DNA from: Streptomyces sp. PCS3-D2
GTDB lineage: Bacteria > Actinomycetota > Actinomycetes > Streptomycetales > Streptomycetaceae
Reading direction: 5' to 3'
Length of the DNA stretch: 64,000 nt
NCBI RefSeq assembly: GCF_000612545.2
Contig: NZ_CP097800.1
Location: 3,159,001-3,223,000 of the forward strand
Under the pieces are notes generated by a model. That model was not told where the DNA came from, did no database searches, and saw nothing but the letters and a program-made list of their open reading frames with translations. The position numbers were made by a program, and so were the translations under genes. Positions 1 through 64,000 of this stretch are shown one piece after another (position 1 is the first letter of the stretch; each line of letters opens with the position of its first letter).

Positions 1-295
1 CCGACGGCAGCGAGGGAGAGCCGTGCGGGACGGTCGTGCGCAGCAGGAGCCGGCGTACGCGGCGGTTCTCCAGCGAGGCGACGTGCGCGCAGACCCGGAA
101 GCCGGTGCCGGGCTCGTCCACGGCGCTCAGCCAGTCGAAGTACGTGCAGCCCAGCTTGTCCCGGGCGATCTCCAGCGAGGAGATCCAGGAGCCGACGGGC
201 ACGTCGACGGTGAGGACGTCGTACGAGAGCTCGGCCACGGCCTCGGCGCCGAAGAGCGTCGGCGCGGCGTCGGGGAGGGAGTCGTAGAGGTTCAC
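1..295 (-). CDS. nuoC2: NADH-quinone oxidoreductase subunit C-like, second nuo locus (partial, 3' end off window)
   Basis: Encodes a 30-kDa-type (NuoC) subunit, part of the cytoplasmic connecting arm of a complex I-like enzyme. Only the first 98 codons are visible; the reading frame runs off the left edge. The N-terminus reads [20 protein letters not shown], and the downstream stretch with [16 protein letters not shown] resembles the NuoC fold. The GTG start overlaps the nuoB2 stop in a GTGA arrangement, so it is probably translationally coupled. This copy is distinct from the complete nuoC at 35559-36305. Family assignment rests on a partial sequence and on the nuoA2-nuoB2 context. Confidence 0.85.
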
Positions 296-885
296 GCGCC
301 GGCCCCCTGCCCGGGTGCCGGCGGGGCCGTGACCAGGCCGCTGGTCAGCTGGGAGACGGACGGCCCCGACGCATAGCGGTCGGCCAGCGACTCACGGGCG
401 ATCTTCTCCTGGAGCTTGAGGATGCCCTGCAGGAGCGCCTCCGGGCGCGGCGGGCAGCCGGGCACGTAGACGTCGACGGGGATGATCTGGTCGACGCCCT
501 TCGTCACCGAGTACGAGTCCCAGTACGGGCCGCCGCAGTTGGAGCAGGCGCCGAAGGAGATGACGTACTTCGGCTCCGGCATCTGCTCGTAGAGCCGCTT
601 GACCGCGGGGGCCATCTTGTCCGTGACGGTGCCCGAGACGATCATCAGATCGGCCTGGCGCGGACCCGGTGCGAACGGGATGACGCCGAGGCGGATGAAG
701 TCGTGCCGGGCCATCGACGCGGCGATGAACTCGATCGCGCAGCAGGCCAGGCCGAAGTTGAAGACCCACAGGCTGTACCGGCGGCCCCAGTTCAGGACCA
801 CCTTCATCGGTTCCGGGGCCAGGCGGGAGAGGACTCCGAGGCGCTTGGGCTCGGGGAGCAGCTCCGGCTGAGGTGTCACGTCCAT
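292..885 (-). CDS. nuoB2: NADH-quinone oxidoreductase subunit B, second copy
   Basis: NuoB/PSST subunit (197 aa), which carries the terminal [4Fe-4S] cluster N2 that passes electrons to quinone. The tandem cysteines of GLACCAIEF, the GACSNCGG segment and the PGCPPRPE motif supply the usual ligands. The start chosen is the ATG at 885, giving [15 protein letters not shown]; the open frame extends further upstream only because of high GC. It overlaps the nuoA2 stop by 10 nt and its own stop overlaps the nuoC2 start. It is clearly a diverged paralogue of nuoB at 36302-36856 (GACSNCGG here versus GVCASSGG there), so the two complexes are not recent duplicates. Confidence 0.95.
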
Positions 886-1283
886 TCGAGGACGCCCTTC
901 TTGTACGCATAGAGCAGGCCGACGGCCAGGAAGCCCAGGAAGATGAACATCTCGACCAGGGTCGTGGCGCCGTAGCCGGCGGCGGCGAACACCGTCGCCC
1001 ACGGGAACAGGAAGATCGAGTCGACGGCGAAGATGACGTAGAGGAACGCGTAGACGTAGTAGCGGACCTGGGTGTGCGCCCAGCCCTCGCCGACGGGGTC
1101 CACGCCGCATTCGTAGGTCAGCAGCTTCTCGGGGGTCGGGACCACGGGCCGCAGGAGGCGGCCCGCGCCGAAGGCGACGGCCACGAAGAGCACACCGAGG
1201 GCTGCGAGCAGACCGACGACCGAATAACTCCGGAAGTAGTCCGCCGCGAGCACGGTTACGGTCGATACCGTTGCTTCGGGCAC
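876..1283 (-). CDS. nuoA2: NADH-quinone oxidoreductase subunit A, second copy
   Basis: Small membrane subunit NuoA (135 aa from the preferred start). Three hydrophobic segments are visible (near residues 16-40, 67-90 and 95-118), with the conserved YECGVDP motif in the loop between segments 1 and 2 and a C-terminal VLEW. The GTG at 1283 is preferred because GAGGAACG lies 5 nt upstream; an in-frame GTG at 1307 would add 8 residues. First gene of the second nuo operon, running leftward and divergent from the sensor kinase at 1431. A TAGACT -10-like hexamer at 1337-1332 would put the transcript start about 40 nt upstream. Confidence 0.9.
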
Positions 1284-1352
1284 GTCCGTTCCTCGCTCCT
1301 CGGTCACTGTCGACGATCTGGTACGGACGGGAGTCTAGGGCCTGCCCCACAC

Positions 1353-1371
1353 GGGGTGGGGTTATCCCCCG
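1353..1371. promoter_or_regulatory. 19-bp element shared by two kinase promoters (copy 1)
   Basis: GGGGTGGGGTTATCCCCCG, identical to 2842-2860. It lies in the divergent interval between nuoA2 and the first kinase, 59 nt upstream of the kinase ATG and near the -35 region of the proposed nuoA2 promoter. The core GGGGTTATCCCC is a near-palindrome. Probably an operator; the binding protein is unknown. Confidence 0.55.
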
Positions 1372-1430
1372 TTCACAGCACCCCGGCCACCCCATGGCAC
1401 CAGCGAGTCCCGCTTGACAGGCTGTGGCGC

Positions 1431-2621
1431 ATGACCACGAGCCCGGCCATAGCCGACACCGACCGACCTCCCCCCGTACGGCCCGTGTTCAGCGCCGTCA
1501 CGTTGAAGGAAATCGCCCATCTGGTGACCAATCTGCCGGAGGCGGTCGTCGGTTTTGTTTACGCGGTCGTCATGATTTCCACCGCGGGCGGTCTTTCCGT
1601 GACCGCGATCGGACTTCCTTTGCTTGCGGTCGGCCTCCTTCTGTCTCGGCAATGGGGACGGCTGGAGCGGGCCCGCGCACGGTTGCTCCTGGGCGTGGGG
1701 GTGGAGGAGCCGACCCCGCTCCCCGGTCCGCGGCGGTCCGGCGGCTTCTTCCCCTGGCTGTGGACGAGCATCAAGGATCCGGTCGGCTGGCGGGCCGTGC
1801 TGTACCAGCTGATCCGGCTGCCCTGGGGGATGCTCACCTTCACGGTAGTCCTGACCGGGCTGTTCGTGCTGTGGCCGGTGCTGCCGTATCTGGTGCGGCT
1901 GCTCGCGAACGCGGACCGCGCGATGGTGCGGGGCCTGCTGTCGCCCTCCGACGACCTGGAGCGTCGGATCGCGGAGCTGGAGTCCGACCGGGGCGTGGTC
2001 GTGGACACGGCCGCCGCCGACCTGCGGCGCATCGAGCGGGACCTGCACGACGGGGCGCAGGCGCGGCTGGTCGCGCTGGCGATGGGGCTGGGCCTGGCGA
2101 AGGAGAAGCTGCTGGAGGACCCCGAGGGCGCTGCGGCGATGGTCGACGAGGCCCACGACGAGGTGAAGCTGGCGCTCCAGGAGCTGCGGGACCTGGCCCG
2201 CGGGATCCACCCGGCCGTGCTGACCGACCGGGGTCTGGATGCGGCGCTGTCGTCGGTGGCGGCGCGGTGCGTGGTGCCGGTGAAGGTGTTGGTGGACCTG
2301 CCGACGGGACCGCAGGCGCGGCCGGCCGAGGCGATCGAGGGCATCGCGTACTTCGTGGTGTCCGAACTGCTGCAGAACGTCAGCAAGCACGCGAGGGCGC
2401 GGGGGGCGACCGTGGAGGTCTGGCGGGCGGGGGCGCGGCTGATGATCCGGGTGTCCGATGACGGGCGGGGCGGGGCGGACACGTCCGGCGGGACGGGGCT
2501 GGCGGGGCTGGCCGAACGGCTGGGCGCGGTGGACGGGGTGCTGGTCGTCGACTCCCCCGAGGGGGAGGGGACGGTGGTGACGGCGGAGCTGCCGTGGCGT
2601 GACCGCCGGGGCCGACTCTGA
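1431..2621 (+). CDS. Sensor histidine kinase (NarL/LiaS-type), first of a paralogous pair
   Basis: Membrane-bound histidine kinase of 396 aa. Residues about 25-170 form a putative sensor domain with four hydrophobic helices in two pairs. A HisKA_3 dimerisation region follows with phospho-acceptor His206 in ERDLHDGAQ, then a HATPase domain with an [10 protein letters not shown]-box and DDGRGG and [10 protein letters not shown] glycine boxes. The start is the ATG at 1431; no clear ribosome-binding site precedes it, so it is less certain. The catalytic half is almost identical to the kinase at 2951-4252. Likely partner is the response regulator at 4688. The signal is unknown; the neighbouring respiratory genes make a redox or envelope signal plausible, but that is inference. 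Confidence 0.93.
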
Positions 2622-2950
<329 letters not shown>

Positions 2951-4252
2951 ATGGACGACGGCAAGGGCGGGCGGGGCGGGGTCGGTGCGGTGCTGCTGGC
3001 CCCGGTGGCGGGGCGGACCTGGCGGGAGTTCGCGTACCTCCTGGTCGGGCTGCCGCTGAGCACGCTGTACTTCTCCCTCACCATCACCGGCGTGAGCCTC
3101 GGTGCCGGCCTGCTCGTCACCTTCTTGGGCGTCCCGGTACTGGCGGGGGTGCTGGCCATGTGCCGCGGGTTCGGGCGGCTGGAGCGGATCCGGGTGCGCG
3201 TGCTGCTCGGGGCGCACATCAGCGAGCCGGCGCCGATCCGTGCGAAGAAGAGCGGGCCGCTCGCCGCCATGGGCGCGGTCCTGCGCAGCGGCAGCGCCTG
3301 GCGGCACGCGCTGTACTCCGTGATCCACTTCCCGTGGGCGGTGTTCGCCTTCTGCGTGGCACTGACCTTCTGGGCGGTCGGCTGGACGTACCTGCTGTAC
3401 CCGCTGTGGTTCTGGGTCCTCCCCACCTGGACCGACCAGCCGGGGCTCCAGCTCTTCCAGAACGACGACTACTCCTTCTACCTCGACTCGCCCGCGGAGA
3501 TCGCCCTCACCTGCCTCGTCGGGCTGGCCGTCACCCTCGCCACCCCGTGGCTGTTCAGGGCGCTGACCACGGTGGACCGGGTCGTGGTCGGCGGGCTGCT
3601 CGGTGCGTCCCGGCTGGACAGCCGGGTCACCGAGCTGGAGTCCGACCGGGGGGTCGTCGTGGACACCGCCGCCGCCGACCTGCGGCGCATCGAACGGGAT
3701 CTGCACGACGGTGCCCAGGCACGGCTGGCGGCGCTGGCGATGGACCTGGGGCTGGCGAAGGAGAAGTTCGGCCAGGACCCCCAGGCCGCCGCCCGCATGG
3801 TGGACGAGGCGCACGGCGAGGTGAAGACCGCCTTGCAGGAGCTGCGGGACCTGGCCCGCGGAATCCACCCGGCCGTGCTGACCGACCGCGGGCTGGACGC
3901 CGCGCTGTCCTCGGTGGCCGCCCGGTGCACCGTGCCGGTACGGGTGGAAGTGGACCTCGCGGCCAGGCCGGCCGCGGCCATCGAGGGGATTGCGTACGCC
4001 ACGGTCTCGGAGCTGCTGCAGAACATCGGCAGGCACTCCGCGGCCCGATCGGCCTCGGTGGACGTGTGGCGGTCCGGGGGGCGGCTGCTGCTCCGGGTGG
4101 CCGATGACGGCCGGGGCGGCGCGAGCGTGCGGGCCGGGACGGGGCTGGCGGGGCTCGCCGAGCGGCTGGACGCCGTGGACGGGGTGCTGGTCGTCGACTC
4201 CCCCGAGGGCGGGGGCACGACGGTCACCGCCGAGCTGCCGTGGCGGTCCTGA
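2951..4252 (+). CDS. Sensor histidine kinase, second of the paralogous pair
   Basis: Membrane histidine kinase of 433 aa. The N-terminal sensor domain (about residues 20-220) has four hydrophobic helices and is longer than in its neighbour, with an aromatic insert (NDDYSFYLDSP) before the last helix. The catalytic half carries HisKA_3 with phospho-acceptor His252 in LHDGAQ and a HATPase domain ending in [10 protein letters not shown]. The block from [18 protein letters not shown] onward matches the kinase at 1431 almost residue for residue, while the sensor halves differ much more. This pattern indicates duplication with later divergence of the input domain. No other response regulator is nearby, so both kinases may feed the one at 4688. 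Confidence 0.93.
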   Translation: MDDGKGGRGGVGAVLLAPVAGRTWREFAYLLVGLPLSTLYFSLTITGVSLGAGLLVTFLGVPVLAGVLAMCRGFGRLERIRVRVLLGAHISEPAPIRAKKSGPLAAMGAVLRSGSAWRHALYSVIHFPWAVFAFCVALTFWAVGWTYLLYPLWFWVLPTWTDQPGLQLFQNDDYSFYLDSPAEIALTCLVGLAVTLATPWLFRALTTVDRVVVGGLLGASRLDSRVTELESDRGVVVDTAAADLRRIERDLHDGAQARLAALAMDLGLAKEKFGQDPQAAARMVDEAHGEVKTALQELRDLARGIHPAVLTDRGLDAALSSVAARCTVPVRVEVDLAARPAAAIEGIAYATVSELLQNIGRHSAARSASVDVWRSGGRLLLRVADDGRGGASVRAGTGLAGLAERLDAVDGVLVVDSPEGGGTTVTAELPWRS

Positions 4253-4687
4253 CGCCGGTGCGGAGCCGTGGGACCCCCGTCCGGGTGGGCCGGGGGTCCG
4301 TCCGCGCGCCCGCCCCACCGCCGCCTCCCGGCCCGCTTCCCCGAACCCCGCGCCCCGGACTCCCGGGCCACACCGGAGGGCGCCCCGGGCGGGGCTGAAA
4401 CGGCGCGGCGCCGCCGCTCAGGATCCCCGGACGGGAACCCGGGGTGGGCATCCGGACGGAAATCCGGGGCGGGCGTCCGAGCGGGAATCCAGGCCGCGGA
4501 CGCCGACGCGGCCGGACGGCGCCGGCTCCCGTGGATCCGGAGCTCTGGCTTCCATCAGCTCGGTGTGCGAAAACTCCCCTCGTACGCCCACGTGTTGTCC
4601 CGGCTCTGCCTTCACCGGGACTTAAGGCTGGGATGCTTGGCTGAGTCGGGCAGTACGGGAACGAGTGGACGCGGGAGCTGCTGAGTC
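4253..4687. other. Intergenic region: terminator and degenerate 25-bp tandem repeat
   Basis: A 435-bp gap upstream of the response regulator. After the terminator at 4271-4299 there are three degenerate tandem copies of a 25-bp unit at 4425-4499. No gene is supported. The less GC-rich stretch around 4560-4640 probably holds the regulator promoter, but I cannot pick a -10 with confidence. Confidence 0.6.
4271..4299 (+). terminator. Hairpin terminator after second kinase
   Basis: GGACCCCCG and CGGGGGTCC form a perfect 9-bp stem with an 11-nt loop, 18 nt past the stop codon. No U-tract, as is common in Streptomyces. Confidence 0.65.
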
Positions 4688-5359
4688 GTGGAAGACAGGG
4701 TGCGGGTGGTCATCGCCGAGGATTCCGTACTGCTGCGCGAGGGCCTGACCCGGTTGCTGACGGACCGGGGGCATGACGTCGTGGCGGGCGTCGGGGACGG
4801 GGAGGCCCTGATCAAGACGGTGGCGGACCTCGCCGCCGAGGATGCGCTGCCCGACGTGGTGGTGGCGGACGTGCGCATGCCGCCGACGCACACCGACGAG
4901 GGCGTGCGGGCCGCCGTACGGCTGCGGCGCGACCACCCCGGGATAGGCGTGCTGGTGCTGTCGCAGTACGTGGAGGAGCAGTACGCCACGGAGCTCCTGG
5001 CCGGTTCCAGTACCGGAGTGGGGTATCTACTGAAGGACCGGGTGGCCGAGGTGCGCGAGTTCCTGGACGCCGTGGTCCGGGTGGCCAGGGGCGGCACCGC
5101 CCTAGATCCCGAGGTCGTCGCCCAGCTGCTGGGGCGCAGCCGGAAACAGGACGTCCTGGCGGGTCTGACGCCGCGCGAGCGCGAGGTGCTGGGGCTGATG
5201 GCCGAGGGCCGTACCAATTCCGCCGTGGCCAAGCAGCTGGTCGTGAGCGACGGAGCGGTGGAGAAGCACGTCGGCAACATCTTCATGAAACTGGGCCTGT
5301 CGCCGAGTGAGGGGGATCACCGGCGCGTACTGGCCGTTCTCACCTATCTGAAATCTTGA
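4688..5359 (+). CDS. Two-component response regulator, NarL/LuxR family
   Basis: Cytoplasmic DNA-binding response regulator of 223 aa. The receiver domain (residues 4-125) has the acidic pair E11/D12, phospho-acceptor Asp61 in VVADVRMPP and the conserved Lys116 in YLLKDR. A LuxR-type helix-turn-helix follows ([20 protein letters not shown] through [14 protein letters not shown]). The start is the GTG at 4688, with a GGGAG ribosome-binding site about 12 nt upstream. It is the only response regulator near two kinases of the matching HisKA_3 class, so it is the natural phosphotransfer partner. The shared 19-bp element at the kinase promoters could be its target, but that is untested. Confidence 0.95.
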
Positions 5360-5452
5360 TCGACTGAAACTTTGTCAGATACGGCATACCGGCAGGGCCG
5401 TCTCGAATTATGGCCCTACGGTCCAGAATGTGGTCGCTCCTGGGGGCCTGAT

Positions 5453-5468
5453 CCCTACCGTCGTAGGG
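5453..5468. promoter_or_regulatory. Inverted repeat in korA upstream region
   Basis: CCCTAC-CGTC-GTAGGG, centred about 50 nt upstream of the korA GTG. It overlaps a possible -10 (TAGGGT, 5464-5469), so it could be an operator. Low confidence. Confidence 0.3.
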
Positions 5469-5510
5469 TGGGTCATGGGGGTGCTCACGCCTCGAAGGAG
5501 GTCCAGTTCA

Positions 5511-7446
<1,936 letters not shown>

Positions 7447-7454
<8 letters not shown>

Positions 7455-8526
7455 GGTGACCGAGGCGACCGACGGGGCGCGGACCCTGCTCTCGCTGGTA
7501 CCGAAGGCCGAGGGCAAGCAGTCGATGAAGGACTTCAAGTCGGACCAGGAGGTCCGCTGGTGTCCCGGTTGCGGCGACTACGCCGTGCTCGCCGCCGTCC
7601 AGGGCTTCATGCCCGAGCTGGGGCTGGCGAAGGAGAACATCGTCTTCGTCTCCGGCATCGGATGCTCCTCCCGTTTCCCCTACTACATGAACACCTACGG
7701 GATGCACTCGATCCACGGCCGGGCGCCCGCCATCGCGACGGGCCTGTGCACCTCCCGGCGCGACCTGTCGGTGTGGGTCGTCACGGGGGACGGCGACGCC
7801 CTGTCCATCGGCGGCAACCACCTGATCCACGCCCTGCGCCGCAACGTCAACCTGAAGATCCTGCTCTTCAACAACCGGATCTACGGTCTGACCAAGGGCC
7901 AGTACTCCCCCACCTCCGAGGTCGGCAAGATCACCAAGTCGACGCCGATGGGCTCGCTGGACGCGCCCTTCAACCCGGTGTCGCTGGCGCTCGGCGCCGA
8001 GGCGTCGTTCGTCGCCCGCACCGTCGACTCCGACCGCAAGCACCTCACCGAGGTGTTGCGCCAGGCGGCCGACCACCAGGGCACGGCGCTCGTCGAGATC
8101 TACCAGAACTGCAACATCTTCAACGACGGCGCCTTCGAGGTCCTCAAGGACAAGGACCGGGCCCGCGAGGCGGTGATCAGGCTGGAGGACGGCCGGCCGA
8201 TCCGGTTCGGCGCGGACGACGAGAAGGGCGTGGTGCGCAATCAGACCACCGGGGACCTGGAGGTGGTCGACGTGACCCCCGCCAACGAGGGGCGGGTCCT
8301 CGTCCACGACGCCCGAGCCGCCAGCCCCGCCACGGCGTTCGCGCTCTCCCGGCTCGCCGACCCGGACACCCTGCACCGGACCCCGATCGGGGTCTTCCGC
8401 AGTGTCGAACGACCGGTCTACGACACCCTGATGGCCGACCAGCTCGACGCGGCCGTCGACCGCAGCGGCAAGGGCGACCTGGGCGCACTGCTGAACGGCA
8501 GTGACACCTGGACCGTCGTCGGCTGA
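7447..8526 (+). CDS. korB: 2-oxoacid:ferredoxin oxidoreductase, beta subunit
   Basis: TPP-binding beta subunit (359 aa) partnering korA. Cys39 and Cys42 (WCPGCGDY) and a further Cys in GIGCSSR are the usual [4Fe-4S] ligands. GDGDALSIGGNH through LLFNN is the thiamine diphosphate/Mg motif. The ATG is preceded by AAGGAGG at 7434-7440, inside the 3' end of korA, so the pair is co-translated. Substrate is assigned as 2-oxoglutarate by family resemblance; pyruvate or branched-chain 2-oxoacids cannot be excluded from sequence. A strong terminator follows. Confidence 0.95.
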
Positions 8527-8537
8527 CCGAACCACGC

Positions 8538-8588
8538 GGACGCGCCGAAGCCCGGACCCCCTCGACGGGTCCGGGCTTCGGCGCGTCC
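8538..8588 (+). terminator. Terminator after korAB
   Basis: Perfect 22-bp stem (8538-8559 with 8567-8588) and a 7-nt loop CCTCGAC, beginning 11 nt after the korB stop. Confidence 0.9.
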
Positions 8589-8614
8589 GCCCCCCGAGAG
8601 GTAAGCCCTCCCCC

Positions 8615-8645
8615 GGGAAGCGCTTTCAAAAAGAAAGCGCTTCCC
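8615..8645. promoter_or_regulatory. Double-palindrome operator candidate upstream of qorB-like gene
   Basis: GGGAAGCGCTTTC and its exact inverse GAAAGCGCTTCCC flank AAAAA. Each arm also holds its own palindrome AAGCGCTT (8618-8625 and 8635-8642), with centres 17 bp apart. The 3' arm ends 36 nt before the ATG. The form suggests a dimer-of-dimers repressor site; the hexamer AGCGCT resembles LacI-family operators. No regulator gene is adjacent. Confidence 0.6.
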
Positions 8646-8681
8646 GTAGGGTTGCGCTGTCGTCCATCGAGGAGAACAGTC

Positions 8682-9536
8682 ATGAGCATCGTCGTCACCG
8701 CAGCCACCGGAGCCCTGGGCCGCCTCGTCGTCGAGGAACTGCTGGAACGGGTCCCCGCCGACCGCGTCGCCGTCGTCGTCCGCAGCGCGGAGAAGGCCTT
8801 CGACCTGGCCGCACGCGGGATCGACGTGCGCGTCGCCGACTACGACGACCCGGCCGCCCTGGCCGTCGCCTTCCGGCCCGGCGACCGGGTGCTGCTGATC
8901 TCCGGCAATGAGATCGGGCGGCGCGTCGCGCAGCACACCGCCGTGATCGCTGCCGCGAAGGCGGCGGGCGCGGCACAGCTGGCCTACACCGGCGTCCTCG
9001 GCGGCCCGGAGGCGGACTTCGAGCTGGCCTCGGAGCACACCGCCACCGAGCAGGCCGTCCTCGCCTCCGGACTCCCGTACACCTTCCTGCGCAACGGCTG
9101 GTACCACGAGAACTACACCCGCGACCTGCCGGCCGTGCTCGGGCACGGGGCGGTCCTGGCCAGCGCGGGCGAGGGGCGGGTCGCCTCGGCGGCGCGGGCC
9201 GACTACGCGGCGGCCGCCGCCGCGGTGCTCACCGGCGAGGGGCACCTGAACCGGATCTACGAACTCTCCGGCGACACCGCGTGGAGCCTCGCGGAGTACG
9301 CGGCCGAGGTCTCGGCACAGAGCGGCAAGGAGATCGCGTACAGCGAGGTCCCGGCCGACGAACACCTGCGGATCCTGACGGACGCCGGAGTGCCGGAGGG
9401 GTTCGCCGCGATCATCGTCGACGTGGACGCGGCGATCGCGCGCGGCCGGCTGGCCGGCACCGGCGGAGACCTCGCCCGGCTGATCGGGCGGCCGACGACC
9501 CCGGTCGCCCAGGCGATCGGGGCCGCGCTGGCCTGA
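8682..9536 (+). CDS. qorB: NmrA-like NAD(P)H:quinone oxidoreductase (QorB/YtfG family)
   Basis: Atypical short-chain dehydrogenase of 284 aa. A Rossmann start (SIVVTAATGALGRLVVEELL) is followed by FLRNGWYHENYTRDLPA and ASAARADYAAAAAAVLTGEG, a pattern I recognise from Escherichia coli QorB (YtfG), which reduces quinones with NADPH. The start is the ATG at 8682, with GAGGAGA 7 nt upstream. It is monocistronic: the korAB terminator lies upstream and the next gene has its own promoter region. Cytosolic; probable role is quinone detoxification. The striking inverted repeat at 8615-8645 suggests specific repression. Confidence 0.88.
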   Translation: MSIVVTAATGALGRLVVEELLERVPADRVAVVVRSAEKAFDLAARGIDVRVADYDDPAALAVAFRPGDRVLLISGNEIGRRVAQHTAVIAAAKAAGAAQLAYTGVLGGPEADFELASEHTATEQAVLASGLPYTFLRNGWYHENYTRDLPAVLGHGAVLASAGEGRVASAARADYAAAAAAVLTGEGHLNRIYELSGDTAWSLAEYAAEVSAQSGKEIAYSEVPADEHLRILTDAGVPEGFAAIIVDVDAAIARGRLAGTGGDLARLIGRPTTPVAQAIGAALA

Positions 9537-9610
9537 ACCCGCGGACTCCCGGCGGACTCCCCGGGGACTCCCGGCGGACGCGCCGCCGCGGCCCCGCGAG
9601 ACGTCACACG

Positions 9611-9649
9611 GGATGTCATGAGTATCTCCCGATTACGGGCATGACATCC
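9611..9649. promoter_or_regulatory. Inverted repeat upstream of rarD
   Basis: GGATGTCATG (9611-9620) and CATGACATCC (9640-9649): perfect 10-bp arms with a 19-nt spacer, about 55 nt before the rarD start. Possible operator or transcript hairpin. Confidence 0.35.
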
Positions 9650-9704
9650 GGGCCCCGCGGCGCTAACGTCGTCAAAGTTGGCTGGAAGTCGCACAGGAGG
9701 CCCC

Positions 9705-10649
9705 GTGAAGGCACAGAACGAGCAGCGCGCGGGTTTGCTCTACGGATTCGGCGCTTACGGGATGTGGGGGCTGGTCCCCCTCTTCTGGCCGCTGCTGATG
9801 CCTGCCGGGGCCGTCGAGATCCTCGCCCACCGCATGACGTGGTCCCTGGCCGTGGTCGGCCTGGCACTGCTCGCAGTGCGCCGCTGGAGCTGGATACGCG
9901 AGCTGCTGAGCCGGCCGCGCAAGCTGGGTCTGACCGCGCTGGCCGCGTCCATCATCAGCGTGAACTGGGGCCTGTACATCTGGTCGGTCAACAACGGCCA
10001 CGTCGTCGAGTCGAGCCTCGGCTACTTCATCAACCCGCTGGTGAGCATCGCCATGGGCGTGCTGGTCCTGGGTGAGCGGCTGCGGCGCGCGCAGTGGGTG
10101 GCCGTCGGCCTCAGCTTCGTCGCCGTGCTCGTCCTCGCCGTCGGCTACGGGCGGCCGCCGTGGATCTCGCTGGTCCTGGCCTGCTCGTTCGCGACCTACG
10201 GCCTGATCAAGAAAAAGCTCAACATGGGCGGGCTGGAGTCGCTGGCCGCCGAGACGGCCATGCTGTTCCTGCCGGCCCTCGGATACCTGCTGTGGCTGGG
10301 CGCCCAGGGCCGGTCCAGCTTCGCCTCCCAGGGCGTCGGCCACGCGCTGCTGCTGGCCGCCACCGGCCTGGTCACGGCGATCCCGCTGGTGCTCTTCGGG
10401 GCGGCCGCCATCCGCGTTCCGCTGTCCACCCTGGGACTGCTTCAGTACATGGCCCCGGTGTTCCAGTTCGGACTCGGCGTCCTGTACTTCCACGAGGCCA
10501 TGCCGCCCGAGCGCTGGGCAGGCTTTTCCCTGGTGTGGGCCGCGCTGGCGATCCTGACCTGGGACGCCCTGCGGACCGCTCGGCGCTCCCGCGCCCGGCT
10601 GGAGACGGCTCCCGTGATCACCCCGGCGCCGACCCGCGAACCCGCGTAA
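9705..10649 (+). CDS. rarD: EamA-family transporter, RarD
   Basis: Inner-membrane protein of 314 aa with ten hydrophobic segments in two EamA halves. The N-terminal GLLYGFGAYGMWGLVPLFWP and NWGLYIWSVNNGHVVESSLG are signatures of RarD, a drug/metabolite-transporter subfamily first named for chloramphenicol sensitivity; its substrate is unknown. The GTG at 9705 is chosen because AGGAGG ends 4 nt before it. Monocistronic, ending at the hairpin at 10691-10727. Confidence 0.92.
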   Translation: MKAQNEQRAGLLYGFGAYGMWGLVPLFWPLLMPAGAVEILAHRMTWSLAVVGLALLAVRRWSWIRELLSRPRKLGLTALAASIISVNWGLYIWSVNNGHVVESSLGYFINPLVSIAMGVLVLGERLRRAQWVAVGLSFVAVLVLAVGYGRPPWISLVLACSFATYGLIKKKLNMGGLESLAAETAMLFLPALGYLLWLGAQGRSSFASQGVGHALLLAATGLVTAIPLVLFGAAAIRVPLSTLGLLQYMAPVFQFGLGVLYFHEAMPPERWAGFSLVWAALAILTWDALRTARRSRARLETAPVITPAPTREPA

Positions 10650-10690
10650 CGACCACACGACGGGCCCGCAACAGCAAACGCTCCGACCCC

Positions 10691-10727
10691 ACGATCCCCG
10701 GCACGGACCCTCCGTACCGGGGATCGT
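10691..10727 (+). terminator. Terminator after rarD
   Basis: ACGATCCCCGG pairs with CCGGGGATCGT (11 bp). The intervening CACGGACCCTCCGTA pairs further, leaving a CCC loop. Located 41 nt past the rarD stop. Confidence 0.8.
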
Positions 10728-10813
10728 CCGTTTTCCGAACTGCCCTGACCGAATTGAGGTCTTGACGGATAGTCATACTCTCGCTGACCATCAGGCTCGC
10801 ACTTCCGCACTGA

Positions 10814-12205
<1,392 letters not shown>

Positions 12206-12292
12206 GGCGTTCCAGGGGATTCCGGGAGGTTCCAGGACCTTCCGGAGCCCTGCAGGACCCTCCGGGCGACCGGCGGTCCCGCCGCGCTCTGG

Positions 12293-12326
12293 GCTCCGGC
12301 GCGATCCACCCGGACCGCGCCGGAGC
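12293..12326. terminator. Bidirectional terminator between convergent genes
   Basis: GCTCCGGCGCG and CGCGCCGGAGC form an 11-bp perfect stem with a 12-nt loop, between the aminopeptidase stop (12205) and the convergent toxin-like stop (12327). Confidence 0.75.
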
Positions 12327-12743
12327 TCAGCCGTCCTCGGCGCGGGCCGGTGACGAGGCCTCCAGCGGCTCCCTCATCCGGGCCCGCAGCTCCTCGGCCA
12401 CAGCCGCGACGTCCGCGCGGCCCAGCTTCGCCGCCTCGACCAGGTCGCCGAGTTCCTCCGGCGAGGGCAGCTTCGCGGCTCCGGCCACGCGCAGGTACGA
12501 GCGGGTCGCCGCGGCCGCGTAGAACTCGTTCATCGGCGATTCCAGCGCCGGGCAGACCGCCAGGGTGTGCAGGAACGCGGCGGCCCGCCACGCGGTGTCC
12601 GGGGCGGGCTGTTCTGGTACCAGGACCAGGTCGTTCTGGTGCCGGGCGACCGCGGCGGCCACCCCGGAGGGATCCCACACCGCGGGATCTGACGGGAGAT
12701 GGTGGGCCAGAGCGGTCCAGGCCCACTCCATGGTGATCTTCAA
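12327..12743 (-). CDS. Fic/Doc-like toxin component of a TA module (degenerate active site)
   Basis: Cytosolic all-helical protein (138 aa from TTG; 134 aa from the in-frame ATG at 12731). It resembles the small Streptomyces proteins annotated as Fic-family toxin components: AAAVARHQN, then LHTLAVCPALESPMNEFYAA, then YLRVAG. The canonical Fic motif HxFx(D/N)GN(G/K)R is absent; its position is taken by PALESPMNEFYAAA, so AMP or phosphate transfer by the classical mechanism is unlikely. The TTG start overlaps the antitoxin stop (TTGA), the usual coupling in such modules. Family identity is moderate and toxicity is unproven. Confidence 0.7.
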   Translation of the reverse strand: MKITMEWAWTALAHHLPSDPAVWDPSGVAAAVARHQNDLVLVPEQPAPDTAWRAAAFLHTLAVCPALESPMNEFYAAAATRSYLRVAGAAKLPSPEELGDLVEAAKLGRADVAAVAEELRARMREPLEASSPARAEDG

Positions 12744-12943
12744 TTGCCGAACCGCTCCTGGAAGTAGCCCCAGTGATCGGCGAACTCCTCAATGCCGGAG
12801 AGGAAGTTCTTCCGGTCCTCGTCGAGCTCGCGTTCGGTGACCTCGGTGATCAGCGCGGTGACCGTCGTCCCCAGCGCCGCCGCACGCGCCTTGAGGCGCT
12901 CGTGGAACTCTTCGTTCAGGCGGATGGTGACGTGTCTCGACAT
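12740..12943 (-). CDS. Ribbon-helix-helix antitoxin (Arc/CopG-like)
   Basis: Small DNA-binding protein of 67 aa. The N-terminal beta strand HVTIRLNEEFHERLKARAAA followed by GTTVTALITEVTERELDED is a ribbon-helix-helix dimerisation and DNA-binding fold. The C-terminal tail (FLSGIEEFADHWGYFQERFG) probably binds the toxin. The ATG at 12943 was chosen so that the protein begins just before the RHH strand; the longer open frame to 13009 would run through the operator. Placed first in a two-gene operon with the toxin-like gene, typical of autoregulated modules. Confidence 0.82.
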   Translation of the reverse strand: MSRHVTIRLNEEFHERLKARAAALGTTVTALITEVTERELDEDRKNFLSGIEEFADHWGYFQERFGN

Positions 12944-12952
12944 GCCCAACAC

Positions 12953-12974
12953 CGTACAGCGGAGGCGCTGTACG
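12953..12974. promoter_or_regulatory. Palindromic operator of the toxin-antitoxin operon
   Basis: CGTACAGCG-GAGG-CGCTGTACG: perfect 9-bp arms with a 4-bp spacer, 10 nt upstream of the antitoxin ATG. Position and symmetry fit autorepression by the RHH dimer. Confidence 0.7.
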
Positions 12975-12990
12975 CGCAGCACCAACGACG

Positions 12991-13027
12991 CGAGGGTGGG
13001 CAGGGACACAGTCCCTGCCCACCCTCG
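12991..13027 (-). terminator. Terminator after the LolA/RseB-fold gene
   Basis: Perfect 17-bp stem (12991-13007 with 13011-13027), 3-nt loop, 20 nt beyond the stop of the gene ending at 13047. It isolates the toxin-antitoxin operon from upstream transcription. Confidence 0.85.
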
Positions 13028-13046
13028 GCCGCACCTCCCGGGACGG

Positions 13047-14261
13047 CTACTTGTCGGCGTCGGCCGCCTTCACCAGCGCGTCCTTGGTGACGGCGCCGGC
13101 GTAGACCTTGCCGTTGTCGGTGACCAGGACGTTGAACAGGCGGGTCGACATGACCCGGCCCTCACCGAAGCCGCCGCTGACCTTGTCCCCGAGGGAGTCG
13201 AGGAACTGCCGGGCCTCCTTCGGGGCGTTCTTGTCGTTCTCCAGGTCCTTCAGGCTCCTGCCCGAACCCGAATCGATCCGTGCGATGGTGGCCCAGCCCT
13301 CGCCGAGCACCTTCACGTCGCCCTGGCCGGCCGGACCGCCGACCAGTCCGTCCAGGCCCGGGAAGGACTCCAGCGCCTTGGACGCGCCGTCCTTGTCACC
13401 CTTGCCGTGTCCGTCCACGCCCTCGGTCACCTTGGCACCCTTGGGCGGGGTGAAGGAGAAGGTGTCGGCGGACGGCTTGGCGAAGTCCACCTTGGTGAAG
13501 CCGGCGTCCACGATCGGCTTGCCGCCCTGGGACGAGAGCAGCTGCACGCGCAGCGGCACGCCGTTCCTGGCGTCCACCGCGATCTGCACCGATCCGACGG
13601 TCGAGCCGGCCTGCTTGGGCTTGAGCACCAGCTGGTAGGCGTCCCGCCCGGCCACCTGGGCGGTCTCGCCGACGCTCACGTCCGTGGTGGGACCGGCGGC
13701 CGCGAGGATCTCCTCGGCCAGCTTCTGCGGGGAGGCGTTGAGCCGGTCGCCGGTCTTGTGCTCCTTGCCCGTCCCCTTGCCGGCCGTCTTGTCCGACGGG
13801 GATGCCTTCTCGTGGAAGACCTCGTTGGACTTGGAGTCGTAGCCCCACACGTCGTCGCCGTTGTGGATGAGGCTGTACTCGTCCTTGCCGTCCAGGAAGG
13901 TGAGCTTCTGGCGGTCCTCGCCGTCGGCCGCGACCCGCAGGGTGTGCGTGCCGCTCGCCAGCTGCGCGACCTTGTCCCCCGGGTCGGCGGAGCCGCCCGT
14001 GACCCCGCCGCCGCCCAACAGGCCGGACGCGATCTTCGGCAGGCCCAGGTCGGTGCTGATCCTCGCCGTACCCGACAGCTGCTCCACCTGCGAGGCGGCG
14101 ACCTTCTCGATCAGCTGCTGCGCCGTGACCTCGGGCAGGTCGGGCCCGCCGGCGTTGGCGAAGGCCGGGACCATCGCCACGGTCGCCGCGGCGACACCCG
14201 CCACCGCGACCGGTACGGCGTACCGGGCGGCCTTGCGAGAAGTCTTCGTGTTCGCTGCCAT
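13047..14261 (-). CDS. Secreted LolA/RseB-fold protein (DUF2092-like)
   Basis: Exported or membrane-tethered protein of 404 aa. The N-terminus has a basic stretch (NTKTSRKAARYAVP) and one hydrophobic segment (residues 16-37, ending AFANA), which could be a cleaved signal or an anchor. The remainder (AQQLIEKVAASQVEQLSGTA, RQKLTFLDGKDEYSLIHNGD, YQLVLKPKQAGSTVGSVQIA) matches the beta-sheet LolA/LppX/RseB superfamily often annotated 'outer membrane lipoprotein carrier' in actinomycetes. Gram-positives have no Lol system, so a lipid- or signal-binding role is more likely. A charged GKGTGKEHKTGD linker sits near residue 163. ATG start at 14261. Confidence 0.8.
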   Translation of the reverse strand: MAANTKTSRKAARYAVPVAVAGVAAATVAMVPAFANAGGPDLPEVTAQQLIEKVAASQVEQLSGTARISTDLGLPKIASGLLGGGGVTGGSADPGDKVAQLASGTHTLRVAADGEDRQKLTFLDGKDEYSLIHNGDDVWGYDSKSNEVFHEKASPSDKTAGKGTGKEHKTGDRLNASPQKLAEEILAAAGPTTDVSVGETAQVAGRDAYQLVLKPKQAGSTVGSVQIAVDARNGVPLRVQLLSSQGGKPIVDAGFTKVDFAKPSADTFSFTPPKGAKVTEGVDGHGKGDKDGASKALESFPGLDGLVGGPAGQGDVKVLGEGWATIARIDSGSGRSLKDLENDKNAPKEARQFLDSLGDKVSGGFGEGRVMSTRLFNVLVTDNGKVYAGAVTKDALVKAADADK

Positions 14262-14416
14262 GTCAGTGCCCTGCCCTCTGTGTCGACGGCGGCGATCCGC
14301 ATGTCGCCGCGCTCACCCGATCTGGTGGGGTTGATGACTCCATCTGACCAAATCGGCGACGTCGGGGCGTCAGTCCCCGGAAGCAACCGTACGTACGACC
14401 GTGGGATGACACGGAA

Positions 14417-14463
14417 CGGGCCCTCTTCCCCCGACCCGTAGGGGTCGGCGGGCGGAGGGCCCG
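14417..14463 (-). terminator. Terminator after polyprenyl synthase
   Basis: Outer arms CGGGCCCTC and GAGGGCCCG enclose an inner hairpin CCGACCC-GTAG-GGGTCGG. Located 38 nt beyond the stop at 14501, upstream of the next co-oriented gene. Confidence 0.75.
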
Positions 14464-14500
14464 TGCGGTGCCGTCGGACGCGACCGCCCGCCGTGGGCGG

Positions 14501-15511
14501 TCAGCCGGCGCGGTGCACCACCGCGTCGCACAGCTCCTCCAGAGCCGCCTTCGCGAAGCACTCGGGCAGCGGCGCGAGCGTGGCCCGTGCCTCCTGCGCG
14601 TAGCGGACCGTGTCGCGGCGGGCCTGCTCCAGGGCCGGGTGCGCCCGCAGTCGGGTGAGCGCCTCGGCGTGGCGGGCGTCGTCGGTCAGGTCGCCGTCGA
14701 GCAGTTCGACGAGCTCCAGGTCCTCCGGCCGGCCGTCCCGCGCGGCCATCTCGCGCAGCCGGAGCACGGGCAGCGTCGGGATGCCCTCGCGCAGGTCGGT
14801 GCCCGGGGTCTTGCCGGACTCGTGGGTGTCGGAGGCGATGTCGAGGACGTCGTCGGCGAGCTGGAAGGCGGTGCCGAGGCGCTCCCCGTACTGGGTCAGG
14901 ATGTCGACGACCGACTCGTCGGCGCCGGACATCAGTGCGCCGAAGCGGCCGGAGACCGCGATCAGCGAGCCGGTCTTGCCGGCGATGACGTCGAGGTAGT
15001 GGGCGACGGGGTCACGGCCGTCCCGCGGGCCGGCCGTCTCCAGGATCTGGCCCGTCACGAGCCGCTCGAAGGCCTCGGCCTGGATGCGCACGGCCTCCGG
15101 CCCGAGGTCGGCCAGGATGTGCGATGCACGGGCGAAGAGGAAGTCACCCGTGAGGACGGCCACCGAGTTGCCCCAGCGGGCGTTGGCGCTCGCCACACCG
15201 CGGCGCACGTCCGCCTCGTCCATGACGTCGTCGTGGTAGAGCGTCGCCAGGTGGGTGAGCTCGACGACCACGGCGGACGGCACGACGCCGGGCGCGTAGG
15301 GGTCGCCGAAACGGGACGCCAGCATGACGAGCAGCGGCCGGAACCGCTTGCCTCCGGCCCGGACGAGGTGCTGTGCGGCCTCGGTGATGAAGGGGACTTC
15401 GCTCTTGGTGGCTTCCAGCAGACCCGCCTCGACGGCGGCCAGTCCGGCCTGGACATCGGTCTCAAGAGCCTGGTCCCGCACGCTCAGTCCGAACGGCCCG
15501 ACGACGGTCAC
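14501..15511 (-). CDS. All-trans polyprenyl diphosphate synthase
   Basis: Cytosolic prenyltransferase of 336 aa that condenses isopentenyl diphosphate onto an allylic primer to make a long isoprenoid chain. Both aspartate-rich motifs are intact: D94-D98 (DDVMD) and D220-D224 (DDVLD), with the usual GGKRFRP near residue 53. Chain length cannot be read reliably, but the type and the surrounding menaquinone genes suggest the menaquinone side chain. The GTG start at 15511 has AGGAG 6 nt upstream. Monocistronic, from a probable promoter at 15557-15585 and ending in the hairpin at 14417-14463. Confidence 0.92.
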   Translation of the reverse strand: MTVVGPFGLSVRDQALETDVQAGLAAVEAGLLEATKSEVPFITEAAQHLVRAGGKRFRPLLVMLASRFGDPYAPGVVPSAVVVELTHLATLYHDDVMDEADVRRGVASANARWGNSVAVLTGDFLFARASHILADLGPEAVRIQAEAFERLVTGQILETAGPRDGRDPVAHYLDVIAGKTGSLIAVSGRFGALMSGADESVVDILTQYGERLGTAFQLADDVLDIASDTHESGKTPGTDLREGIPTLPVLRLREMAARDGRPEDLELVELLDGDLTDDARHAEALTRLRAHPALEQARRDTVRYAQEARATLAPLPECFAKAALEELCDAVVHRAG

Positions 15512-15528
15512 GAGGGGTACTCCTGTCT

Positions 15529-15552
15529 GCTGACGATCACGCTGACGATCAC
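15529..15552. repeat. Tandem 12-mer in the polyprenyl synthase leader
   Basis: GCTGACGATCAC occurs twice head-to-tail with no spacer, between the start codon and the proposed -10, covering the predicted transcript start. Possible direct-repeat operator. Confidence 0.6.
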
Positions 15553-15556
15553 ATGG

Positions 15557-15585
15557 ATTGTCGATGTGTCGCTGCCATCACTCAA
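15557..15585 (-). promoter_or_regulatory. Probable sigma-70-type promoter of polyprenyl synthase
   Basis: On the minus strand TTGAGT (15585-15580) and GACAAT (15562-15557) are separated by 17 bp, a good HrdB-type match in an AT-richer stretch. Confidence 0.5.
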
Positions 15586-15742
15586 GCCAGCGTATCGGGT
15601 CTGTTTTCGATCACCGAGAGGGCCTTCCCGGCCACCCTCCCCACACTGCCCGATGCGCACCGGTATGTTCTGGAGGAGCCGGAACAACCGGAGAGTGCGT
15701 TTTGCCCAGAACTGCGGCCGAGGCGAATGGTGGCAGAACCCG

Positions 15743-17749
15743 ATGATCATCCGCACCGAGTTCCCGTACGGAACCACCCACGAGGATGTCCGGATCCCGC
15801 TCCCGGACGGGGTGGAGCTGTACGCCCGGATCTGGCGCCCGGCGACCGGCGAACCCGTCCCGGCCCTGCTGGAGTATCTCCCCCACCGGCTCACCGACCG
15901 GACCGCGCCGCGCGACTGGCAGCGCCACCCGTGGTACGCGGGGCACGGCTACGCCTCCGTACGCGTGGACGTGCGCGGGCACGGGTGCAGCGGCGGCCTG
16001 CCCGGCGACGCGTGCGACGCCCGTGAGCTCGCGGACGGGGTCGCGGTGGTGGAGTGGCTGGCGGCCCAGGAATGGTGCACGGGTTCGGTGGGGATGTTCG
16101 GGGTCTCCTGGGGCGGGCTGAACTCCCTCCAGCTGGCCGCTCTCGCCCCCGAGGCCCTGAAGGCCGTCATCACCGTCTGCGCGACCGACGACCGCTTCGA
16201 CAACGACGCGCACTACATGGGCGGCTCGGTGCTCGCCGTGGACATGCACGCGCGGGCGGCGGCCCTGCTGGCCCTCTCCTCGCGGCCGCCGGACCCGCAG
16301 TACGCCGGCGACGGCTGGCGCGGGCAGTGGCTGGAGCGGCTGGAGGCGGTGGAACCGCTGATCCACACCTGGCTCTCGCACCAGACCCGCGACGCCTACT
16401 GGCGCCACGGCAGCATCCGCGAGGACTACGGCGCGATCGACGCGGCCGTGCTCGCGGTCGGCGGCTGGCACGACCCCTACCGGGACACCGTGCTGCGGCT
16501 GGTCCAGCACCTGCCGTCGGCGCGCGTACGGGGCCTGATCGGACCCTGGCCGCACCAGTACCCGGACCGCGGGCGGGCGCCGGGACCGGCCATCGGCTTC
16601 CTCCAGGAGACCCTGCGCTGGTGGGACCACTGGCTGAAGGGGGCCGACAACGGCGTGATGGACGAACCGCTGCTGCGTGCCTGGATCAGCGAAGCGCACC
16701 CGCCCGCGACCGTGTACGAGGAGCTGCCGGGACGCTGGGTCGGCGAGGGGTCCTGGCCCTCGGCGGGGGTGGTCCCCGTGCCGTACGCGTTCCGGGGCGC
16801 ACCGGTGACCGTGGCCTCCCCGCAGCACACCGGGCTGGACGCGGGGCGCTTCCGGCCCCGCGGCAACGACGCCGACCTTCCGCCGGACCAGCGCGATGAG
16901 GACGCGAAATCGGCCTGCTTCGAGTTCCCGGTGGGCGGCGGCGAGCCGGTGGAGATCCTGGGCCGGCCGTCGGTGACCCTGCGACTGCGGCTCGACGTGC
17001 CGTACGGGCAGGTGGTGGCCCGGCTGTGCGACGTCGCCCCGGACGGCTCCTCGACGCTGGTCACACGGGGCGCGCTGAACCTGTCCGCCCGCCAGGGCCG
17101 GGACCGGGCCGTCCCCTGGCCGGTGGGGTCGTACGAGGACGTGACCTTCGAGCTGAACGGCATCGGCCACGCCTTCCCGCCGGGGCACCGGATCCGCCTC
17201 GCGGTGTCCTCCGCGTACTGGCCGTGGATCTGGCCGCGAGCCGGGTCGGAGGCCGGCTGGACACTGGACCCGGCGGGCAGTTCGGTGACCCTGCCGGTCC
17301 GGGCGGCCTCCCCGGCCGGGGACGAAGGGATCGTCTTCGAGCTCCCGGAACAGGCGGAGCCGCTCGGCGTCTCCTTCCCGGCCACCCTGGACGAGCCGCG
17401 CCCGGAGCGGCTCGTCGTACGGGACGTGGCGCGCGGGACCTGGCGGCTGGAAGTGGATCCGCGCTGCGGGGGCACCCGGGTCCACCCGGACGGCCTGGAG
17501 TACGGCGAGGACGCCACTGAGGTGTACGAAATCCAGGACGGGGACCCGCTGTCGGCCCGGACCCGCTCGCAGTGGCGGATCCGGCTCCACCGGCCGGAAC
17601 GGGGCTGGGACGCGCGAGTGGAGACCACCTCGGAGATCCGCTGCGACGAGGGCGGCTTCGTGACGTCGGACGAACTGGTCTGCCGGGAGGGCGAGGAGGT
17701 GGTCTTCCACCGCTCGTGGGAACGCCGCCTTCCGCGCGCGGCGGGCTGA
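15743..17749 (+). CDS. CocE/NonD-family alpha/beta hydrolase
   Basis: Serine hydrolase of 668 aa in the X-Pro dipeptidyl-peptidase/cocaine-esterase family (S15). The catalytic domain has nucleophile Ser122 in GVSWGG, Asp244 in GGWHDPYRD and His271 in GPWPHQY. A C-terminal jelly-roll (about 340-560) follows. No signal peptide is seen at the chosen ATG (MIIRTEFPYGTTHEDVRIPL), so it is probably cytosolic. The open frame extends far upstream in another gene's antisense strand and is ignored. Substrate cannot be predicted. It converges on the HAD gene with an 18-nt gap. Confidence 0.88.
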   Translation: MIIRTEFPYGTTHEDVRIPLPDGVELYARIWRPATGEPVPALLEYLPHRLTDRTAPRDWQRHPWYAGHGYASVRVDVRGHGCSGGLPGDACDARELADGVAVVEWLAAQEWCTGSVGMFGVSWGGLNSLQLAALAPEALKAVITVCATDDRFDNDAHYMGGSVLAVDMHARAAALLALSSRPPDPQYAGDGWRGQWLERLEAVEPLIHTWLSHQTRDAYWRHGSIREDYGAIDAAVLAVGGWHDPYRDTVLRLVQHLPSARVRGLIGPWPHQYPDRGRAPGPAIGFLQETLRWWDHWLKGADNGVMDEPLLRAWISEAHPPATVYEELPGRWVGEGSWPSAGVVPVPYAFRGAPVTVASPQHTGLDAGRFRPRGNDADLPPDQRDEDAKSACFEFPVGGGEPVEILGRPSVTLRLRLDVPYGQVVARLCDVAPDGSSTLVTRGALNLSARQGRDRAVPWPVGSYEDVTFELNGIGHAFPPGHRIRLAVSSAYWPWIWPRAGSEAGWTLDPAGSSVTLPVRAASPAGDEGIVFELPEQAEPLGVSFPATLDEPRPERLVVRDVARGTWRLEVDPRCGGTRVHPDGLEYGEDATEVYEIQDGDPLSARTRSQWRIRLHRPERGWDARVETTSEIRCDEGGFVTSDELVCREGEEVVFHRSWERRLPRAAG

Positions 17750-17767
17750 CCGGGTCCGCGGTGGCGG

Positions 17768-18586
17768 TTAGCCGAACAGCCGCTCCAGGACCACCGCGAT
17801 GCCGTCGGCCTCGTTGGACAGGGTCAGCTCGTCGGCCACCGCGACCAGTTCCGGGTGGGAGTTGGCCATGGCCACCCCCCAGGCCGCCCATGCGAACATC
17901 GGGACGTCGTTCGGCATGTCGCCGAAGGCGATCGTCCGGGTGGCGCAGATGCCCAGGACGTCGGCCGCCCGGGCCAGGCCATGGGCCTTGTCGATGCCCG
18001 GCGGCTGGAGTTCCACCGTGTGCTCGCCCGCCATCGTGACGTTCACCAGGTCCCCGACCACCGAGCGGGCCACCCGCGTCAGCTCGTCGTCGTCCAGTTC
18101 CGGGTGCTGGAGCAGCACCTTGTTGATCGGTGCCGACCACAGGTCGGAACGCCGGGCCACCCGGACCGTCGGCAGGTGCGGGTGCCACATCCGGTAGCCC
18201 GGGCCCATCAGCATCTCCGCGTCCAGGCCCTCCTGGTTGACCGCCGCGTAGACCTCGCCGATCTCCGCCTCGATCTTGCCGAGGGCCACCTCCGCCAGCT
18301 CGCGGTCCATGGAAACGGCGTGCAGCAGTCGGCCGCGCGCCGCGTCGTACACCTGCGCCCCCTGGGCGCACACCGCGAGCCCCGTGTAATCCAGTCCGTC
18401 GAAAACGTGTCGCACCTGGGGGACGGGGCGACCGGTGACGATGATGTGCCGGGCACCGGCGGCACGGGCCGCCGCGAGCGCCCCGCGGGAACGGGCCGAG
18501 ACGCCGTCGCCGGCACGCAGCAGGGTCCCGTCCAGGTCAGTGGCGATCAAGGCATAGGGGAGGGCCGGAAGAGGCGCGGAAGTCAC
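17768..18586 (-). CDS. HAD-superfamily (Cof-type) phosphatase
   Basis: Cytosolic HAD hydrolase of 272 aa. Motif I is DLDGT (Asp17 nucleophile, Asp19). IIVTGRP is motif II, the Lys in APINKVLL and FGDMPNDVPMF complete the active site, and a C2-type cap lies between. Family members dephosphorylate sugar phosphates and cofactors; the substrate here is unknown. The GTG at 18586 is preferred because the catalytic strand begins soon after; an upstream TTG at 18616 would add ten residues. Neither has a strong ribosome-binding site. Confidence 0.87.
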   Translation of the reverse strand: MTSAPLPALPYALIATDLDGTLLRAGDGVSARSRGALAAARAAGARHIIVTGRPVPQVRHVFDGLDYTGLAVCAQGAQVYDAARGRLLHAVSMDRELAEVALGKIEAEIGEVYAAVNQEGLDAEMLMGPGYRMWHPHLPTVRVARRSDLWSAPINKVLLQHPELDDDELTRVARSVVGDLVNVTMAGEHTVELQPPGIDKAHGLARAADVLGICATRTIAFGDMPNDVPMFAWAAWGVAMANSHPELVAVADELTLSNEADGIAVVLERLFG

Positions 18587-18976
18587 GGCGCCAAGGATAC
18601 GGACCCCTGTGGACAAGTCCTACAAATAGGGCGCGAAACCGGCCTCCCACGCGCCCCCTCGGCCACGTGACGCACTGCGGAGTCGACGATCCGGTTCTGA
18701 GCACGACAGGTCGCCGCCACCGCCCGGCACCTTCCCGCTTCGACGCGCGGCGCCGGAACCCTTGTCCAGGCGCCCGACCTTACGGCCTGAACCCGGCAAC
18801 TCGCACTCGAAGATCAGATAGGACCATCATTGGCGGTATCTGCCCATTCCAGCCTTCCCCTGTGTGTTTCATATCCGACTGAGGGCCCGAGCTTTCCCAC
18901 GGGATCCTGGGTAGCGTGTGCCGCACGGTGTTTCCCGGGACACCCCCGGACCGCGTCGAAAGCGAGGCAGTACCCC
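18587..18976. other. Intergenic region between HAD gene and fahA
   Basis: A divergent 390-bp gap. No gene is supported. The relatively AT-rich part (18805-18890) probably contains the promoters. GGCGGTATCTGCC (18833-18845) is a short interrupted palindrome. Confidence 0.4.
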
Positions 18977-20200
18977 ATGCCCCAGCAGAGCCCCCTCGAT
19001 GTCCCCGAGGGCGACCCGTTCGGGCCGCACAACCTCCCCTACGGCGTCTTCTCGACCGCCGGCGAGGACCGCCGGCGGATCGGCGTGCGCATCGGCGGGC
19101 ACGTGCTGGACGCGGGGGCGGCAGCGATCGCGCTCGGCTCCCCGTACGCCGGGCTGCTCGGCGCGCCCTCCCTCAACCCGCTGCTGGCCGCCGGGCGCAC
19201 CGCCTGGCGCGACGTGCGGCGCGCCCTGACCGCCTGGGTCACCGACCCCGGCCACCGCCCCACCGTCGAGCCCCACCTGCTGCCCCTGGACGGGGTCACG
19301 CTGCACCTGCCGTACGAGGTCGCCGACTACGTCGACTTCTACGCCAGCGAGCACCACGCCACCAACGTCGGCATGATGTTCCGCCCCGACGGCGACGCGC
19401 TGACGCCCAACTGGAAGCACCTGCCCATCGGTTACCACGGCCGCTCCGGCACCGTCGTGGTCTCCGGGACCGACGTCGTGCGGCCCTCCGGGCAGCGCAA
19501 GGCGCCCGCCGACCCGGCCCCCGTCTTCGGCCCGTCCGTCAAGCTCGACATCGAGGCCGAGGTCGGGTTCGTCGTCGGCACGCCGTCCGCGCAGGGCAGC
19601 CCGGTCCCGCTGGGCGCGTTCGAGGACCACGTCTTCGGTCTCTTCCTGCTCAACGACTGGTCGGCGCGGGACATCCAGGCCTGGGAGTACGTACCGCTCG
19701 GCCCCTTCCTCGGCAAGTCCTTCGCCACCTCCGTCTCCGCCTGGGTCACCCCGCTGGAGGCGCTCGACGCCGCCCGCGTCGCCCCGCCCGCCCGGGACTT
19801 CCCGCTCCTGCCCTACCTGGACGACGCCGCGGTCGACCGCCCCGGCGGCTTCGACCTGCGCATCACCGTCGCCCTCAACGGCCAGGAGGTGGCGCAGCCG
19901 CCGTTCGCGACGATGTACTGGACCGCCGCCCAGCAGCTCGCGCACATGACCGTCAACGGCGCCTCCCTGCGCACCGGTGACGTCTTCGGCTCGGGCACGG
20001 TCAGCGGCCCCGAGGTCGGCCAGCGCGGCTCGCTGCTGGAGCTCACCTGGAACGGCCGCGACGCCATCGAGCTCGCCGACGGCAAGCGCACCTTCCTGGA
20101 GGACGGCGACACCGTCACCCTCACCGCCTGGGCCCCCGGCCCGGACGGCACGCGCGTCGGCCTCGGCGAGGTCACCGGCCGCATCGTGGGCGCCGCGTAG
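18977..20200 (+). CDS. fahA: Fumarylacetoacetase
   Basis: Cytosolic metalloenzyme of 407 aa catalysing the last step of tyrosine catabolism, fumarylacetoacetate to fumarate plus acetoacetate. The N-terminal SH3-like domain (FGPHNLPYGVFSTAGE) is followed by the catalytic domain with DYVDFYASEHHATNVGMMFR (metal and catalytic His), the acidic DIEAEVGFVVG, LLNDWSARDIQAWEYVPLGP and GKSFATSVSAWV. Length matches the usual 400-430 aa. ATG at 18977 with a GAGG about 9 nt upstream. Other tyrosine-pathway genes are not adjacent. Confidence 0.96.
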   Translation: MPQQSPLDVPEGDPFGPHNLPYGVFSTAGEDRRRIGVRIGGHVLDAGAAAIALGSPYAGLLGAPSLNPLLAAGRTAWRDVRRALTAWVTDPGHRPTVEPHLLPLDGVTLHLPYEVADYVDFYASEHHATNVGMMFRPDGDALTPNWKHLPIGYHGRSGTVVVSGTDVVRPSGQRKAPADPAPVFGPSVKLDIEAEVGFVVGTPSAQGSPVPLGAFEDHVFGLFLLNDWSARDIQAWEYVPLGPFLGKSFATSVSAWVTPLEALDAARVAPPARDFPLLPYLDDAAVDRPGGFDLRITVALNGQEVAQPPFATMYWTAAQQLAHMTVNGASLRTGDVFGSGTVSGPEVGQRGSLLELTWNGRDAIELADGKRTFLEDGDTVTLTAWAPGPDGTRVGLGEVTGRIVGAA

Positions 20201-20236
20201 CGCCCCTCCGCGCCCCCAGCGCCCCCCAGCGCCCCC

Positions 20237-20272
20237 GCGCCTCCGAACGGCCAGCCCCCCGTTCGGAGGCGC
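20237..20272 (+). terminator. Terminator after fahA
   Basis: GCGCCTCCGAACGG and CCGTTCGGAGGCGC form a perfect 14-bp stem with an 8-nt loop, 36 nt after the stop. Confidence 0.85.
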
Positions 20273-20366
20273 GCCGCGTGCGGCGGGCGGGGCGGGCCGG
20301 GATGGTGGACGGACGACCGGAAGCGGGAACCCGTACCCCGTACCCCCACCGCGAGGAGCCGCCGCC

Positions 20367-20978
20367 ATGACCGTACTCAGCCCGAGGACCCTCGTCACCT
20401 GCGCGGCCGCCGTGGCCCTCGGCCTGACCGCCGTGGCCCCGGCCCACGGGGTCGAGGGGCCCGCGCCCGACCCGCGCGACGCGAAGGCCATGCGGGACTT
20501 GGCGACGGCGATCGCGGCGACGGCCAAGTACGCGGACGAGCGGGAGGCCATCAAGGACGGGTACGTCCCGCACGGCGAGGAGTGCATGACGAACCCCTTC
20601 GGGGTGGGCGCCATGAACTACCACTACGTCAAGCAGGCCAACTGGGGTTCGAAGGACCCCGCGAGGCCCACCGCGCTGCTCTACAGCCGGGAGAAGGACC
20701 GAAACGGCCGCCGCAAGCTGGAGACGGTGGAATGGATGGCCACCGACCGGGACCAGGACCTGAAGACCGACGACGACCGGCCGAGCATGTTCGGCCTGCC
20801 CTTCGACGGCCCCATGCCGGGCCACTGGGCCGGCATGCCCAAGCACTACGACCTGCACCTGTGGGCGTACAAGGAGAACCCGGCCGGCCGCTTCCACAAC
20901 TGGAACCCGGCCCTGACCTGCCCGAAGAAGGCCCCCACCCCGGGCAAGCCGGCGGCCGCCCACGCGCACGGCCACTAG
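20367..20978 (+). CDS. Secreted conserved protein of unknown function (His-rich)
   Basis: Exported protein of 203 aa with a signal peptide (cleavage near VAPAHG-VEG). The mature part has a recognisable but uncharacterised pattern: GYVPHGEECMTNPFGVGAMN, NYHYVK, LFDG-like FGLPFDGPMPGHWAGMPKHY and DLHLWAYKENPAGRFHNWNP, ending with a His-rich tail (AHAHGH). The repeated invariant His and Glu residues suggest metal or ligand binding. The ATG at 20367 follows GAGGAG by 9 nt. Similar secreted proteins occur in other bacteria as I recall, but I know no function. Confidence 0.8.
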   Translation: MTVLSPRTLVTCAAAVALGLTAVAPAHGVEGPAPDPRDAKAMRDLATAIAATAKYADEREAIKDGYVPHGEECMTNPFGVGAMNYHYVKQANWGSKDPARPTALLYSREKDRNGRRKLETVEWMATDRDQDLKTDDDRPSMFGLPFDGPMPGHWAGMPKHYDLHLWAYKENPAGRFHNWNPALTCPKKAPTPGKPAAAHAHGH

Positions 20979-21086
20979 GTTCGTCAAGCGCCCCCGGCAT
21001 ATGACTCACTCGTGAGTGCGGCCCTGCCTGAGAACTCCGGCGATACGGCGAACGCGCCCGCGAGACTCTGCCCCGTGGGAGCACTG

Positions 21087-21311
21087 ATGAGCGTCGAACC
21101 GGCAGCTCCGCAGCCTGAGCCGGAGCCGGGACCCCGTCGGCCCGTCCCGCCCTCGGGTGGCAGCTGCGGTCGGCGGCCCCTGCCGACTTCGAGGTCTTCC
21201 GCGAGTTCACGATCAAGCCGTTGACGTGCGCCAGGGCCGGGATCGTCCACTTCTGGCGGGTCGAGAACGAGGACGGACGCGCCGTGGTCCACGTCTACGC
21301 GTTGGATCCCG
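21087..21311 (+). pseudogene. Remnant of a Uma2-family (DUF820) nuclease gene
   Basis: An ATG at 21087 begins MSVEPAAPQPEPEPG, but the reading soon becomes low-complexity. In another frame, from about 21158, the sequence reads DFEVFREFTIKPLTCARAGI, then HFWRVENEDGRAVVHVYALD. This is the C-terminal part of Uma2-type restriction-endonuclease-fold proteins (usual pattern KxRKYAEAGIPHFWRVE). The catalytic core is missing and the start and end are in different frames, so this is a deleted, frameshifted relic. It abuts the terminator of the nuo operon. Confidence 0.65.
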
Positions 21312-21318
21312 CCACGGC

Positions 21319-21357
21319 CCAGGGCCCGGCTCCCCCGAAGGGGGGGCCGGGCCCTGG
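21319..21357 (-). terminator. Terminator of the nuoA-N operon
   Basis: CCAGGGCCCGGC pairs with GCCGGGCCCTGG (12 bp), continued by CCCCC with GGGGG around a GAA loop. Located 18 nt beyond the nuoN stop. Confidence 0.9.
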
Positions 21358-21374
21358 TCGGTGCGGCGGTCCGG

Positions 21375-23030
21375 TCAGCGGACGAAGGTGCTCGCCTGCC
21401 CCGCCAGCTCCAGGAAGTACTGCGGCGCCAGGCCCAGGACCAGGGTGACGGCGACGCCCACCGCGATGGTCGTCATCGTCAGCGGCGAGGGGACGGCCAC
21501 CGTCGGACCGTCGGCCTTCGGCTCGCTGAAGAACATCAGGACGATCACGCGGATGTAGAAGAAGGCGGCGATCGCGGACGACAGGACACCGATCACGACC
21601 AGCGGCCCCGCGCCGCCCTCCGCCGCCGCGCTGAACACGGCGAACTTCCCGGTGAAGCCGGACGTCAGCGGGATGCCGGCGAAGGCGAGCAGGAACACCG
21701 CGAAGACGGCCGCGGTCAGCGGCGAACGCCGGCCCAGACCGGCCCACTTGGACAGGTGCGTCGCCTCGCCGCCCGCGTCGCGCACCAGCGTGACCACGGC
21801 GAACGCGCCGATCGTCACGAAGGAGTAGGCGGCCAGGTAGAAGAGGACGGACTGGATGCCCTCCGCCGACGTCGCGATCACACCGGCCAGGATGAAGCCG
21901 GCGTGCGCGACGGAGGAGTACGCCAGCAGCCGCTTGACGTCGGTCTGGGTCACGGCGATCACCGCGCCCGCCAACATCGTGACGATGGCCACCCCCCACA
22001 TCACCGGACGCCAGTCCCAGCGCAGCCCCGGCAGGACCACGTACAGCAGCCGCAGCAGGGCGCCGAAGGCGGCCACCTTCGTCGCCGCCGCCATGAAGCC
22101 GGTGACCGGGGTGGGAGCGCCCTGGTAGACGTCCGGGGTCCACATGTGGAAGGGCGCCGCGCCGACCTTGAAGAGCAGGCCCGTCAGGATCAGCGCACCG
22201 CCCATCAGCAGCAGCACGTCGTTGCCCATGGTGCCGGCCAGGGCCGGGTCGATCGTCGTGACCGTGCCGTCGACCACGTCGGCGATCACCGCGTACGACA
22301 TGGAGCCGGCGTAGCCGTAGAGCAGGGCGATGCCGAAGAGGAGGAAGGCGGAGGCGAAGGCACCCAGCAGGAAGTACTTCACCGCGGCCTCCTGCGACAT
22401 CAGCCGCTGGCGGCGGGCGACGGCGCAGAGCAGGTACAGCGGGAGGGAGAAGACCTCCAGGGCGATGAACAGCGTCAGCAGGTCGTTGGCCGCCGGGAAG
22501 ATCAGCATTCCGGCGATCGCGAACAGGGCCAGCGGGAAGACCTCGGTGGTGGTGAAGCCCGCCTTGACCGCGGCCTTCTCGCTGTCGCTGCCGGGTACCG
22601 ACGCCGCCTGCGCGGCGAAGGAGTCCACCCGGTTGCCGTGCGCGGCCGGGTCCAGGCGCCGCTCGGCGAAGGTGAAGACCGCGACGACCGAGGCCAGCAG
22701 GATGGTGCCCTGGAGGAAGAGCGCGGGACCGTCCACGGCGATGGCGCCCATCGCGGCGATGTGCGCCTTGGTCGAGCCGTACCCGCCGGCCGCGAGGCCG
22801 ACCACCGCGGCGAAGGCCGAGGCCAGCGCGGCGAGGGTGAGGAAGACCTGCACGTAGTACCGGGACCTGCGGGGCACGAAGGCCTCCACGAGGATCCCGA
22901 CGACCGCCGCGCCCACCACGATCAGCGTGGGAGCGAGCTGCGCGTACTCGATCGTCGGTGCCGGGATCCGGTCGGCCGGCGCGTCGGCCGCCAGTGTCCA
23001 CAGGCTGTGGGCGGAAGTCAGTGCGCTCAC
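21375..23030 (-). CDS. nuoN: NADH-quinone oxidoreductase subunit N
   Basis: Antiporter-like membrane subunit (551 aa), one of three proton-pumping modules of complex I, with about 14 transmembrane helices. Diagnostic segments include FFIAL-type DLLTLFIALEVFSLPLYLLC, the Lys-bearing LLFKVGAAPFHMWTPDVYQG and TKVAAFGALLRLLY. The GTG at 23030 has AGGAGG four bases upstream and overlaps the nuoM stop (GTGA). Residues about 100-150 include an extra hydrophilic loop (RRLDPAAHGNRVDSFAAQ), as in other actinobacterial NuoN. Last gene of the operon. Confidence 0.97.
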   Translation of the reverse strand: MSALTSAHSLWTLAADAPADRIPAPTIEYAQLAPTLIVVGAAVVGILVEAFVPRRSRYYVQVFLTLAALASAFAAVVGLAAGGYGSTKAHIAAMGAIAVDGPALFLQGTILLASVVAVFTFAERRLDPAAHGNRVDSFAAQAASVPGSDSEKAAVKAGFTTTEVFPLALFAIAGMLIFPAANDLLTLFIALEVFSLPLYLLCAVARRQRLMSQEAAVKYFLLGAFASAFLLFGIALLYGYAGSMSYAVIADVVDGTVTTIDPALAGTMGNDVLLLMGGALILTGLLFKVGAAPFHMWTPDVYQGAPTPVTGFMAAATKVAAFGALLRLLYVVLPGLRWDWRPVMWGVAIVTMLAGAVIAVTQTDVKRLLAYSSVAHAGFILAGVIATSAEGIQSVLFYLAAYSFVTIGAFAVVTLVRDAGGEATHLSKWAGLGRRSPLTAAVFAVFLLAFAGIPLTSGFTGKFAVFSAAAEGGAGPLVVIGVLSSAIAAFFYIRVIVLMFFSEPKADGPTVAVPSPLTMTTIAVGVAVTLVLGLAPQYFLELAGQASTFVR

Positions 23031-24643
23031 TTCGCCTCCTCCCCGTTCTTGGCTTCGACGGCGACCTCGGGCTTCGGGTCCGTCTGCTTCACGTCCGACA
23101 TGGTGTGCTCCACCGCCGGGTTGACGACGTCGGTGAGGACCTTCGGGTAGACGCCGAGCCCGATCAGCAGCGCGATCAGCGGGGCGACCACCAGCACTTC
23201 GCGCAGGCGCAGGTCCGGCATCGTGCGGACCTCCTCCTTCACGGGCCCGGTCATCGTGCGCTGGTAGAGCACCAGCGTGTAGAGCGCGGCCAGCACGATG
23301 CCGACGGTGGCGATGATCCCGACGACCGGGTAGCGGGCGTACGTGCCGACCAGGACGAGGAACTCGCTGACGAAGGGCGCGAGGCCGGGCAGCGAGAGGG
23401 TGGCCAGGCCGCCGATCAGGAAGGTCCCGGCGAGGACCGGGGCGACCTTCTGGACGCCGCCGTAGTCGGCGATGAGCCGCGAGCCGCGCCGCGAGATCAG
23501 GAAGCCGGCCACCAGCATGAGCGCCGCCGTCGACAGGCCGTGGTTGACCATGTAGAGGGTGGCGCCGGACTGGCCCTGGGAGGTCATCGCGAAGATGCCC
23601 AGGATGATGAAGCCGAAGTGCGAGATGGAGGCGTAGGCCACCAGCCGCTTGATGTCCCGCTGGCCGACGGCCACCAGCGCCCCGTAGACGATGCTGATCA
23701 GGGCCAGGACGAGGATCACCGGCGTGGCCCACTTGCTGGCGTCGGGGAAGAGTCCGAGACAGAAGCGGAGCATCGCGAAGGTGCCGACCTTGTCGACGAC
23801 CGCGGTGATCAGCACGGCAACGGGGGCGGTGGCCTCGCCCATCGCGTTCGGCAGCCAGGTGTGCAGCGGCCACAGCGGGGCCTTCACCGCGAAGGCGAAG
23901 AAGAAGCCGAGGAACAGCAGCCGCTCGGTGTTGGTCGCCATGTCCAGGGTGCCCGCGGCGCGGGCGGCGGTGATCTCCTGGAGCGAGAAGTTCCCGGCGA
24001 CCACGTACAGGCCGATGACGGCGGCCAGCATGATCAGGCCGCCGACCAGGTTGTAGAGGAGGAACTTGACCGCCGCGTAACTGCGTTGCGCGGCCGCGTT
24101 CTCCTCGCTGCCCGAGTGGGCCCGGTCCCCGAAGCCGCCGATGAGGAAGTACATCGGGATGAGCATGGCTTCGAAGAAGATGTAGAAGAGGAAGACGTCG
24201 GTGGCCTCGAAGGAGATGATCACCATCGCCTCGACCATCAGGATCAGGGCGAAGAAGCCCTGGGTCGGGCGCCAGCGCGAGGGCTTCCAGGTGGCGGAGC
24301 CGCTCACCGGCTCCGCCGGCGGGTCGGCGTCGTGCCAGCCGGCCGCGATCACGAAGGGGATCAGGAGCGCGGTGAGTCCGATGAGGACGACGCCGATCCC
24401 GTCCACGCCCAGCTCGTAGCGGACGCCGAAGTCGGCGATCCAGGGGCGGGATTCGGTGAGCTGGTAGCGGTCGCCACCGGGTTCGAAGCGGATGGCGATG
24501 AGCACGGCCAGGGCCAGTGTCGCCAGCGAGAAGAGCAGCGCGAGCCACTTGGCGGCGGTCCGGCGGGCGGCCGGGACGGCCGCCGTCAGGATCGCGCCGA
24601 CCGCGGGCACCGCGGCCGTGGCCGTCAGAAGCGGGAAGTTCAT
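23027..24643 (-). CDS. nuoM: NADH-quinone oxidoreductase subunit M
   Basis: Second antiporter-like proton-pumping subunit (538 aa). FYIFFEAMLIPMYFLIGGFG contains the conserved glutamate of helix 5, and FAFAVKAPLWPLHTWLPNAM holds the helix-7/8 lysine. VYGALVAVGQRDIKRLVAYA and SISHFGFIILG are further family signatures. It lies between nuoL and nuoN in standard order. A charged C-terminal extension (SDVKQTDPKPEVAVEAKNGE) follows the last helix. ATG at 24643; the 1-nt gap to nuoL indicates coupling. Confidence 0.97.
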   Translation of the reverse strand: MNFPLLTATAAVPAVGAILTAAVPAARRTAAKWLALLFSLATLALAVLIAIRFEPGGDRYQLTESRPWIADFGVRYELGVDGIGVVLIGLTALLIPFVIAAGWHDADPPAEPVSGSATWKPSRWRPTQGFFALILMVEAMVIISFEATDVFLFYIFFEAMLIPMYFLIGGFGDRAHSGSEENAAAQRSYAAVKFLLYNLVGGLIMLAAVIGLYVVAGNFSLQEITAARAAGTLDMATNTERLLFLGFFFAFAVKAPLWPLHTWLPNAMGEATAPVAVLITAVVDKVGTFAMLRFCLGLFPDASKWATPVILVLALISIVYGALVAVGQRDIKRLVAYASISHFGFIILGIFAMTSQGQSGATLYMVNHGLSTAALMLVAGFLISRRGSRLIADYGGVQKVAPVLAGTFLIGGLATLSLPGLAPFVSEFLVLVGTYARYPVVGIIATVGIVLAALYTLVLYQRTMTGPVKEEVRTMPDLRLREVLVVAPLIALLIGLGVYPKVLTDVVNPAVEHTMSDVKQTDPKPEVAVEAKNGEEAK

Positions 24644-24644
24644 G

Positions 24645-26540
24645 TCACACCGCCCTCATCAGCAGGGTCGCGGCGATGAGGATCGCCGTCCCCCCGAACA
24701 TCGAGACCGCGTAGCTGCGGGCGTAGCCGTTCTGCAGCCTGCGCAGTCGGCCCGAGAGACCGCCGACCGAGGCGGCCGTCCCGTTGACCACCCCGTCGAC
24801 CAGGCTGTGGTCGACGTACACGAGGGAGCGGGTCAGGTGCTCCCCGCCGCGCACCAGCACGACGTGGTTGAAGTCGTCCTGGTACAGGTCGCGGCGGGCC
24901 GCCCGGGTGAGGAGGGAGCCGCGCGGGGCGACGACCGGGACGGGCCGCTTGCCGTACATCGCCCACGCGATGCCGACGCCCGCGAGGAGCATCACCATGG
25001 TGGCCGCGGTGACCGTCGTGGCGCTGACCGGCGGGTTGCCGTGCGCGTAGCCGGTGACGGGCTCCAGCCACTTCAGGAAACGCTCGCCGATCTCGAAGAA
25101 GGCACCGGCGAAGACCGATCCGAAGGCGAGGATGACCATCGGGACGGTCATGGACTTCGGGGACTCGTGCGGGTGCGGCTCGTGGCCGTCGGCGGACGGC
25201 TGCCAGCGCTTCTCGCCGAAGAAGGTGAGGAGCATGACGCGGGTCATGTAGAAGGCGGTGATGCCGGCGCCCAGCAGGGTGACCCCGCCGAGGATCCAGC
25301 CCTCGGTGCCGCCCTTCGCGAACGCCGCCTCGATGATCATGTCCTTGGAGAAGAAGCCGGACAGGCCCGGGAAGCCGATGATCGCCAGGTAGCCGAGCCC
25401 GAAGGTGACGAAGGTGACCGGCATGTACTTCCTCAAGGCCCCGTACTTGCGCATGTCGACCTCGTCGTTCATCCCGTGCATCACGGAACCGGCGCCGAGG
25501 AAGAGGCCGGCCTTGAAGAAGCCGTGCGTCACCAGGTGCATGATCGCGAAGACGTAGCCGATCGGGCCGAGGCCCGCGGCGAGGATCATGTAGCCGATCT
25601 GCGACATCGTCGACCCCGCCAGGGCCTTCTTGATGTCGTCCTTCGCGCAACCGACGATCGCACCGAAGAGCAGCGTGACCGCTCCCACGACGGTGACCAC
25701 CAACTGGGCGTCGGGGGCGGCGTTGAAGACCGCGGCGGAGCGGACGATCAAGTAGACGCCGGCGGTCACCATCGTGGCCGCGTGGATGAGGGCCGAGACC
25801 GGGGTCGGGCCCTCCATCGCGTCCCCGAGCCAGGACTGCAGCGGCACCTGAGCCGACTTGCCGCAGGCCGCGAGCAGCAGCATCAGGCCGATGGCGGTGA
25901 GCTTGCCCTCGGAGGCCTCCCCCACCGCGCCGAACACCGGCCCGAAGGCGAAGGTCCCGAAGGTGGTGAACATCAGCATGATCGCGATCGACAGGCCCAT
26001 GTCGCCGACGCGGTTGACCAGGAACGCCTTCTTCGCGGCGGTGGCCGCGCTGGGCTTGTGCTGCCAGAAGCCGATCAGCAGGTACGAGGCGAGGCCCACG
26101 CCCTCCCAGCCGAAGTACAGCAGCAGGTAGTTGTCGGCGAGGACCAGCAGCAGCATGGCCGCGACGAACAGGTTCAGGTAGCCGAAGAAGCGGCGGCGGC
26201 GCTCGTCGTGCTCCATGTACCCGATCGAGTACACGTGAATGAGCGTGCCGACGCCCGAGATCAGCAGGACGAAGGTCATCGACAGCTGGTCCAGCTGGAA
26301 GGCCATGTCCGCCTGGAAGCCCTCGACGGGGATCCAGGTGTACAGCTTCTGGGTCAGCGTCCGGTCCTCGGCGCTGCGCCCCAGCATGTCGGCGAAGAGC
26401 GCGACGCCGATCCCGAAGGAGACGGCCGCGAGCAGGGTGCCGATCCAGTGGCCGGCCTTGTCGAGGCGCCGGCCGCCGCAGAGCAGCACCACCGCTCCGA
26501 GCAGCGGCGCCGCGATCAGCAGCGCAATCAGGTTCTCCAC
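24645..26540 (-). CDS. nuoL: NADH-quinone oxidoreductase subunit L
   Basis: Distal antiporter-like subunit (631 aa) with the long C-terminal helix that runs along the membrane arm. Signatures: [20 protein letters not shown] (helix-5 glutamate), [20 protein letters not shown] (helix-7/8 lysine), [13 protein letters not shown] and [17 protein letters not shown]-type [23 protein letters not shown] at 26540 is preceded by AGGGGT. It is separated from nuoK by only 9 nt. Confidence 0.97.
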
Positions 26541-26549
26541 AGCGACCCC

Positions 26550-26849
26550 TTACAGCTTCATCAGGCTGGCGTCGTCGACCGAGGCCGAGTGGCGGGTACG
26601 GAACAGCGACACGATGATCGCCAGGCCGACCACGACCTCGGCGGCGGCGACGACCATCGTGAAGAAGGCGATGATCTGACCGTCGAGGTTGCCGTGCATC
26701 CGGGAGAACGCGACGAAGGCCAGGTTGCAGGCGTTGAGCATCAGCTCGATGCACATGAACAGCACGATCGCGTTCTTGCGGATCAGCACCCCGACGGCGC
26801 CGATCGTGAACAGCAGGGCCGCCAGGTACAGGTAGTTGACCGGATTCAC
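26550..26849 (-). CDS. nuoK: NADH-quinone oxidoreductase subunit K
   Basis: Small three-helix membrane subunit (99 aa, the family's usual size) homologous to MrpC. Both conserved membrane glutamates are present: in [18 protein letters not shown] and in [19 protein letters not shown]. The GTG start overlaps the nuoJ stop (GTGA). Confidence 0.97.
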
Positions 26850-27652
26850 TTCGAGGCCTCCTCACGGCCGAGGCGCTCCGCCGAACGCTGCTCCAGCGCC
26901 TTGAGGTCGTCGAGCGCCTCGCCGGAGACGTCGCGGACCTGGCCGCGATCGCGCAGCGTCCGGCTGACGGTGAGCTCGGACGGGGTGCCGTCCGGCAGCA
27001 GGCCGGGCACGTCCACCGCGTTGTGGCGGGCGTAGACCCCGGGCGCGGGCAGCGGCGGGAGCTGCACGCCCTCGCGTACGCGGCGCTCGGCCAGCTCGCG
27101 CTGGGTCGCGGCCCGTTCGGTGCGCTCGCGGTGGGTGAGCACCATCGCGCCGACGGCTGCGGTGATCAGCAGAGCGCCGGTGATCTCGAAGGCGAACACG
27201 TACTTGGTGAAGATCAGCTGGGCGAGGCCCTCGACGTGCCCGGCGGAGTTGATCCGGCCGAGCCCGTTGAAGTGGCCCAGCCCGGCGTGGCCGATGCCGG
27301 CGCACAGCAGGATGCCGAAGCCGAGGCCGCACAGGAGGGCCAGCCAGCGCTGCCCCTTGATGGTCTCCTTCAGGGAGTCGGCGGCGGTGACGCCGACGAG
27401 CATGACCACGAAGAGGAAGAGCATCATGATCGCGCCGGTGTAGACGATGACCTGGACGACGCCCAGGAAGTACGCCCCGTTGGCGAGGTAGAAGACCGCC
27501 AGGATGATCATCGTCCCGGCGAGGCTGAGTGCGCTGTGCACGGCCTTCTTCATCAGGATCGTGGCCAGCGCACCGATGACGGCGACGGTGCCGAGGACCC
27601 AGAACTGCACGGCCTCACCGGTGGAGGTGACGGTCGCGGCGATGGCGCTCAT
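26846..27652 (-). CDS. nuoJ: NADH-quinone oxidoreductase subunit J
   Basis: Five-helix membrane subunit (268 aa). The core up to residue about 175 matches NuoJ ([40 protein letters not shown], with the pi-bulge region in the latter). About 90 residues of charged C-terminal extension follow, rich in Arg and Glu, as is common in actinobacteria. The ATG at 27652 overlaps the nuoI stop (ATGA). Confidence 0.96.
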
Positions 27653-28251
27653 GCCCCCACCTCCGCGGTGTTCCCGTCGTCGGAGCCGGCCGGCTCCTCG
27701 CCCTTGGAGACCGCGACCTGCCGGACCGTGCCCGGGGCGGCGCCCGTCACCAGTCCGCGGTAGTAGTCCTGCTCGTCGGTACCGGGGAAGATCGAGTGCG
27801 GCGCCTCGACCATGCCCTCGGTGAGGCCGGCGAGCAGCTGCTCCTTGGTGTAGATGAGGGACTCGCGGCTGGCATCGGCCAGTTCGAACTCGTTCGTCAT
27901 GGTCAGCGCCCGGGTCGGGCACGCCTCGACGCACAGCCCGCACAGGATGCAGCGGGCGTAGTTGATCTGGTAGACCCTGCCGTACCGCTCACCCGGGGAG
28001 TAGCGCTCCTCCTCGGTGTTGTCCGCACCCTCCACGTAGATGGCGTCGGCGGGGCAGGCCCAGGCGCACAGCTCGCACCCGATGCACTTCTCCAGACCGT
28101 CGGGGTGCCGGTTGAGCTGGTGCCGTCCGTGGAAGCGCGGGGCGGTCGTCTTCTGCTGCTCCGGGTACTGCTCGGTGAGGCGCTTCTTGAACATGGCCTT
28201 GAAGGTCACGCCGAAGCCGGCCACCGGATTCTGCCACTTCTCGTCAGACAT
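27649..28251 (-). CDS. nuoI: NADH-quinone oxidoreductase subunit I
   Basis: Ferredoxin-like subunit (200 aa) carrying the two [4Fe-4S] clusters N6a and N6b. Both CxxCxxCxxxCP motifs are intact: [12 protein letters not shown] and [12 protein letters not shown]. The ATG at 28251 ([20 protein letters not shown]) is preferred over an upstream in-frame codon. Its 5' end overlaps the end of nuoH by 8 nt. The C-terminal 60 residues are a hydrophilic extension. Confidence 0.96.
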
Positions 28252-29608
28252 TCTCAGCACCCTCCTCTCGGTCACTGTCGGTGTTCGCGCCGCCACTGAC
28301 GATCAGCTCGCGCTCGTTGCGGGGCCGCCTGCGCGGTACGGGTGCCAGGTGCTGGCCGGGCTTGGGCGGTACGGGGAACCCGCCCGCCAGCGGATCGAAG
28401 GGCGCGGTGTCCCGGCCGGCGTCCGCGGCCGCCGCCTTCTCGCGCTTGTCGCGGAAGACGTCCGCGACGAAGGAGAGCAGCAGGATCGCCACGACGGCGC
28501 CGCCGACGTAGAGGGCGATGTCCGCCATCGCGTAGTTCTCGTTGCGCAGGGCCCGGACGGTGGCGACCATCATCAGCCAGACCACGGAGACCGGGATCAG
28601 GACCTTCCAGCCGAGCTTCATCAGCTGGTCGTAGCGCACGCGGGGCAGCGTGCCGCGCAGCCAGATGAAGAAGAAGAGGAGCAGCTGCACCTTGAGGACG
28701 AACCAGAGGAGCGGCCACCAGCCGTGGTTGGCGCCCTCCCAGAAGGTGCTGATCGGGTACGGGGCCCGCCAGCCGCCGAGGAACAGCGTGACCGAGACCG
28801 CCGAGACGGTGACCATGTTGACGTACTCGGCGAGCATGAACAGCGCGAACTTGATGGACGAGTATTCGGTGTTGAAACCGCCGACCAGGTCGCCCTCGGA
28901 CTCCGGCATGTCGAAGGGGGCGCGGTTGGTCTCGCCGACCATCGTGACGACGTAGATGATGAAGGACACCGGCAGCAGCACGATGAACCAGCGGTCCTGC
29001 TGGGCCTCCACGATCGCCGAGGTCGACATCGACCCGGAGTAGAGGAAGACCGAGGCGAAGGCCGCACCCATCGCGATCTCGTAGGAGATCATCTGCGCGC
29101 AGGAGCGCAGGCCGCCGAGGAGCGGGTAGGTGGAGCCGGAGGACCAGCCGGCGAGGACGATGCCGTAGATGCCGACGGAGGCCACCGCGAGGATGTAGAG
29201 CATCGCGATGGGCAGGTCGGTCAGCTGCATCGAGGTGCGCTGCCCGAAGATGGAGACCTCGTTGCCGGCCGGTCCGAAGGGGATCACCGCGATGGCCATG
29301 AAGGCCGGGATCGCCGCGATGATCGGGGCCAGGACGTACACCACCTTGTCGGCCCGCTTGACGACGATGTCTTCCTTGAGCATCAGCTTCACGCCGTCGG
29401 CGAGCGACTGGAGCATGCCCCAGGGGCCGTGCCGGTTGGGGCCGATGCGCAGCTGCATCCAGGCGACGACCTTGCGCTCCCACACGATGGAGAACAGCAC
29501 CGTCACCATCAGGAAGGCGAAGCAGAACACCGCCTTGACGACGACGAGCCACCAGACGTCCCGTCCGAAGAGGGACAGGTCCTCGGCAGCGAGTTGAACG
29601 GTGTTCAC
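28244..29608 (-). CDS. nuoH: NADH-quinone oxidoreductase subunit H
   Basis: Eight-helix subunit (454 aa) at the junction of the two arms, forming part of the quinone chamber. Conserved features: [60 protein letters not shown] and [20 protein letters not shown] (acidic quinone-site loop). A hydrophilic C-terminal tail of about 70 residues is rich in Pro and Arg. GTG start at 29608 overlaps the nuoG stop (GTGA). Confidence 0.97.
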
Positions 29609-32109
29609 GCGCCCACCTCCGCAGTGGTGTCGCCTGCGCCGGCCGGGGTCGCCGGGCCGATGCGTACGAGGGTGCCCGGGCGGGCTCCGGCGTCGGCGAG
29701 GACGCCGGAGCCGGTGGAGTTCAGCGGGAGCCAGACGACGCGGTCGGGCATCTCGGCGATCCGGAGCGGGAGTTCCACCGTGCCGGCGGGGCCGGTGACC
29801 GCGAGGACGTCGCCCTCCTTGACGCCCGTCTCGGTGGCCGTGGCGGCCGACAGCCGGGCTGCGGCCTCGTGCCGGGTACCGGCCAGGGCCTCGTCGCCCT
29901 CCTGGAGCAGGCCCCGGTCCAGCAGGAGCCGGTGACCGGCGAGGACCGCCTCGCCGACGCCCGGACGGGGCAGCGGCACCGGGTCGGTGGACTGCTCGGC
30001 GGCGAGCGCGCCCTCCCAGGGGCCGAGCCGCTCCAGTTCGCGGCGTACGGCGTGCACGTCGGGCAGGTCGATCGGCCGGTCGGCGGCGTCGGCCAGCATG
30101 TGCAGCACGCGGGCGTCGGCCGGGGCGAGCCGGCGGGTCATCTGGTCGGGCTTGAGCGCGGCCTCGAAGGGCCGGACGCGCCCTTCCCAGTTGATGAACG
30201 CGCCCGCCTTCTCGGCGACCGCGGCGACCGGCAGGACCACGTCCGCGTGGTCGGTGACCTCGCCGGGCCGCAGTTCCAGGGAGACCACGAAGGCCTCCTT
30301 GAGGGCGGTCCGCGCGCGGGCCGGGTCCGGCAGGTCGGTGACCTCCACACCCGCGACCAGCAACGCGGACAGTTCCCGGGTGGCCGCCGCCTCGACGATC
30401 TGGCCGGTGTCGCGGCCGTAGCGGTGCGGGAGTTCGTCCAGGCCCCAGGCGGTGGCGACCTCGTCGCGGGCCCGCGGGTCGGTGGCCGGACGGCCGCCCG
30501 GCAGCAGGGACGGCAGGGCGCCGGCCTCGACGGCCGCCCGCTCCCCGGCCCGGCGCGGGATCCACACGAGCTTCGCCCCGGTGGCGGCGGCCGCCCGTAC
30601 GGCGGCGGTCAGCGCACCGGGCACACCGGCGAGGCGCTCTCCGACGACGATGACGGCGCCCGGTGCGCGCAGCGCCTCGGCGGCCTCCGCGCCGCCCGCC
30701 TCCAGGCCGGTCCGCGAGGACAGCGCGTCGAGCCAGTCGGGCTCGGTGCCGGGAGCGGCCGCCAGGAGGGTGCCGCCGGCCTTCTGAAGTCCGCGGGTGG
30801 CGAAGGGGGCCAGGGCGAAGGTCCGCTGCTTGGACCTGCGGTGGGCCTTGCGCAGCCGCAGGAAGACCCCGGGGGCCTCCTCCTCGGCCTCGATGCCGGC
30901 GAGCAGCACCGCGGGCGCCGCCTCCAGCGAGGTGTAGGTGACGCCGTCGCCGTCGAGGTCCTTGCCGGTGCCGGCGACGGTGGCGGCCAGGAAGTCGGCC
31001 TCCTCCGCGCTGTGCACGCGGGCCCGGAAGTCGATGTCGTTGGTGTCGAGCACGACCCGGGCGAACTTGGCGTAGGCGTAGGCGTCCTCGACGGTGAGCC
31101 GGCCGCCGGTGAGCACTCCGGCCCGGCCGCGTGCGGCGGCGAGCCCGTTCGCGGCGGCCTCCAGGGCCTCGGGCCAGCTCGCCGGTTCCAGGACCCCGGC
31201 GGCGCTGCGCACCAGCGGGGTGGTCAGGCGGTCCGGGCGCTGTGCGTAGCGGAACCCGAAGCGGCCCTTGTCGCAGACCCATTCCTCGTTGACCTCGGGG
31301 TCCTCCGCGGCGAGGCGCCGCAGCACCTTGCCGCGCCGGTGGTCGGTACGGGTCGCGCAGCCGCCCGCGCAGTGCTCGCACACGCTCGGGGAGGAGACGA
31401 GGTCGAAGGGGCGGGAGCGGAACCGGTACGCGGCCGAGGTGAGGGCACCGACCGGGCAGATCTGGATGGTGTTGCCGGAGAAGTACGACTCGAAGGGATC
31501 GCCCTCGCCGATGCCGACCTGCTGGAGTGCGCCGCGCTCCAGGAGCTCGATCATCGGGTCGCCTGCGATCTCGTTGGAGAAGCGGGTGCAGCGGGCGCAC
31601 AGGACGCACCGCTCCCGGTCGAGCAGGACCTGCGGGGAGATCGGGACGGGCTTCTCGTAGGTCCGCTTCCTGCCCTCGAAGCGGGACTCGGCGTTGCCGT
31701 GCGACATCGCCTGGTTCTGCAGCGGGCACTCGCCGCCCTTGTCGCAGACGGGGCAGTCCAGCGGGTGGTTGATGAGCAGCAGCTCCATCACCCCGCGCTG
31801 GGCCTTGTCGGCGACCTCGGAGGTCAGCTGGGTCCTGACGACCATGCCGTCGGTGCAGGTGATGGTGCAGGAGGCCATCGGCTTGCGCTGGCCCTCGACC
31901 TCGACGATGCACTGGCGGCAGGCGCCGGCGGGGGGAAGGAGGGGGTGGTCGCAGAACCGGGGGATCTCGATGCCGAGTTGTTCGGCGGCGCGGATGACGA
32001 GGGTGCCCTTGGGCACCGAGAGCTCGGCTCCGTCGATGGTCAGCGAGACCAGGTCCTCCGGCGGGACGGCGGGTTCCCCTCCGGAGGCGGCCGTAGTGGT
32101 GACGGTCAT
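29605..32109 (-). CDS. nuoG: NADH-quinone oxidoreductase subunit G
   Basis: Large peripheral-arm subunit (834 aa) of the molybdopterin-oxidoreductase fold without molybdenum. The N-terminal 2Fe-2S domain is seen in [16 protein letters not shown]; the His-ligated cluster N5 in [15 protein letters not shown]4 in CVLCARC with CPVGAL. An additional C-x2-C-x3-C set (CEHCAGGC) plus a later Cys (VCDKGRFGF) would bind the extra cluster N7, which only some bacteria keep. ATG at 32109, a few bases into the nuoF stop. Confidence 0.97.
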
Positions 32110-33482
32110 GCGTTCACCTCCGTGTCGGCCCAGAGGGTCGACTTCCTGGGGTCGAAGGGGCAGCCCTTGCCCGTGATGTGCTGCTCGTACTCCTCGCGGA
32201 AGTACTTCAGCGAGGAGAAGATCGGGCTGGCCGCGCCGTCACCGAGCGCGCAGAAGGACTTGCCGTTGATGTTGTCGGCGATGTCGTTCAGCTTGTCGAG
32301 GTCGGACATGACGCCCTTGCCGGCCTCGATGTCGCGGAGCAGCTGGACCAGCCAGTACGTGCCTTCGCGGCAGGGAGTGCACTTGCCGCAGGACTCGTGC
32401 GCGTAGAACTCGGTCCACCGGGTGACGGCCCGCACCACGCAGGTGGTCTCGTCGAAGCACTGGAGGGCCTTGGTGCCGAGCATCGACCCGGCGGCGCCGA
32501 CGCCCTCGTAGTCCAGGGGGACGTCGAGGTGCTCGTCGGTGAACATCGGGGTGGAGGATCCGCCCGGGGTCCAGAACTTCAGCCGGTGCCCGGGCCGCAT
32601 GCCGCCGCTCATGTCGAGGAGCTGGCGCAGGGTGATGCCGAGCGGGGCCTCGTACTGGCCGGGTCCGGCGACGTGCCCGGAGAGCGAGTACAGGGTGAAG
32701 CCGGGGGACTTCTCCGTCCCCATCGCCTTGAACCAGTCCTTGCCCCGGTTCAGGATCGCGGGAACCGAGGCGATGGACTCGACGTTGTTGACGACAGTGG
32801 GGCACGCGTAGAGCCCCTCGACGGCGGGGAAGGGGGGTCGCAGCCGGGGCTGGCCGCGCCGGCCTTCGAGGGAGTCGAGCAGTGCCGTCTCCTCGCCGCA
32901 GATGTACGCGCCCGCGCCCGCGTGCACCGTGATGTCGAGGTCGAGCCCGCTGCCGAGGATGTTCCTGCCGAGGTATCCGGACGCGTACGCCTCGCGCACC
33001 GCCTCGTGCAGGCGCCGCAGGACCGGTACGACCTCGCCGCGCAGGTAGATGAAGGCGTGCTGGGAGCGGATCGCGTAGCAGGCGATGATCATTCCCTCGA
33101 TGAGGGAGTGCGGGTTGGCGAAGAGGAGGGGGATGTCCTTGCAGGTTCCCGGCTCCGACTCGTCCGCGTTGACCACGAGGTAGTGCGGCTTTCCGTCGCC
33201 CTGCGGGATGAACTGCCACTTCATCCCGGTGGGGAAGCCGGCTCCGCCGCGTCCGCGCAGGCCCGAGTCCTTCACGTAGGCGATGAGGTCGTCCGGGGTC
33301 ATCGCGAGGGCCTTGCGCAGGCCCTCGTAGCCCTCGTGGCGCCGGTAGGTCGCCAGCGTCCACGATTCGGGTTCGTCCCAGAAGGCCGACAGGACGGGCG
33401 CGAGGAGCTTCTCCGGGCTGGTCCCTCCCCCGGCCTCCGGCCGGGAGGTACCCCCGTTGCTCAGTTCAGAGGACACGGACAT
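32106..33482 (-). CDS. nuoF: NADH-quinone oxidoreductase subunit F
   Basis: NADH-oxidising subunit (458 aa) binding NADH, FMN and cluster N3. [13 protein letters not shown] and [18 protein letters not shown] are the NADH/FMN sites, [19 protein letters not shown] the flavin loop, and [12 protein letters not shown] plus the Cys in [10 protein letters not shown] the four cluster ligands. The ATG at 33482 shares one base with the nuoE stop (TGATG). Presence of E, F and G shows this operon encodes a genuine NADH-linked complex. Confidence 0.97.
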
Positions 33483-34237
33483 CACTCCCCTCCCTCGGTG
33501 GTGCTCTCGCCGCGCGGGTGGACGATCGGGGGGTGCGGGGGCTCGCCGCGGGCGATGCGCAGCCCGATCAGGGAGGCGGGGCCGGCCCCGCCGGTGGCCT
33601 CGACCGCGCCCGCGCGCTCGTCCGGGAAGCCGGCCAGGATCCGGGCCGTCTCCTTGTAGGTGCACAGGGGTGCGCCCCGGGTCGGCGAGACCTCGCGGCC
33701 GGCCAGCAGGTCGTCGACCATGGCCTTGGCGGACTCGGGGGTCTGGTTGTCGAAGAACTCCCAGTTGACCATCACCACGGGGGCGTAGTCGCAGGCGGCG
33801 TTGCACTCGATGTGTTCGAGGGTGATCCTGCCGTCGGCGGTGGTCTCGTTGTTGCCGACCCCGAGGTGCTCCTTGAGCTCCTCGAAGATGGCGTCGCCGC
33901 CCATGACCGCGCACAGGGTGTTGGTGCAGACGCCGACCTGGTAGTCGCCCGAGGGCTTGCGCCGGTACATCGTGTAGAAGGTGGCGACGGCGGTCACCTC
34001 GGCCGTGGTCAGGCCGAGCATCTCGGCGCAGAAGCGCACCCCGGTCCGGGAGACGTGGCCCTCCTGCGACTGGCACAGGTGCAGCAGCGGGAGGAGCGCG
34101 GAGCGGCTGTCCGGGTAGCGGGCGATGATCTCCTTCGCGTCCGCTTCGAGGCGGGTCCGTACCTCCGCCGGGAAGTCGGGGGCGGGCAGCTGGGGCATGC
34201 CCAGCGCGACCCCTTGGTTCTGAGGACTGGCGGTCAT
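33482..34237 (-). CDS. nuoE: NADH-quinone oxidoreductase subunit E
   Basis: Thioredoxin-fold subunit (251 aa) with the [2Fe-2S] cluster N1a. Ligands are in [12 protein letters not shown] (Cx4C) and [15 protein letters not shown] (Cx3C). The upstream helical domain ([16 protein letters not shown]) is standard. The C-terminus is extended by about 60 residues relative to the shortest homologues. The ATG at 34237 overlaps the nuoD stop (ATGA). Confidence 0.96.
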
Positions 34238-35559
34238 CGGTCGACGCCTCCCATCACGGGGTCGATGGAGGCGACGGCGACGATGACGTCGGCGACCTGG
34301 CCGCCCTCGCACATCGCGGCCATGGCCTGCAGGTTGGTGAAGGACGGATCGCGGAAGTGGACCCGGTAGGGGCGGGTCCCGCCGTCGGAGACGACGTGGA
34401 CGCCCAGCTCGCCCTTGGGGGACTCGACGGCGGCGTAGGCCTGTCCGGCCGGCACCCGGAAGCCCTCGGTCACCAGCTTGAAGTGGTGGATGAGGGCCTC
34501 CATGGAGGTGCCCATGATGTTCCTGATGTGGTCGAGCGAGTTGCCGAGCCCGTCGGGGCCCATGGCCAGCTGCGCCGGCCAGGCGATCTTCTTGTCGGCG
34601 ACCATCACCGGTCCGGGCTCCAGCCGCTCCAGGCACTGCTCGATGATCCGCAGCGACTGGCGCATCTCCTCCAGGCGGATCAGGAAGCGCCCGTAGGAGT
34701 CGCAGGTCTCGGTGGTCGGCACGTCGAACTCGTAGGTCTCGTAGCCGCAGTACGGGTCCGACTTGCGCAGGTCGTGCGGCAGGCCGGCGGAGCGCAGGAT
34801 CGGGCCGGTGGCGCCCAGGGCCATGCAGCCGGAGAGGTCGAGGTAGCCGACGTCCTGCATGCGGGCCTTGAAGATGGGATTGCCGGTGGCGAGTTTGTCG
34901 TACTCCGGCAGGTTCTTCTTCATGGTCTTCACGAACTCGCGCAGCTGGTCGACGGCGCCCGGCGGGAGGTCCTGCGCGAGGCCGCCGGGGCGGATGAACG
35001 CGTGGTTCATGCGCAGTCCGGTGATCAGCTCGTAGAGGTCGAGGATCAGCTCGCGGTCGCGGAAGCCGTAGATCATGATCGTGGTCGCGCCCAGCTCCAT
35101 GCCGCCGGTGGCGATGCACACCAGGTGGGAGGAGAGCCGGTTGAGCTCCATCAGCAGGACGCGGACGACGGTGGCCCGGTCCGGGATCTGGTCGGTGATG
35201 CCGAGCAGTCGCTCGACGCCGAGGCAGTACGCCGTCTCGTTGAAGAACGGCGTCAGGTAGTCCATGCGCGTGACGAAGGTGGTGCCCTGTGTCCAGTTGC
35301 GGAATTCGAGGTTCTTCTCGATTCCGGTGTGGAGGTAGCCGATGCCGCAGCGGGCCTCGGTGACGGTCTCGCCGTCGATCTCCAGGATCAGCCGGAGCAC
35401 ACCGTGGGTGGAGGGGTGCTGCGGACCCATGTTGACGACGATCCGCTCGTCGTCGGCCCTGGCCGCCGACTGGACGATCTCGTCCCAGTCGCCGCCGGTG
35501 ACGGTGTAAACGGTTCCCTCGGTCGTCTCGCGAGCGGAGGAGTGGTTGGACGTGGACAT
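34234..35559 (-). CDS. nuoD: NADH-quinone oxidoreductase subunit D
   Basis: 49-kDa-type subunit (441 aa) forming the quinone-binding cavity with Nuo[21 protein letters not shown] holds the conserved His of the quinone site, and [31 protein letters not shown] and the C-terminal DPVMGGVDR are family hallmarks. The ATG at 35559 overlaps the nuoC stop by one base (TGATG). Confidence 0.97.
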
Positions 35560-36305
35560 CAGCTGTACGACCTCCGCTGGTCGGGAGCCGGGATCTGGGC
35601 GCCCTTGTACTCGACGGGGATGCCGCCGAGCGGGTAGTCCTTGCGCTGCGGGAACCCCTGCCAGTCGTCCGGCATCATGATCCGGGTGAGGGCCGGGTGC
35701 CCGTCGAAGACCAGGCCGAAGAAGTCGTACGCCTCGCGCTCGTGCCAGTCGTTGGTCGGATAGACGGAGACGAGCGAGGGGACGTGCGGGTCGCTGTCGG
35801 GGACGGACACCTCCAGCCGCAGGATCCGGCCGTGGGTGAGCGAGCGCAGGTGGTAGACGGCGTGCAGCTCGCGGCCCTTGTCCCCGGGGTAGTGGACTCC
35901 GGAGACCCCGGTGCAGAGCTCGAAGCGCAGGGCGGGGTCGTCGCGCAGGGTGCGTGCGACGCGCGCGAGGTGCTCCCGGGCGATGTGGAAGGTGAGCTCG
36001 CCCCGGTCGACCACGGTCTTCTCGATGGCGTTCTCCGGTACCAGGTCCTGCTCCTCCAGGGCGCCTTCGAGCTCGTCGGCCACCTCGTCGAAGTACGAGC
36101 CGTACGGGCGGGAGGACGCGCCGGGCAGGGCCACGGTGCGGACCAGGCCGCCGTAGCCGCTGGTGTCACCGCCGTTCGCCGCGCCGAACATGCCCGTGCG
36201 GACGCCGATGACCTCGGGGCCCTGGGCGCGCGGCGCGGGCAGGCCGCCGCCCGTGTCGGTCGCGGCGGCGTCGTTGCCGTGGTCGGGCTCTTGGGTCTCG
36301 CTCAC
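35559..36305 (-). CDS. nuoC: NADH-quinone oxidoreductase subunit C
   Basis: 30-kDa-type subunit (248 aa). The signature [20 protein letters not shown] is present, with GIPVEYKG near the C-terminus. About 60 N-terminal residues, rich in Gly, Ala and Asp, precede the conserved fold. GTG start at 36305, overlapping the nuoB stop (GTGA). Confidence 0.96.
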
Positions 36306-36856
36306 CGGAGCAGCCCCTTCATCTCAATGGTGGGGAGGGCCTTGAGGGCCGCCGCCTCCGCCTCGCGGGCCGCTTCCTCCCGGTTCACACCGAGCTTTCC
36401 GCCCTGGATCTTCTGGTGGAGCTTGAGGATCGCGTCCATCAGCATCTCGGGGCGGGGCGGGCAGCCGGGGAGGTAGATGTCCACCGGGACGATGTGGTCG
36501 ACGCCCTGGACGATCGCGTAGTTATTGAACATTCCGCCTGAAGATGCACAAACCCCCATGGAGATCACCCATTTGGGAGCGGGCATCTGGTCGTACACCT
36601 GGCGCAGCACCGGCGCCATCTTCTGGCTGACCCGTCCGGCGACGATCATCAGGTCGGCCTGGCGCGGGGAGCCGCGGAAGACCTCCATGCCGAAGCGGGC
36701 CAGGTCGTACCGGCCCGCTCCGGTCGTCATCATCTCGATGGCGCAGCAGGCGAGGCCGAACGTCGCCGGAAAGACGGACGACTTGCGCACCCATCCCGCG
36801 GCCTGTTCGACGGTGGTCAGCAGGAAGCCGCTCGGCAGCTTCTCTTCCAGTCCCAT
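36302..36856 (-). CDS. nuoB: NADH-quinone oxidoreductase subunit B
   Basis: PSST-type subunit (184 aa) with cluster N2. [20 protein letters not shown] supplies the tandem cysteines, [19 protein letters not shown] a third and [14 protein letters not shown] the fourth. The ATG at 36856 is 14 nt from nuoA. This is the standard complex I copy; compare nuoB2. Confidence 0.97.
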
Positions 36857-36870
36857 GGGAATTCAGCCCC

Positions 36871-37230
36871 TCAGTCCCATTCCAGGCCGCCGCGGCGCCA
36901 GACGTAGGCGTAGGCGACGAAGACGGTGAGCACGAAGAGCAGCATCTCGACGAGCCCGAAGATCCCCAGGGAGTCGAAGGTGACGGCCCAGGGGTAGAGG
37001 AAGACAACCTCGATGTCGAAGACGATGAAGAGCATCGCCGTCAGGTAGTACTTGATGGGGAAGCGACCGCCACCGGCCGGCATCGGCGTCGGCTCGATGC
37101 CGCATTCATAGGCGTCGAGCTTCGCCCGGTTGTACCTTTTTGGACCGATCAGCGTGGCCATGACCACGGAGAAGATCGCAAACCCTGCGCCGAGGGCGCC
37201 GAGCACGAGGATGGGCGCGTACGCATTCAC
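36871..37230 (-). CDS. nuoA: NADH-quinone oxidoreductase subunit A
   Basis: Three-helix membrane subunit (119 aa), first gene of the fourteen-gene operon. The YECGIEPTP motif sits in the loop after helix 1, and FDIEVVFLYPWAV is the conserved acidic helix 2. The GTG at 37230 follows GGAGCGAGGAGC directly; the longer open frame to 37332 is rejected because it would run into the operator region. Confidence 0.96.
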   Translation of the reverse strand: MNAYAPILVLGALGAGFAIFSVVMATLIGPKRYNRAKLDAYECGIEPTPMPAGGGRFPIKYYLTAMLFIVFDIEVVFLYPWAVTFDSLGIFGLVEMLLFVLTVFVAYAYVWRRGGLEWD

Positions 37231-37332
37231 GCTCCTCGCTCCTTCCAGTCGTCCTGGACCGTTGGACCGCGGCCGGCCGGGCCCCTCCCAGCGGTAGCGG
37301 GGGGCGTGCCCCGCCTCGCGAAGATCGTGCAC

Positions 37333-37350
37333 ATGTGAGGCAGTTCACAA
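37333..37350. promoter_or_regulatory. Rex-type operator at the nuoA promoter
   Basis: Minus-strand sequence TTGTGAACTGCCTCACAT matches the streptomycete Rex consensus TTGTGAAnnnnTTCACAA (left half perfect, right half two mismatches). It lies about 103 nt upstream of the nuoA GTG, just downstream of a TAAGAT -10. Rex senses the NADH/NAD+ ratio and represses respiratory operons in Streptomyces coelicolor. Confidence 0.75.
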
Positions 37351-37365
37351 GCCGGACTGGTGCGC

Positions 37366-37371
37366 ATCTTA
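37366..37371 (-). promoter_or_regulatory. -10 element of nuoA promoter
   Basis: TAAGAT on the minus strand, which would start transcription near 37360, placing the Rex site at about +10 to +27. The -35 region is weak. Confidence 0.5.
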
Positions 37372-38028
37372 TGCCCGCTCCTCTGTGATCTGCGACACGG
37401 GGAACACCACCGAGTTTGTGATCTCCACCACCTGACGAACGATCATGAAGTCCGATGAGTGGTGATCTTCATACTCGAAGCAGCCGCATGATCACCAATA
37501 GTGACATTCAAGCCCGTTGTTGCAGGTGGAGGGCGCGTCGCCCTACCAAACGATTCCGCCTGCAAGCAAATTGGCCCCAGCGCCCGGGCAGTGATATGGA
37601 GATCCGCGTCGCCCGGTCGGGGGGCCTGCGTGTACAGAGGTGGACGCGGGGCATACGAGGGTGCGACGGGGCGCCGAGTGCGTGCATCCGTTCACGAGCC
37701 CTCCGCGGCGGCGGGCGCCCGGCTTCACAGGAAGGTCACGGGCCGGCCGCGGTGTCCACGCGACGTGATCCTCCTGTGACCTGCGCCACTCCGAATCGGA
37801 CGTTCCGAAAGCGGGCTTGGCCATCTGTACGGAGGGATGGTAGTCCGGGGATCATTTCGGACTTAATTCTGAAACCCCATGATCACAGCCCTGTGAGGGC
37901 GTGTCCGTTTCGCCCGTTACGGCGTCAATAAGAAGCCAGGCGCGCCCGGTTCGCGCCCTTCGCGCGCAACTGTGGCGCACCCCACGTTTCTTGAAGGGAA
38001 CCCTGACGCCCTGATAGCGGTTGTTCTC

Positions 38029-38859
38029 ATGTCCCACACCGCTCACATACCCAGCCACCGGAAGCCCCGCCGCAGCGCCTCGAAGCTCGCGGTCCGCGCC
38101 GGAGTTGCCGGTGGCGTTCTCAGCACCCTGGCCATGGCCGGCACCGCGAGCGCATCCCCGTCCGAGCCTGTGGCCGAGACGACGCTCGAAATGCCGGTCC
38201 TGGACCTGGACCTGGCCGCCGAGGTCTCCTCCGCGGTCGCTACGGCCGCCGAGAACACCCGTCTGGCCGCCGTGGAAGACGAACTGACCGCTCAGGAGGA
38301 GAGCGCCCGCACCGGCGCCGCCGCCGAGGCGAAGCAGGCCAAGGAAGCGGCCCTGAAGGCCGCCGAGAAGAAGGCGAAGGAGGAGGCGGACCGCAAGGCC
38401 GAGGCCGAGCGCGCCACCCGCGACTCCGAGCGCACCTCGCTGAAGACCACCTCCGCCCCGGCGAAGGCCCCGCAGGGCACCGGCACCGTGACGGCCCCGG
38501 CGACCGGCTCCGCCGCTGCCATCGTCAACTTCGCCCGCGCGCAGGTCGGCAAGGCCTACGTGATGGGCGGGACCGGCCCGTCCTCGTTCGACTGCTCCGG
38601 CCTCGTCCAGGCCGCCTACCGCCAGGCCGGCATCTCCCTGCCGCGCATGTCCCAGGCGCAGTCCACGGCCGGCCGGTCCGTCTCCCTGAGCGCCCTTCAG
38701 CCGGGCGACATCCTGTACTGGGGCCCCAAGGGCAGCGCGTACCACGTCGCCGTCTACGTCGGCGGTGGCAAGTTCGTCGGCGCGCAGAACCCCAGCACGG
38801 GCATCGTCGAGCGCAGCCTGAGCTACGACAAGCCGACGGGCGCCGTCCGCGTCCTCTGA
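38029..38859 (+). CDS. Secreted NlpC/P60 (C40) peptidoglycan hydrolase
   Basis: Exported cell-wall endopeptidase of 276 aa. A signal peptide with a basic start (HRKPRRSASK) ends near TASASP. Residues about 60-145 form a charged coiled coil rich in Ala, Glu and Lys, followed by a short Thr/Pro linker. The catalytic domain (about 160-276) has Cys in SSFDCSGLVQAAYRQAGISL, His in SAYHVAVYVGGGKFV and a third polar residue downstream. The ATG at 38029 is preferred by family pattern although its ribosome-binding site is weak. It has an unusually long upstream region. Confidence 0.92.
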   Translation: MSHTAHIPSHRKPRRSASKLAVRAGVAGGVLSTLAMAGTASASPSEPVAETTLEMPVLDLDLAAEVSSAVATAAENTRLAAVEDELTAQEESARTGAAAEAKQAKEAALKAAEKKAKEEADRKAEAERATRDSERTSLKTTSAPAKAPQGTGTVTAPATGSAAAIVNFARAQVGKAYVMGGTGPSSFDCSGLVQAAYRQAGISLPRMSQAQSTAGRSVSLSALQPGDILYWGPKGSAYHVAVYVGGGKFVGAQNPSTGIVERSLSYDKPTGAVRVL

Positions 38860-38896
38860 GCCGCCCCTGAGCCCCGCTCAGGTCCCGGCAGCAGAC

Positions 38897-38953
38897 ACGG
38901 CCGGAGGGCCGGTACTCCCCCGCTCGGGGGTGGAGTACCGGCCCTCCGGCCGT
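38897..38953 (+). terminator. Strong terminator after the NlpC/P60 gene
   Basis: A 22-bp perfect stem (38897-38918 with 38932-38953) continued by a C/G inner stem, 38 nt after the stop. Confidence 0.9.
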
Positions 38954-39040
38954 TGTCGTGGGCGCCGGTACGCGGCGTTCCGGTCCCTGCGAAGATGGCG
39001 GGGCAGGCCCCGAGCGTCAGACCCTGGAGGTGGTGGTCCC

Positions 39041-39313
39041 GTGGGCACACAGCCGTACGAGCACCACGAGGCCGGCGACCCCACCGCGGTCCGGGCCGCC
39101 CTCGGCCTCGGGCTCCTCGCCGTCGGGGGCTGGCTGCTGAACACCACCCGCCCCTGGCAGAAACCGGGGCACGCCCTGCTCCTCGCGACCGGCTGGACCG
39201 TCTCGGGCACCCTGCTGGTGTGCGGCCTGGTCCTGCTGGCCCGGTGCGTGCGCGGCGTGCACGGCGGCCCCGACCGGGAAGACCGGGGTACCGGCGACCG
39301 CCGTCCCTCATGA
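39041..39313 (+). CDS. Small two-helix membrane protein, unknown
   Basis: Protein of 90 aa from a GTG at 39041, preceded by GGAGG at 39026-39030 (10-nt spacing). Two hydrophobic helices (RAALGLGLLAVGGWLL and LATGWTVSGTLLVCGLVLLA) are separated by a short basic loop, and the C-terminus is charged. No family is recognised. Codon use is consistent with a gene, but a short GC-rich open frame could be spurious. Confidence 0.55.
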   Translation: MGTQPYEHHEAGDPTAVRAALGLGLLAVGGWLLNTTRPWQKPGHALLLATGWTVSGTLLVCGLVLLARCVRGVHGGPDREDRGTGDRRPS

Positions 39314-39619
39314 GCACCCTCCACCGGCCTCAGGCCTTCGGGGCCGCCTTGGTTCCACCGGGGCAGCCATCAGACGGGACGTTTCCTACCGCCGGTAGTG
39401 CGTTTGGGGTATGAGTCGTCACGTGGCGCCCCAGGCCGTCGACCGAGCCGCCAAGAGATCCGTGTCGCTCCCCCCAGTCGTTGATCAAGGAAGTCGAGGA
39501 GCTTCCCGGCTCGCCGAAGGTGAAGATCCTGAACGTGTGACGGCCGGCGCCCCGAGCCGAGCCGCCCCGAGCCGAGCCGGGCCGCTCGGCTGTCCGACGA
39601 GCGACCCGGCCTTGACCGA
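39314..39619. other. Intergenic region with palindrome and possible coding remnant
   Basis: Contains the 13-bp palindrome CTACCGCCGGTAG (39386-39398). On the plus strand a stretch up to about 39540 reads LIKEVEELPGSPKVKILNV followed by TGA; its composition looks like the real C-terminus of a protein, but no in-frame start exists after the preceding stop near 39412. Degenerate CCGAG repeats follow (39550-39590). Confidence 0.35.
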
Positions 39620-40903
39620 TCAAGCGCGGGGGGCCACCTTCGAGAGGCCGTTGATGACGCGGTCCATGGCGTCGCCGCCCGTCGGGTCGGTCAGGTTCGC
39701 CAGCATCTTCAGGGTGAACCTCATCAGCACCGGGTGGGTCAGGCCGCGCTGCGTGGCGACCTTCATGACCTTCGGGTTGCCGATCAGCTTCACGAAGGCG
39801 CGGCCCAGCGAGTAGTAGCCGCCGTAGGTCTCCTTGAGCACCTTCGGGTAGTTGTGCAGCGCCAGCTCGCGCTGCGCCGGGGTGGAGCGCGCCTGCGCCT
39901 GCACGATCACGTCGGCCGCGATCCGGCCCGACTCCATCGCGTAGGCGATGCCCTCGCCGTTGAACGGGTTGACCAGGCCGCCGGCGTCCCCGACCAGCAG
40001 CAGGCCCTTGGTGTAGTGCGGCTGCCGGTTGAAGGCCATCGGCAGGGCCGCGCCGCGGATCGGCTGCGTCATGTTGTCCGGGGTGTAGCCCCAGTCCTCC
40101 GGCATCGAGGCGCACCAGGCCTTGAGGACCTCGCGCCAGTCCAGCTCCTTGAAGGCGGAGGAGGAGTTGAGGATGCCGAGGCCGACGTTGGACGTGCCGT
40201 CGCCCATGCCGAAGATCCAGCCGTAGCCGGGCAGCAGCCGGTCCTGCGGGCCGCGCCGGTCCCACAGCTCCAGCCAGGACTCCAGATAGTCGTCGTCGTG
40301 CCGCGGCGAGGTGAAGTACGTGCGCACCGCGACGCCCATCGGACGGTCCTCGCGCCGGTGCAGGCCCATGGCCAGGGACAGCCGGGAGGAGTTGCCGTCG
40401 GCGGCGACGACCAGCGGTGCGTGGAAGGTGACCGGGGTCTTCTCCTCGCCCAGCTTCGCCTGCACGCCGGTGATGCGGCCGGTGCGGGCGTCGCGGACGG
40501 GCTCGCCGACGTTGCAGCGCTCGTACAGCCGGGCGCCGGCCTTCTGGGCCTGGCGGGCCAGGGTCTCGTCGAAGTCGTCGCGCTTGCGGACGAGTCCGTA
40601 GTCCGGGTAGGAGGCCAGTTCCGGCCAGTCCAGCTGGAGCCGCTGTCCGCCGCCGATGATCCGCAGGCCCTTGTTGCGGAGCCAGCCGGCCTCCTCGGAG
40701 ATGTCGATGCCCATCGCCACCAGCTGCTTGGTGGCGCGCGGCGTCAGTCCGTCGCCGCAGACCTTCTCGCGGGGGAACGCCGTCTTCTCCAGGAGCAGGA
40801 CGTCCAATCCGGCCTTGGCGAGGTAGTAGGCGGTGGTCGAGCCGGCGGGCCCGGCCCCGACGACGATCACGTCCGCGGAGTGTTCGGAGAGGAGCTCGGT
40901 CAC
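39620..40903 (-). CDS. Geranylgeranyl-reductase-family flavoprotein (MenJ-like menaquinone reductase)
   Basis: FAD-dependent oxidoreductase of 427 aa. The dinucleotide motif VVGAGPAGSTTAYYLAKAGL is at residues 13-33, VVAADGNSSRLS lies mid-protein, and LLLVGDAGGLVNPFNGEGIA is the second FAD contact. The closest characterised relative I recall is mycobacterial MenJ, which saturates an isoprene unit of menaquinone; partly saturated menaquinones are typical of Streptomyces. Neighbouring menG and mqn genes support that role. GTG start at 40903. Archaeal-type digeranylgeranyl-glycerophospholipid reductase is the main alternative. Confidence 0.85.
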   Translation of the reverse strand: MTELLSEHSADVIVVGAGPAGSTTAYYLAKAGLDVLLLEKTAFPREKVCGDGLTPRATKQLVAMGIDISEEAGWLRNKGLRIIGGGQRLQLDWPELASYPDYGLVRKRDDFDETLARQAQKAGARLYERCNVGEPVRDARTGRITGVQAKLGEEKTPVTFHAPLVVAADGNSSRLSLAMGLHRREDRPMGVAVRTYFTSPRHDDDYLESWLELWDRRGPQDRLLPGYGWIFGMGDGTSNVGLGILNSSSAFKELDWREVLKAWCASMPEDWGYTPDNMTQPIRGAALPMAFNRQPHYTKGLLLVGDAGGLVNPFNGEGIAYAMESGRIAADVIVQAQARSTPAQRELALHNYPKVLKETYGGYYSLGRAFVKLIGNPKVMKVATQRGLTHPVLMRFTLKMLANLTDPTGGDAMDRVINGLSKVAPRA

Positions 40904-41000
40904 TGCGGGGTCTCCCGAAGGCTCGATAAAGGGTGCCAGGCGGCACCGGACATGTGCAGTCTATGCAGCGAGAGAGACCGCGATCCGAAGGGCTGCCCCG

Positions 41001-41543
41001 ATGACGACTTCGCCGACCCGGCCCCCGCTCCCCGCGGTAGGGCTGCGCGTGCCCACCGACGAGGACGCCCACGCCTGGCACCGCGTCTTCAACGACGCCG
41101 ATGTCATGGAGTTCCTGGGCGGTCCCGCCGAGTGGTCCGAGTACGAGGAGTTCACCGCGCGCCAGCGGCTGCACGACGCACAGCTCGGCCTCTGCCTGTG
41201 GACGCTGCTGGACGGCGACGGCGAGGTGATCGGCTTCACCGGGGCGCAGCCGTGGCCGGCGGACAAGCCGTGGGGGCCGGTCGGGGAGATCGAGATCGGC
41301 TGGCGGCTCGGGCGGGCGGCCTGGGGACGCGGCTACGCGTACGCCGCGGCGCTCGCCACCCTGGAGCGGGTCCGCGAGACCGGGATCGAGCGGGTGGTGG
41401 CGATGATCCACGCCGACAACGCCCGCTCCGTGGCGGTGGCGGAGCGGCTGGGCATGGCCCTGGCCGAGGAGTTCACGACGCCGGGCGGGAGCCCGGCCCG
41501 CCGCTACGCCCTGGACCTGCGGGAGCTGCCGCCGCCCCGGTGA
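41001..41543 (+). CDS. GNAT-family acetyltransferase (RimJ/RimL-like)
   Basis: Cytosolic N-acetyltransferase of 180 aa. EIEIGWRLGRAAWGRGYAYA holds the acetyl-CoA pyrophosphate loop, and IHADNARSVAVAERLGM the conserved Asn and downstream helix. This subfamily acetylates protein or small-molecule amines; the substrate is unknown. ATG at 41001, with weak Shine-Dalgarno GAAGG about 10 nt upstream. It converges on glsA with a 24-nt gap. Confidence 0.88.
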   Translation: MTTSPTRPPLPAVGLRVPTDEDAHAWHRVFNDADVMEFLGGPAEWSEYEEFTARQRLHDAQLGLCLWTLLDGDGEVIGFTGAQPWPADKPWGPVGEIEIGWRLGRAAWGRGYAYAAALATLERVRETGIERVVAMIHADNARSVAVAERLGMALAEEFTTPGGSPARRYALDLRELPPPR

Positions 41544-41567
41544 GCGTCCCGGCAGCGGGCAGGGGGG

Positions 41568-42497
41568 TCAGAAGACGGACAGGCCCGTCAGCGTCGTGAA
41601 GCGGTCCAGCGCGGCGACGCCCGCGACCGAGTTGCCCCGGGCGTCGAGCCCCGGGCTCCACACGGCGAGGGTGCACTGCCCCGGGACGACGGCGACGATC
41701 CCGCCGCCCACCCCGCTCTTGCCGGGCAGCCCGACGCGGTAGGCGAACTCGCCCGCCGCGTCGTAGGTCCCGCAGGTCATCATCACCGCGTTGACCTGCT
41801 TGGCCTCGCTGCGCGTCAGCAGCCGCGAGCCGTCCGCGCGCAGTCCGTGCCGGGCCAGGAAGCGTCCGGCACGGGCGAGGTCGGCGCAGCTCATCTCGAT
41901 GGAGCACTGCCAGAAGTAGTGTTCCAGCAGGGCCGGCACCGGGTTGTCGATGTTCCCGTACGAGGCCATGAAGTGGGCGAGGGCCGCGTTGCGGTCCCCG
42001 TGTCCCTGCTCGGAGGCGGCGACCTCGGCATCGAAGCCTATGTCCGGGTTCTGGCTCTCCTGCCGCAGGAACTCCAGCACCTCGCTGCTCGCGTCGCCCG
42101 TCAGTGTCTGGAGCCGGTCGGTGACCACGAGGGCGCCGGCGTTGATGAACGGGTTGCGCGGAATGCCGTTTTCGTACTCCAGCTGCACGAGCGAGTTGAA
42201 CGGGTTGCCCGAGGGCTCCCGGCCGACCCGCTCCCACAGGCTGTCGCCGCCCTCGGCCAGGGCCAGGGCGAGCGCGAACACCTTGGTGATCGACTGGGCG
42301 GAGAAGGGCACCTGCCAGTCCCCCACCCCGAAGACGTTGCCGTCGAGGTCGGCGACGGCCATCCCGAACTGGCACGGTTCCACGGCGGCGAGCGCCGGGA
42401 TGTACTCGGCGGGCGTGCCGCTGCCCAGCAGCGGGGCGACCTCGGCGGCGATCCGCTCCAGCAGGGACTCGTAGTCGGGGGACTCTGCGTCGGACAC
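41568..42497 (-). CDS. glsA: Glutaminase A
   Basis: Serine-dependent beta-lactamase-like glutaminase (309 aa), converting glutamine to glutamate and ammonia. The SxxK pair is Ser69-Lys72 (SAQSITK). EYENGIPRNPFINAGALVV, the Tyr in SYGNIDN and GVGGGIVAVVPGQ are standard. The GTG at 42497 starts 4 nt after the menG stop, so the two genes are probably co-transcribed although unrelated in function. Confidence 0.95.
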   Translation of the reverse strand: MSDAESPDYESLLERIAAEVAPLLGSGTPAEYIPALAAVEPCQFGMAVADLDGNVFGVGDWQVPFSAQSITKVFALALALAEGGDSLWERVGREPSGNPFNSLVQLEYENGIPRNPFINAGALVVTDRLQTLTGDASSEVLEFLRQESQNPDIGFDAEVAASEQGHGDRNAALAHFMASYGNIDNPVPALLEHYFWQCSIEMSCADLARAGRFLARHGLRADGSRLLTRSEAKQVNAVMMTCGTYDAAGEFAYRVGLPGKSGVGGGIVAVVPGQCTLAVWSPGLDARGNSVAGVAALDRFTTLTGLSVF

Positions 42498-42501
42498 GGC
42501 G

Positions 42502-43194
42502 TCAGACCTTGGTGCCCCGGTGCAGCGCGACGATGCCGCCGCTGAGGTTGCGCCAGGCGACCTTGGACCAGCCGGCCTTCTGCAGCAGGGCGGCCAGCGC
42601 CGGCTGGTCCGGCCAGGCGCGGATGGACTCGGCGAGGTAGACGTACGCGTCGGGGTCGGACGACACCGCGCGGGCGACGGGCGGCAGCGCCCGCATCAGG
42701 TACTCGGTGTAGACCGTCCGGAAGGGCGCCCAGGTGGGCTGCGAGAACTCGCAGATCACGACCTGCCCGCCCGGCTTGGTCACCCGGTACAGCTCGCGCA
42801 GCGCCGCGTCGGTGTCCTGGACGTTGCGCAGGCCGAAGGAGATCGTCACGGTGTCGAAGACGTCGTCCTTGAACGGCAGCTTCGTCGCGTCGCCGGCAGT
42901 CAGCGGAAGCCAGGCGTTCCGCTTCTTGCCCTCCATGAGCATGCCGAGGGAGAAGTCGCACGGGACGACGTACGCGCCGGTCGCCGCGAAGGGCAGCGAG
43001 GAGGTCGCCGTACCGGCCGCCAGGTCGAGGACCTTCTGCCCGGGGCGCGCGGCGACGGCCTTGGCGACCTCCTTGCGCCACACCCGGTCCTGGCCGAGGG
43101 AAAGGACGTCGTTGGTCAGGTCGTAGTTCGCCGCGACCCTGTCGAACATGGAGGCGACTTCGTGCGGCTGCTTGTCCAGGGAGGCCCTTGTCAC
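42502..43194 (-). CDS. menG: Demethylmenaquinone methyltransferase
   Basis: SAM-dependent C-methyltransferase (230 aa, UbiE/MenG family) that methylates demethylmenaquinone, the last ring step of menaquinone synthesis. [20 protein letters not shown] is the SAM-binding motif [21 protein letters not shown] near the N-terminus and [20 protein letters not shown] are UbiE signatures. GTG at 43194. It is divergent from the DUF3152 gene across a 276-bp gap. Confidence 0.93.
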
Positions 43195-43470
43195 TGGCGT
43201 TCGCCCCTCGTGTTGCGATGCGGATCGGCGGGTACCGCCCCATCCTCTCAGGCCGCCCGGGCCCGGACGGCGCGGGCTCCGCCGTAGCGCGCCGCCGCGG
43301 CGCCGTAGCCGCGCCGTACCCGACCGTAGAACTGTTCCGAAGGACAGTTACGCTGCTACGTCGCACACGCGTTGACTGCCAGGGTGCGGCCCGGTGAGGG
43401 TCACCCACCGGATCAGCACCCCAACCGTGGGCGGGTCCGGCAGCGGCCGCCGCGAACAGGAAGCTTCACG

Positions 43471-44376
43471 ATGCCGGCAGGCCATTCCACCGGTCGTTCC
43501 CGCCGTGACGGCCCGCGCGCCAGGCGCCGGGCCGCACGGCGCAGGCGGCTGCGGCGTACGATCCTCCTCGGCTCCGCGGCGCTGGTCGCCGTCTCGGCGA
43601 CCGCCTACGCGCTGGTGCCCGAGGACGGGACCAGCACGGACGCCAAGGGCCGCGCCGCGGCCCGGCCCGACGAACCGGGCGCAGGAGGCACCGACGCCGC
43701 GGGGAACCCGCTCCCGCAGGGCGGCGCGAAGTCCCCCGAGGCCGAGCCGTCCCCCGCCGCCTCGGCACAGCAGTCCGCCTCGCCGCAGCCGTCCACCGAC
43801 GCCCCGGCGACGCCCGGCAAGCCCGGCGCCTTCGCCGGGTCGTCCGCCTCCGGCGGTGTCCAGGGCAAGGGGACGGCACGGCGCTGGCGGCTGGAGGTCG
43901 AGGAGGGCAGCGGGGTCGATCCGGAGGCGGCCGCCCGTTCCGTCGAGGCGATACTCGGCGATCCGCGCGGCTGGACCAAGGACCCGCGGTACGGCTTCCA
44001 GCTCGTGGGAGCGGGCCAGCCGGTGGACTTCACCGTCAAGATCGCGTCGCCCAGGACCACCGACATGCTGTGCGACGTGGTCACCCCGGAGCTGATCGGC
44101 GAGACCAACTGCCGGGTCGGCCACACCGTGGTGGTGAACCTCAAGCGCTGGAAGGAGGGTTCGCCCCAGTTCAGCGGCACCGTGGAGGAGTACCGGGCGC
44201 TGATCGTCAACCACGAGGTCGGGCACGAGATCGGCCGCGGCCACGAGGGCTGCCCGGGCCCCGGAAAGCCCGCGCCGGCGATGATGCAGCAGATCAAGGG
44301 CCTCGGCGGCTGCAAGTCCAATGCCTGGCCGTTCGACGCGGAGGGAACCTACCTGTCCGGTCCACCCGTCCTCTAG
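43471..44376 (+). CDS. DUF3152 secreted protein with metzincin-like zinc motif
   Basis: Protein of 301 aa with a very basic N-terminus (GRSRRDGPRARRRAARRRRL) and one hydrophobic segment (about 32-48), so membrane-anchored or exported. A disordered Pro/Ala/Ser-rich linker (about 55-130) precedes the conserved DUF3152 domain. The domain contains HEVGHEIGRGHEGC (His248, Glu249, His252, His258), an exact HExxHxxGxxH metalloprotease motif, and three further cysteines that may form disulphides. Function is not established in the family; a zinc peptidase role is inferred from the motif. ATG at 43471 follows AGGAAG. Confidence 0.82.
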   Translation: MPAGHSTGRSRRDGPRARRRAARRRRLRRTILLGSAALVAVSATAYALVPEDGTSTDAKGRAAARPDEPGAGGTDAAGNPLPQGGAKSPEAEPSPAASAQQSASPQPSTDAPATPGKPGAFAGSSASGGVQGKGTARRWRLEVEEGSGVDPEAAARSVEAILGDPRGWTKDPRYGFQLVGAGQPVDFTVKIASPRTTDMLCDVVTPELIGETNCRVGHTVVVNLKRWKEGSPQFSGTVEEYRALIVNHEVGHEIGRGHEGCPGPGKPAPAMMQQIKGLGGCKSNAWPFDAEGTYLSGPPVL

Positions 44377-44432
44377 GAAAAGGCCGCCCTCCGTACGGGG
44401 CCGGCCGGGGGGGGCATCGAGGAGTGGGAACC

Positions 44433-44849
44433 GTGCGCGTCGTCAGCTTCAGCGTCCCTGCGTGGTTCCCCTCGTACGAGGAGCCGGACGGGCCGCCGGC
44501 GCAGCACGAGGGCCGTCCCTGCGAAGCCCTGCTGACCGAGCAGGAGTCCGCGGTGTTCCTGTGCCTGGCCACCGGCGCCTCCAACCGGGAACTCGCCGGA
44601 GAACTCCAACTGTCCGTCAGCACGGTCAAGTTCCACGTCGTGAACATACGCGCCAAGCTCGGCGGGATCAGCCGCCTCCAGGCCTGCCTGCTGGCCGCCC
44701 TCGCCCGGGAGGGCGGCCGGACCGCCGAGGCACTCCCCGCCGGGAGCGCGCCCGGCGGAAGCCACGACGGACTCGGATACGACGGGCTCGGCGACGGGCT
44801 CGGCGACGGCGGTCTCAGCGACGGCGGTGGAGCAGCCGTCCCCCGATGA
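44433..44849 (+). CDS. Orphan LuxR-type DNA-binding protein
   Basis: Small regulator of 138 aa with no receiver domain. The LuxR helix-turn-helix is residues 31-90 (LTEQESAVFLCLATGASNRE, then LQLSVSTVKFHVVNIRAKLG). A Gly/Asp/Leu repeat tail (HDGLGYDGLGDGLGDGG) closes the protein. The GTG at 44433 has GAGGAG upstream; the frame is open further upstream through DUF3152 sequence but without a plausible start. Its last 35 bp overlap the convergent gene ending at 44815. Confidence 0.8.
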   Translation: MRVVSFSVPAWFPSYEEPDGPPAQHEGRPCEALLTEQESAVFLCLATGASNRELAGELQLSVSTVKFHVVNIRAKLGGISRLQACLLAALAREGGRTAEALPAGSAPGGSHDGLGYDGLGDGLGDGGLSDGGGAAVPR

Positions 44850-45459
44850 CCGTGGCCACGCACGTGGTCGCACCCCGCGCCAGCAGATCGGCCTCGTCCG
44901 CCACCGCGAACACCGCGAAGCGTGCCACCGCGCCCGGCTCCAGCACCCCGTGGAAGGCCTCCGCCGCCGACTCCCGGCCCGCGAGGGGATCCAGGGCGGC
45001 GCGCCCCTCGTAGGGCGCCGGCGGCAGGATCGTCAGCCCCGATCGGGACACCGCCGTACGCACCGCGGCGACCGTGAAGCGGCCGCACACCGCCACCACC
45101 CCGCGGGCCAGCAGCCGCTGCGTGCCGCGCCGGGCGCTGTGGCCCCACCGCGACTCGGTCGGCTTCAGGGCCTCCAGCGCCTCCCCGCCGCTGATCGGGT
45201 CCGCGCCGAGCTCCGTGACCTCGTACGGGTCGTCCGGGTAGTACGTCCGCTCCAGCAGCTCGTCCGCCCCGCGCACCAGCAGCCCCGGGGTGAGCACCCC
45301 GGGCCAGCGGCGGACCCGGGCGTGCGGGTGGGCCGCCGCCAGGTCCTCGTAGGGACCCACGCGGGCGATCCGGTCGCCCTCGACGAGGACCGCGCCGCCC
45401 GCCAGCGGAGCGGACCTCGGTCCGGTCACGAGGAGTTCGGCGGCGTGCAGCGTCAGCAT
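44815..45459 (-). CDS. Imidazolonepropionase-like composite-domain protein next to mqnC
   Basis: Protein of 214 aa resembling only the composite beta-domain of amidohydrolases: an N-terminal LTLHAAELLVTGPRSAPLAG, a middle WPGVLTPGLLV where active enzymes have PGxxDxHxH, and a C-terminal LLARGATTCVATVIGGRLLH. The catalytic TIM barrel with its metal-binding HxH is absent, so hydrolase activity is not expected. It begins 13 nt after mqnC and is probably co-transcribed, which hints at a role in futalosine metabolism. Function unknown. Confidence 0.75.
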   Translation of the reverse strand: MLTLHAAELLVTGPRSAPLAGGAVLVEGDRIARVGPYEDLAAAHPHARVRRWPGVLTPGLLVRGADELLERTYYPDDPYEVTELGADPISGGEALEALKPTESRWGHSARRGTQRLLARGVVAVCGRFTVAAVRTAVSRSGLTILPPAPYEGRAALDPLAGRESAAEAFHGVLEPGAVARFAVFAVADEADLLARGATTCVATVIGGRLLHRRR

Positions 45460-45472
45460 CGTGTCGGACGCG

Positions 45473-46669
45473 TCAGTTCGCGGAGACGAGCTTCAGCTCG
45501 GGGTGCGCGGTGCCGCCCTCGATCGCGGTGGAGGAGATGTGCGAGACGACGCGGTCGTCGGCCGGGTCGTTCGCCGGGTCGTCGTGGACCAGGAGGTGCT
45601 CGTACGTCGTCGCGCGCTGCGCCGGTGTGCGGCCCGCCTTGCGGATGAGGTCGATGATCTCCTGGCGGTTGGAGCGGTGCTTGGCTCCGGCCGAGGAGAC
45701 GACGTTCTCCTCCAGCATGATCGAGCCGAGGTCGTCCGCGCCGTAGTGCAGCGAGAGCTGGCCCGCCTCCTTGCCGACGGTCAGCCACGAGCCCTGGATG
45801 TGGGCGACGTTGTCGAGGAACAGGCGCGCGATCGCGATCATGCGCAGGTACTCGAAGATCGTCGCCTGGGTGCGGCCCTTGAGGTGGTTGTTCTCGGGCT
45901 GGTAGGTGTACGGGATGAAGGCGCGGAAGCCGCCCGTGCGGTCCTGCGTGTCCCGGATCATCGCGATGTGCTCGATGCGCTCGGCGTTGGTCTCGCCGGT
46001 GCCCATCAGCATGGTGGAGGTGGATTCCACGCCCAGCTCGTGGGCGATCTCCATGATCTCCAGCCAGCGCTCGCCGGACTCCTTGAGCGGGGCGATCGCC
46101 TTGCGCGGCCGGGCCGGCAGCAGCTCGGCGCCGGCGCCCGCGAAGGAGTCGAGGCCGGCCGCGTGGATGCGCTGGATCGCCTCTTTCGCCGAGACCCCCG
46201 AGATACGGGCCATGTGCTCGACCTCGGACGCGCCGAGGGAGTGGATGACCAGCTGCGGGAACGCCTGCTTGATGGCCGCGAAGTGGTGCTCGTAGTACTC
46301 GACGCCGTAGTCCGGGTGGTGCCCGCCCTGGAACATGATCTGCGTGCCGCCCAGTTCGACGGTCTCCGCGCAGCGGCGCAGGATGTCGTCGAGATCCCGC
46401 GACCAGCCCTTCTTCGTGTCCTTCGGGGCCGCGTAGAAGGCGCAGAACTTGCACGCCGTGACGCACACGTTCGTGTAGTTGATGTTCCGCTCGATGATGT
46501 ACGTGGCGATGTGCTCGGTGCCCGCGTAGCGGCGGCGCACCGCGTCCGCCGCCTGCCCCAGCGCGTGCAGCGGCGCGTGGCGGTAGAGGTCGAGCGCCTC
46601 TTCCTTGGTGATCCGGCCCCCCGCGGCGGCGCGGTCGAGGACAGACTGGAGAACGGCCTGGTCGGTCAC
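45473..46669 (-). CDS. mqnC: Cyclic dehypoxanthinyl futalosine synthase
   Basis: Radical SAM enzyme (398 aa) of the futalosine route to menaquinone, cyclising dehypoxanthine futalosine. The [4Fe-4S] ligands are Cys69, Cys73 and Cys76 (NYTNVCVTACKFCAFY). MFQGGHHPDYGVEYYEHHFA, TSTMLMGTGETNAERIEHI and SWLTVGKEAGQLSLHYGADD are family motifs that distinguish it from MqnE and CofH. GTG at 46669; a TAGGCT -10 lies at 46724-46719. Confidence 0.96.
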   Translation of the reverse strand: MTDQAVLQSVLDRAAAGGRITKEEALDLYRHAPLHALGQAADAVRRRYAGTEHIATYIIERNINYTNVCVTACKFCAFYAAPKDTKKGWSRDLDDILRRCAETVELGGTQIMFQGGHHPDYGVEYYEHHFAAIKQAFPQLVIHSLGASEVEHMARISGVSAKEAIQRIHAAGLDSFAGAGAELLPARPRKAIAPLKESGERWLEIMEIAHELGVESTSTMLMGTGETNAERIEHIAMIRDTQDRTGGFRAFIPYTYQPENNHLKGRTQATIFEYLRMIAIARLFLDNVAHIQGSWLTVGKEAGQLSLHYGADDLGSIMLEENVVSSAGAKHRSNRQEIIDLIRKAGRTPAQRATTYEHLLVHDDPANDPADDRVVSHISSTAIEGGTAHPELKLVSAN

Positions 46670-46718
46670 CGGGAGTCACCTTTCGGCGGTGTGTCTGTGT
46701 CAAGGTCCGGACCGAGCC

Positions 46719-46724
46719 AGCCTA
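46719..46724 (-). promoter_or_regulatory. Possible -10 element of mqnC
   Basis: TAGGCT on the minus strand, predicting a leader of about 42 nt. No clear -35. Same hexamer as in the cold-shock promoter. Confidence 0.35.
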
Positions 46725-46746
46725 CGCCAGGGTCCGGCGGCGGCTT

Positions 46747-48546
46747 TCAGGGGCTGCGCCTGAGGTCGCCCTCGGGGTTCCCGGCCGGGCTGTCGCCCGA
46801 CGCGTAGTGGAGCGTCCCGTCCGCGTTCAGGGTGAACCGCTCGTCGGCGGAGCCGTTGGAGCAGACCCCCGGGGCCGGGTTGGGTCCGCCCGCGGTGTCC
46901 AGCACCAGGGAGCGGTCGGTGGCCGAGGCGAGCTTCCAGTCACCGCTGCAGTCGGTGCCGAGGACGGCCAGGACGGACTTGTCCCGGGCGACGACCTCGC
47001 CGACCCGGCCGCCCTTGATGGTGATCTCGAACTCTGACGAGAGCCCGAGGCGGGCGGTGGTGACCGTGCCCTTCCACGTACCGATGAACTCCTTGGGCAC
47101 GTCGGTACGGGTCCCGGACGAGGGCCGCGCGGAGCTCGCACCCGAAGCCGGGGCGGAAGCGTCCGGGGCGGAAGCTCCCGGGGCGGGTGAGGAGGCGGAG
47201 GGCCGCGCGCCGGCGTCGGCCAGGTCCCGCTGCCCGCCGCCCTGTCCCGGCAGCAGGTCCAGGAAGTAGAGCCCGCCGGACAGCAGCGCCAGGACGGCCG
47301 CGGCGGCCAGCACGAGGGTGCAGCTGAACCGGCGGCCGCCGGTGCTGACCGTGATCTGCCGGCCGCCGGGCTCCGTCCGCGGATGCGGCAGCGCGCCGGC
47401 CCCGGGCGGCCCGGAGGGCGGGCCGCCGGCCGGGGCCCCGCCGGCGGTCTCGGTGGGGCTGCCGTGCGGACCCACCGCCGGGACGGCGTACGGAGCGCCC
47501 GCGCCCTGGCTCCCGTACGAGGGGTCCGGTGCCCCGAAGCCGCCACCGGCGGGGGCGTACGACCCGGCGGTGAACGGGACCGGGCCCGACACCGCCTCCG
47601 GTCCCGCGGGCCCGCCTCCGGCCGGGGCGGGGCCGGCCGCGGCGGCCCCCTCGGCGGGGCCGGCGTCGAGGTCGAGCAGGGCAACCGCGGCCCGGCTGGC
47701 CTCCTCGACCAGGGACGCGGGGAGCCAGCCCGGGGCGCCGAGCGCCCCGGCCAGGGCGGCGGCGACGGCGTCGGGGGCGGGCCGGTCGGCGGCCGTCTTG
47801 GCCAGGCAGGCCTCGATCAGGTCGCGCAGGTCCCCGGCGTGGAGCCCACCGAGCTCGGGCGGTTCGTGCACCACCTTGTAGAGGAGGGTGGCGGAGTTGT
47901 CCCCGGTGAACGGCGGCCGGCCGGTCGCGGCGAAGGCCACCACCGCGCCGAGCGAGAACACGTCGGCCGCCCCGGTGATCCCCTTGCCGAGGATCTGTTC
48001 GGGCGCCATGTAGCCCGGCGAGCCGACGGAGACTCCGGTGGAGGTGAGCGAGGCGGTGCCGTCGGTGGCCCGCGCGATCCCGAAGTCGATCAGCCGCGGC
48101 CCGTCGAGGGTGAGCATCACGTTCGACGGCTTCACGTCCCGGTGGACGAGCCCGAGCCCGTGCACGGCCACCAGGGCGCGTGCCAGCCCCGCGCCGATGG
48201 CCCGTACCGAGGTCTCGGGGAGCGGCCCGTGCGCGGCGAGCGCGCGGTCCAGGGAGGGGCCCGCCACGTACCCGGTGGCCACCCACGGAACCGGGGCCCC
48301 GGGGTCCGCGTCCAGCACCGGCGCGGTCCACTCGCCGCCGACCCGTCGGGCCGCCTCGACCTCGCGGCGGAACCGGGCCCGGAACTCCTCGTCGGAGGCG
48401 AAGTGCGGGTGGACGATCTTGACGGCGACGGTCCGGCCGCCCGCGCTGCGTCCGAGGTAGACCCGTCCCATGCCACCCGCGCCGAGCCGGCCGAGCAACC
48501 GGTACGCACCGATGGTCCGCGGCTCACCGGCTTCCAGCGGATGCAT
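46747..48546 (-). CDS. Membrane Ser/Thr protein kinase (Pkn2/Hanks type)
   Basis: Transmembrane kinase of 599 aa. The kinase domain (about 15-275) is complete: LGAGGMGRVYLG, Lys43 in VAVKI, HRDVKPSN with Asp137, DFG at 154 and GYMAPEQ. A long Pro/Gly/Ala linker (about 325-450) leads to one transmembrane helix (LVLAAAAVLALLSGGLYFLD). The extracellular part has a Ser/Pro/Ala stretch and a C-terminal beta-rich domain (EFIGTWKGTV onward) instead of PASTA repeats. The ATG at 48546 begins MHPLEAGEPRTIGAYRLLGR. Its signal is presumably extracellular. Confidence 0.93.
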   Translation of the reverse strand: MHPLEAGEPRTIGAYRLLGRLGAGGMGRVYLGRSAGGRTVAVKIVHPHFASDEEFRARFRREVEAARRVGGEWTAPVLDADPGAPVPWVATGYVAGPSLDRALAAHGPLPETSVRAIGAGLARALVAVHGLGLVHRDVKPSNVMLTLDGPRLIDFGIARATDGTASLTSTGVSVGSPGYMAPEQILGKGITGAADVFSLGAVVAFAATGRPPFTGDNSATLLYKVVHEPPELGGLHAGDLRDLIEACLAKTAADRPAPDAVAAALAGALGAPGWLPASLVEEASRAAVALLDLDAGPAEGAAAAGPAPAGGGPAGPEAVSGPVPFTAGSYAPAGGGFGAPDPSYGSQGAGAPYAVPAVGPHGSPTETAGGAPAGGPPSGPPGAGALPHPRTEPGGRQITVSTGGRRFSCTLVLAAAAVLALLSGGLYFLDLLPGQGGGQRDLADAGARPSASSPAPGASAPDASAPASGASSARPSSGTRTDVPKEFIGTWKGTVTTARLGLSSEFEITIKGGRVGEVVARDKSVLAVLGTDCSGDWKLASATDRSLVLDTAGGPNPAPGVCSNGSADERFTLNADGTLHYASGDSPAGNPEGDLRRSP

Positions 48547-48750
48547 CGCGCCCCCCAATTCCCCGTGTTTCCGGGCGCCTTGTGGCATCCGGTCGAGCAG
48601 CAGCCTAGGGGGTGGCAGCAGCGGGAGGGTGCGGCCGCCACCCTTTTGCATTTCCCCCGACCGGCGGAGGAATGCGGAAAGGGCGGGAATTCCCGGGAAA
48701 CCGGGCATTCACCTGGCGGGCGCTTTGGATCTACCCGGCGGTAAACGCGG

Positions 48751-49623
<873 letters not shown>

Positions 49624-49714
49624 CTAGTCCCACGGTCCGCGTCAGCCCTGAGGAGGGTCTCAAACGTCCGGGTGACGTGATCTTTCCCTCTGGTCTCGGC
49701 CGCATGGTGCGTGC

Positions 49715-49720
49715 TAGGCT
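49715..49720 (+). promoter_or_regulatory. -10 element of the cold-shock gene
   Basis: Extended -10 TGCTAGGCT (hexamer 49715-49720) gives a predicted start near 49727 and a leader of about 125 nt, typical of cold-shock genes. Confidence 0.5.
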
Positions 49721-49758
49721 CGACGCAAGTTGCAGTTTGGTTTCCCTTGCAGTACGAG

Positions 49759-49784
49759 GCCTGCGGAGAATGTGACCCGCAGGC
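49759..49784 (+). terminator. Terminator-like hairpin in the cold-shock 5' UTR
   Basis: GCCTGCGG and CCGCAGGC form an 8-bp stem with a 10-nt loop, followed directly by TTTTGTAGTTTT. It lies between the proposed promoter and the start codon, so it could act as an attenuator or RNA thermosensor. Confidence 0.6.
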
Positions 49785-49851
49785 TTTTGTAGTTTTCAGA
49801 CTTCTTAGCAGGTTCTGGAGCAGGGCGACCCTTTGGCCCATAGGAGGGCTC

Positions 49852-50055
49852 ATGGCTACCGGAACCGTGAAGTGGTTCAACGCTGAAAAGGGCTTCGGCT
49901 TCATCGCCCAGGACGGCGGCGGCCCGGATGTCTTCGTCCACTACTCCGCGATCAACGCCTCTGGCTTCCGCTCCCTGGAGGAGAACCAGACGGTGAACTT
50001 CGACGTCACGCAGGGTCCGAAGGGCCCGCAGGCGGAGAACGTCACCCCGGCCTAG
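49852..50055 (+). CDS. Cold-shock domain protein (CspA family)
   Basis: Single cold-shock domain of 67 aa. RNP1 (KGFGFI) and RNP2 (VFVHY) are both present, and the length is standard. Binds single-stranded RNA and DNA as a chaperone in the cytosol. The ATG at 49852 has AGGAGG 4 nt upstream. The unusually U-rich leader contains a terminator-like hairpin. Confidence 0.97.
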
Positions 50056-50099
50056 TCGCCTGGGCCAACCTCCATCGCGGGTTGGAAAAGCAGTACCCA

Positions 50100-50142
50100 A
50101 GGAGCCCTGTCCCCTCTGCGCGAGCAGAGCGGCGGGGCTCCT
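50100..50142 (+). terminator. Terminator after the cold-shock gene
   Basis: AGGAGCCC pairs with GGGCTCCT, enclosing a second hairpin CTCTGC-GCGA-GCAGAG. Followed by TTTCCCC. Confidence 0.75.
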
Positions 50143-50273
50143 GCCTTTCCCCTCCGGATCGCGGCGGGGGGCGGATACGCCCTGGGGTCCGCACCGTGTG
50201 CACGGTGCGGGCCCCAGGGCGTGTGTACGGCCGGGCCGGCCGGGTCCGACGCGCCCGCCGACCCGGGCCCGGG

Positions 50274-51957
50274 TCAGTTCGCGGCGTCCGCGGGCGGGGC
50301 GGTGATCTCGATGCGGAGGATCAGGACCACGTCCTCCGGGGTGACCAGGCGGAGCTGGTAGGCGCCCGGGGCGAGGTCCGCGTCCGTGAAGAGCTCCGGC
50401 AGGACGATCCGGCCGTCGGCGGCGGTCTCCGGCAGGGTGAGGCTGAAGACCTTCTTGCCGCTCTCGTCCTTGAAGTAGGGGCCCTTCGCGGTCTCCGGGT
50501 CGGCCGGCACCCACTCGCCGCCCTTCTCCTGGCCCAGACCGGCGACGACTCCGGACACGGCGACGGCCTTGCCCTTGGCCGTGGCCCGGACCTCGACCCC
50601 CTTGATGCTCGTACCGGCGACCGCCGCGAGCGGCTTCGCGCCGTCCGGGCGGGCGAGCAGGTCGGCGACCGGCGCCGTGACCTTGCCCGTGAAGTTCGCG
50701 GTGAGCCGGCTGGTGGTGTCGTAGGCCGAGACCCGCAGGGTGAAGGTGCCCGCCGTGGCGCCGGCCTTGAGGCCGGGCGGCGGCGATGCCGTCGGCGCCC
50801 GTCGTGACCACCAGGGAGGTCGCCGTCCCGAAGAGGGTGCCGGTGGCGTCCTCCTCGATCGCGAAGATCACCTCTCGGTTCGCTGCGGGCTTGCCGTCAC
50901 TGAGGAGCAGCTTGACCCGCGGAACCGTGGTGAAGGCGGTCCCCGCCTCGGTGGTGAGGCCGGGACCGTCCAGCACCGTCAGGTCCTGGAGGTACGGGGC
51001 CGGCTTCTCCGGGGTGGGGGTCGGCGTCGGGGTGGGCGTGGGAGTCGGCGTCGGGGTGGGCGTCGGAGTGGGCGTCGGGGTCGGGGTGGGCGTGGGCGTC
51101 GGGGTCGGCGTGTGGGTCGGCGTCGACGTGACCGGCTGCGGGCGGGGCGTGGGCAGGGTGCCCGGCTGCGCCGGCGGGTAGTTGCCGACGGGCGGGTTCG
51201 CGACCTCGGTGGCGCCCTGCTGGTACTGGCGCATGTAGCCGAGCACGGTGTTCACGTACTCGCGGGAGTTGTTGTAGCTGAGGATCGCCTTGTCGAGCTC
51301 GGCGGCCACGGACAGGTTCCGGTCACCCGCGCACAGGTAGAGGCCGGCGCCGAGGGCCGCGTCGTAGATGTTGTTCGGGTCCCGCTTGGAGTCGCCGTTG
51401 CCGTCGGCGCCCCAGGTGGCCCAGGTCGAGGGGATGAACTGCATGGGACCGACGGCGCGGTCGTAGACCACGTCCGCGTCCCACTCGCCCCGGTCGGTGT
51501 CGCGGATCTCGGCGAAGCCGTTGCCGTCGAGGCGCGGGCCCCGGATCGGCTTCTCCGTGTAGCCGTCGGCCTTGAGCCCGTAGCCGGAGGCGTGGACGGA
51601 CTCGACCCGGCCGATGCCCGCGAGCAGCTGCCAGGGCAGCTTGCAGTTGGGGAGCGCGGCCGCCACCGACAGCTCGGCGCGGTGGTAGGCGTCGAGGGCG
51701 GTCGCGGGTATGCCGCTCGCGCCCTCCGGGGTGCCCGCCCCCGCGGCGGGCGGCGGGTCGGCGACGATGTCCGGCAGGTCCAGCCGGGCGTCACCGCGGT
51801 CGGTGGCCTGCGGGCTGTCCGGGGTCGGTTCGGACTCCCCCGCGTCCGCGGTCGACGGCGTGGAGACGACCGCGGCAGTGGTCAGGCTGGCCGCGAGCGC
51901 GGCCGTGCACAGGACCTTGCGCGAGGTGTTGACGATGTGGCGGTGAAGCGGCTTCAC
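50274..51957 (-). pseudogene. Secreted lytic transglycosylase with PT-repeat linker, frameshifted
   Basis: A signal peptide (residues 1-39) precedes an MltB/SLT-like domain: CKLPWQLLAGIGRVES with catalytic Glu119, and DRAVGPMQFIPSTWATWGAD. A Pro-Thr dipeptide run (nt 51005-51125) links it to a C-terminal beta-rich module. The frame breaks at 50775-50777: removing one base from the GGG there restores continuous reading from DGIAAA to GLKAGATAGTFTLRVSAYDT and on to the stop at 50274 (total about 560 aa). As written, the N-terminal frame instead runs antisense through the cold-shock gene. It may be a real mutation, a phase-variable site or a sequencing error; the catalytic part is intact. GTG start at 51957. 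Confidence 0.8.
51005..51125. repeat. Hexanucleotide repeat encoding Pro-Thr linker
   Basis: Imperfect repeats of a GTSGGCGTSGGG-type unit, about 20 hexamers, encoding alternating Pro and Thr on the minus strand. Likely length-variable between strains. Confidence 0.8.
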
Positions 51958-52407
51958 AGTGCGGCGATCCCCCCAAGGAGCCGTTCAGGGTATGCGGCCG
52001 GTCGGGCCGTGAATATCCACTGTCTATCAGGTATTCCGACCCGACTCGCCGTCCGCCCGGCAGATGTGACGGACCATTCGTCTCGCCTTCACCACGGTCC
52101 GGCGACAGAACGGACAACAGCCTCAACTCTCCGCCCGAAATAGCCCGATGACAACCTGATTCAAGCCGTACTACGCCCGTTCGAAGCCATCGGGCAGGCC
52201 TGCGGCCACGCCAGCGTCCACTCACCCGGCCGCGCCGATGCGCGGTCCCCCCGCCGCTCCACGGGGCCCACTCGCCACCCCGCACGCGCCACTCGCGGCA
52301 GTGTGACCCGGATCACTCAAGAAGGATCGCGGGGACCGATGCATTCCGCGGCGCCCGCCGGTCTTACTTGCGTAGACACCGACCCGGACAGAAGAGGAAC
52401 GATCCCC
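51958..52407. other. Divergent intergenic region
   Basis: A 450-bp gap between the transglycosylase and the RibD-type gene. The segment 52005-52160 is AT-richer (CTATCAGGTATTCC and neighbours) and probably holds promoters. No gene, no riboswitch core and no strong inverted repeat seen. Confidence 0.4.
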
Positions 52408-53004
52408 ATGCGCATCGTCATCACTGAATTCATCAGCCTCGACGGGGTCGTGCAGGCCCCGGGCGGGCAGGGCGAGGACGGCGACGGCGGCTTCGCTCAC
52501 GGTGGCTGGACCCAGCCCTTCTTCGACCCGGAGGTCGTCGGTGGCGCCTTCACCGAGGCCCTGGAGAAGGCCGACGCACTGCTGTACGGGCGCCGCACCT
52601 GGCAGAACATGGCCGCCGCGTGGCCGCAGCGGGCCGGCGACCCGTTCGCCGACCGGATGAACGCCCTCCCGAAGTACGTCGTGTCCGACACCCTGGGCGA
52701 CGACGAGCTGACCTGGAACAACACCACGCGGATCGACGGCGCCAAGGCCGTCGCCCGCATCCGCGAGCTGCGCGACGGCGACGGCGGGGACCTGGTGGTC
52801 ATGGGCAGCCCCACCCTGGCACGCACCCTGCTGAGCGAGGGCCTCGTCGACGAGCTCCGGCTCATGATCATGCCGGTGCTGCTGGGCGGCGGAAAGTCGA
52901 TCTTCCCCGAGGACGGCGGCCTGCACACCCTCGAACTGACCTCCACGGCGATCAGCCCCGCGGGCGTGCACGTGTGCACCTACCGCCCGGCCGCCGAGGC
53001 GTAG
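52408..53004 (+). CDS. Dihydrofolate-reductase-fold protein (RibD C-terminal-like)
   Basis: Cytosolic reductase-fold protein of 198 aa. The N-terminal MRIVITEFISLDGVVQAP, LLYGRRTWQNMAAAWP, KYVVSDTLGDDELTWNNTTR and DLVVMGSPTLARTLLSEGLV match the RibD_C/DHFR-like family that is common in actinomycetes and binds NADPH; its substrate is unknown. ATG at 52408 with GAAGAGGAA about 10 nt upstream. It converges on the next gene over a shared terminator. Confidence 0.9.
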   Translation: MRIVITEFISLDGVVQAPGGQGEDGDGGFAHGGWTQPFFDPEVVGGAFTEALEKADALLYGRRTWQNMAAAWPQRAGDPFADRMNALPKYVVSDTLGDDELTWNNTTRIDGAKAVARIRELRDGDGGDLVVMGSPTLARTLLSEGLVDELRLMIMPVLLGGGKSIFPEDGGLHTLELTSTAISPAGVHVCTYRPAAEA

Positions 53005-53012
53005 CACATCTC

Positions 53013-53052
53013 GGGATCGGGACCGCCGTCAGAACACGGCGGTCCCGATCCC
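53013..53052. terminator. Bidirectional terminator overlapping a gene end
   Basis: Perfect 17-bp stem (53013-53029 with 53036-53052) and 6-nt loop, between convergent genes. The right arm encodes the last residues of the minus-strand protein. Confidence 0.85.
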
Positions 53053-53700
53053 CACCAGGCATCCGGCCACCGCCCCCAGCACGACGGCGGCGAACAGGCC
53101 GGCCAGGGACACGAGGAAGTAGCCCTCGGCCTTCCTCACCGTGCCACTGCGGGCACAGGCGAACAACCAGGCCGCGAACGTGAGGAACGGTACGAGCAGC
53201 AGCCCAGCGGCGGTGCCGAAGTTGAACACGGCCGTCCCCGACAGCTCGTAGGCCCGACCTCTCGCCGTCCGAACCTCCACCTCGGCCCCCCGCCGGTACG
53301 CGTCGGCGGCCGTGTCCAGCACGATCTCGCGCGCCTCCTCCCCCGGGCGGCGGGGGGTGTACCAGCCCGCACAGTCGGTACCGGTCGCCCAGCCCTCGGC
53401 GGCGGGGGCCTCGTAGCAGCGGTCGACCTCGACGACCCCGTCCACGGGCCCGAAGCCGAGTACGGCGCCCATCTGCGGCCCCGGCAGCACCCACATCAGC
53501 CACCCGGCCACGGCGAGCGTCACCACCACCCCACCACCGGCCAACCCCCGCCCCCACCTCCGCACAGCAGCTCGCACGGCGCCCCCTCTCCCGTGCGGGC
53601 CGATACCCGCGGGGGCCCGGGCGTAACGCGTGGGCGGGGTGGTGGCGGGGGGCGGTGGGGCGGCATCAGAGCTGTTCTGGGGGTTTCCCGTCAGTCCCAT
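53029..53700 (-). CDS. Membrane protein of unknown function
   Basis: Protein of 223 aa. A Pro/Ala/Ser-rich cytoplasmic start (residues 1-55) leads to one helix (GGGVVVTLAVAGWLMWVLPG). An extracytoplasmic loop with two cysteines follows (VDRCYEAPAAEGWATGTDCA), then two helices (LLLVPFLTFAAWLFACA and FLVSLAGLFAAVVLGAVAGC). ATG at 53700, with GGAGAG 6 nt upstream. No family recognised; topology resembles small actinomycete envelope proteins. Confidence 0.7.
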   Translation of the reverse strand: MGLTGNPQNSSDAAPPPPATTPPTRYARAPAGIGPHGRGGAVRAAVRRWGRGLAGGGVVVTLAVAGWLMWVLPGPQMGAVLGFGPVDGVVEVDRCYEAPAAEGWATGTDCAGWYTPRRPGEEAREIVLDTAADAYRRGAEVEVRTARGRAYELSGTAVFNFGTAAGLLLVPFLTFAAWLFACARSGTVRKAEGYFLVSLAGLFAAVVLGAVAGCLVGIGTAVF

Positions 53701-54262
53701 CGTCTCTCCGGTTCGTGCCGGCCGGTAAGCCCCCAGAGGAACGGGCCGGTGCCAACTTTCCGGGACGGGGCGTCGGAGGCGGCACGGGCGAAGCCCGCAA
53801 CGCACCCGATCGCTCCGGACTCCTCGCCCCTCAGCGTCTGCGACCCGTCCGGGCTGGGCATGGGCCGCACACACCCTAATCGCTTCTCGCGGACGGCGCC
53901 TGACGGCGATCGGGGGAGGCGGGAGGGACGGATGACGGCTGAGTCGAAGTCGATCCAGGTCTGAGAGGGAGTGGGTGAGCGCGGCGACACAACGACCGAC
54001 CGTCAGAAGAGATTCACTACAGCGAATCATGACATGGGCACTCGACGGGCTGCAGTTACCACCGATCGCCCCAAGCAGAGCGCCCTTGAATGCGCACCGT
54101 GAGCTATTTGCGGTAGCGGAAATCGTTTCTGCGGTGAACGTTCGTGTCGACCGGACTCCAGATCGCGGATTGCACGGGCGGGCTGGGGTTGGGTGTGGGC
54201 GGGGCCGCGCCCAACGCGTGGGACCCGCTCTCCTTTTCCGGTTCGAGTGGAGGTAGATCTCT
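53701..54262. other. Intergenic region upstream of small secreted protein
   Basis: A 562-bp gap. A GTG open frame (53975-54256, 93 codons) exists but has no recognised homology and degenerates into basic low-complexity sequence, so I do not call it. The stretch 53995-54150 is distinctly lower in GC and probably contains the promoter of the gene at 54263. Confidence 0.4.
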
Positions 54263-54637
54263 GTGCTGAAGAAGTCGTTCGTAGCCGTTGCAGCCGCCGT
54301 CATGGCGTTCGGGGGTGCAGGGCTGGCACAAGCTGACGATGTGGTGCGTGTGGTGGAGAGCTCGGAGGTCTCCATTCCGCCGGCTGCCGGCGGCTACCCG
54401 GGCCGGGCGGCGGCGATGGCGGAGTGTCCGGCGGGCGAGACCCGGACGGGCGGCGGGGCGATCGTGACCGCAGGCAACTCCTACGCCGACCGTTACCACT
54501 TGACGGCGAGTGCACCGATCAGCGGGGAGCGGTGGTGGGCGTTCGCGACCAACTCCGACCCCGACAACGCGGGAACCCTGAAGGCCTACGCGATCTGCGC
54601 GAAGGTGGTCAGGAACCCGACCCTCACCACCCCCTGA
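54263..54637 (+). CDS. Small secreted protein
   Basis: Exported protein of 124 aa with a clear signal peptide (LKKSFVAVAAAVMAFGGAGL, cleavage after AQA). The mature part has two cysteines that could pair (AECPAGETRTGGG and YAICAKV), with a Gly-rich turn and ISGERWWAFATNSDPD between. GTG at 54263 follows GGAGG at 54249. Similar small Cys-pair secreted proteins are frequent in Streptomyces; function unknown. Confidence 0.82.
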   Translation: MLKKSFVAVAAAVMAFGGAGLAQADDVVRVVESSEVSIPPAAGGYPGRAAAMAECPAGETRTGGGAIVTAGNSYADRYHLTASAPISGERWWAFATNSDPDNAGTLKAYAICAKVVRNPTLTTP

Positions 54638-55024
54638 CCTGAAGCACCCGTCCCGGTTCTGGACGTACGCAGGAGTACGTCCAGAACCGGCGATCGGCCG
54701 GCCAGCACCTCCTGACCCCGACCGCCGTCAGACGCCGTCAGACGCCGTCCGCGAGAAGCGACCAAGCCGGTTGCGGCTTGTGACCAGCCCCGGAACGGGC
54801 CGGTGCCCCGGCGAAACACCGCACCCACAACCCCGCCCCGCTCGCCCCACCCCCATCGGCTTCCGCAGCGCTCCGGCCCCACCGTGAGGGCCTGGCCGCG
54901 TGCCGTGTCAAGCCCCGAGATGCCGTGGCGTGACGGCGCGAGGACGGCGGGGCGCAATGGTCGTACGAGGTTCGGCCTCCGCAGGCCGGCCGCCACCGCT
55001 CTCCGCAGCGCCAAGGAGTACGCC
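54638..55024. other. Intergenic region after secreted protein gene
   Basis: A 387-bp gap. After the terminator there is a short direct repeat (GACGCCGTC twice near 54731-54750). Otherwise nothing recognisable. Confidence 0.4.
54653..54690 (+). terminator. Terminator after small secreted protein
   Basis: A 16-bp perfect stem (54653-54668 with 54675-54690) and a 6-nt loop GCAGGA, 15 nt after the stop. Confidence 0.9.
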
Positions 55025-55231
55025 ATGACCAGCATCCACCGTCTCGCCCTGCTCAAGGCAGCCATCGCCGTGGGAGCCCTGCGTGTGGCACCCGGAGCGC
55101 CGGGCGCGATCGGAGACTCCATGGAGCGCGCCGCCACCGGCACGCTCGTCCCCATGCGGCCCGCCTCGCGGGGTGCGCCCGAACGCCCCGTGCGGGTGCC
55201 GCTGCACAGCCGCTGGTCCGACGTCGCCTGA
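55025..55231 (+). CDS. Small hypothetical protein
   Basis: A 68-aa open frame from the ATG at 55025, with AAGGAG 6 nt upstream (55013-55018). It starts MTSIHRLALLKAAIAVGALR and is then Ala, Pro and Arg rich. The good ribosome-binding site argues for translation, but no family is recognised and there is no clear transmembrane or signal segment. Confidence 0.4.
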   Translation: MTSIHRLALLKAAIAVGALRVAPGAPGAIGDSMERAATGTLVPMRPASRGAPERPVRVPLHSRWSDVA

Positions 55232-55321
55232 TGCAGCGGGGCTCTGGACCCAAGCGATCCGTCGCGGATTATCGACCAGCGGACGCCCCAGGGGCCGCGG
55301 CGCAGCCCAGACCCATCGGGC

Positions 55322-57196
55322 TCACGTCCCCCGCGGCCCCCGGTACAGCTCGTCGATGCGGTCCGCGTAGTCGCGCGCGATCGCGCTCCGCCTGAGCTTC
55401 AGCGACGGCGTCAGGTGCCCGCGGGCCTCGGTGAAGTCGCCCGGCAGGACGGCGAACCGACGGATCGACTCGGCCCGTGACACCAGCTGGTTCGCCTCGT
55501 CGACGGCCCGCTGGAGGTCGGCCAGCAGTTCCCCGTCCCGCACCAGGTCCCGCATCGGTACGTTCTGTTTCTTCCGCATCTGGCGCCAGTGCCACAGCCC
55601 GTCCGGCTCCAGGGTGATCAGCGCGGCGACGTAGGGCCGGTTGTCGCCGACCACCATGCACTGCCCGACCAGCGGGTGGGCCCGCAGGCGGTCCTCCAGT
55701 GGCGCGGGGGCCACGTTCTTGCCGCCGGAGGTGATGATCAGGTCCTTCTTGCGGCCGGTGATGGTGAGGTACCCCTCCGCGTCGAGCGCTCCGATGTCCC
55801 CGGTGGCCAGCCAGCTGCCGGACGGGAGCGCCTGCCCGCTGTTCCAGTAGCCCGCGAAGACGTGCCGACCGCTCAGCAGCACCTCCCCGTCGGAGGCGAT
55901 CCGCACCGCGGTCCCGGGCAGCGGCCAGCCCACCGTGCCGAGCCGGGGCCGCTGCGGCGGGGTGACGGTGCTGGCCCCGGTCGTCTCGGTGAGCCCGTAG
56001 CCCTCGAAGACCTCGATGCCCGCGCCGGTGTAGAAGGCGGCGAGCCTGCGCCCCAGGGGCGATCCGCCGCTCAGGACGTAGCGGACGCGACCGCCGAGCG
56101 CGGTCCGGATCCGCCGGTAGACGAGCGGGTCGTACAGCGCCCGTGCGGCGCGCAGTACCGGCCCGGGCGCCTTGCCCTCGACGCTCTCGCCGACGCGGCG
56201 CGCGATGCGGGCGGCCCGGTCGAAGGAGGAGGCGCGGCCCATGCTCTCGGCAGTGGCTCGGGCGGTGTTGTAGACCTTCTCCAGGACGTAGGGGATGGCG
56301 AGCAGGAAGGTCGGGCGGAAGCCGGCGAGGTCGGCGAGGAGGTCTTCGGTACGGATGCTGGGCGCGTGGCCGAGCTTGACGCGGGCCCGGAGGCAGCCGA
56401 CCGCGACCATGCGGCCGAAGACGTGGCTCAGCGGCAGGAACAGCAGGGTCGAGGCGGGGTCCTCGCTGACGGACTTGAAGACGGGGTGGAGCAGCTCGAT
56501 GGAGTTGTCCACCTCGGCGAAGAAGTTGGCGTGGGTGATGACGCAGCCCTTGGGCCGGCCGGTGGTGCCGGAGGTGTAGATGAGGGTGGCGACGGAGTCC
56601 GGGGTCCGGTTGCCCCGCCGCAGGTGCACGAGGGCGTCGGGGATGCGCTCCCCCGCCTTCACCAGTCGACCGATCGCGCCCGTGTCGAACTCCCAGAGGT
56701 GGGCCAGCCGGGGCAGGTTGGTCCGTTCGGAGCTGAGGATGCGGGCCTGCGCAGTGTCCTCGACGGCGCAGGCCACGGCGCCGGAGTCCTGGATGATCCA
56801 GCGGGCCTGGAGGGCGGAGGCGGTGGGGTAGATGGGTACGGTGACCAGCCCCGCGGCCCAGCCGGCGAAGTCGAGCAGGGTCCACTCGTAGGTCGTGCGG
56901 GCCATGATGGCGAGCCGGTCGCCCTCGCGCAGCCCCTCGGCGATCAGCCCCTTGGCGACGGCGAGCACCCCGGCCGCGAACTCGGCGGCCGTGACGTCGC
57001 GCCAGGTCCCGTCGGGCTCCTTGCGGGCGAGTACGGCCTCGTGCGGGGCCTGGGCGGCGTTGTCGAAGGGGATGTCCCCCAGGGATCCGTGCGCGGGGGC
57101 CGCGGCCAGCGCGGGTACCCGCACCTCACGCACCACTCCGTCGACGACCGTCCGGACGGGCTCCACCGGTTTCGGCTCCGCTTCCACGGCGCACAC
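55322..57196 (-). CDS. Long-chain acyl-CoA synthetase (AMP-forming)
   Basis: ANL-superfamily ligase of 624 aa that activates fatty acids via acyl-adenylate to acyl-CoA. The P-loop LIYTSGTTGRPKGCVITHAN, the GYGLTETTGAS adenine motif, ATGDIGALDAEGYLTITGRK with the hinge, and SGGKNVAPAPLEDRLRAHPL are all present. The FAA1/FadD15-type N-terminus has NAAQAPHEAVLARKEPDGTW. GTG at 57196. A 13-bp palindrome 18 nt upstream suggests TetR-type control. Confidence 0.93.
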   Translation of the reverse strand: MCAVEAEPKPVEPVRTVVDGVVREVRVPALAAAPAHGSLGDIPFDNAAQAPHEAVLARKEPDGTWRDVTAAEFAAGVLAVAKGLIAEGLREGDRLAIMARTTYEWTLLDFAGWAAGLVTVPIYPTASALQARWIIQDSGAVACAVEDTAQARILSSERTNLPRLAHLWEFDTGAIGRLVKAGERIPDALVHLRRGNRTPDSVATLIYTSGTTGRPKGCVITHANFFAEVDNSIELLHPVFKSVSEDPASTLLFLPLSHVFGRMVAVGCLRARVKLGHAPSIRTEDLLADLAGFRPTFLLAIPYVLEKVYNTARATAESMGRASSFDRAARIARRVGESVEGKAPGPVLRAARALYDPLVYRRIRTALGGRVRYVLSGGSPLGRRLAAFYTGAGIEVFEGYGLTETTGASTVTPPQRPRLGTVGWPLPGTAVRIASDGEVLLSGRHVFAGYWNSGQALPSGSWLATGDIGALDAEGYLTITGRKKDLIITSGGKNVAPAPLEDRLRAHPLVGQCMVVGDNRPYVAALITLEPDGLWHWRQMRKKQNVPMRDLVRDGELLADLQRAVDEANQLVSRAESIRRFAVLPGDFTEARGHLTPSLKLRRSAIARDYADRIDELYRGPRGT

Positions 57197-57501
57197 TCCT
57201 CGACTAGACGGGTGTTACCGCCGGTAATCTACGGAGGGGCGCCCCCGCCCGACCACCCCCCGGAGCCCTTCTTCACCGACGCTCCACTCCGCGACCGCCG
57301 CCACCGCACGGCCGGGGGAATCGAGGAGATCCGTACCGCGCACCGCGTCACCGACGCTCACCGCGGGCCCCGACCCCCGCCCGGGACCATCCAGCCCCCG
57401 AGGGGCAGCGGGGACGTGTCCCGTCACTCACCCCGCAGGAACGGGGCCAGCCGGGGCTCGACGACGCGGAGCAGACGGGCCGCTGTCAGCCGCGGAGGCC
57501 C
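57197..57501. other. Region upstream of the acyl-CoA ligase
   Basis: A 305-bp gap. Besides the palindrome at 57215-57227 I see nothing that supports a gene or RNA. Confidence 0.4.
57215..57227. promoter_or_regulatory. Palindromic operator candidate of the acyl-CoA ligase
   Basis: TTACCGCCGGTAA, perfect 6-bp arms about a central base, 18 nt upstream of the GTG. It shares the core TACCGCCGGTA with 39387-39397. Shape fits a TetR-family fatty-acid regulator. Confidence 0.5.
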
Positions 57502-58383
57502 TTACGCGGCGTCCGTCGAGCGGGCGTCCTGCGAGCACGCGCCGCAGCGGCCCGGGGCCGGGGCGCGGAAGGCGTGGTCGCAGCCGTCGCAGTTCTGGAG
57601 CGGGTCCGGACGGGCGGGCGGGCGGACCGGCCGGCCCGGCGGGGCGGGCGGCAGGTGCGGCGGGAGCAGGGCGGTGAGCCGGTACGCGAGGACGGACGCG
57701 GGGCGCCGCATGTCCGCAGGGAGGTCCGAGGACAGGGCCCGCTCGACCGCGCCCGGTTCGACGCCGCGCCGCAGCCACTCCGACACGCCCGGCGTGAGCC
57801 GCCGTACGTCCCGTTCGGACAGCAGGAGCCGCGGATCGCGGCGCCGCAGCCGCGCCAGCAGGTCGGCCGCACCGGGGTGCACCCGCTGCGCCTCGGGAGC
57901 CGCCGCGGGCGGGGGATCATCGGCCTCCTGCGGTACGACCCCCGGTTCCGGTGTCGGCTCGGAGTCCGGGTCCGGTACGGGTTCCCGGCCGGGCGGAGGA
58001 GGAGGGGCCTCCGGGGCGGAGCCCGGCTTGTTGTACGAGTACGTACGGGTCACCACCCGCCCGCCCTCCAGCCGCTCGCGCCGCCGCTCCAGGTACCCGT
58101 GCCTCTCCAGCTCCCGCAGGGCGGAGGCGATCCGCACCTCGCCCTCCGGGAAGCGGCCGGCGAGGGCCTTGATGCCGACGGGGGCGCCGTCCGGCAGCGA
58201 CTGGATGTAGGCGGCGACGCCGATCGCCGTCGCGGACAGTTCGCGGTGCTGGAGGAGGTGGTTGCCGACCACGGTGTAGTGACTCGCGTGCCACGTGTTG
58301 ACGTGGATGACACCGGATCGGGCGGTGCCGGAGGGAACTCCGGACGTGGCGCGCGAGGGCGCGCTAGGGTACTGGGGAGCCAT
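57502..58383 (-). CDS. Winged-helix DNA-binding protein
   Basis: Protein of 293 aa. The N-terminal half (about 25-120) is a winged helix: VNTWHASHYTVVGNHLLQHR, TAIGVAAYIQSLPDGAPVGI, ALRELERHGYLERRRER. A Pro/Glu-rich linker follows. The C-terminus has a zinc-finger-like set (NCDGCDHAF and RCGACSQD). This architecture recurs in many Streptomyces paralogues of unknown role. ATG at 58383 lies 13 nt after AAGGAAG. Confidence 0.82.
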   Translation of the reverse strand: MAPQYPSAPSRATSGVPSGTARSGVIHVNTWHASHYTVVGNHLLQHRELSATAIGVAAYIQSLPDGAPVGIKALAGRFPEGEVRIASALRELERHGYLERRRERLEGGRVVTRTYSYNKPGSAPEAPPPPPGREPVPDPDSEPTPEPGVVPQEADDPPPAAAPEAQRVHPGAADLLARLRRRDPRLLLSERDVRRLTPGVSEWLRRGVEPGAVERALSSDLPADMRRPASVLAYRLTALLPPHLPPAPPGRPVRPPARPDPLQNCDGCDHAFRAPAPGRCGACSQDARSTDAA

Positions 58384-58468
58384 TGGGAAGATGCTGCTTC
58401 CTTGTTGGTCAGGCCCTCGGCCGGGATGCCAGTCCCACCGGGGGCCGTCTCATGTCTGGGGTTGTCGC

Positions 58469-58486
58469 GGCGAGCATATGCCCGCC
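58469..58486. promoter_or_regulatory. Near-palindrome upstream of the winged-helix gene
   Basis: An 18-bp near-palindrome around CATATG (16 of 18 bases symmetric), 86 nt upstream of the ATG. A separate 10-bp inverted pair CCAACCCACC (58485-58494) and GGTGGGTTGG (58554-58563) follows. Confidence 0.3.
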
Positions 58487-58596
58487 AACCCACCCGAAAT
58501 CCAGCCCAGTTGACACCTTTCACCCGACCGAGCGACGCGGGCCGGGTGTGGTTGGTGGGTTGGTTCTTTCCCCCGGTTCTTTGGGTCTTTATGCGT

Positions 58597-59004
58597 CTAA
58601 GCACGCCGGGTCGCGGACCCCCGTGACCCGGCCGCCAGGGGCACCTCCGCCCACACCACCTTGCAGGGCGACGGCCCTTCCCTGACGCCCCAACGGTCCG
58701 CCAGCGCTTCGACGATGAGCAGTCCGCAGCCCGCGTCGCGGATGCGCGGGACCCGGTCGCCGCGCGCGTCCGTCACCTCGATCAGCAGCGCCTCCGGGGT
58801 CGCCGTGAGGGCCAGCCGGAAGTCCCGGCCGGGCACGCGCCCATGGGTCACGGCGTTGGCGGCGAGCTCCGCCACGACGTGCGCGGGTTCAATCAGGGGC
58901 AGGCCCCAGCCCCGTAGTTGCTCGACGGTCAGGAGACGGGCGAGACGTGCGGCGCGCGGGGTCGCGGACAGCTGGACCTGGAAGTCGACGAATTGAGAAA
59001 TCAC
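58597..59004 (-). CDS. ATP-binding anti-sigma-factor-like kinase (SpoIIAB/RsbW fold)
   Basis: Cytosolic GHKL ATPase of 135 aa. HVVAELAANAVTHGRVPGRD is the N-box, and VTDARGDRVPRIRDAGCGLL and IVEALADRWGV the later ATP contacts. These single-domain proteins are common beside XRE/DUF397 pairs in Streptomyces. The GTG at 59004 (VISQFVDFQVQLSATPRAAR) is preferred; an ATG at 59136 would add 44 basic, low-complexity residues. Divergent from the XRE gene. Confidence 0.83.
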   Translation of the reverse strand: MISQFVDFQVQLSATPRAARLARLLTVEQLRGWGLPLIEPAHVVAELAANAVTHGRVPGRDFRLALTATPEALLIEVTDARGDRVPRIRDAGCGLLIVEALADRWGVREGPSPCKVVWAEVPLAAGSRGSATRRA

Positions 59005-59160
59005 GTCACTCAGCGTGTCCGTGCGTGCGTACCGTGAGAAGCGGCACCGCCCGTACGTCCCGGGTTTGTCCGGAGCTTGTCCAGTGCTGTCGCGGCTGTC
59101 CGGACCGAGGTGGCGGGTACGGGGCGCTGAGGACATCGGCTCGTCGGAGGTGGGCTCGCA

Positions 59161-60021
59161 ATGAGCTTGGACAGCAGTGACGGTACGGAAGAGCCCGGCT
59201 GGGACGTCGACCCGGAGGACGAACAGGGCGCGGCGGTGGTGGCCGCGCTGGGCCGCCAGCTCAAGGCGTGGCGGGAGTCGGCCGGCCTACGGCCCGCCGA
59301 TTTCGGGGCGGCCATCCAGTACGGGGAGGACCAGGTCCGCAAGGTCGAGGCGGGCAAGCGGATCCCCCGCCCCGAGTACCTGGACAGGGCGGATGAAGCG
59401 CTGAACGCGGGCGGCAAGATCGCCGCCATGAAGGCCGACCTGGAACAGGTCCGCTACCCGAAGAAGGTGCGGGACCTGGTGAAGCTGGAAGGCCGAGCGG
59501 TCGAACTGTCGGCTTACGGCAACCACAACATCCATGGCTTGTTGCAGACGGACGACTATGCGCGGGCCCTGTTCGAGATGTGGCAGCCTCCGCAGACGAT
59601 GGAAGAGGTCGAACGCGGTTTGGCCGCACGGATGGCGCGGCGGTCGATCTTCGAGCGGAGCCCCGCACCCGCTCTGTGCTTCGTCCAGGAAGAGGTGACC
59701 CTACGGCGCCGCATCGGGGGGACAATGGTGATGCGTGGTCAGCTCGAACGTCTGCTGGAGATTGCCGAGCTGCGGCACGTCACGATCCAGGTCATGCCCA
59801 CCCATCTCGAAGAGCACGCCGGAATGGGCGGGTTGATCCAACTGTTGAAATTCGCGGACGGATCGGCGGTGGGGCGTTCCGAAGGGGCCTTCAACGGCCG
59901 CCCCGTCTCAGATCCGAGGCAGGTCCGGATCCTTGAGCAATGCCATGCCATGATCCGATCCCAGGCTCTCACGCCACGGGAGTCCGTCGCATTCATCGAG
60001 CAAGTGCTGGGAGAGACATGA
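59161..60021 (+). CDS. WhiJ-like XRE-family regulator (DUF5753)
   Basis: DNA-binding protein of 286 aa. The XRE helix-turn-helix occupies about residues 26-80 (LGRQLKAWRESAGLRPADFG and DQVRKVEAGKRIP). The C-terminal DUF5753 follows (GLLQTDDYARALFEMWQPPQ, RQEILERSPAP-like RRSIFERSPAPALCFVQEEV, LRHVTIQVMPTHLEEHAGMG). The family includes WhiJ and many paralogues that influence development or antibiotic production. ATG at 59161; the stop overlaps the DUF397 start (ATGA). Confidence 0.92.
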   Translation: MSLDSSDGTEEPGWDVDPEDEQGAAVVAALGRQLKAWRESAGLRPADFGAAIQYGEDQVRKVEAGKRIPRPEYLDRADEALNAGGKIAAMKADLEQVRYPKKVRDLVKLEGRAVELSAYGNHNIHGLLQTDDYARALFEMWQPPQTMEEVERGLAARMARRSIFERSPAPALCFVQEEVTLRRRIGGTMVMRGQLERLLEIAELRHVTIQVMPTHLEEHAGMGGLIQLLKFADGSAVGRSEGAFNGRPVSDPRQVRILEQCHAMIRSQALTPRESVAFIEQVLGET

Positions 60022-60209
60022 TCCACGAGCCCGAGCCGGAGTGGTTCAAAAGCAGCTACAGCGACAGCGGCGACATCAACGACTGCGTCGAGGTGGCCAC
60101 CACCCCCCGCGCGGTCCTGGTCCGCGACTCCAAGGACACCTTGCGCGCCCACCTGGCCTTCGGCCACCCCGCCTGGGAAGGGTTTGTCGCACACGCGTCC
60201 GGCCTGTGA
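60018..60209 (+). CDS. DUF397 protein
   Basis: Small acidic protein of 63 aa with the typical DUF397 pattern: EPEWFKSSYSDSGDINDCVE, then VLVRDSKD. It is translated by coupling with the XRE gene (ATGA). In WhiJ-type systems the DUF397 protein is thought to modulate the partner regulator. Confidence 0.93.
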   Translation: MIHEPEPEWFKSSYSDSGDINDCVEVATTPRAVLVRDSKDTLRAHLAFGHPAWEGFVAHASGL

Positions 60210-60271
60210 CGGAACCGGGGGTTCCTCTCCCGCGTCTCCCGATGAACGGTCGCCAACTGTGCGGGGGATGG

Positions 60272-60709
60272 ATGTCGTTCGACGCGGAATGGGCGGAGCA
60301 CAAAGCCCTCGCCCGGTCGGCGCCGGCACCCGCGCCAGACCCGGTACCGGCGCCCGGGGCGGGCGGTGACGGTCCGGCCGGGGCGCTGGTGGCCACGGCT
60401 TCGTCCCTCAACGGGAATGCGAACCTCCTGATCGAGATCGCCGCGCTGCTCCACGAGGGCCGCCCCGACGGCGACGCGAGCACCATGGCGCGCGCCCCGC
60501 GCGCCCATGCCGACGTGGCCGCACAGACCCTCCGCTTCGCCGCGTTCGCCGACGACCAGTTCAAGGACACCGTCGCCCTCTTCGCCGGGCTCGCCACCCG
60601 CCTCAAGACCGCCGGCACGAGCTTCGCCGAGGTGGACGACGACACCGCCCGGTCCTTCCTGGCCGGCCTCCTCGACTCGGGGCGGTACGTGCCGCCGGAG
60701 TGCAAGTGA
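60272..60709 (+). CDS. WXG100-like/ESX-type helical protein
   Basis: Protein of 145 aa. MSFDAEWAEHKALARS is a start seen in Streptomyces T7-secretion-associated proteins. A Pro/Ala linker follows, then two long amphipathic helices (ANLLIEIAALLHEGRPDGDA and VALFAGLATRLKTAGTSFAE) and an acidic end (EVDDDTARSFLAGLLDSGRY). The layout matches WXG100 or PE-like secretion partners, but no central WxG is present. ATG at 60272 follows GGGGGA. The stop overlaps the next gene (GTGA), so the two are made together. Confidence 0.6.
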   Translation: MSFDAEWAEHKALARSAPAPAPDPVPAPGAGGDGPAGALVATASSLNGNANLLIEIAALLHEGRPDGDASTMARAPRAHADVAAQTLRFAAFADDQFKDTVALFAGLATRLKTAGTSFAEVDDDTARSFLAGLLDSGRYVPPECK

Positions 60710-62097
60710 GCAGGGGGATCAGCCACCGCGAGGACGTCGCGTTCCTGGAGGAGTGCAGTCCGCCGCTCATCGAGCGCAACGCCGCCGAGTTCCGCCGTCT
60801 GCGCGACCTCCTGGTGCAGGTCGGAGAGCCGGCCCGGCGCGCGGAGACCCGTACCGAGTGGGAGAGCGAAGGCAGCCACACGTACACCGAGCGCCTCACC
60901 GAGGCCCGGCTGCTGGTGGCCCAGATGGCCGAAGGCTACGACAGGGCCGCCAGCGCCCTGAACGCCTACGCCGCCGCCGTCACCACCGCGACGTCCCACT
61001 ACCGCAACGGCAAGCACACCGAACGGGCGCTCGCGGCGCTCATCGGCACCAAGGGCGTGGCGGTCACCGAGGCCGCGCGGGCGGCGGAGCCCATGCGGCG
61101 GTGGGAGGACATGCGGGCCACGACCGGATTCCTCGACTTTCTGGCCGAGGTCACCCTGGACGTCGACGACATCCGGGAGGAGGCGGACCGGCTCCACGAC
61201 GCGGCGGGCGGCAGCTTCCATCTCGCGAAGACCGTGGAGGAGGAGGCCCGCGCCACGTGCGTCCACGCGCTGAAACAGGCATACGGGCTGCTCCCCGAGT
61301 TCAGGGTGCCGGACGGCGGCGCACGGCCCGACCTGTACGCGGCGATGGCGGACATCCGCCGGGAGGCGGCGGAGGCCGCCGCCTCTCCGCTGACCCGCCT
61401 GCCCGGCAGCGGCCCGAAGCGGGAGACGGCGCCGGCGGTCGGCGACGCCGAGATGTCACCCGCGCTGCGTGACATCCGGATGCGGATCTCGTCTCTGCCT
61501 GTGGCGGACGACAGCTACTGGGACCCTCCGGGCGACGACGAGGAGCGGGCCCGCTGGATCTCCCGCAACAAGGAGCTGCTGCGGGCCGCCGCGGGGCATG
61601 CCGGACTGCCCGAGGAACTCGTCGCGGGGATCGCCTGGAAGGAGATCGGCGGGCAGTACGGACTCACCGACGACCTCACCGACACCCTGCGCGGCGCGGC
61701 CGCCTCGCCGCTGAGCCCCCTCTCGCCGCGGGACCTGCCGTGGCGGCTGGGCGGGATGCCCGACGAGACCTCGTTCGGGCCGCTCGCGATCCAGCTGCGC
61801 CGGGGCGCCGAGGTGCTCGGCTACGATCCGGCGCACCTCACGCGGGCCCAGCGGGACCTGGTGGAGGAGTCGCTCCAGGATCCGAAGCAGAATGCGTTCA
61901 TCGCTGCGGGCCATCTGGCCCGGCTCAAGGCCGAGGCGGGGTACGGCGACGTGCCGGCGGAGCGGCTGACCGAGACCCAGATGCGGGAGATCGCCGCCCG
62001 CTACAACGGCGGCCCGTACTGGCGGTCGGGCAAGGCCCAGGACTACGGCGATGGCTTCGGCGACGCTCTCGGCAAGGTGAAGGACGCGATGGGATGA
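60706..62097 (+). CDS. Putative secreted effector: helical N-terminus with muramidase/transglycosylase-like C-terminus
   Basis: Protein of 463 aa. The N-terminal 200 residues are helical with a WxxxG turn (TEWESEGSHTYTERLTEARL), as in LXG/WXG-type secreted proteins. The C-terminal part (about 300-463) has the landmarks of a lysozyme-like fold: putative catalytic Glu313 in AGIAWKEIGG, ETSFGPLAIQLRRGAEVLG near residues 354-372 (compare the GLMQ motif), DPKQNAFIAAGHLARLK, and ARYNGGPYW (compare AYNAG). No signal peptide, so export would need a type VII-like route. GTG start overlaps the upstream gene; the stop overlaps the downstream gene (ATGA). Function is inferred. Confidence 0.65.
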   Translation: MSRGISHREDVAFLEECSPPLIERNAAEFRRLRDLLVQVGEPARRAETRTEWESEGSHTYTERLTEARLLVAQMAEGYDRAASALNAYAAAVTTATSHYRNGKHTERALAALIGTKGVAVTEAARAAEPMRRWEDMRATTGFLDFLAEVTLDVDDIREEADRLHDAAGGSFHLAKTVEEEARATCVHALKQAYGLLPEFRVPDGGARPDLYAAMADIRREAAEAAASPLTRLPGSGPKRETAPAVGDAEMSPALRDIRMRISSLPVADDSYWDPPGDDEERARWISRNKELLRAAAGHAGLPEELVAGIAWKEIGGQYGLTDDLTDTLRGAAASPLSPLSPRDLPWRLGGMPDETSFGPLAIQLRRGAEVLGYDPAHLTRAQRDLVEESLQDPKQNAFIAAGHLARLKAEAGYGDVPAERLTETQMREIAARYNGGPYWRSGKAQDYGDGFGDALGKVKDAMG

Positions 62098-62414
62098 CAG
62101 ACGGCAGCGGGACCATCGTCCCGCCCGCGGACCGCGGCTGGGCGCGCCGGGTGCTCGGGCTCCTCCTCGCCCTCGTGCACGCCCTGAACGCCGTGCTCGT
62201 CTACGCCGTCGTGTCCCGCGGGCCGCAGGCCTCATGGGACCACCAGGGGTACGAGGGCACGGCCGCGGCCGTCTTCCTCTCCCTCTGCCTGAGCGCGCTC
62301 GGGCTCCTGATCACGCTCGCCCCACCCGTCCGCAGGCTGCTGGGCCCGTGGTGGCTCGCGCCGCCGCTCGTTCTGGGGGTGATCGCATGGGTTCGCATCG
62401 AGACGCTCGGCTGA
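62094..62414 (+). CDS. Three-helix membrane protein, possible immunity protein
   Basis: Protein of 106 aa with three hydrophobic helices: LGLLLALVHALNAVLVYAVV, AAAVFLSLCLSALGLLITLA and LAPPLVLGVIAWVRI. The N-terminus is short and polar. It overlaps the effector-like gene by 4 nt (ATGA), so expression is coupled. A small membrane protein immediately after a peptidoglycan-active effector is the usual place for immunity, but no sequence motif proves it. Confidence 0.65.
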   Translation: MTDGSGTIVPPADRGWARRVLGLLLALVHALNAVLVYAVVSRGPQASWDHQGYEGTAAAVFLSLCLSALGLLITLAPPVRRLLGPWWLAPPLVLGVIAWVRIETLG

Positions 62415-62612
62415 GGCCGCCCCGCGGGTACACCCGTCTGCCCGCGCCACGCGGCCTCCTCGGCCGTTCGGGGCCCGCCGCCGCACGGCGGGCCGCTGGT
62501 GGTTCGCGGCCGGTACCGTTCGCGGCTCGTTGCTGATCGCGGCCCGTTGCCGGTCTCGACGACCGCACTCGTCCGCGCCCGCACCGTCTGGCGTCCTGCG
62601 GGGAAAAAGACG

Positions 62613-62648
62613 CCGCGGCCCCCGCCCGGACGGGGGCGGGGACCGCGG
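62613..62648 (-). terminator. Rho-independent terminator of the symporter gene
   Basis: CCGCGG with CCGCGG, then CCCCGCCC with GGGCGGGG around a 6-nt loop, followed on the minus strand by a CTTTTTCCCC tract. One of few classical U-tract terminators in the window. Confidence 0.9.
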
Positions 62649-62669
62649 AGTGTGGGATGTGCGGGCTGC

Positions 62670-64000
62670 TCAGGCGGTCGCGGGGGCCGGCTGCGGCGCG
62701 GCGTCGACGACGACCGGGGCGGCGGGCTCGTCCAGCGGGGAGGCCGAGGCGTTGCCGTAGGCCTCCTTGTCCAGGATCCCCTCGCGGGCCGAGACGATGA
62801 CCGGGACCAGGGCCTGGCCGGCGACGTTCGTGGCCGTGCGGATCATGTCCAGGATCGGGTCGATCGCCAGCAGCAGGCCGACGCCCGCGAGCGGGAGGCC
62901 CAGGGTGGAGAGGGTCAGCGTCAGCATGACGGTGGCGCCCGTCAGGCCGGCCGTCGCGGCGGAGCCGATGACCGAGACGAAGACGATGAGCAGGTACTCC
63001 TTGATGCCCAGCTGCACGTCGAAGATCTGCGCGATGAAGATGGCGGCGAGTGCGGGGTAGATCGCGGCGCAGCCGTCCATCTTGGTGGTGGCGCCGAACG
63101 GGACGGCGAAGGAGGCGTACTCCTTCGGGACGCCGAGGCGTTCGGTGACCTTCTGGGTGACCGGCATGGTGCCGACGGAGGAGCGGGAGACGAAGGCCAG
63201 CTGGATGGCGGGCCAGGCGCCCTTGAAGAACTGGATCGGGCTGACCTTGGCGACCGTCGCGAGCAGCAGCGGGTAGACGCCGAACATGACCAGGGCGCAG
63301 CCGATGTAGACGTCGGCGGTGAAGGTGGCGTACTTGCCGATCAGGTCCCAGCCGTACGTGGCGATCGCGGTGCCGATCAGGCCGATGGTGCCGATCGGGG
63401 CGAGGCGGATGACCCACCACAGGGCCTTCTGGAGGAGCTCCAGGGCGGACTCGGCGAGGTCGAGGACCGGCTTGGCCTTGGCGCCGAGCTGGAGGGCGGC
63501 GATGCCGGCGACGACGGCCAGGAAGACGATCTGAAGGACCTTCAGCTCGGTGAACGGGGTGACGATGTCCGTCGGCACGATGCCGGTCAGGAAGTCGATC
63601 CAGGAGCCGGTCTTCTTGGGCTCCTGGCCGTCGGCGGCGGTCAGGCCGGTGCCCGAACCCGGGTCGGTCAGCAGGCCGATGGTGATGCCGATGCCGACCG
63701 CGATCAGCGAGGTGATCATGAACCAGAGGAGGGTGCGGGAGGCGAGGCGAGCCGCGTTGTTCACCTTGCGCAGGTTGGTGATCGACACCAGGATCGCGAA
63801 GAAGACGAGCGGGGCGATGGCCAGCTTGAGCAGCTGGACGAAGATGTCGCCGGTCTTCTCCAACGTGGTGCCGAGCCAGCTGACGTCCTGGCTGCGGGCT
63901 ATCCAGCCGAAGAGGACGCCGAGGGCGAGACCGGCGACGATCTGGGCCCAGAAGGGGAACTTGAACGAGGCCTTGGCAGGGGCCTGTGGGGTCGCGGACA
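62670..64000 (-). CDS. dctA: Dicarboxylate:cation symporter (DctA/GltP family), 5' end off window
   Basis: Secondary transporter for C4-dicarboxylates or glutamate with about eight transmembrane helices. SRSSVGTMPVT is the helical-hairpin serine-rich motif, and GATTKMDGCAAIYPALAAIF plus LAIDPILDMIRTATNVAGQA are the substrate and cation sites. The frame continues past 63863 to the right edge (readable ATPQAPAKASFKFPFWAQIV), so only the first few residues are missing. The C-terminus has a Pro/Ala-rich tail. Confidence 0.92.
   Translation of the reverse strand, partial: SATPQAPAKASFKFPFWAQIVAGLALGVLFGWIARSQDVSWLGTTLEKTGDIFVQLLKLAIAPLVFFAILVSITNLRKVNNAARLASRTLLWFMITSLIAVGIGITIGLLTDPGSGTGLTAADGQEPKKTGSWIDFLTGIVPTDIVTPFTELKVLQIVFLAVVAGIAALQLGAKAKPVLDLAESALELLQKALWWVIRLAPIGTIGLIGTAIATYGWDLIGKYATFTADVYIGCALVMFGVYPLLLATVAKVSPIQFFKGAWPAIQLAFVSRSSVGTMPVTQKVTERLGVPKEYASFAVPFGATTKMDGCAAIYPALAAIFIAQIFDVQLGIKEYLLIVFVSVIGSAATAGLTGATVMLTLTLSTLGLPLAGVGLLLAIDPILDMIRTATNVAGQALVPVIVSAREGILDKEAYGNASASPLDEPAAPVVVDAAPQPAPATA

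Follow-up and report, generated by a model that had tools for sequence, protein, structure and literature searches.

In the mycobacterial ESX systems PE/PPE and EspC/EspA proteins pair, and the partner gene precedes that of a longer helical protein. To our knowledge, the substrates of the ESX system of Streptomyces are poorly known and its role there is poorly defined. Among the type VII secretion systems (T7SS), the LXG loci organized as lap1-lap2-telC/telD-tip combine genes for LXG toxins with genes for Lap partners and for immunity (PMC9600955; PMC6193138). DUF3130/Lap1 partners are reported to carry an FxxxD motif, the mutation of which abolishes export (PMC9600955), TelC acts outside the membrane, and TipC is a membrane-anchored immunity protein (PMC6193138). 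Further studies describe the occurrence of T7SS immunity genes in tandem and as orphans (PMC9484751), a survey of polymorphic toxins that includes wall-acting FlgJ-type toxin domains (PMC3482391), and an actinobacterial T7SS effector, an alarmone synthetase of Streptomyces and Amycolatopsis, that is accompanied by a targeting factor and an immunity open reading frame (PMC12691689).

Here we analyse a locus of three genes, A, B and C, in Streptomyces sp. PCS3-D2. It lies in a window of 64,000 nucleotides, which is the whole stretch of DNA that was examined. A reading of this DNA from its letters, referred to here as the sequence-only reading, had suggested an effector with its partner and its immunity protein. 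That suggestion is supported by weak family matches, by an [FY]xxx[DE] motif, by the occurrence of C without B and by an ESX locus in the same genome, and we consider it probable that the three genes form a cassette for an antibacterial effector of the ESX (type VIIa) system of Streptomyces.

Organization of the locus

The features of the locus are collected in Table 1. Both overlaps that had been reported between the genes, GTGA at the A/B junction (60706) and ATGA at the B/C junction (62094), can be read directly in the sequence, and a second in-frame GTG lies near the start of gene B at 60700. With a third-position GC content of 0.92 in A, 0.93 in B and 0.94 in C, all three genes look coding. 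Because the XRE/DUF397 pair upstream is present at only part of the homologous loci, the core cassette is taken to be A-B-C without it. Downstream of C lies a convergent gene, a symporter by sequence reading alone. Identity of the locus with a known defence system was considered and rejected, since none of the three proteins had a PADLOC match at E up to 1.

Table 1. Positions within the window of the genes, domains and conserved residues of the A-B-C locus
Feature	Position	Strand	Remarks
XRE/DUF5753 regulator gene and DUF397 gene	59161..60209	+	upstream of A; found at some homologous loci only
Gene A	60272-60709	+	ATG start; 145 aa
A motif F118-A-E-V-D122	60623..60637	+	[FY]xxx[DE]; resembles T7SS export arm
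Gene B	60706-62097	+	GTG start; 463 aa; predicted effector
B residues 1-210, helical trafficking domain	60706..61335	+	modelled hairpin H19-49 / H55-116
B Trp52 codon	60859..60861	+	hairpin turn, W-x-[SG]
B residues 280-463, SLT/Tse3-like toxin domain	61543..62094	+	predicted
B Glu313, predicted catalytic acid	61642..61644	+	invariant in 19/19 aligned rows, window included
B ETSFGP motif, residues 354-359	61765..61782	+	TSxG conserved
B RYNGG motif, residues 432-436	61999..62013	+	conserved
Gene C	62094-62414	+	ATG start; 106 aa; membrane protein, candidate immunity protein

Linkage and distribution of the cassette

Genes A and C are close companions of intact copies of B. In a first sample, A lies directly upstream at all 32 distinct loci with an intact B and C directly downstream at 30 of them; in a second, of 297 Streptomycetaceae genomes, the corresponding counts are 19 and 17 of 19, as judged from flanks of 1.5 kb, outside which a displaced A or C could escape detection. 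Four loci with identical B are common to both samples, hence the pooled figures of 47 of 47 distinct loci for A and 43 of 47 for C, and a routine absence of the flanking genes from homologues, which would have told against the sequence-only reading, is thus not observed. The four intact A-B pairs without an adjacent C are L068, L069, L207 and L220; a search of the records of L068 and L069 for C at any position, run without a positive control, found none. The genome samples are even draws rather than complete sets, and related genomes within them are not independent.

The distribution of B is patchy. A match to B is present in 22 of 150 Streptomyces genomes, that of the window included, and these matches range from full length down to fragments. 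The toxin-domain profile finds 31 of the 297 Streptomycetaceae genomes, in four of 17 genera, and in a sample of the phylum one genome of 396, which is the window's own. Near full-length B is also carried on two Streptomyces plasmids.

These observations bear on a second possibility raised in the sequence-only reading, that of a developmental unit for wall remodelling, here taken as a developmental or self-lytic unit that would act in programmed hyphal death or at the sporulation septum. Streptomyces walls are remodelled during development, and the window copy adjoins a regulator pair, but that pair is a feature of some loci only and 128 of the 150 genomes have no B match. Patchy presence, frequent breakage of B and the plasmid copies leave the developmental unit unsupported, and the export-signal features and the C genes without B, both described below, also speak against it, so that we regard it as very unlikely.

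Gene A and the N-terminal half of B

The sequence-only reading had labelled A as WXG-like. The WXG-type tryptophan belongs instead to B (Trp52-Glu-Ser), and A, which shows a weak resemblance to EspC/PE, is not a canonical WXG100 protein. Gene A encodes a helical protein, and the window copy matches no Pfam family; across 21 aligned rows, weak matches were obtained to EspC in four (best 7e-5), PE in one and WXG100 in one. All 21 rows carry the [FY]xxx[DE] motif. An AlphaFold model of A alone is helical and of low confidence (pLDDT 57). No profile homology was found between A and the N-terminus of B, and the DUF3130 and DUF3958 families gave no match in any of the 21 rows, the complete match lists being considered at E up to 10. 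Strong matches to A (E below 1e-40) are confined, among the 150 genomes, to those that bear B; elsewhere, the search gave a single fragment, in G085 (E 3e-12), and weak matches with E values between 3e-6 and 9e-5. The A copy of G048 has an internal stop.

In B, Trp52 is invariant within W-x-[SG] in 19 aligned rows and sits at the turn between the two long helices of the model. Profile comparison of this half of the protein, a check suggested in the sequence-only reading, gave weak matches to WXG100 in five of 19 rows (best 8.4e-5), to T7SS_signal in seven (best 1.3e-4) and to EspA_EspE, and no match to LXG in any of the 19 rows in complete lists at E up to 1. The window B itself falls below the Pfam cut-offs for T7SS_signal (18.6 against 27 bits) and EspA_EspE (12.3 against 27 bits) and has no Pfam match to the PPE family. 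N-terminal Pro-Glu and Pro-Pro-Glu motifs are absent from both A and B by sequence reading, and no signal peptide is visible in B on inspection by eye, in agreement with the earlier statement. Four of the 24 fold matches listed for the N-terminus are PPE proteins, and the other 20 are unrelated helical proteins at the same Z; Foldseek gave no match at E 0.001 or better.

An N-terminal profile matched 27 of the 150 genomes, 18 through the B family and nine through weak matches alone, in other proteins. Seven of these nine lie in open frames some 1490-1650 residues long. Three weak-only proteins were scanned against Pfam: two, both RHS giants, have WXG100_2 or T7SS_signal over the cut-off, and one, of 414 residues, has T7SS_signal below it. 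Swapping of effector C-termini across Streptomyces, for which the sequence-only reading had proposed a survey, was not seen with this profile in the 150 genomes.

The ESX locus of the host genome includes, by profile, EccB over the cut-off, a neighbouring FtsK/SpoIIIE ATPase and two WXG100 genes; EccD-, MycP- and EccE-like genes are named there from position and sequence reading only. The cassette lies about 1.1 Mb from these genes and is not adjacent to them. EccB is present in all 22 genomes with a B match, which is no test of a dependence on ESX since EccB is found in 136 of the 150 genomes anyway.

A role for A as a partner of B draws support from its [FY]xxx[DE] motif, from the weak matches to known families and from the ESX locus. 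On the model that we favour, A and the N-terminal hairpin of B would pair in the cytoplasm, as PE/PPE or EspC/EspA do, and the pair would present a two-part export signal composed of Trp52 of B at the turn and the [FY]xxx[DE] motif of A near the end of its long helix. The ESX system would then export the A-B pair.

The C-terminal domain of B

The landmarks that the sequence-only reading had named, Glu313, ETSFGP and ARYNGG, are found at the residues it gave, and its proposal of a lysozyme-like fold agrees with the structural model: 26 of the 50 fold matches listed cover the domain, and every one of these is either a lytic transglycosylase or Tse3, a muramidase effector. Glu313 is invariant across the aligned B rows. 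Neither an unrelated modelled fold nor a variable Glu313, each of which would have told against the sequence-only reading, was thus observed. TSxG is present in 19 of 19 Streptomyces rows and six of seven Gram-negative rows, and RYNGG, in 19 of 19 Streptomyces rows, has the counterpart RYNRG in seven of seven Gram-negative rows. A profile search of solved structures returned EmtA/MltE and Tse3 at E 0.24-0.37, with Glu313 aligned to the Glu of the 'AIESGG' segment of MltE/EmtA in a weak match (E 0.24); a single-sequence search of solved structures gave chance matches only, and the window B scores 11.9 bits against Pfam SLT, for which the cut-off is 21.3. On the modelled fold, the domain is best read as a peptidoglycan-cutting enzyme of the lytic-transglycosylase/Tse3 type. 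Once exported, it would cut the peptidoglycan of neighbouring hyphae or of other Gram-positive cells, with Glu313 as the predicted acid.

A toxin-immunity cassette with a different target can also be envisaged, in which the SLT-like fold would act on another glycan or would block wall synthesis without cutting. Ordinary SLT rows carry Glu-Ser where the Streptomyces rows carry Glu-[IV]-[GSA], and eight ordinary SLT domains from actinobacteria resemble the domain weakly by profile (5.5% and 2.6%). Set against these differences are the fold matches listed for the domain, which include nothing other than lytic transglycosylases and Tse3, and the fact that Streptomyces and Gram-negative proteins have both the Glu and the RYN-x-G motif in common. 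We hold a target other than peptidoglycan cleavage to be unlikely. A phage lysis module was considered and rejected, the toxin domain having no match at E 0.01 in 50,697 phage records.

Gene C as a candidate immunity gene

Gene C had been described as coding for a three-helix membrane protein, and three hydrophobic segments are indeed present at residues 22-40, 57-75 and 82-100. The same simple scan of 25 C homologues gave three segments in 17 and two in eight. The window C matches no Pfam family above the cut-off, and two of 25 rows have Pfam holin matches. An invariant Pro and an invariant Asp lie in the loop between the first two segments, which, to judge from the charges of the sequence, would be located outside the membrane.

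It is clear that C occurs well beyond intact cassettes. All 15 genomes with near full-length B also have C, and of the 39 genomes among 150 that carry C, 20 have a match to B and 19 have none at E 1e-5 with a single B sequence as query; one of the latter, G013, has a toxin-tip remnant by profile. At 20 inspected C loci without an intact B, 16 of them from 14 of these 19 genomes and four being extra copies in B-bearing genomes, a gene is called for C at 17, A is present at none and a toxin-tip remnant at one. Where B is broken, C is the gene that tends to be kept: at 19 such loci C alone is retained at 13, A alone at one, both at two and neither at three, which amounts to 15 of 19 for C versus 3 of 19 for A (exact p 0.0018, a guide only, as the loci are related). 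This count omits G001, at a contig end, G652, which has no locus, and L066, where B is divided between two frames; it includes once G016, which is in both samples, and relies for the flanks of G007, G044 and G071 on the positions of matches rather than on reading. Tandem copies of C are present at several loci, and in L051 a second toxin tip (residues 415-462) is followed by a second C. Locus L165 shares its flanks with L057 and has C without the A-B block (about 5471-7416 in L057), and at the place in L156 that corresponds to L051 there is only a C; both cases suggest loss of A-B rather than original absence.

This distribution fits an immunity protein, and the C genes without B lend support to that role. 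C would reside in the membrane, expose its first loop to the outside and block B at the cell surface, and the producer and its kin would be protected. The same data weigh on a further reading, in which B, exported by ESX, would open local holes in the wall of the producer itself to serve the secretion machinery or exchange between hyphae, C would tether or restrain it, and no rival would be killed. Gram-positive secretion systems can require enzymes that open the wall, and a modelled fold of the lytic-transglycosylase type is in keeping with such a task, but B is as patchy as described (22 of 150 genomes) where EccB is widespread (136 of 150). Moreover, a tether would explain neither the frequent decay of B with retention of C nor the 19 of 150 genomes that have C but no B match. 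The Hcp-adjacent and polymorphic-protein contexts of homologues, discussed below, are likewise at odds with a wall opener, and we judge this role improbable.

Relatives of the toxin domain in other bacteria

The toxin domain of the putative ESX effector has relatives in Gram-negative bacteria. It matches phrog_11932, an Hcp-adjacent family, at E 4.9e-12, and comparison of the Streptomyces and Gram-negative domains by hhalign gives 99.8% (E 6e-28). A protein search placed the domain on plasmids in three records of Cronobacter and one each of Serratia, E. coli and Nostoc. In the E. coli and Serratia records the domain gene and a DUF2645 gene form a pair, and an annotated Hcp gene adjoins it; in two Cronobacter records the next gene codes for a small protein that has three hydrophobic segments, and the vicinity contains no annotated Hcp; and in Nostoc the domain forms the end of a protein of 1491 residues. 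Eight viral contigs carry the domain, and five of them were read. A small gene immediately follows the domain in three (L119, L122, L123); the other two (L116, L121) stop at the toxin gene. An Hcp-like gene is present in L122 and L123 by sequence reading. No Hcp-type gene was recognised by eye among the genes called around the window cassette.

The Gram-negative membrane proteins resemble C in hydropathy, with three segments in six of seven rows, and profile comparison of C with these DUF2645-like proteins showed no homology (0.2%). Among 5426 E. coli genomes, the homologous domain gene, with at least 80% of it in one place, is present in 1253, and ygiZ at the same extent in 4549, so that ygiZ is commoner than the domain gene beside it. 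This excess parallels the C genes without B in Streptomyces. Among the matches listed, the E. coli domain gene is labelled hypothetical protein in eight of eight, and one copy is interrupted by IS1. In the literature library searched, no paper has the term DUF2645 and none joins ygiZ, immunity and Hcp.

One plausible explanation, towards which we lean slightly, is that a single mobile toxin-domain lineage arms unrelated machines: ESX in Streptomyces, through a PE/PPE-like carrier; an Hcp-linked type VI secretion system (T6SS) in enterobacteria and prophages; and a polymorphic giant protein in Nostoc. In the first two, its guard would be a small multi-pass membrane protein, retained after loss of the toxin. 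One toxin domain would then be carried in both type VI and type VII contexts, and a predicted function for ygiZ/DUF2645 follows, namely that the ygiZ copies of most E. coli genomes would be orphans that confer immunity to an effector that cuts the wall. For Streptomyces, the same explanation would imply an antibacterial, wall-targeting effector of ESX.

Comparison with described systems

Parallels with the mycobacterial PE/PPE and EspC/EspA pairs include the position of the partner gene first, a W-x-G-type turn on one protein and a YxxxD/E-type motif on the other, the weak Pfam matches to EspC/PE and EspA_EspE, and, alongside unrelated helical proteins at the same Z, PPE chains among the fold matches. 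The cassette differs from them in the lack of the N-terminal PE/PPE motif, in the toxin domain attached to B and in the candidate immunity gene downstream. With the T7SSb LXG loci, the cassette shares an upstream gene for a small helical partner, a helical N-terminus on the toxin, a downstream gene for immunity, here a candidate one, and the FxxxD motif of the partner. Unlike those loci, it has one partner and not two, an actinobacterial ESX system, a muramidase-like toxin, and in C a short multi-pass protein that lacks a large soluble domain. Membership among LXG effectors with Lap1/Lap2 partners was considered and rejected, there being no LXG, DUF3130 or DUF3958 match.

The T7SS alarmone synthetases (PMC12691689) likewise combine a T7SS N-terminus with an upstream targeting-factor gene and a small downstream open reading frame thought to confer immunity; their toxin, a (p)ppGpp synthetase, exerts its toxicity in the cytoplasm, whereas B is predicted to act on the wall and its immunity candidate is a membrane protein. 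The Tse3-Tsi3 pair of Pseudomonas is delivered by a T6SS, in contrast to the cassette, at which no Hcp-like gene was recognised by eye, and the sequence identity is 15%. The enterobacterial combination of phrog_11932 with DUF2645/ygiZ is alike in its homologous toxin domain and in the small membrane protein after it, the hydropathy of which is similar, and unlike in that it lacks a T7SS N-terminus, has an adjacent Hcp gene where one is annotated, and encodes membrane proteins that are not homologous to C by profile. Among the titles listed in literature searches, none was on the A-B-C family. We therefore regard A-B-C as a new family that fits the published frame of a T7SS effector with its partner and its immunity gene, and B is a concrete candidate cargo for the ESX system of Streptomyces.

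Variation in the toxin and membrane protein genes

B is the effector with the SLT/Tse3-like toxin domain, and C the small membrane protein proposed to confer immunity. Four loci (L053, L054, L055 and L057) encode near-identical toxin domains, yet the C types downstream differ, with identities to the C protein of the window of 59%, 56%, 41% and 38%, respectively, a pattern suggestive of recombination among tandem copies of C, or of protection by more than one C type. At L066, the linker marks a break in B, with the carrier and toxin parts on separate but overlapping open frames of 241 and 223 aa and a tandem C pair downstream; this arrangement reflects either a frame error or natural fission. 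At L049 and L046 a single open frame matches both a broken B fragment and C, possibly a fusion of a toxin remnant with the membrane protein.

Coordinates of features (within each record)
Record	Position	Strand	Feature
L046	4462-5805		frame matching B fragment and C
L049	9374-10228		frame matching B fragment and C
L066	5989-7382		divided B
L071	1164-5636		1491-aa Nostoc plasmid protein
L072	4845-5894		toxin-domain homologue, flanked by Hcp gene and ygiZ (DUF2645)
Window	21375-37332	-	gene run that we take to resemble the nuo (complex I) operon, from start sequences read by eye

Related proteins in other contexts

Streptomyces giants of ~1550-1600 aa directly follow a gene of 214-238 aa at L107, L108, L110, L112 and L113, and these small genes are a possible partner family for the giant toxins. 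The one giant scanned, that of L110, carries T7SS_signal and RHS repeats; the small gene preceding it, the one tested among the five loci, had no Pfam match. The toxin domain seen in B also forms the C-terminus of the Nostoc plasmid protein (L071). Among 5426 E. coli genomes, counting those with at least 80% of the gene in one place, ygiZ is present in 4549 whereas the toxin-domain homologue is present in 1253, and ygiZ may be an orphan immunity gene in E. coli.
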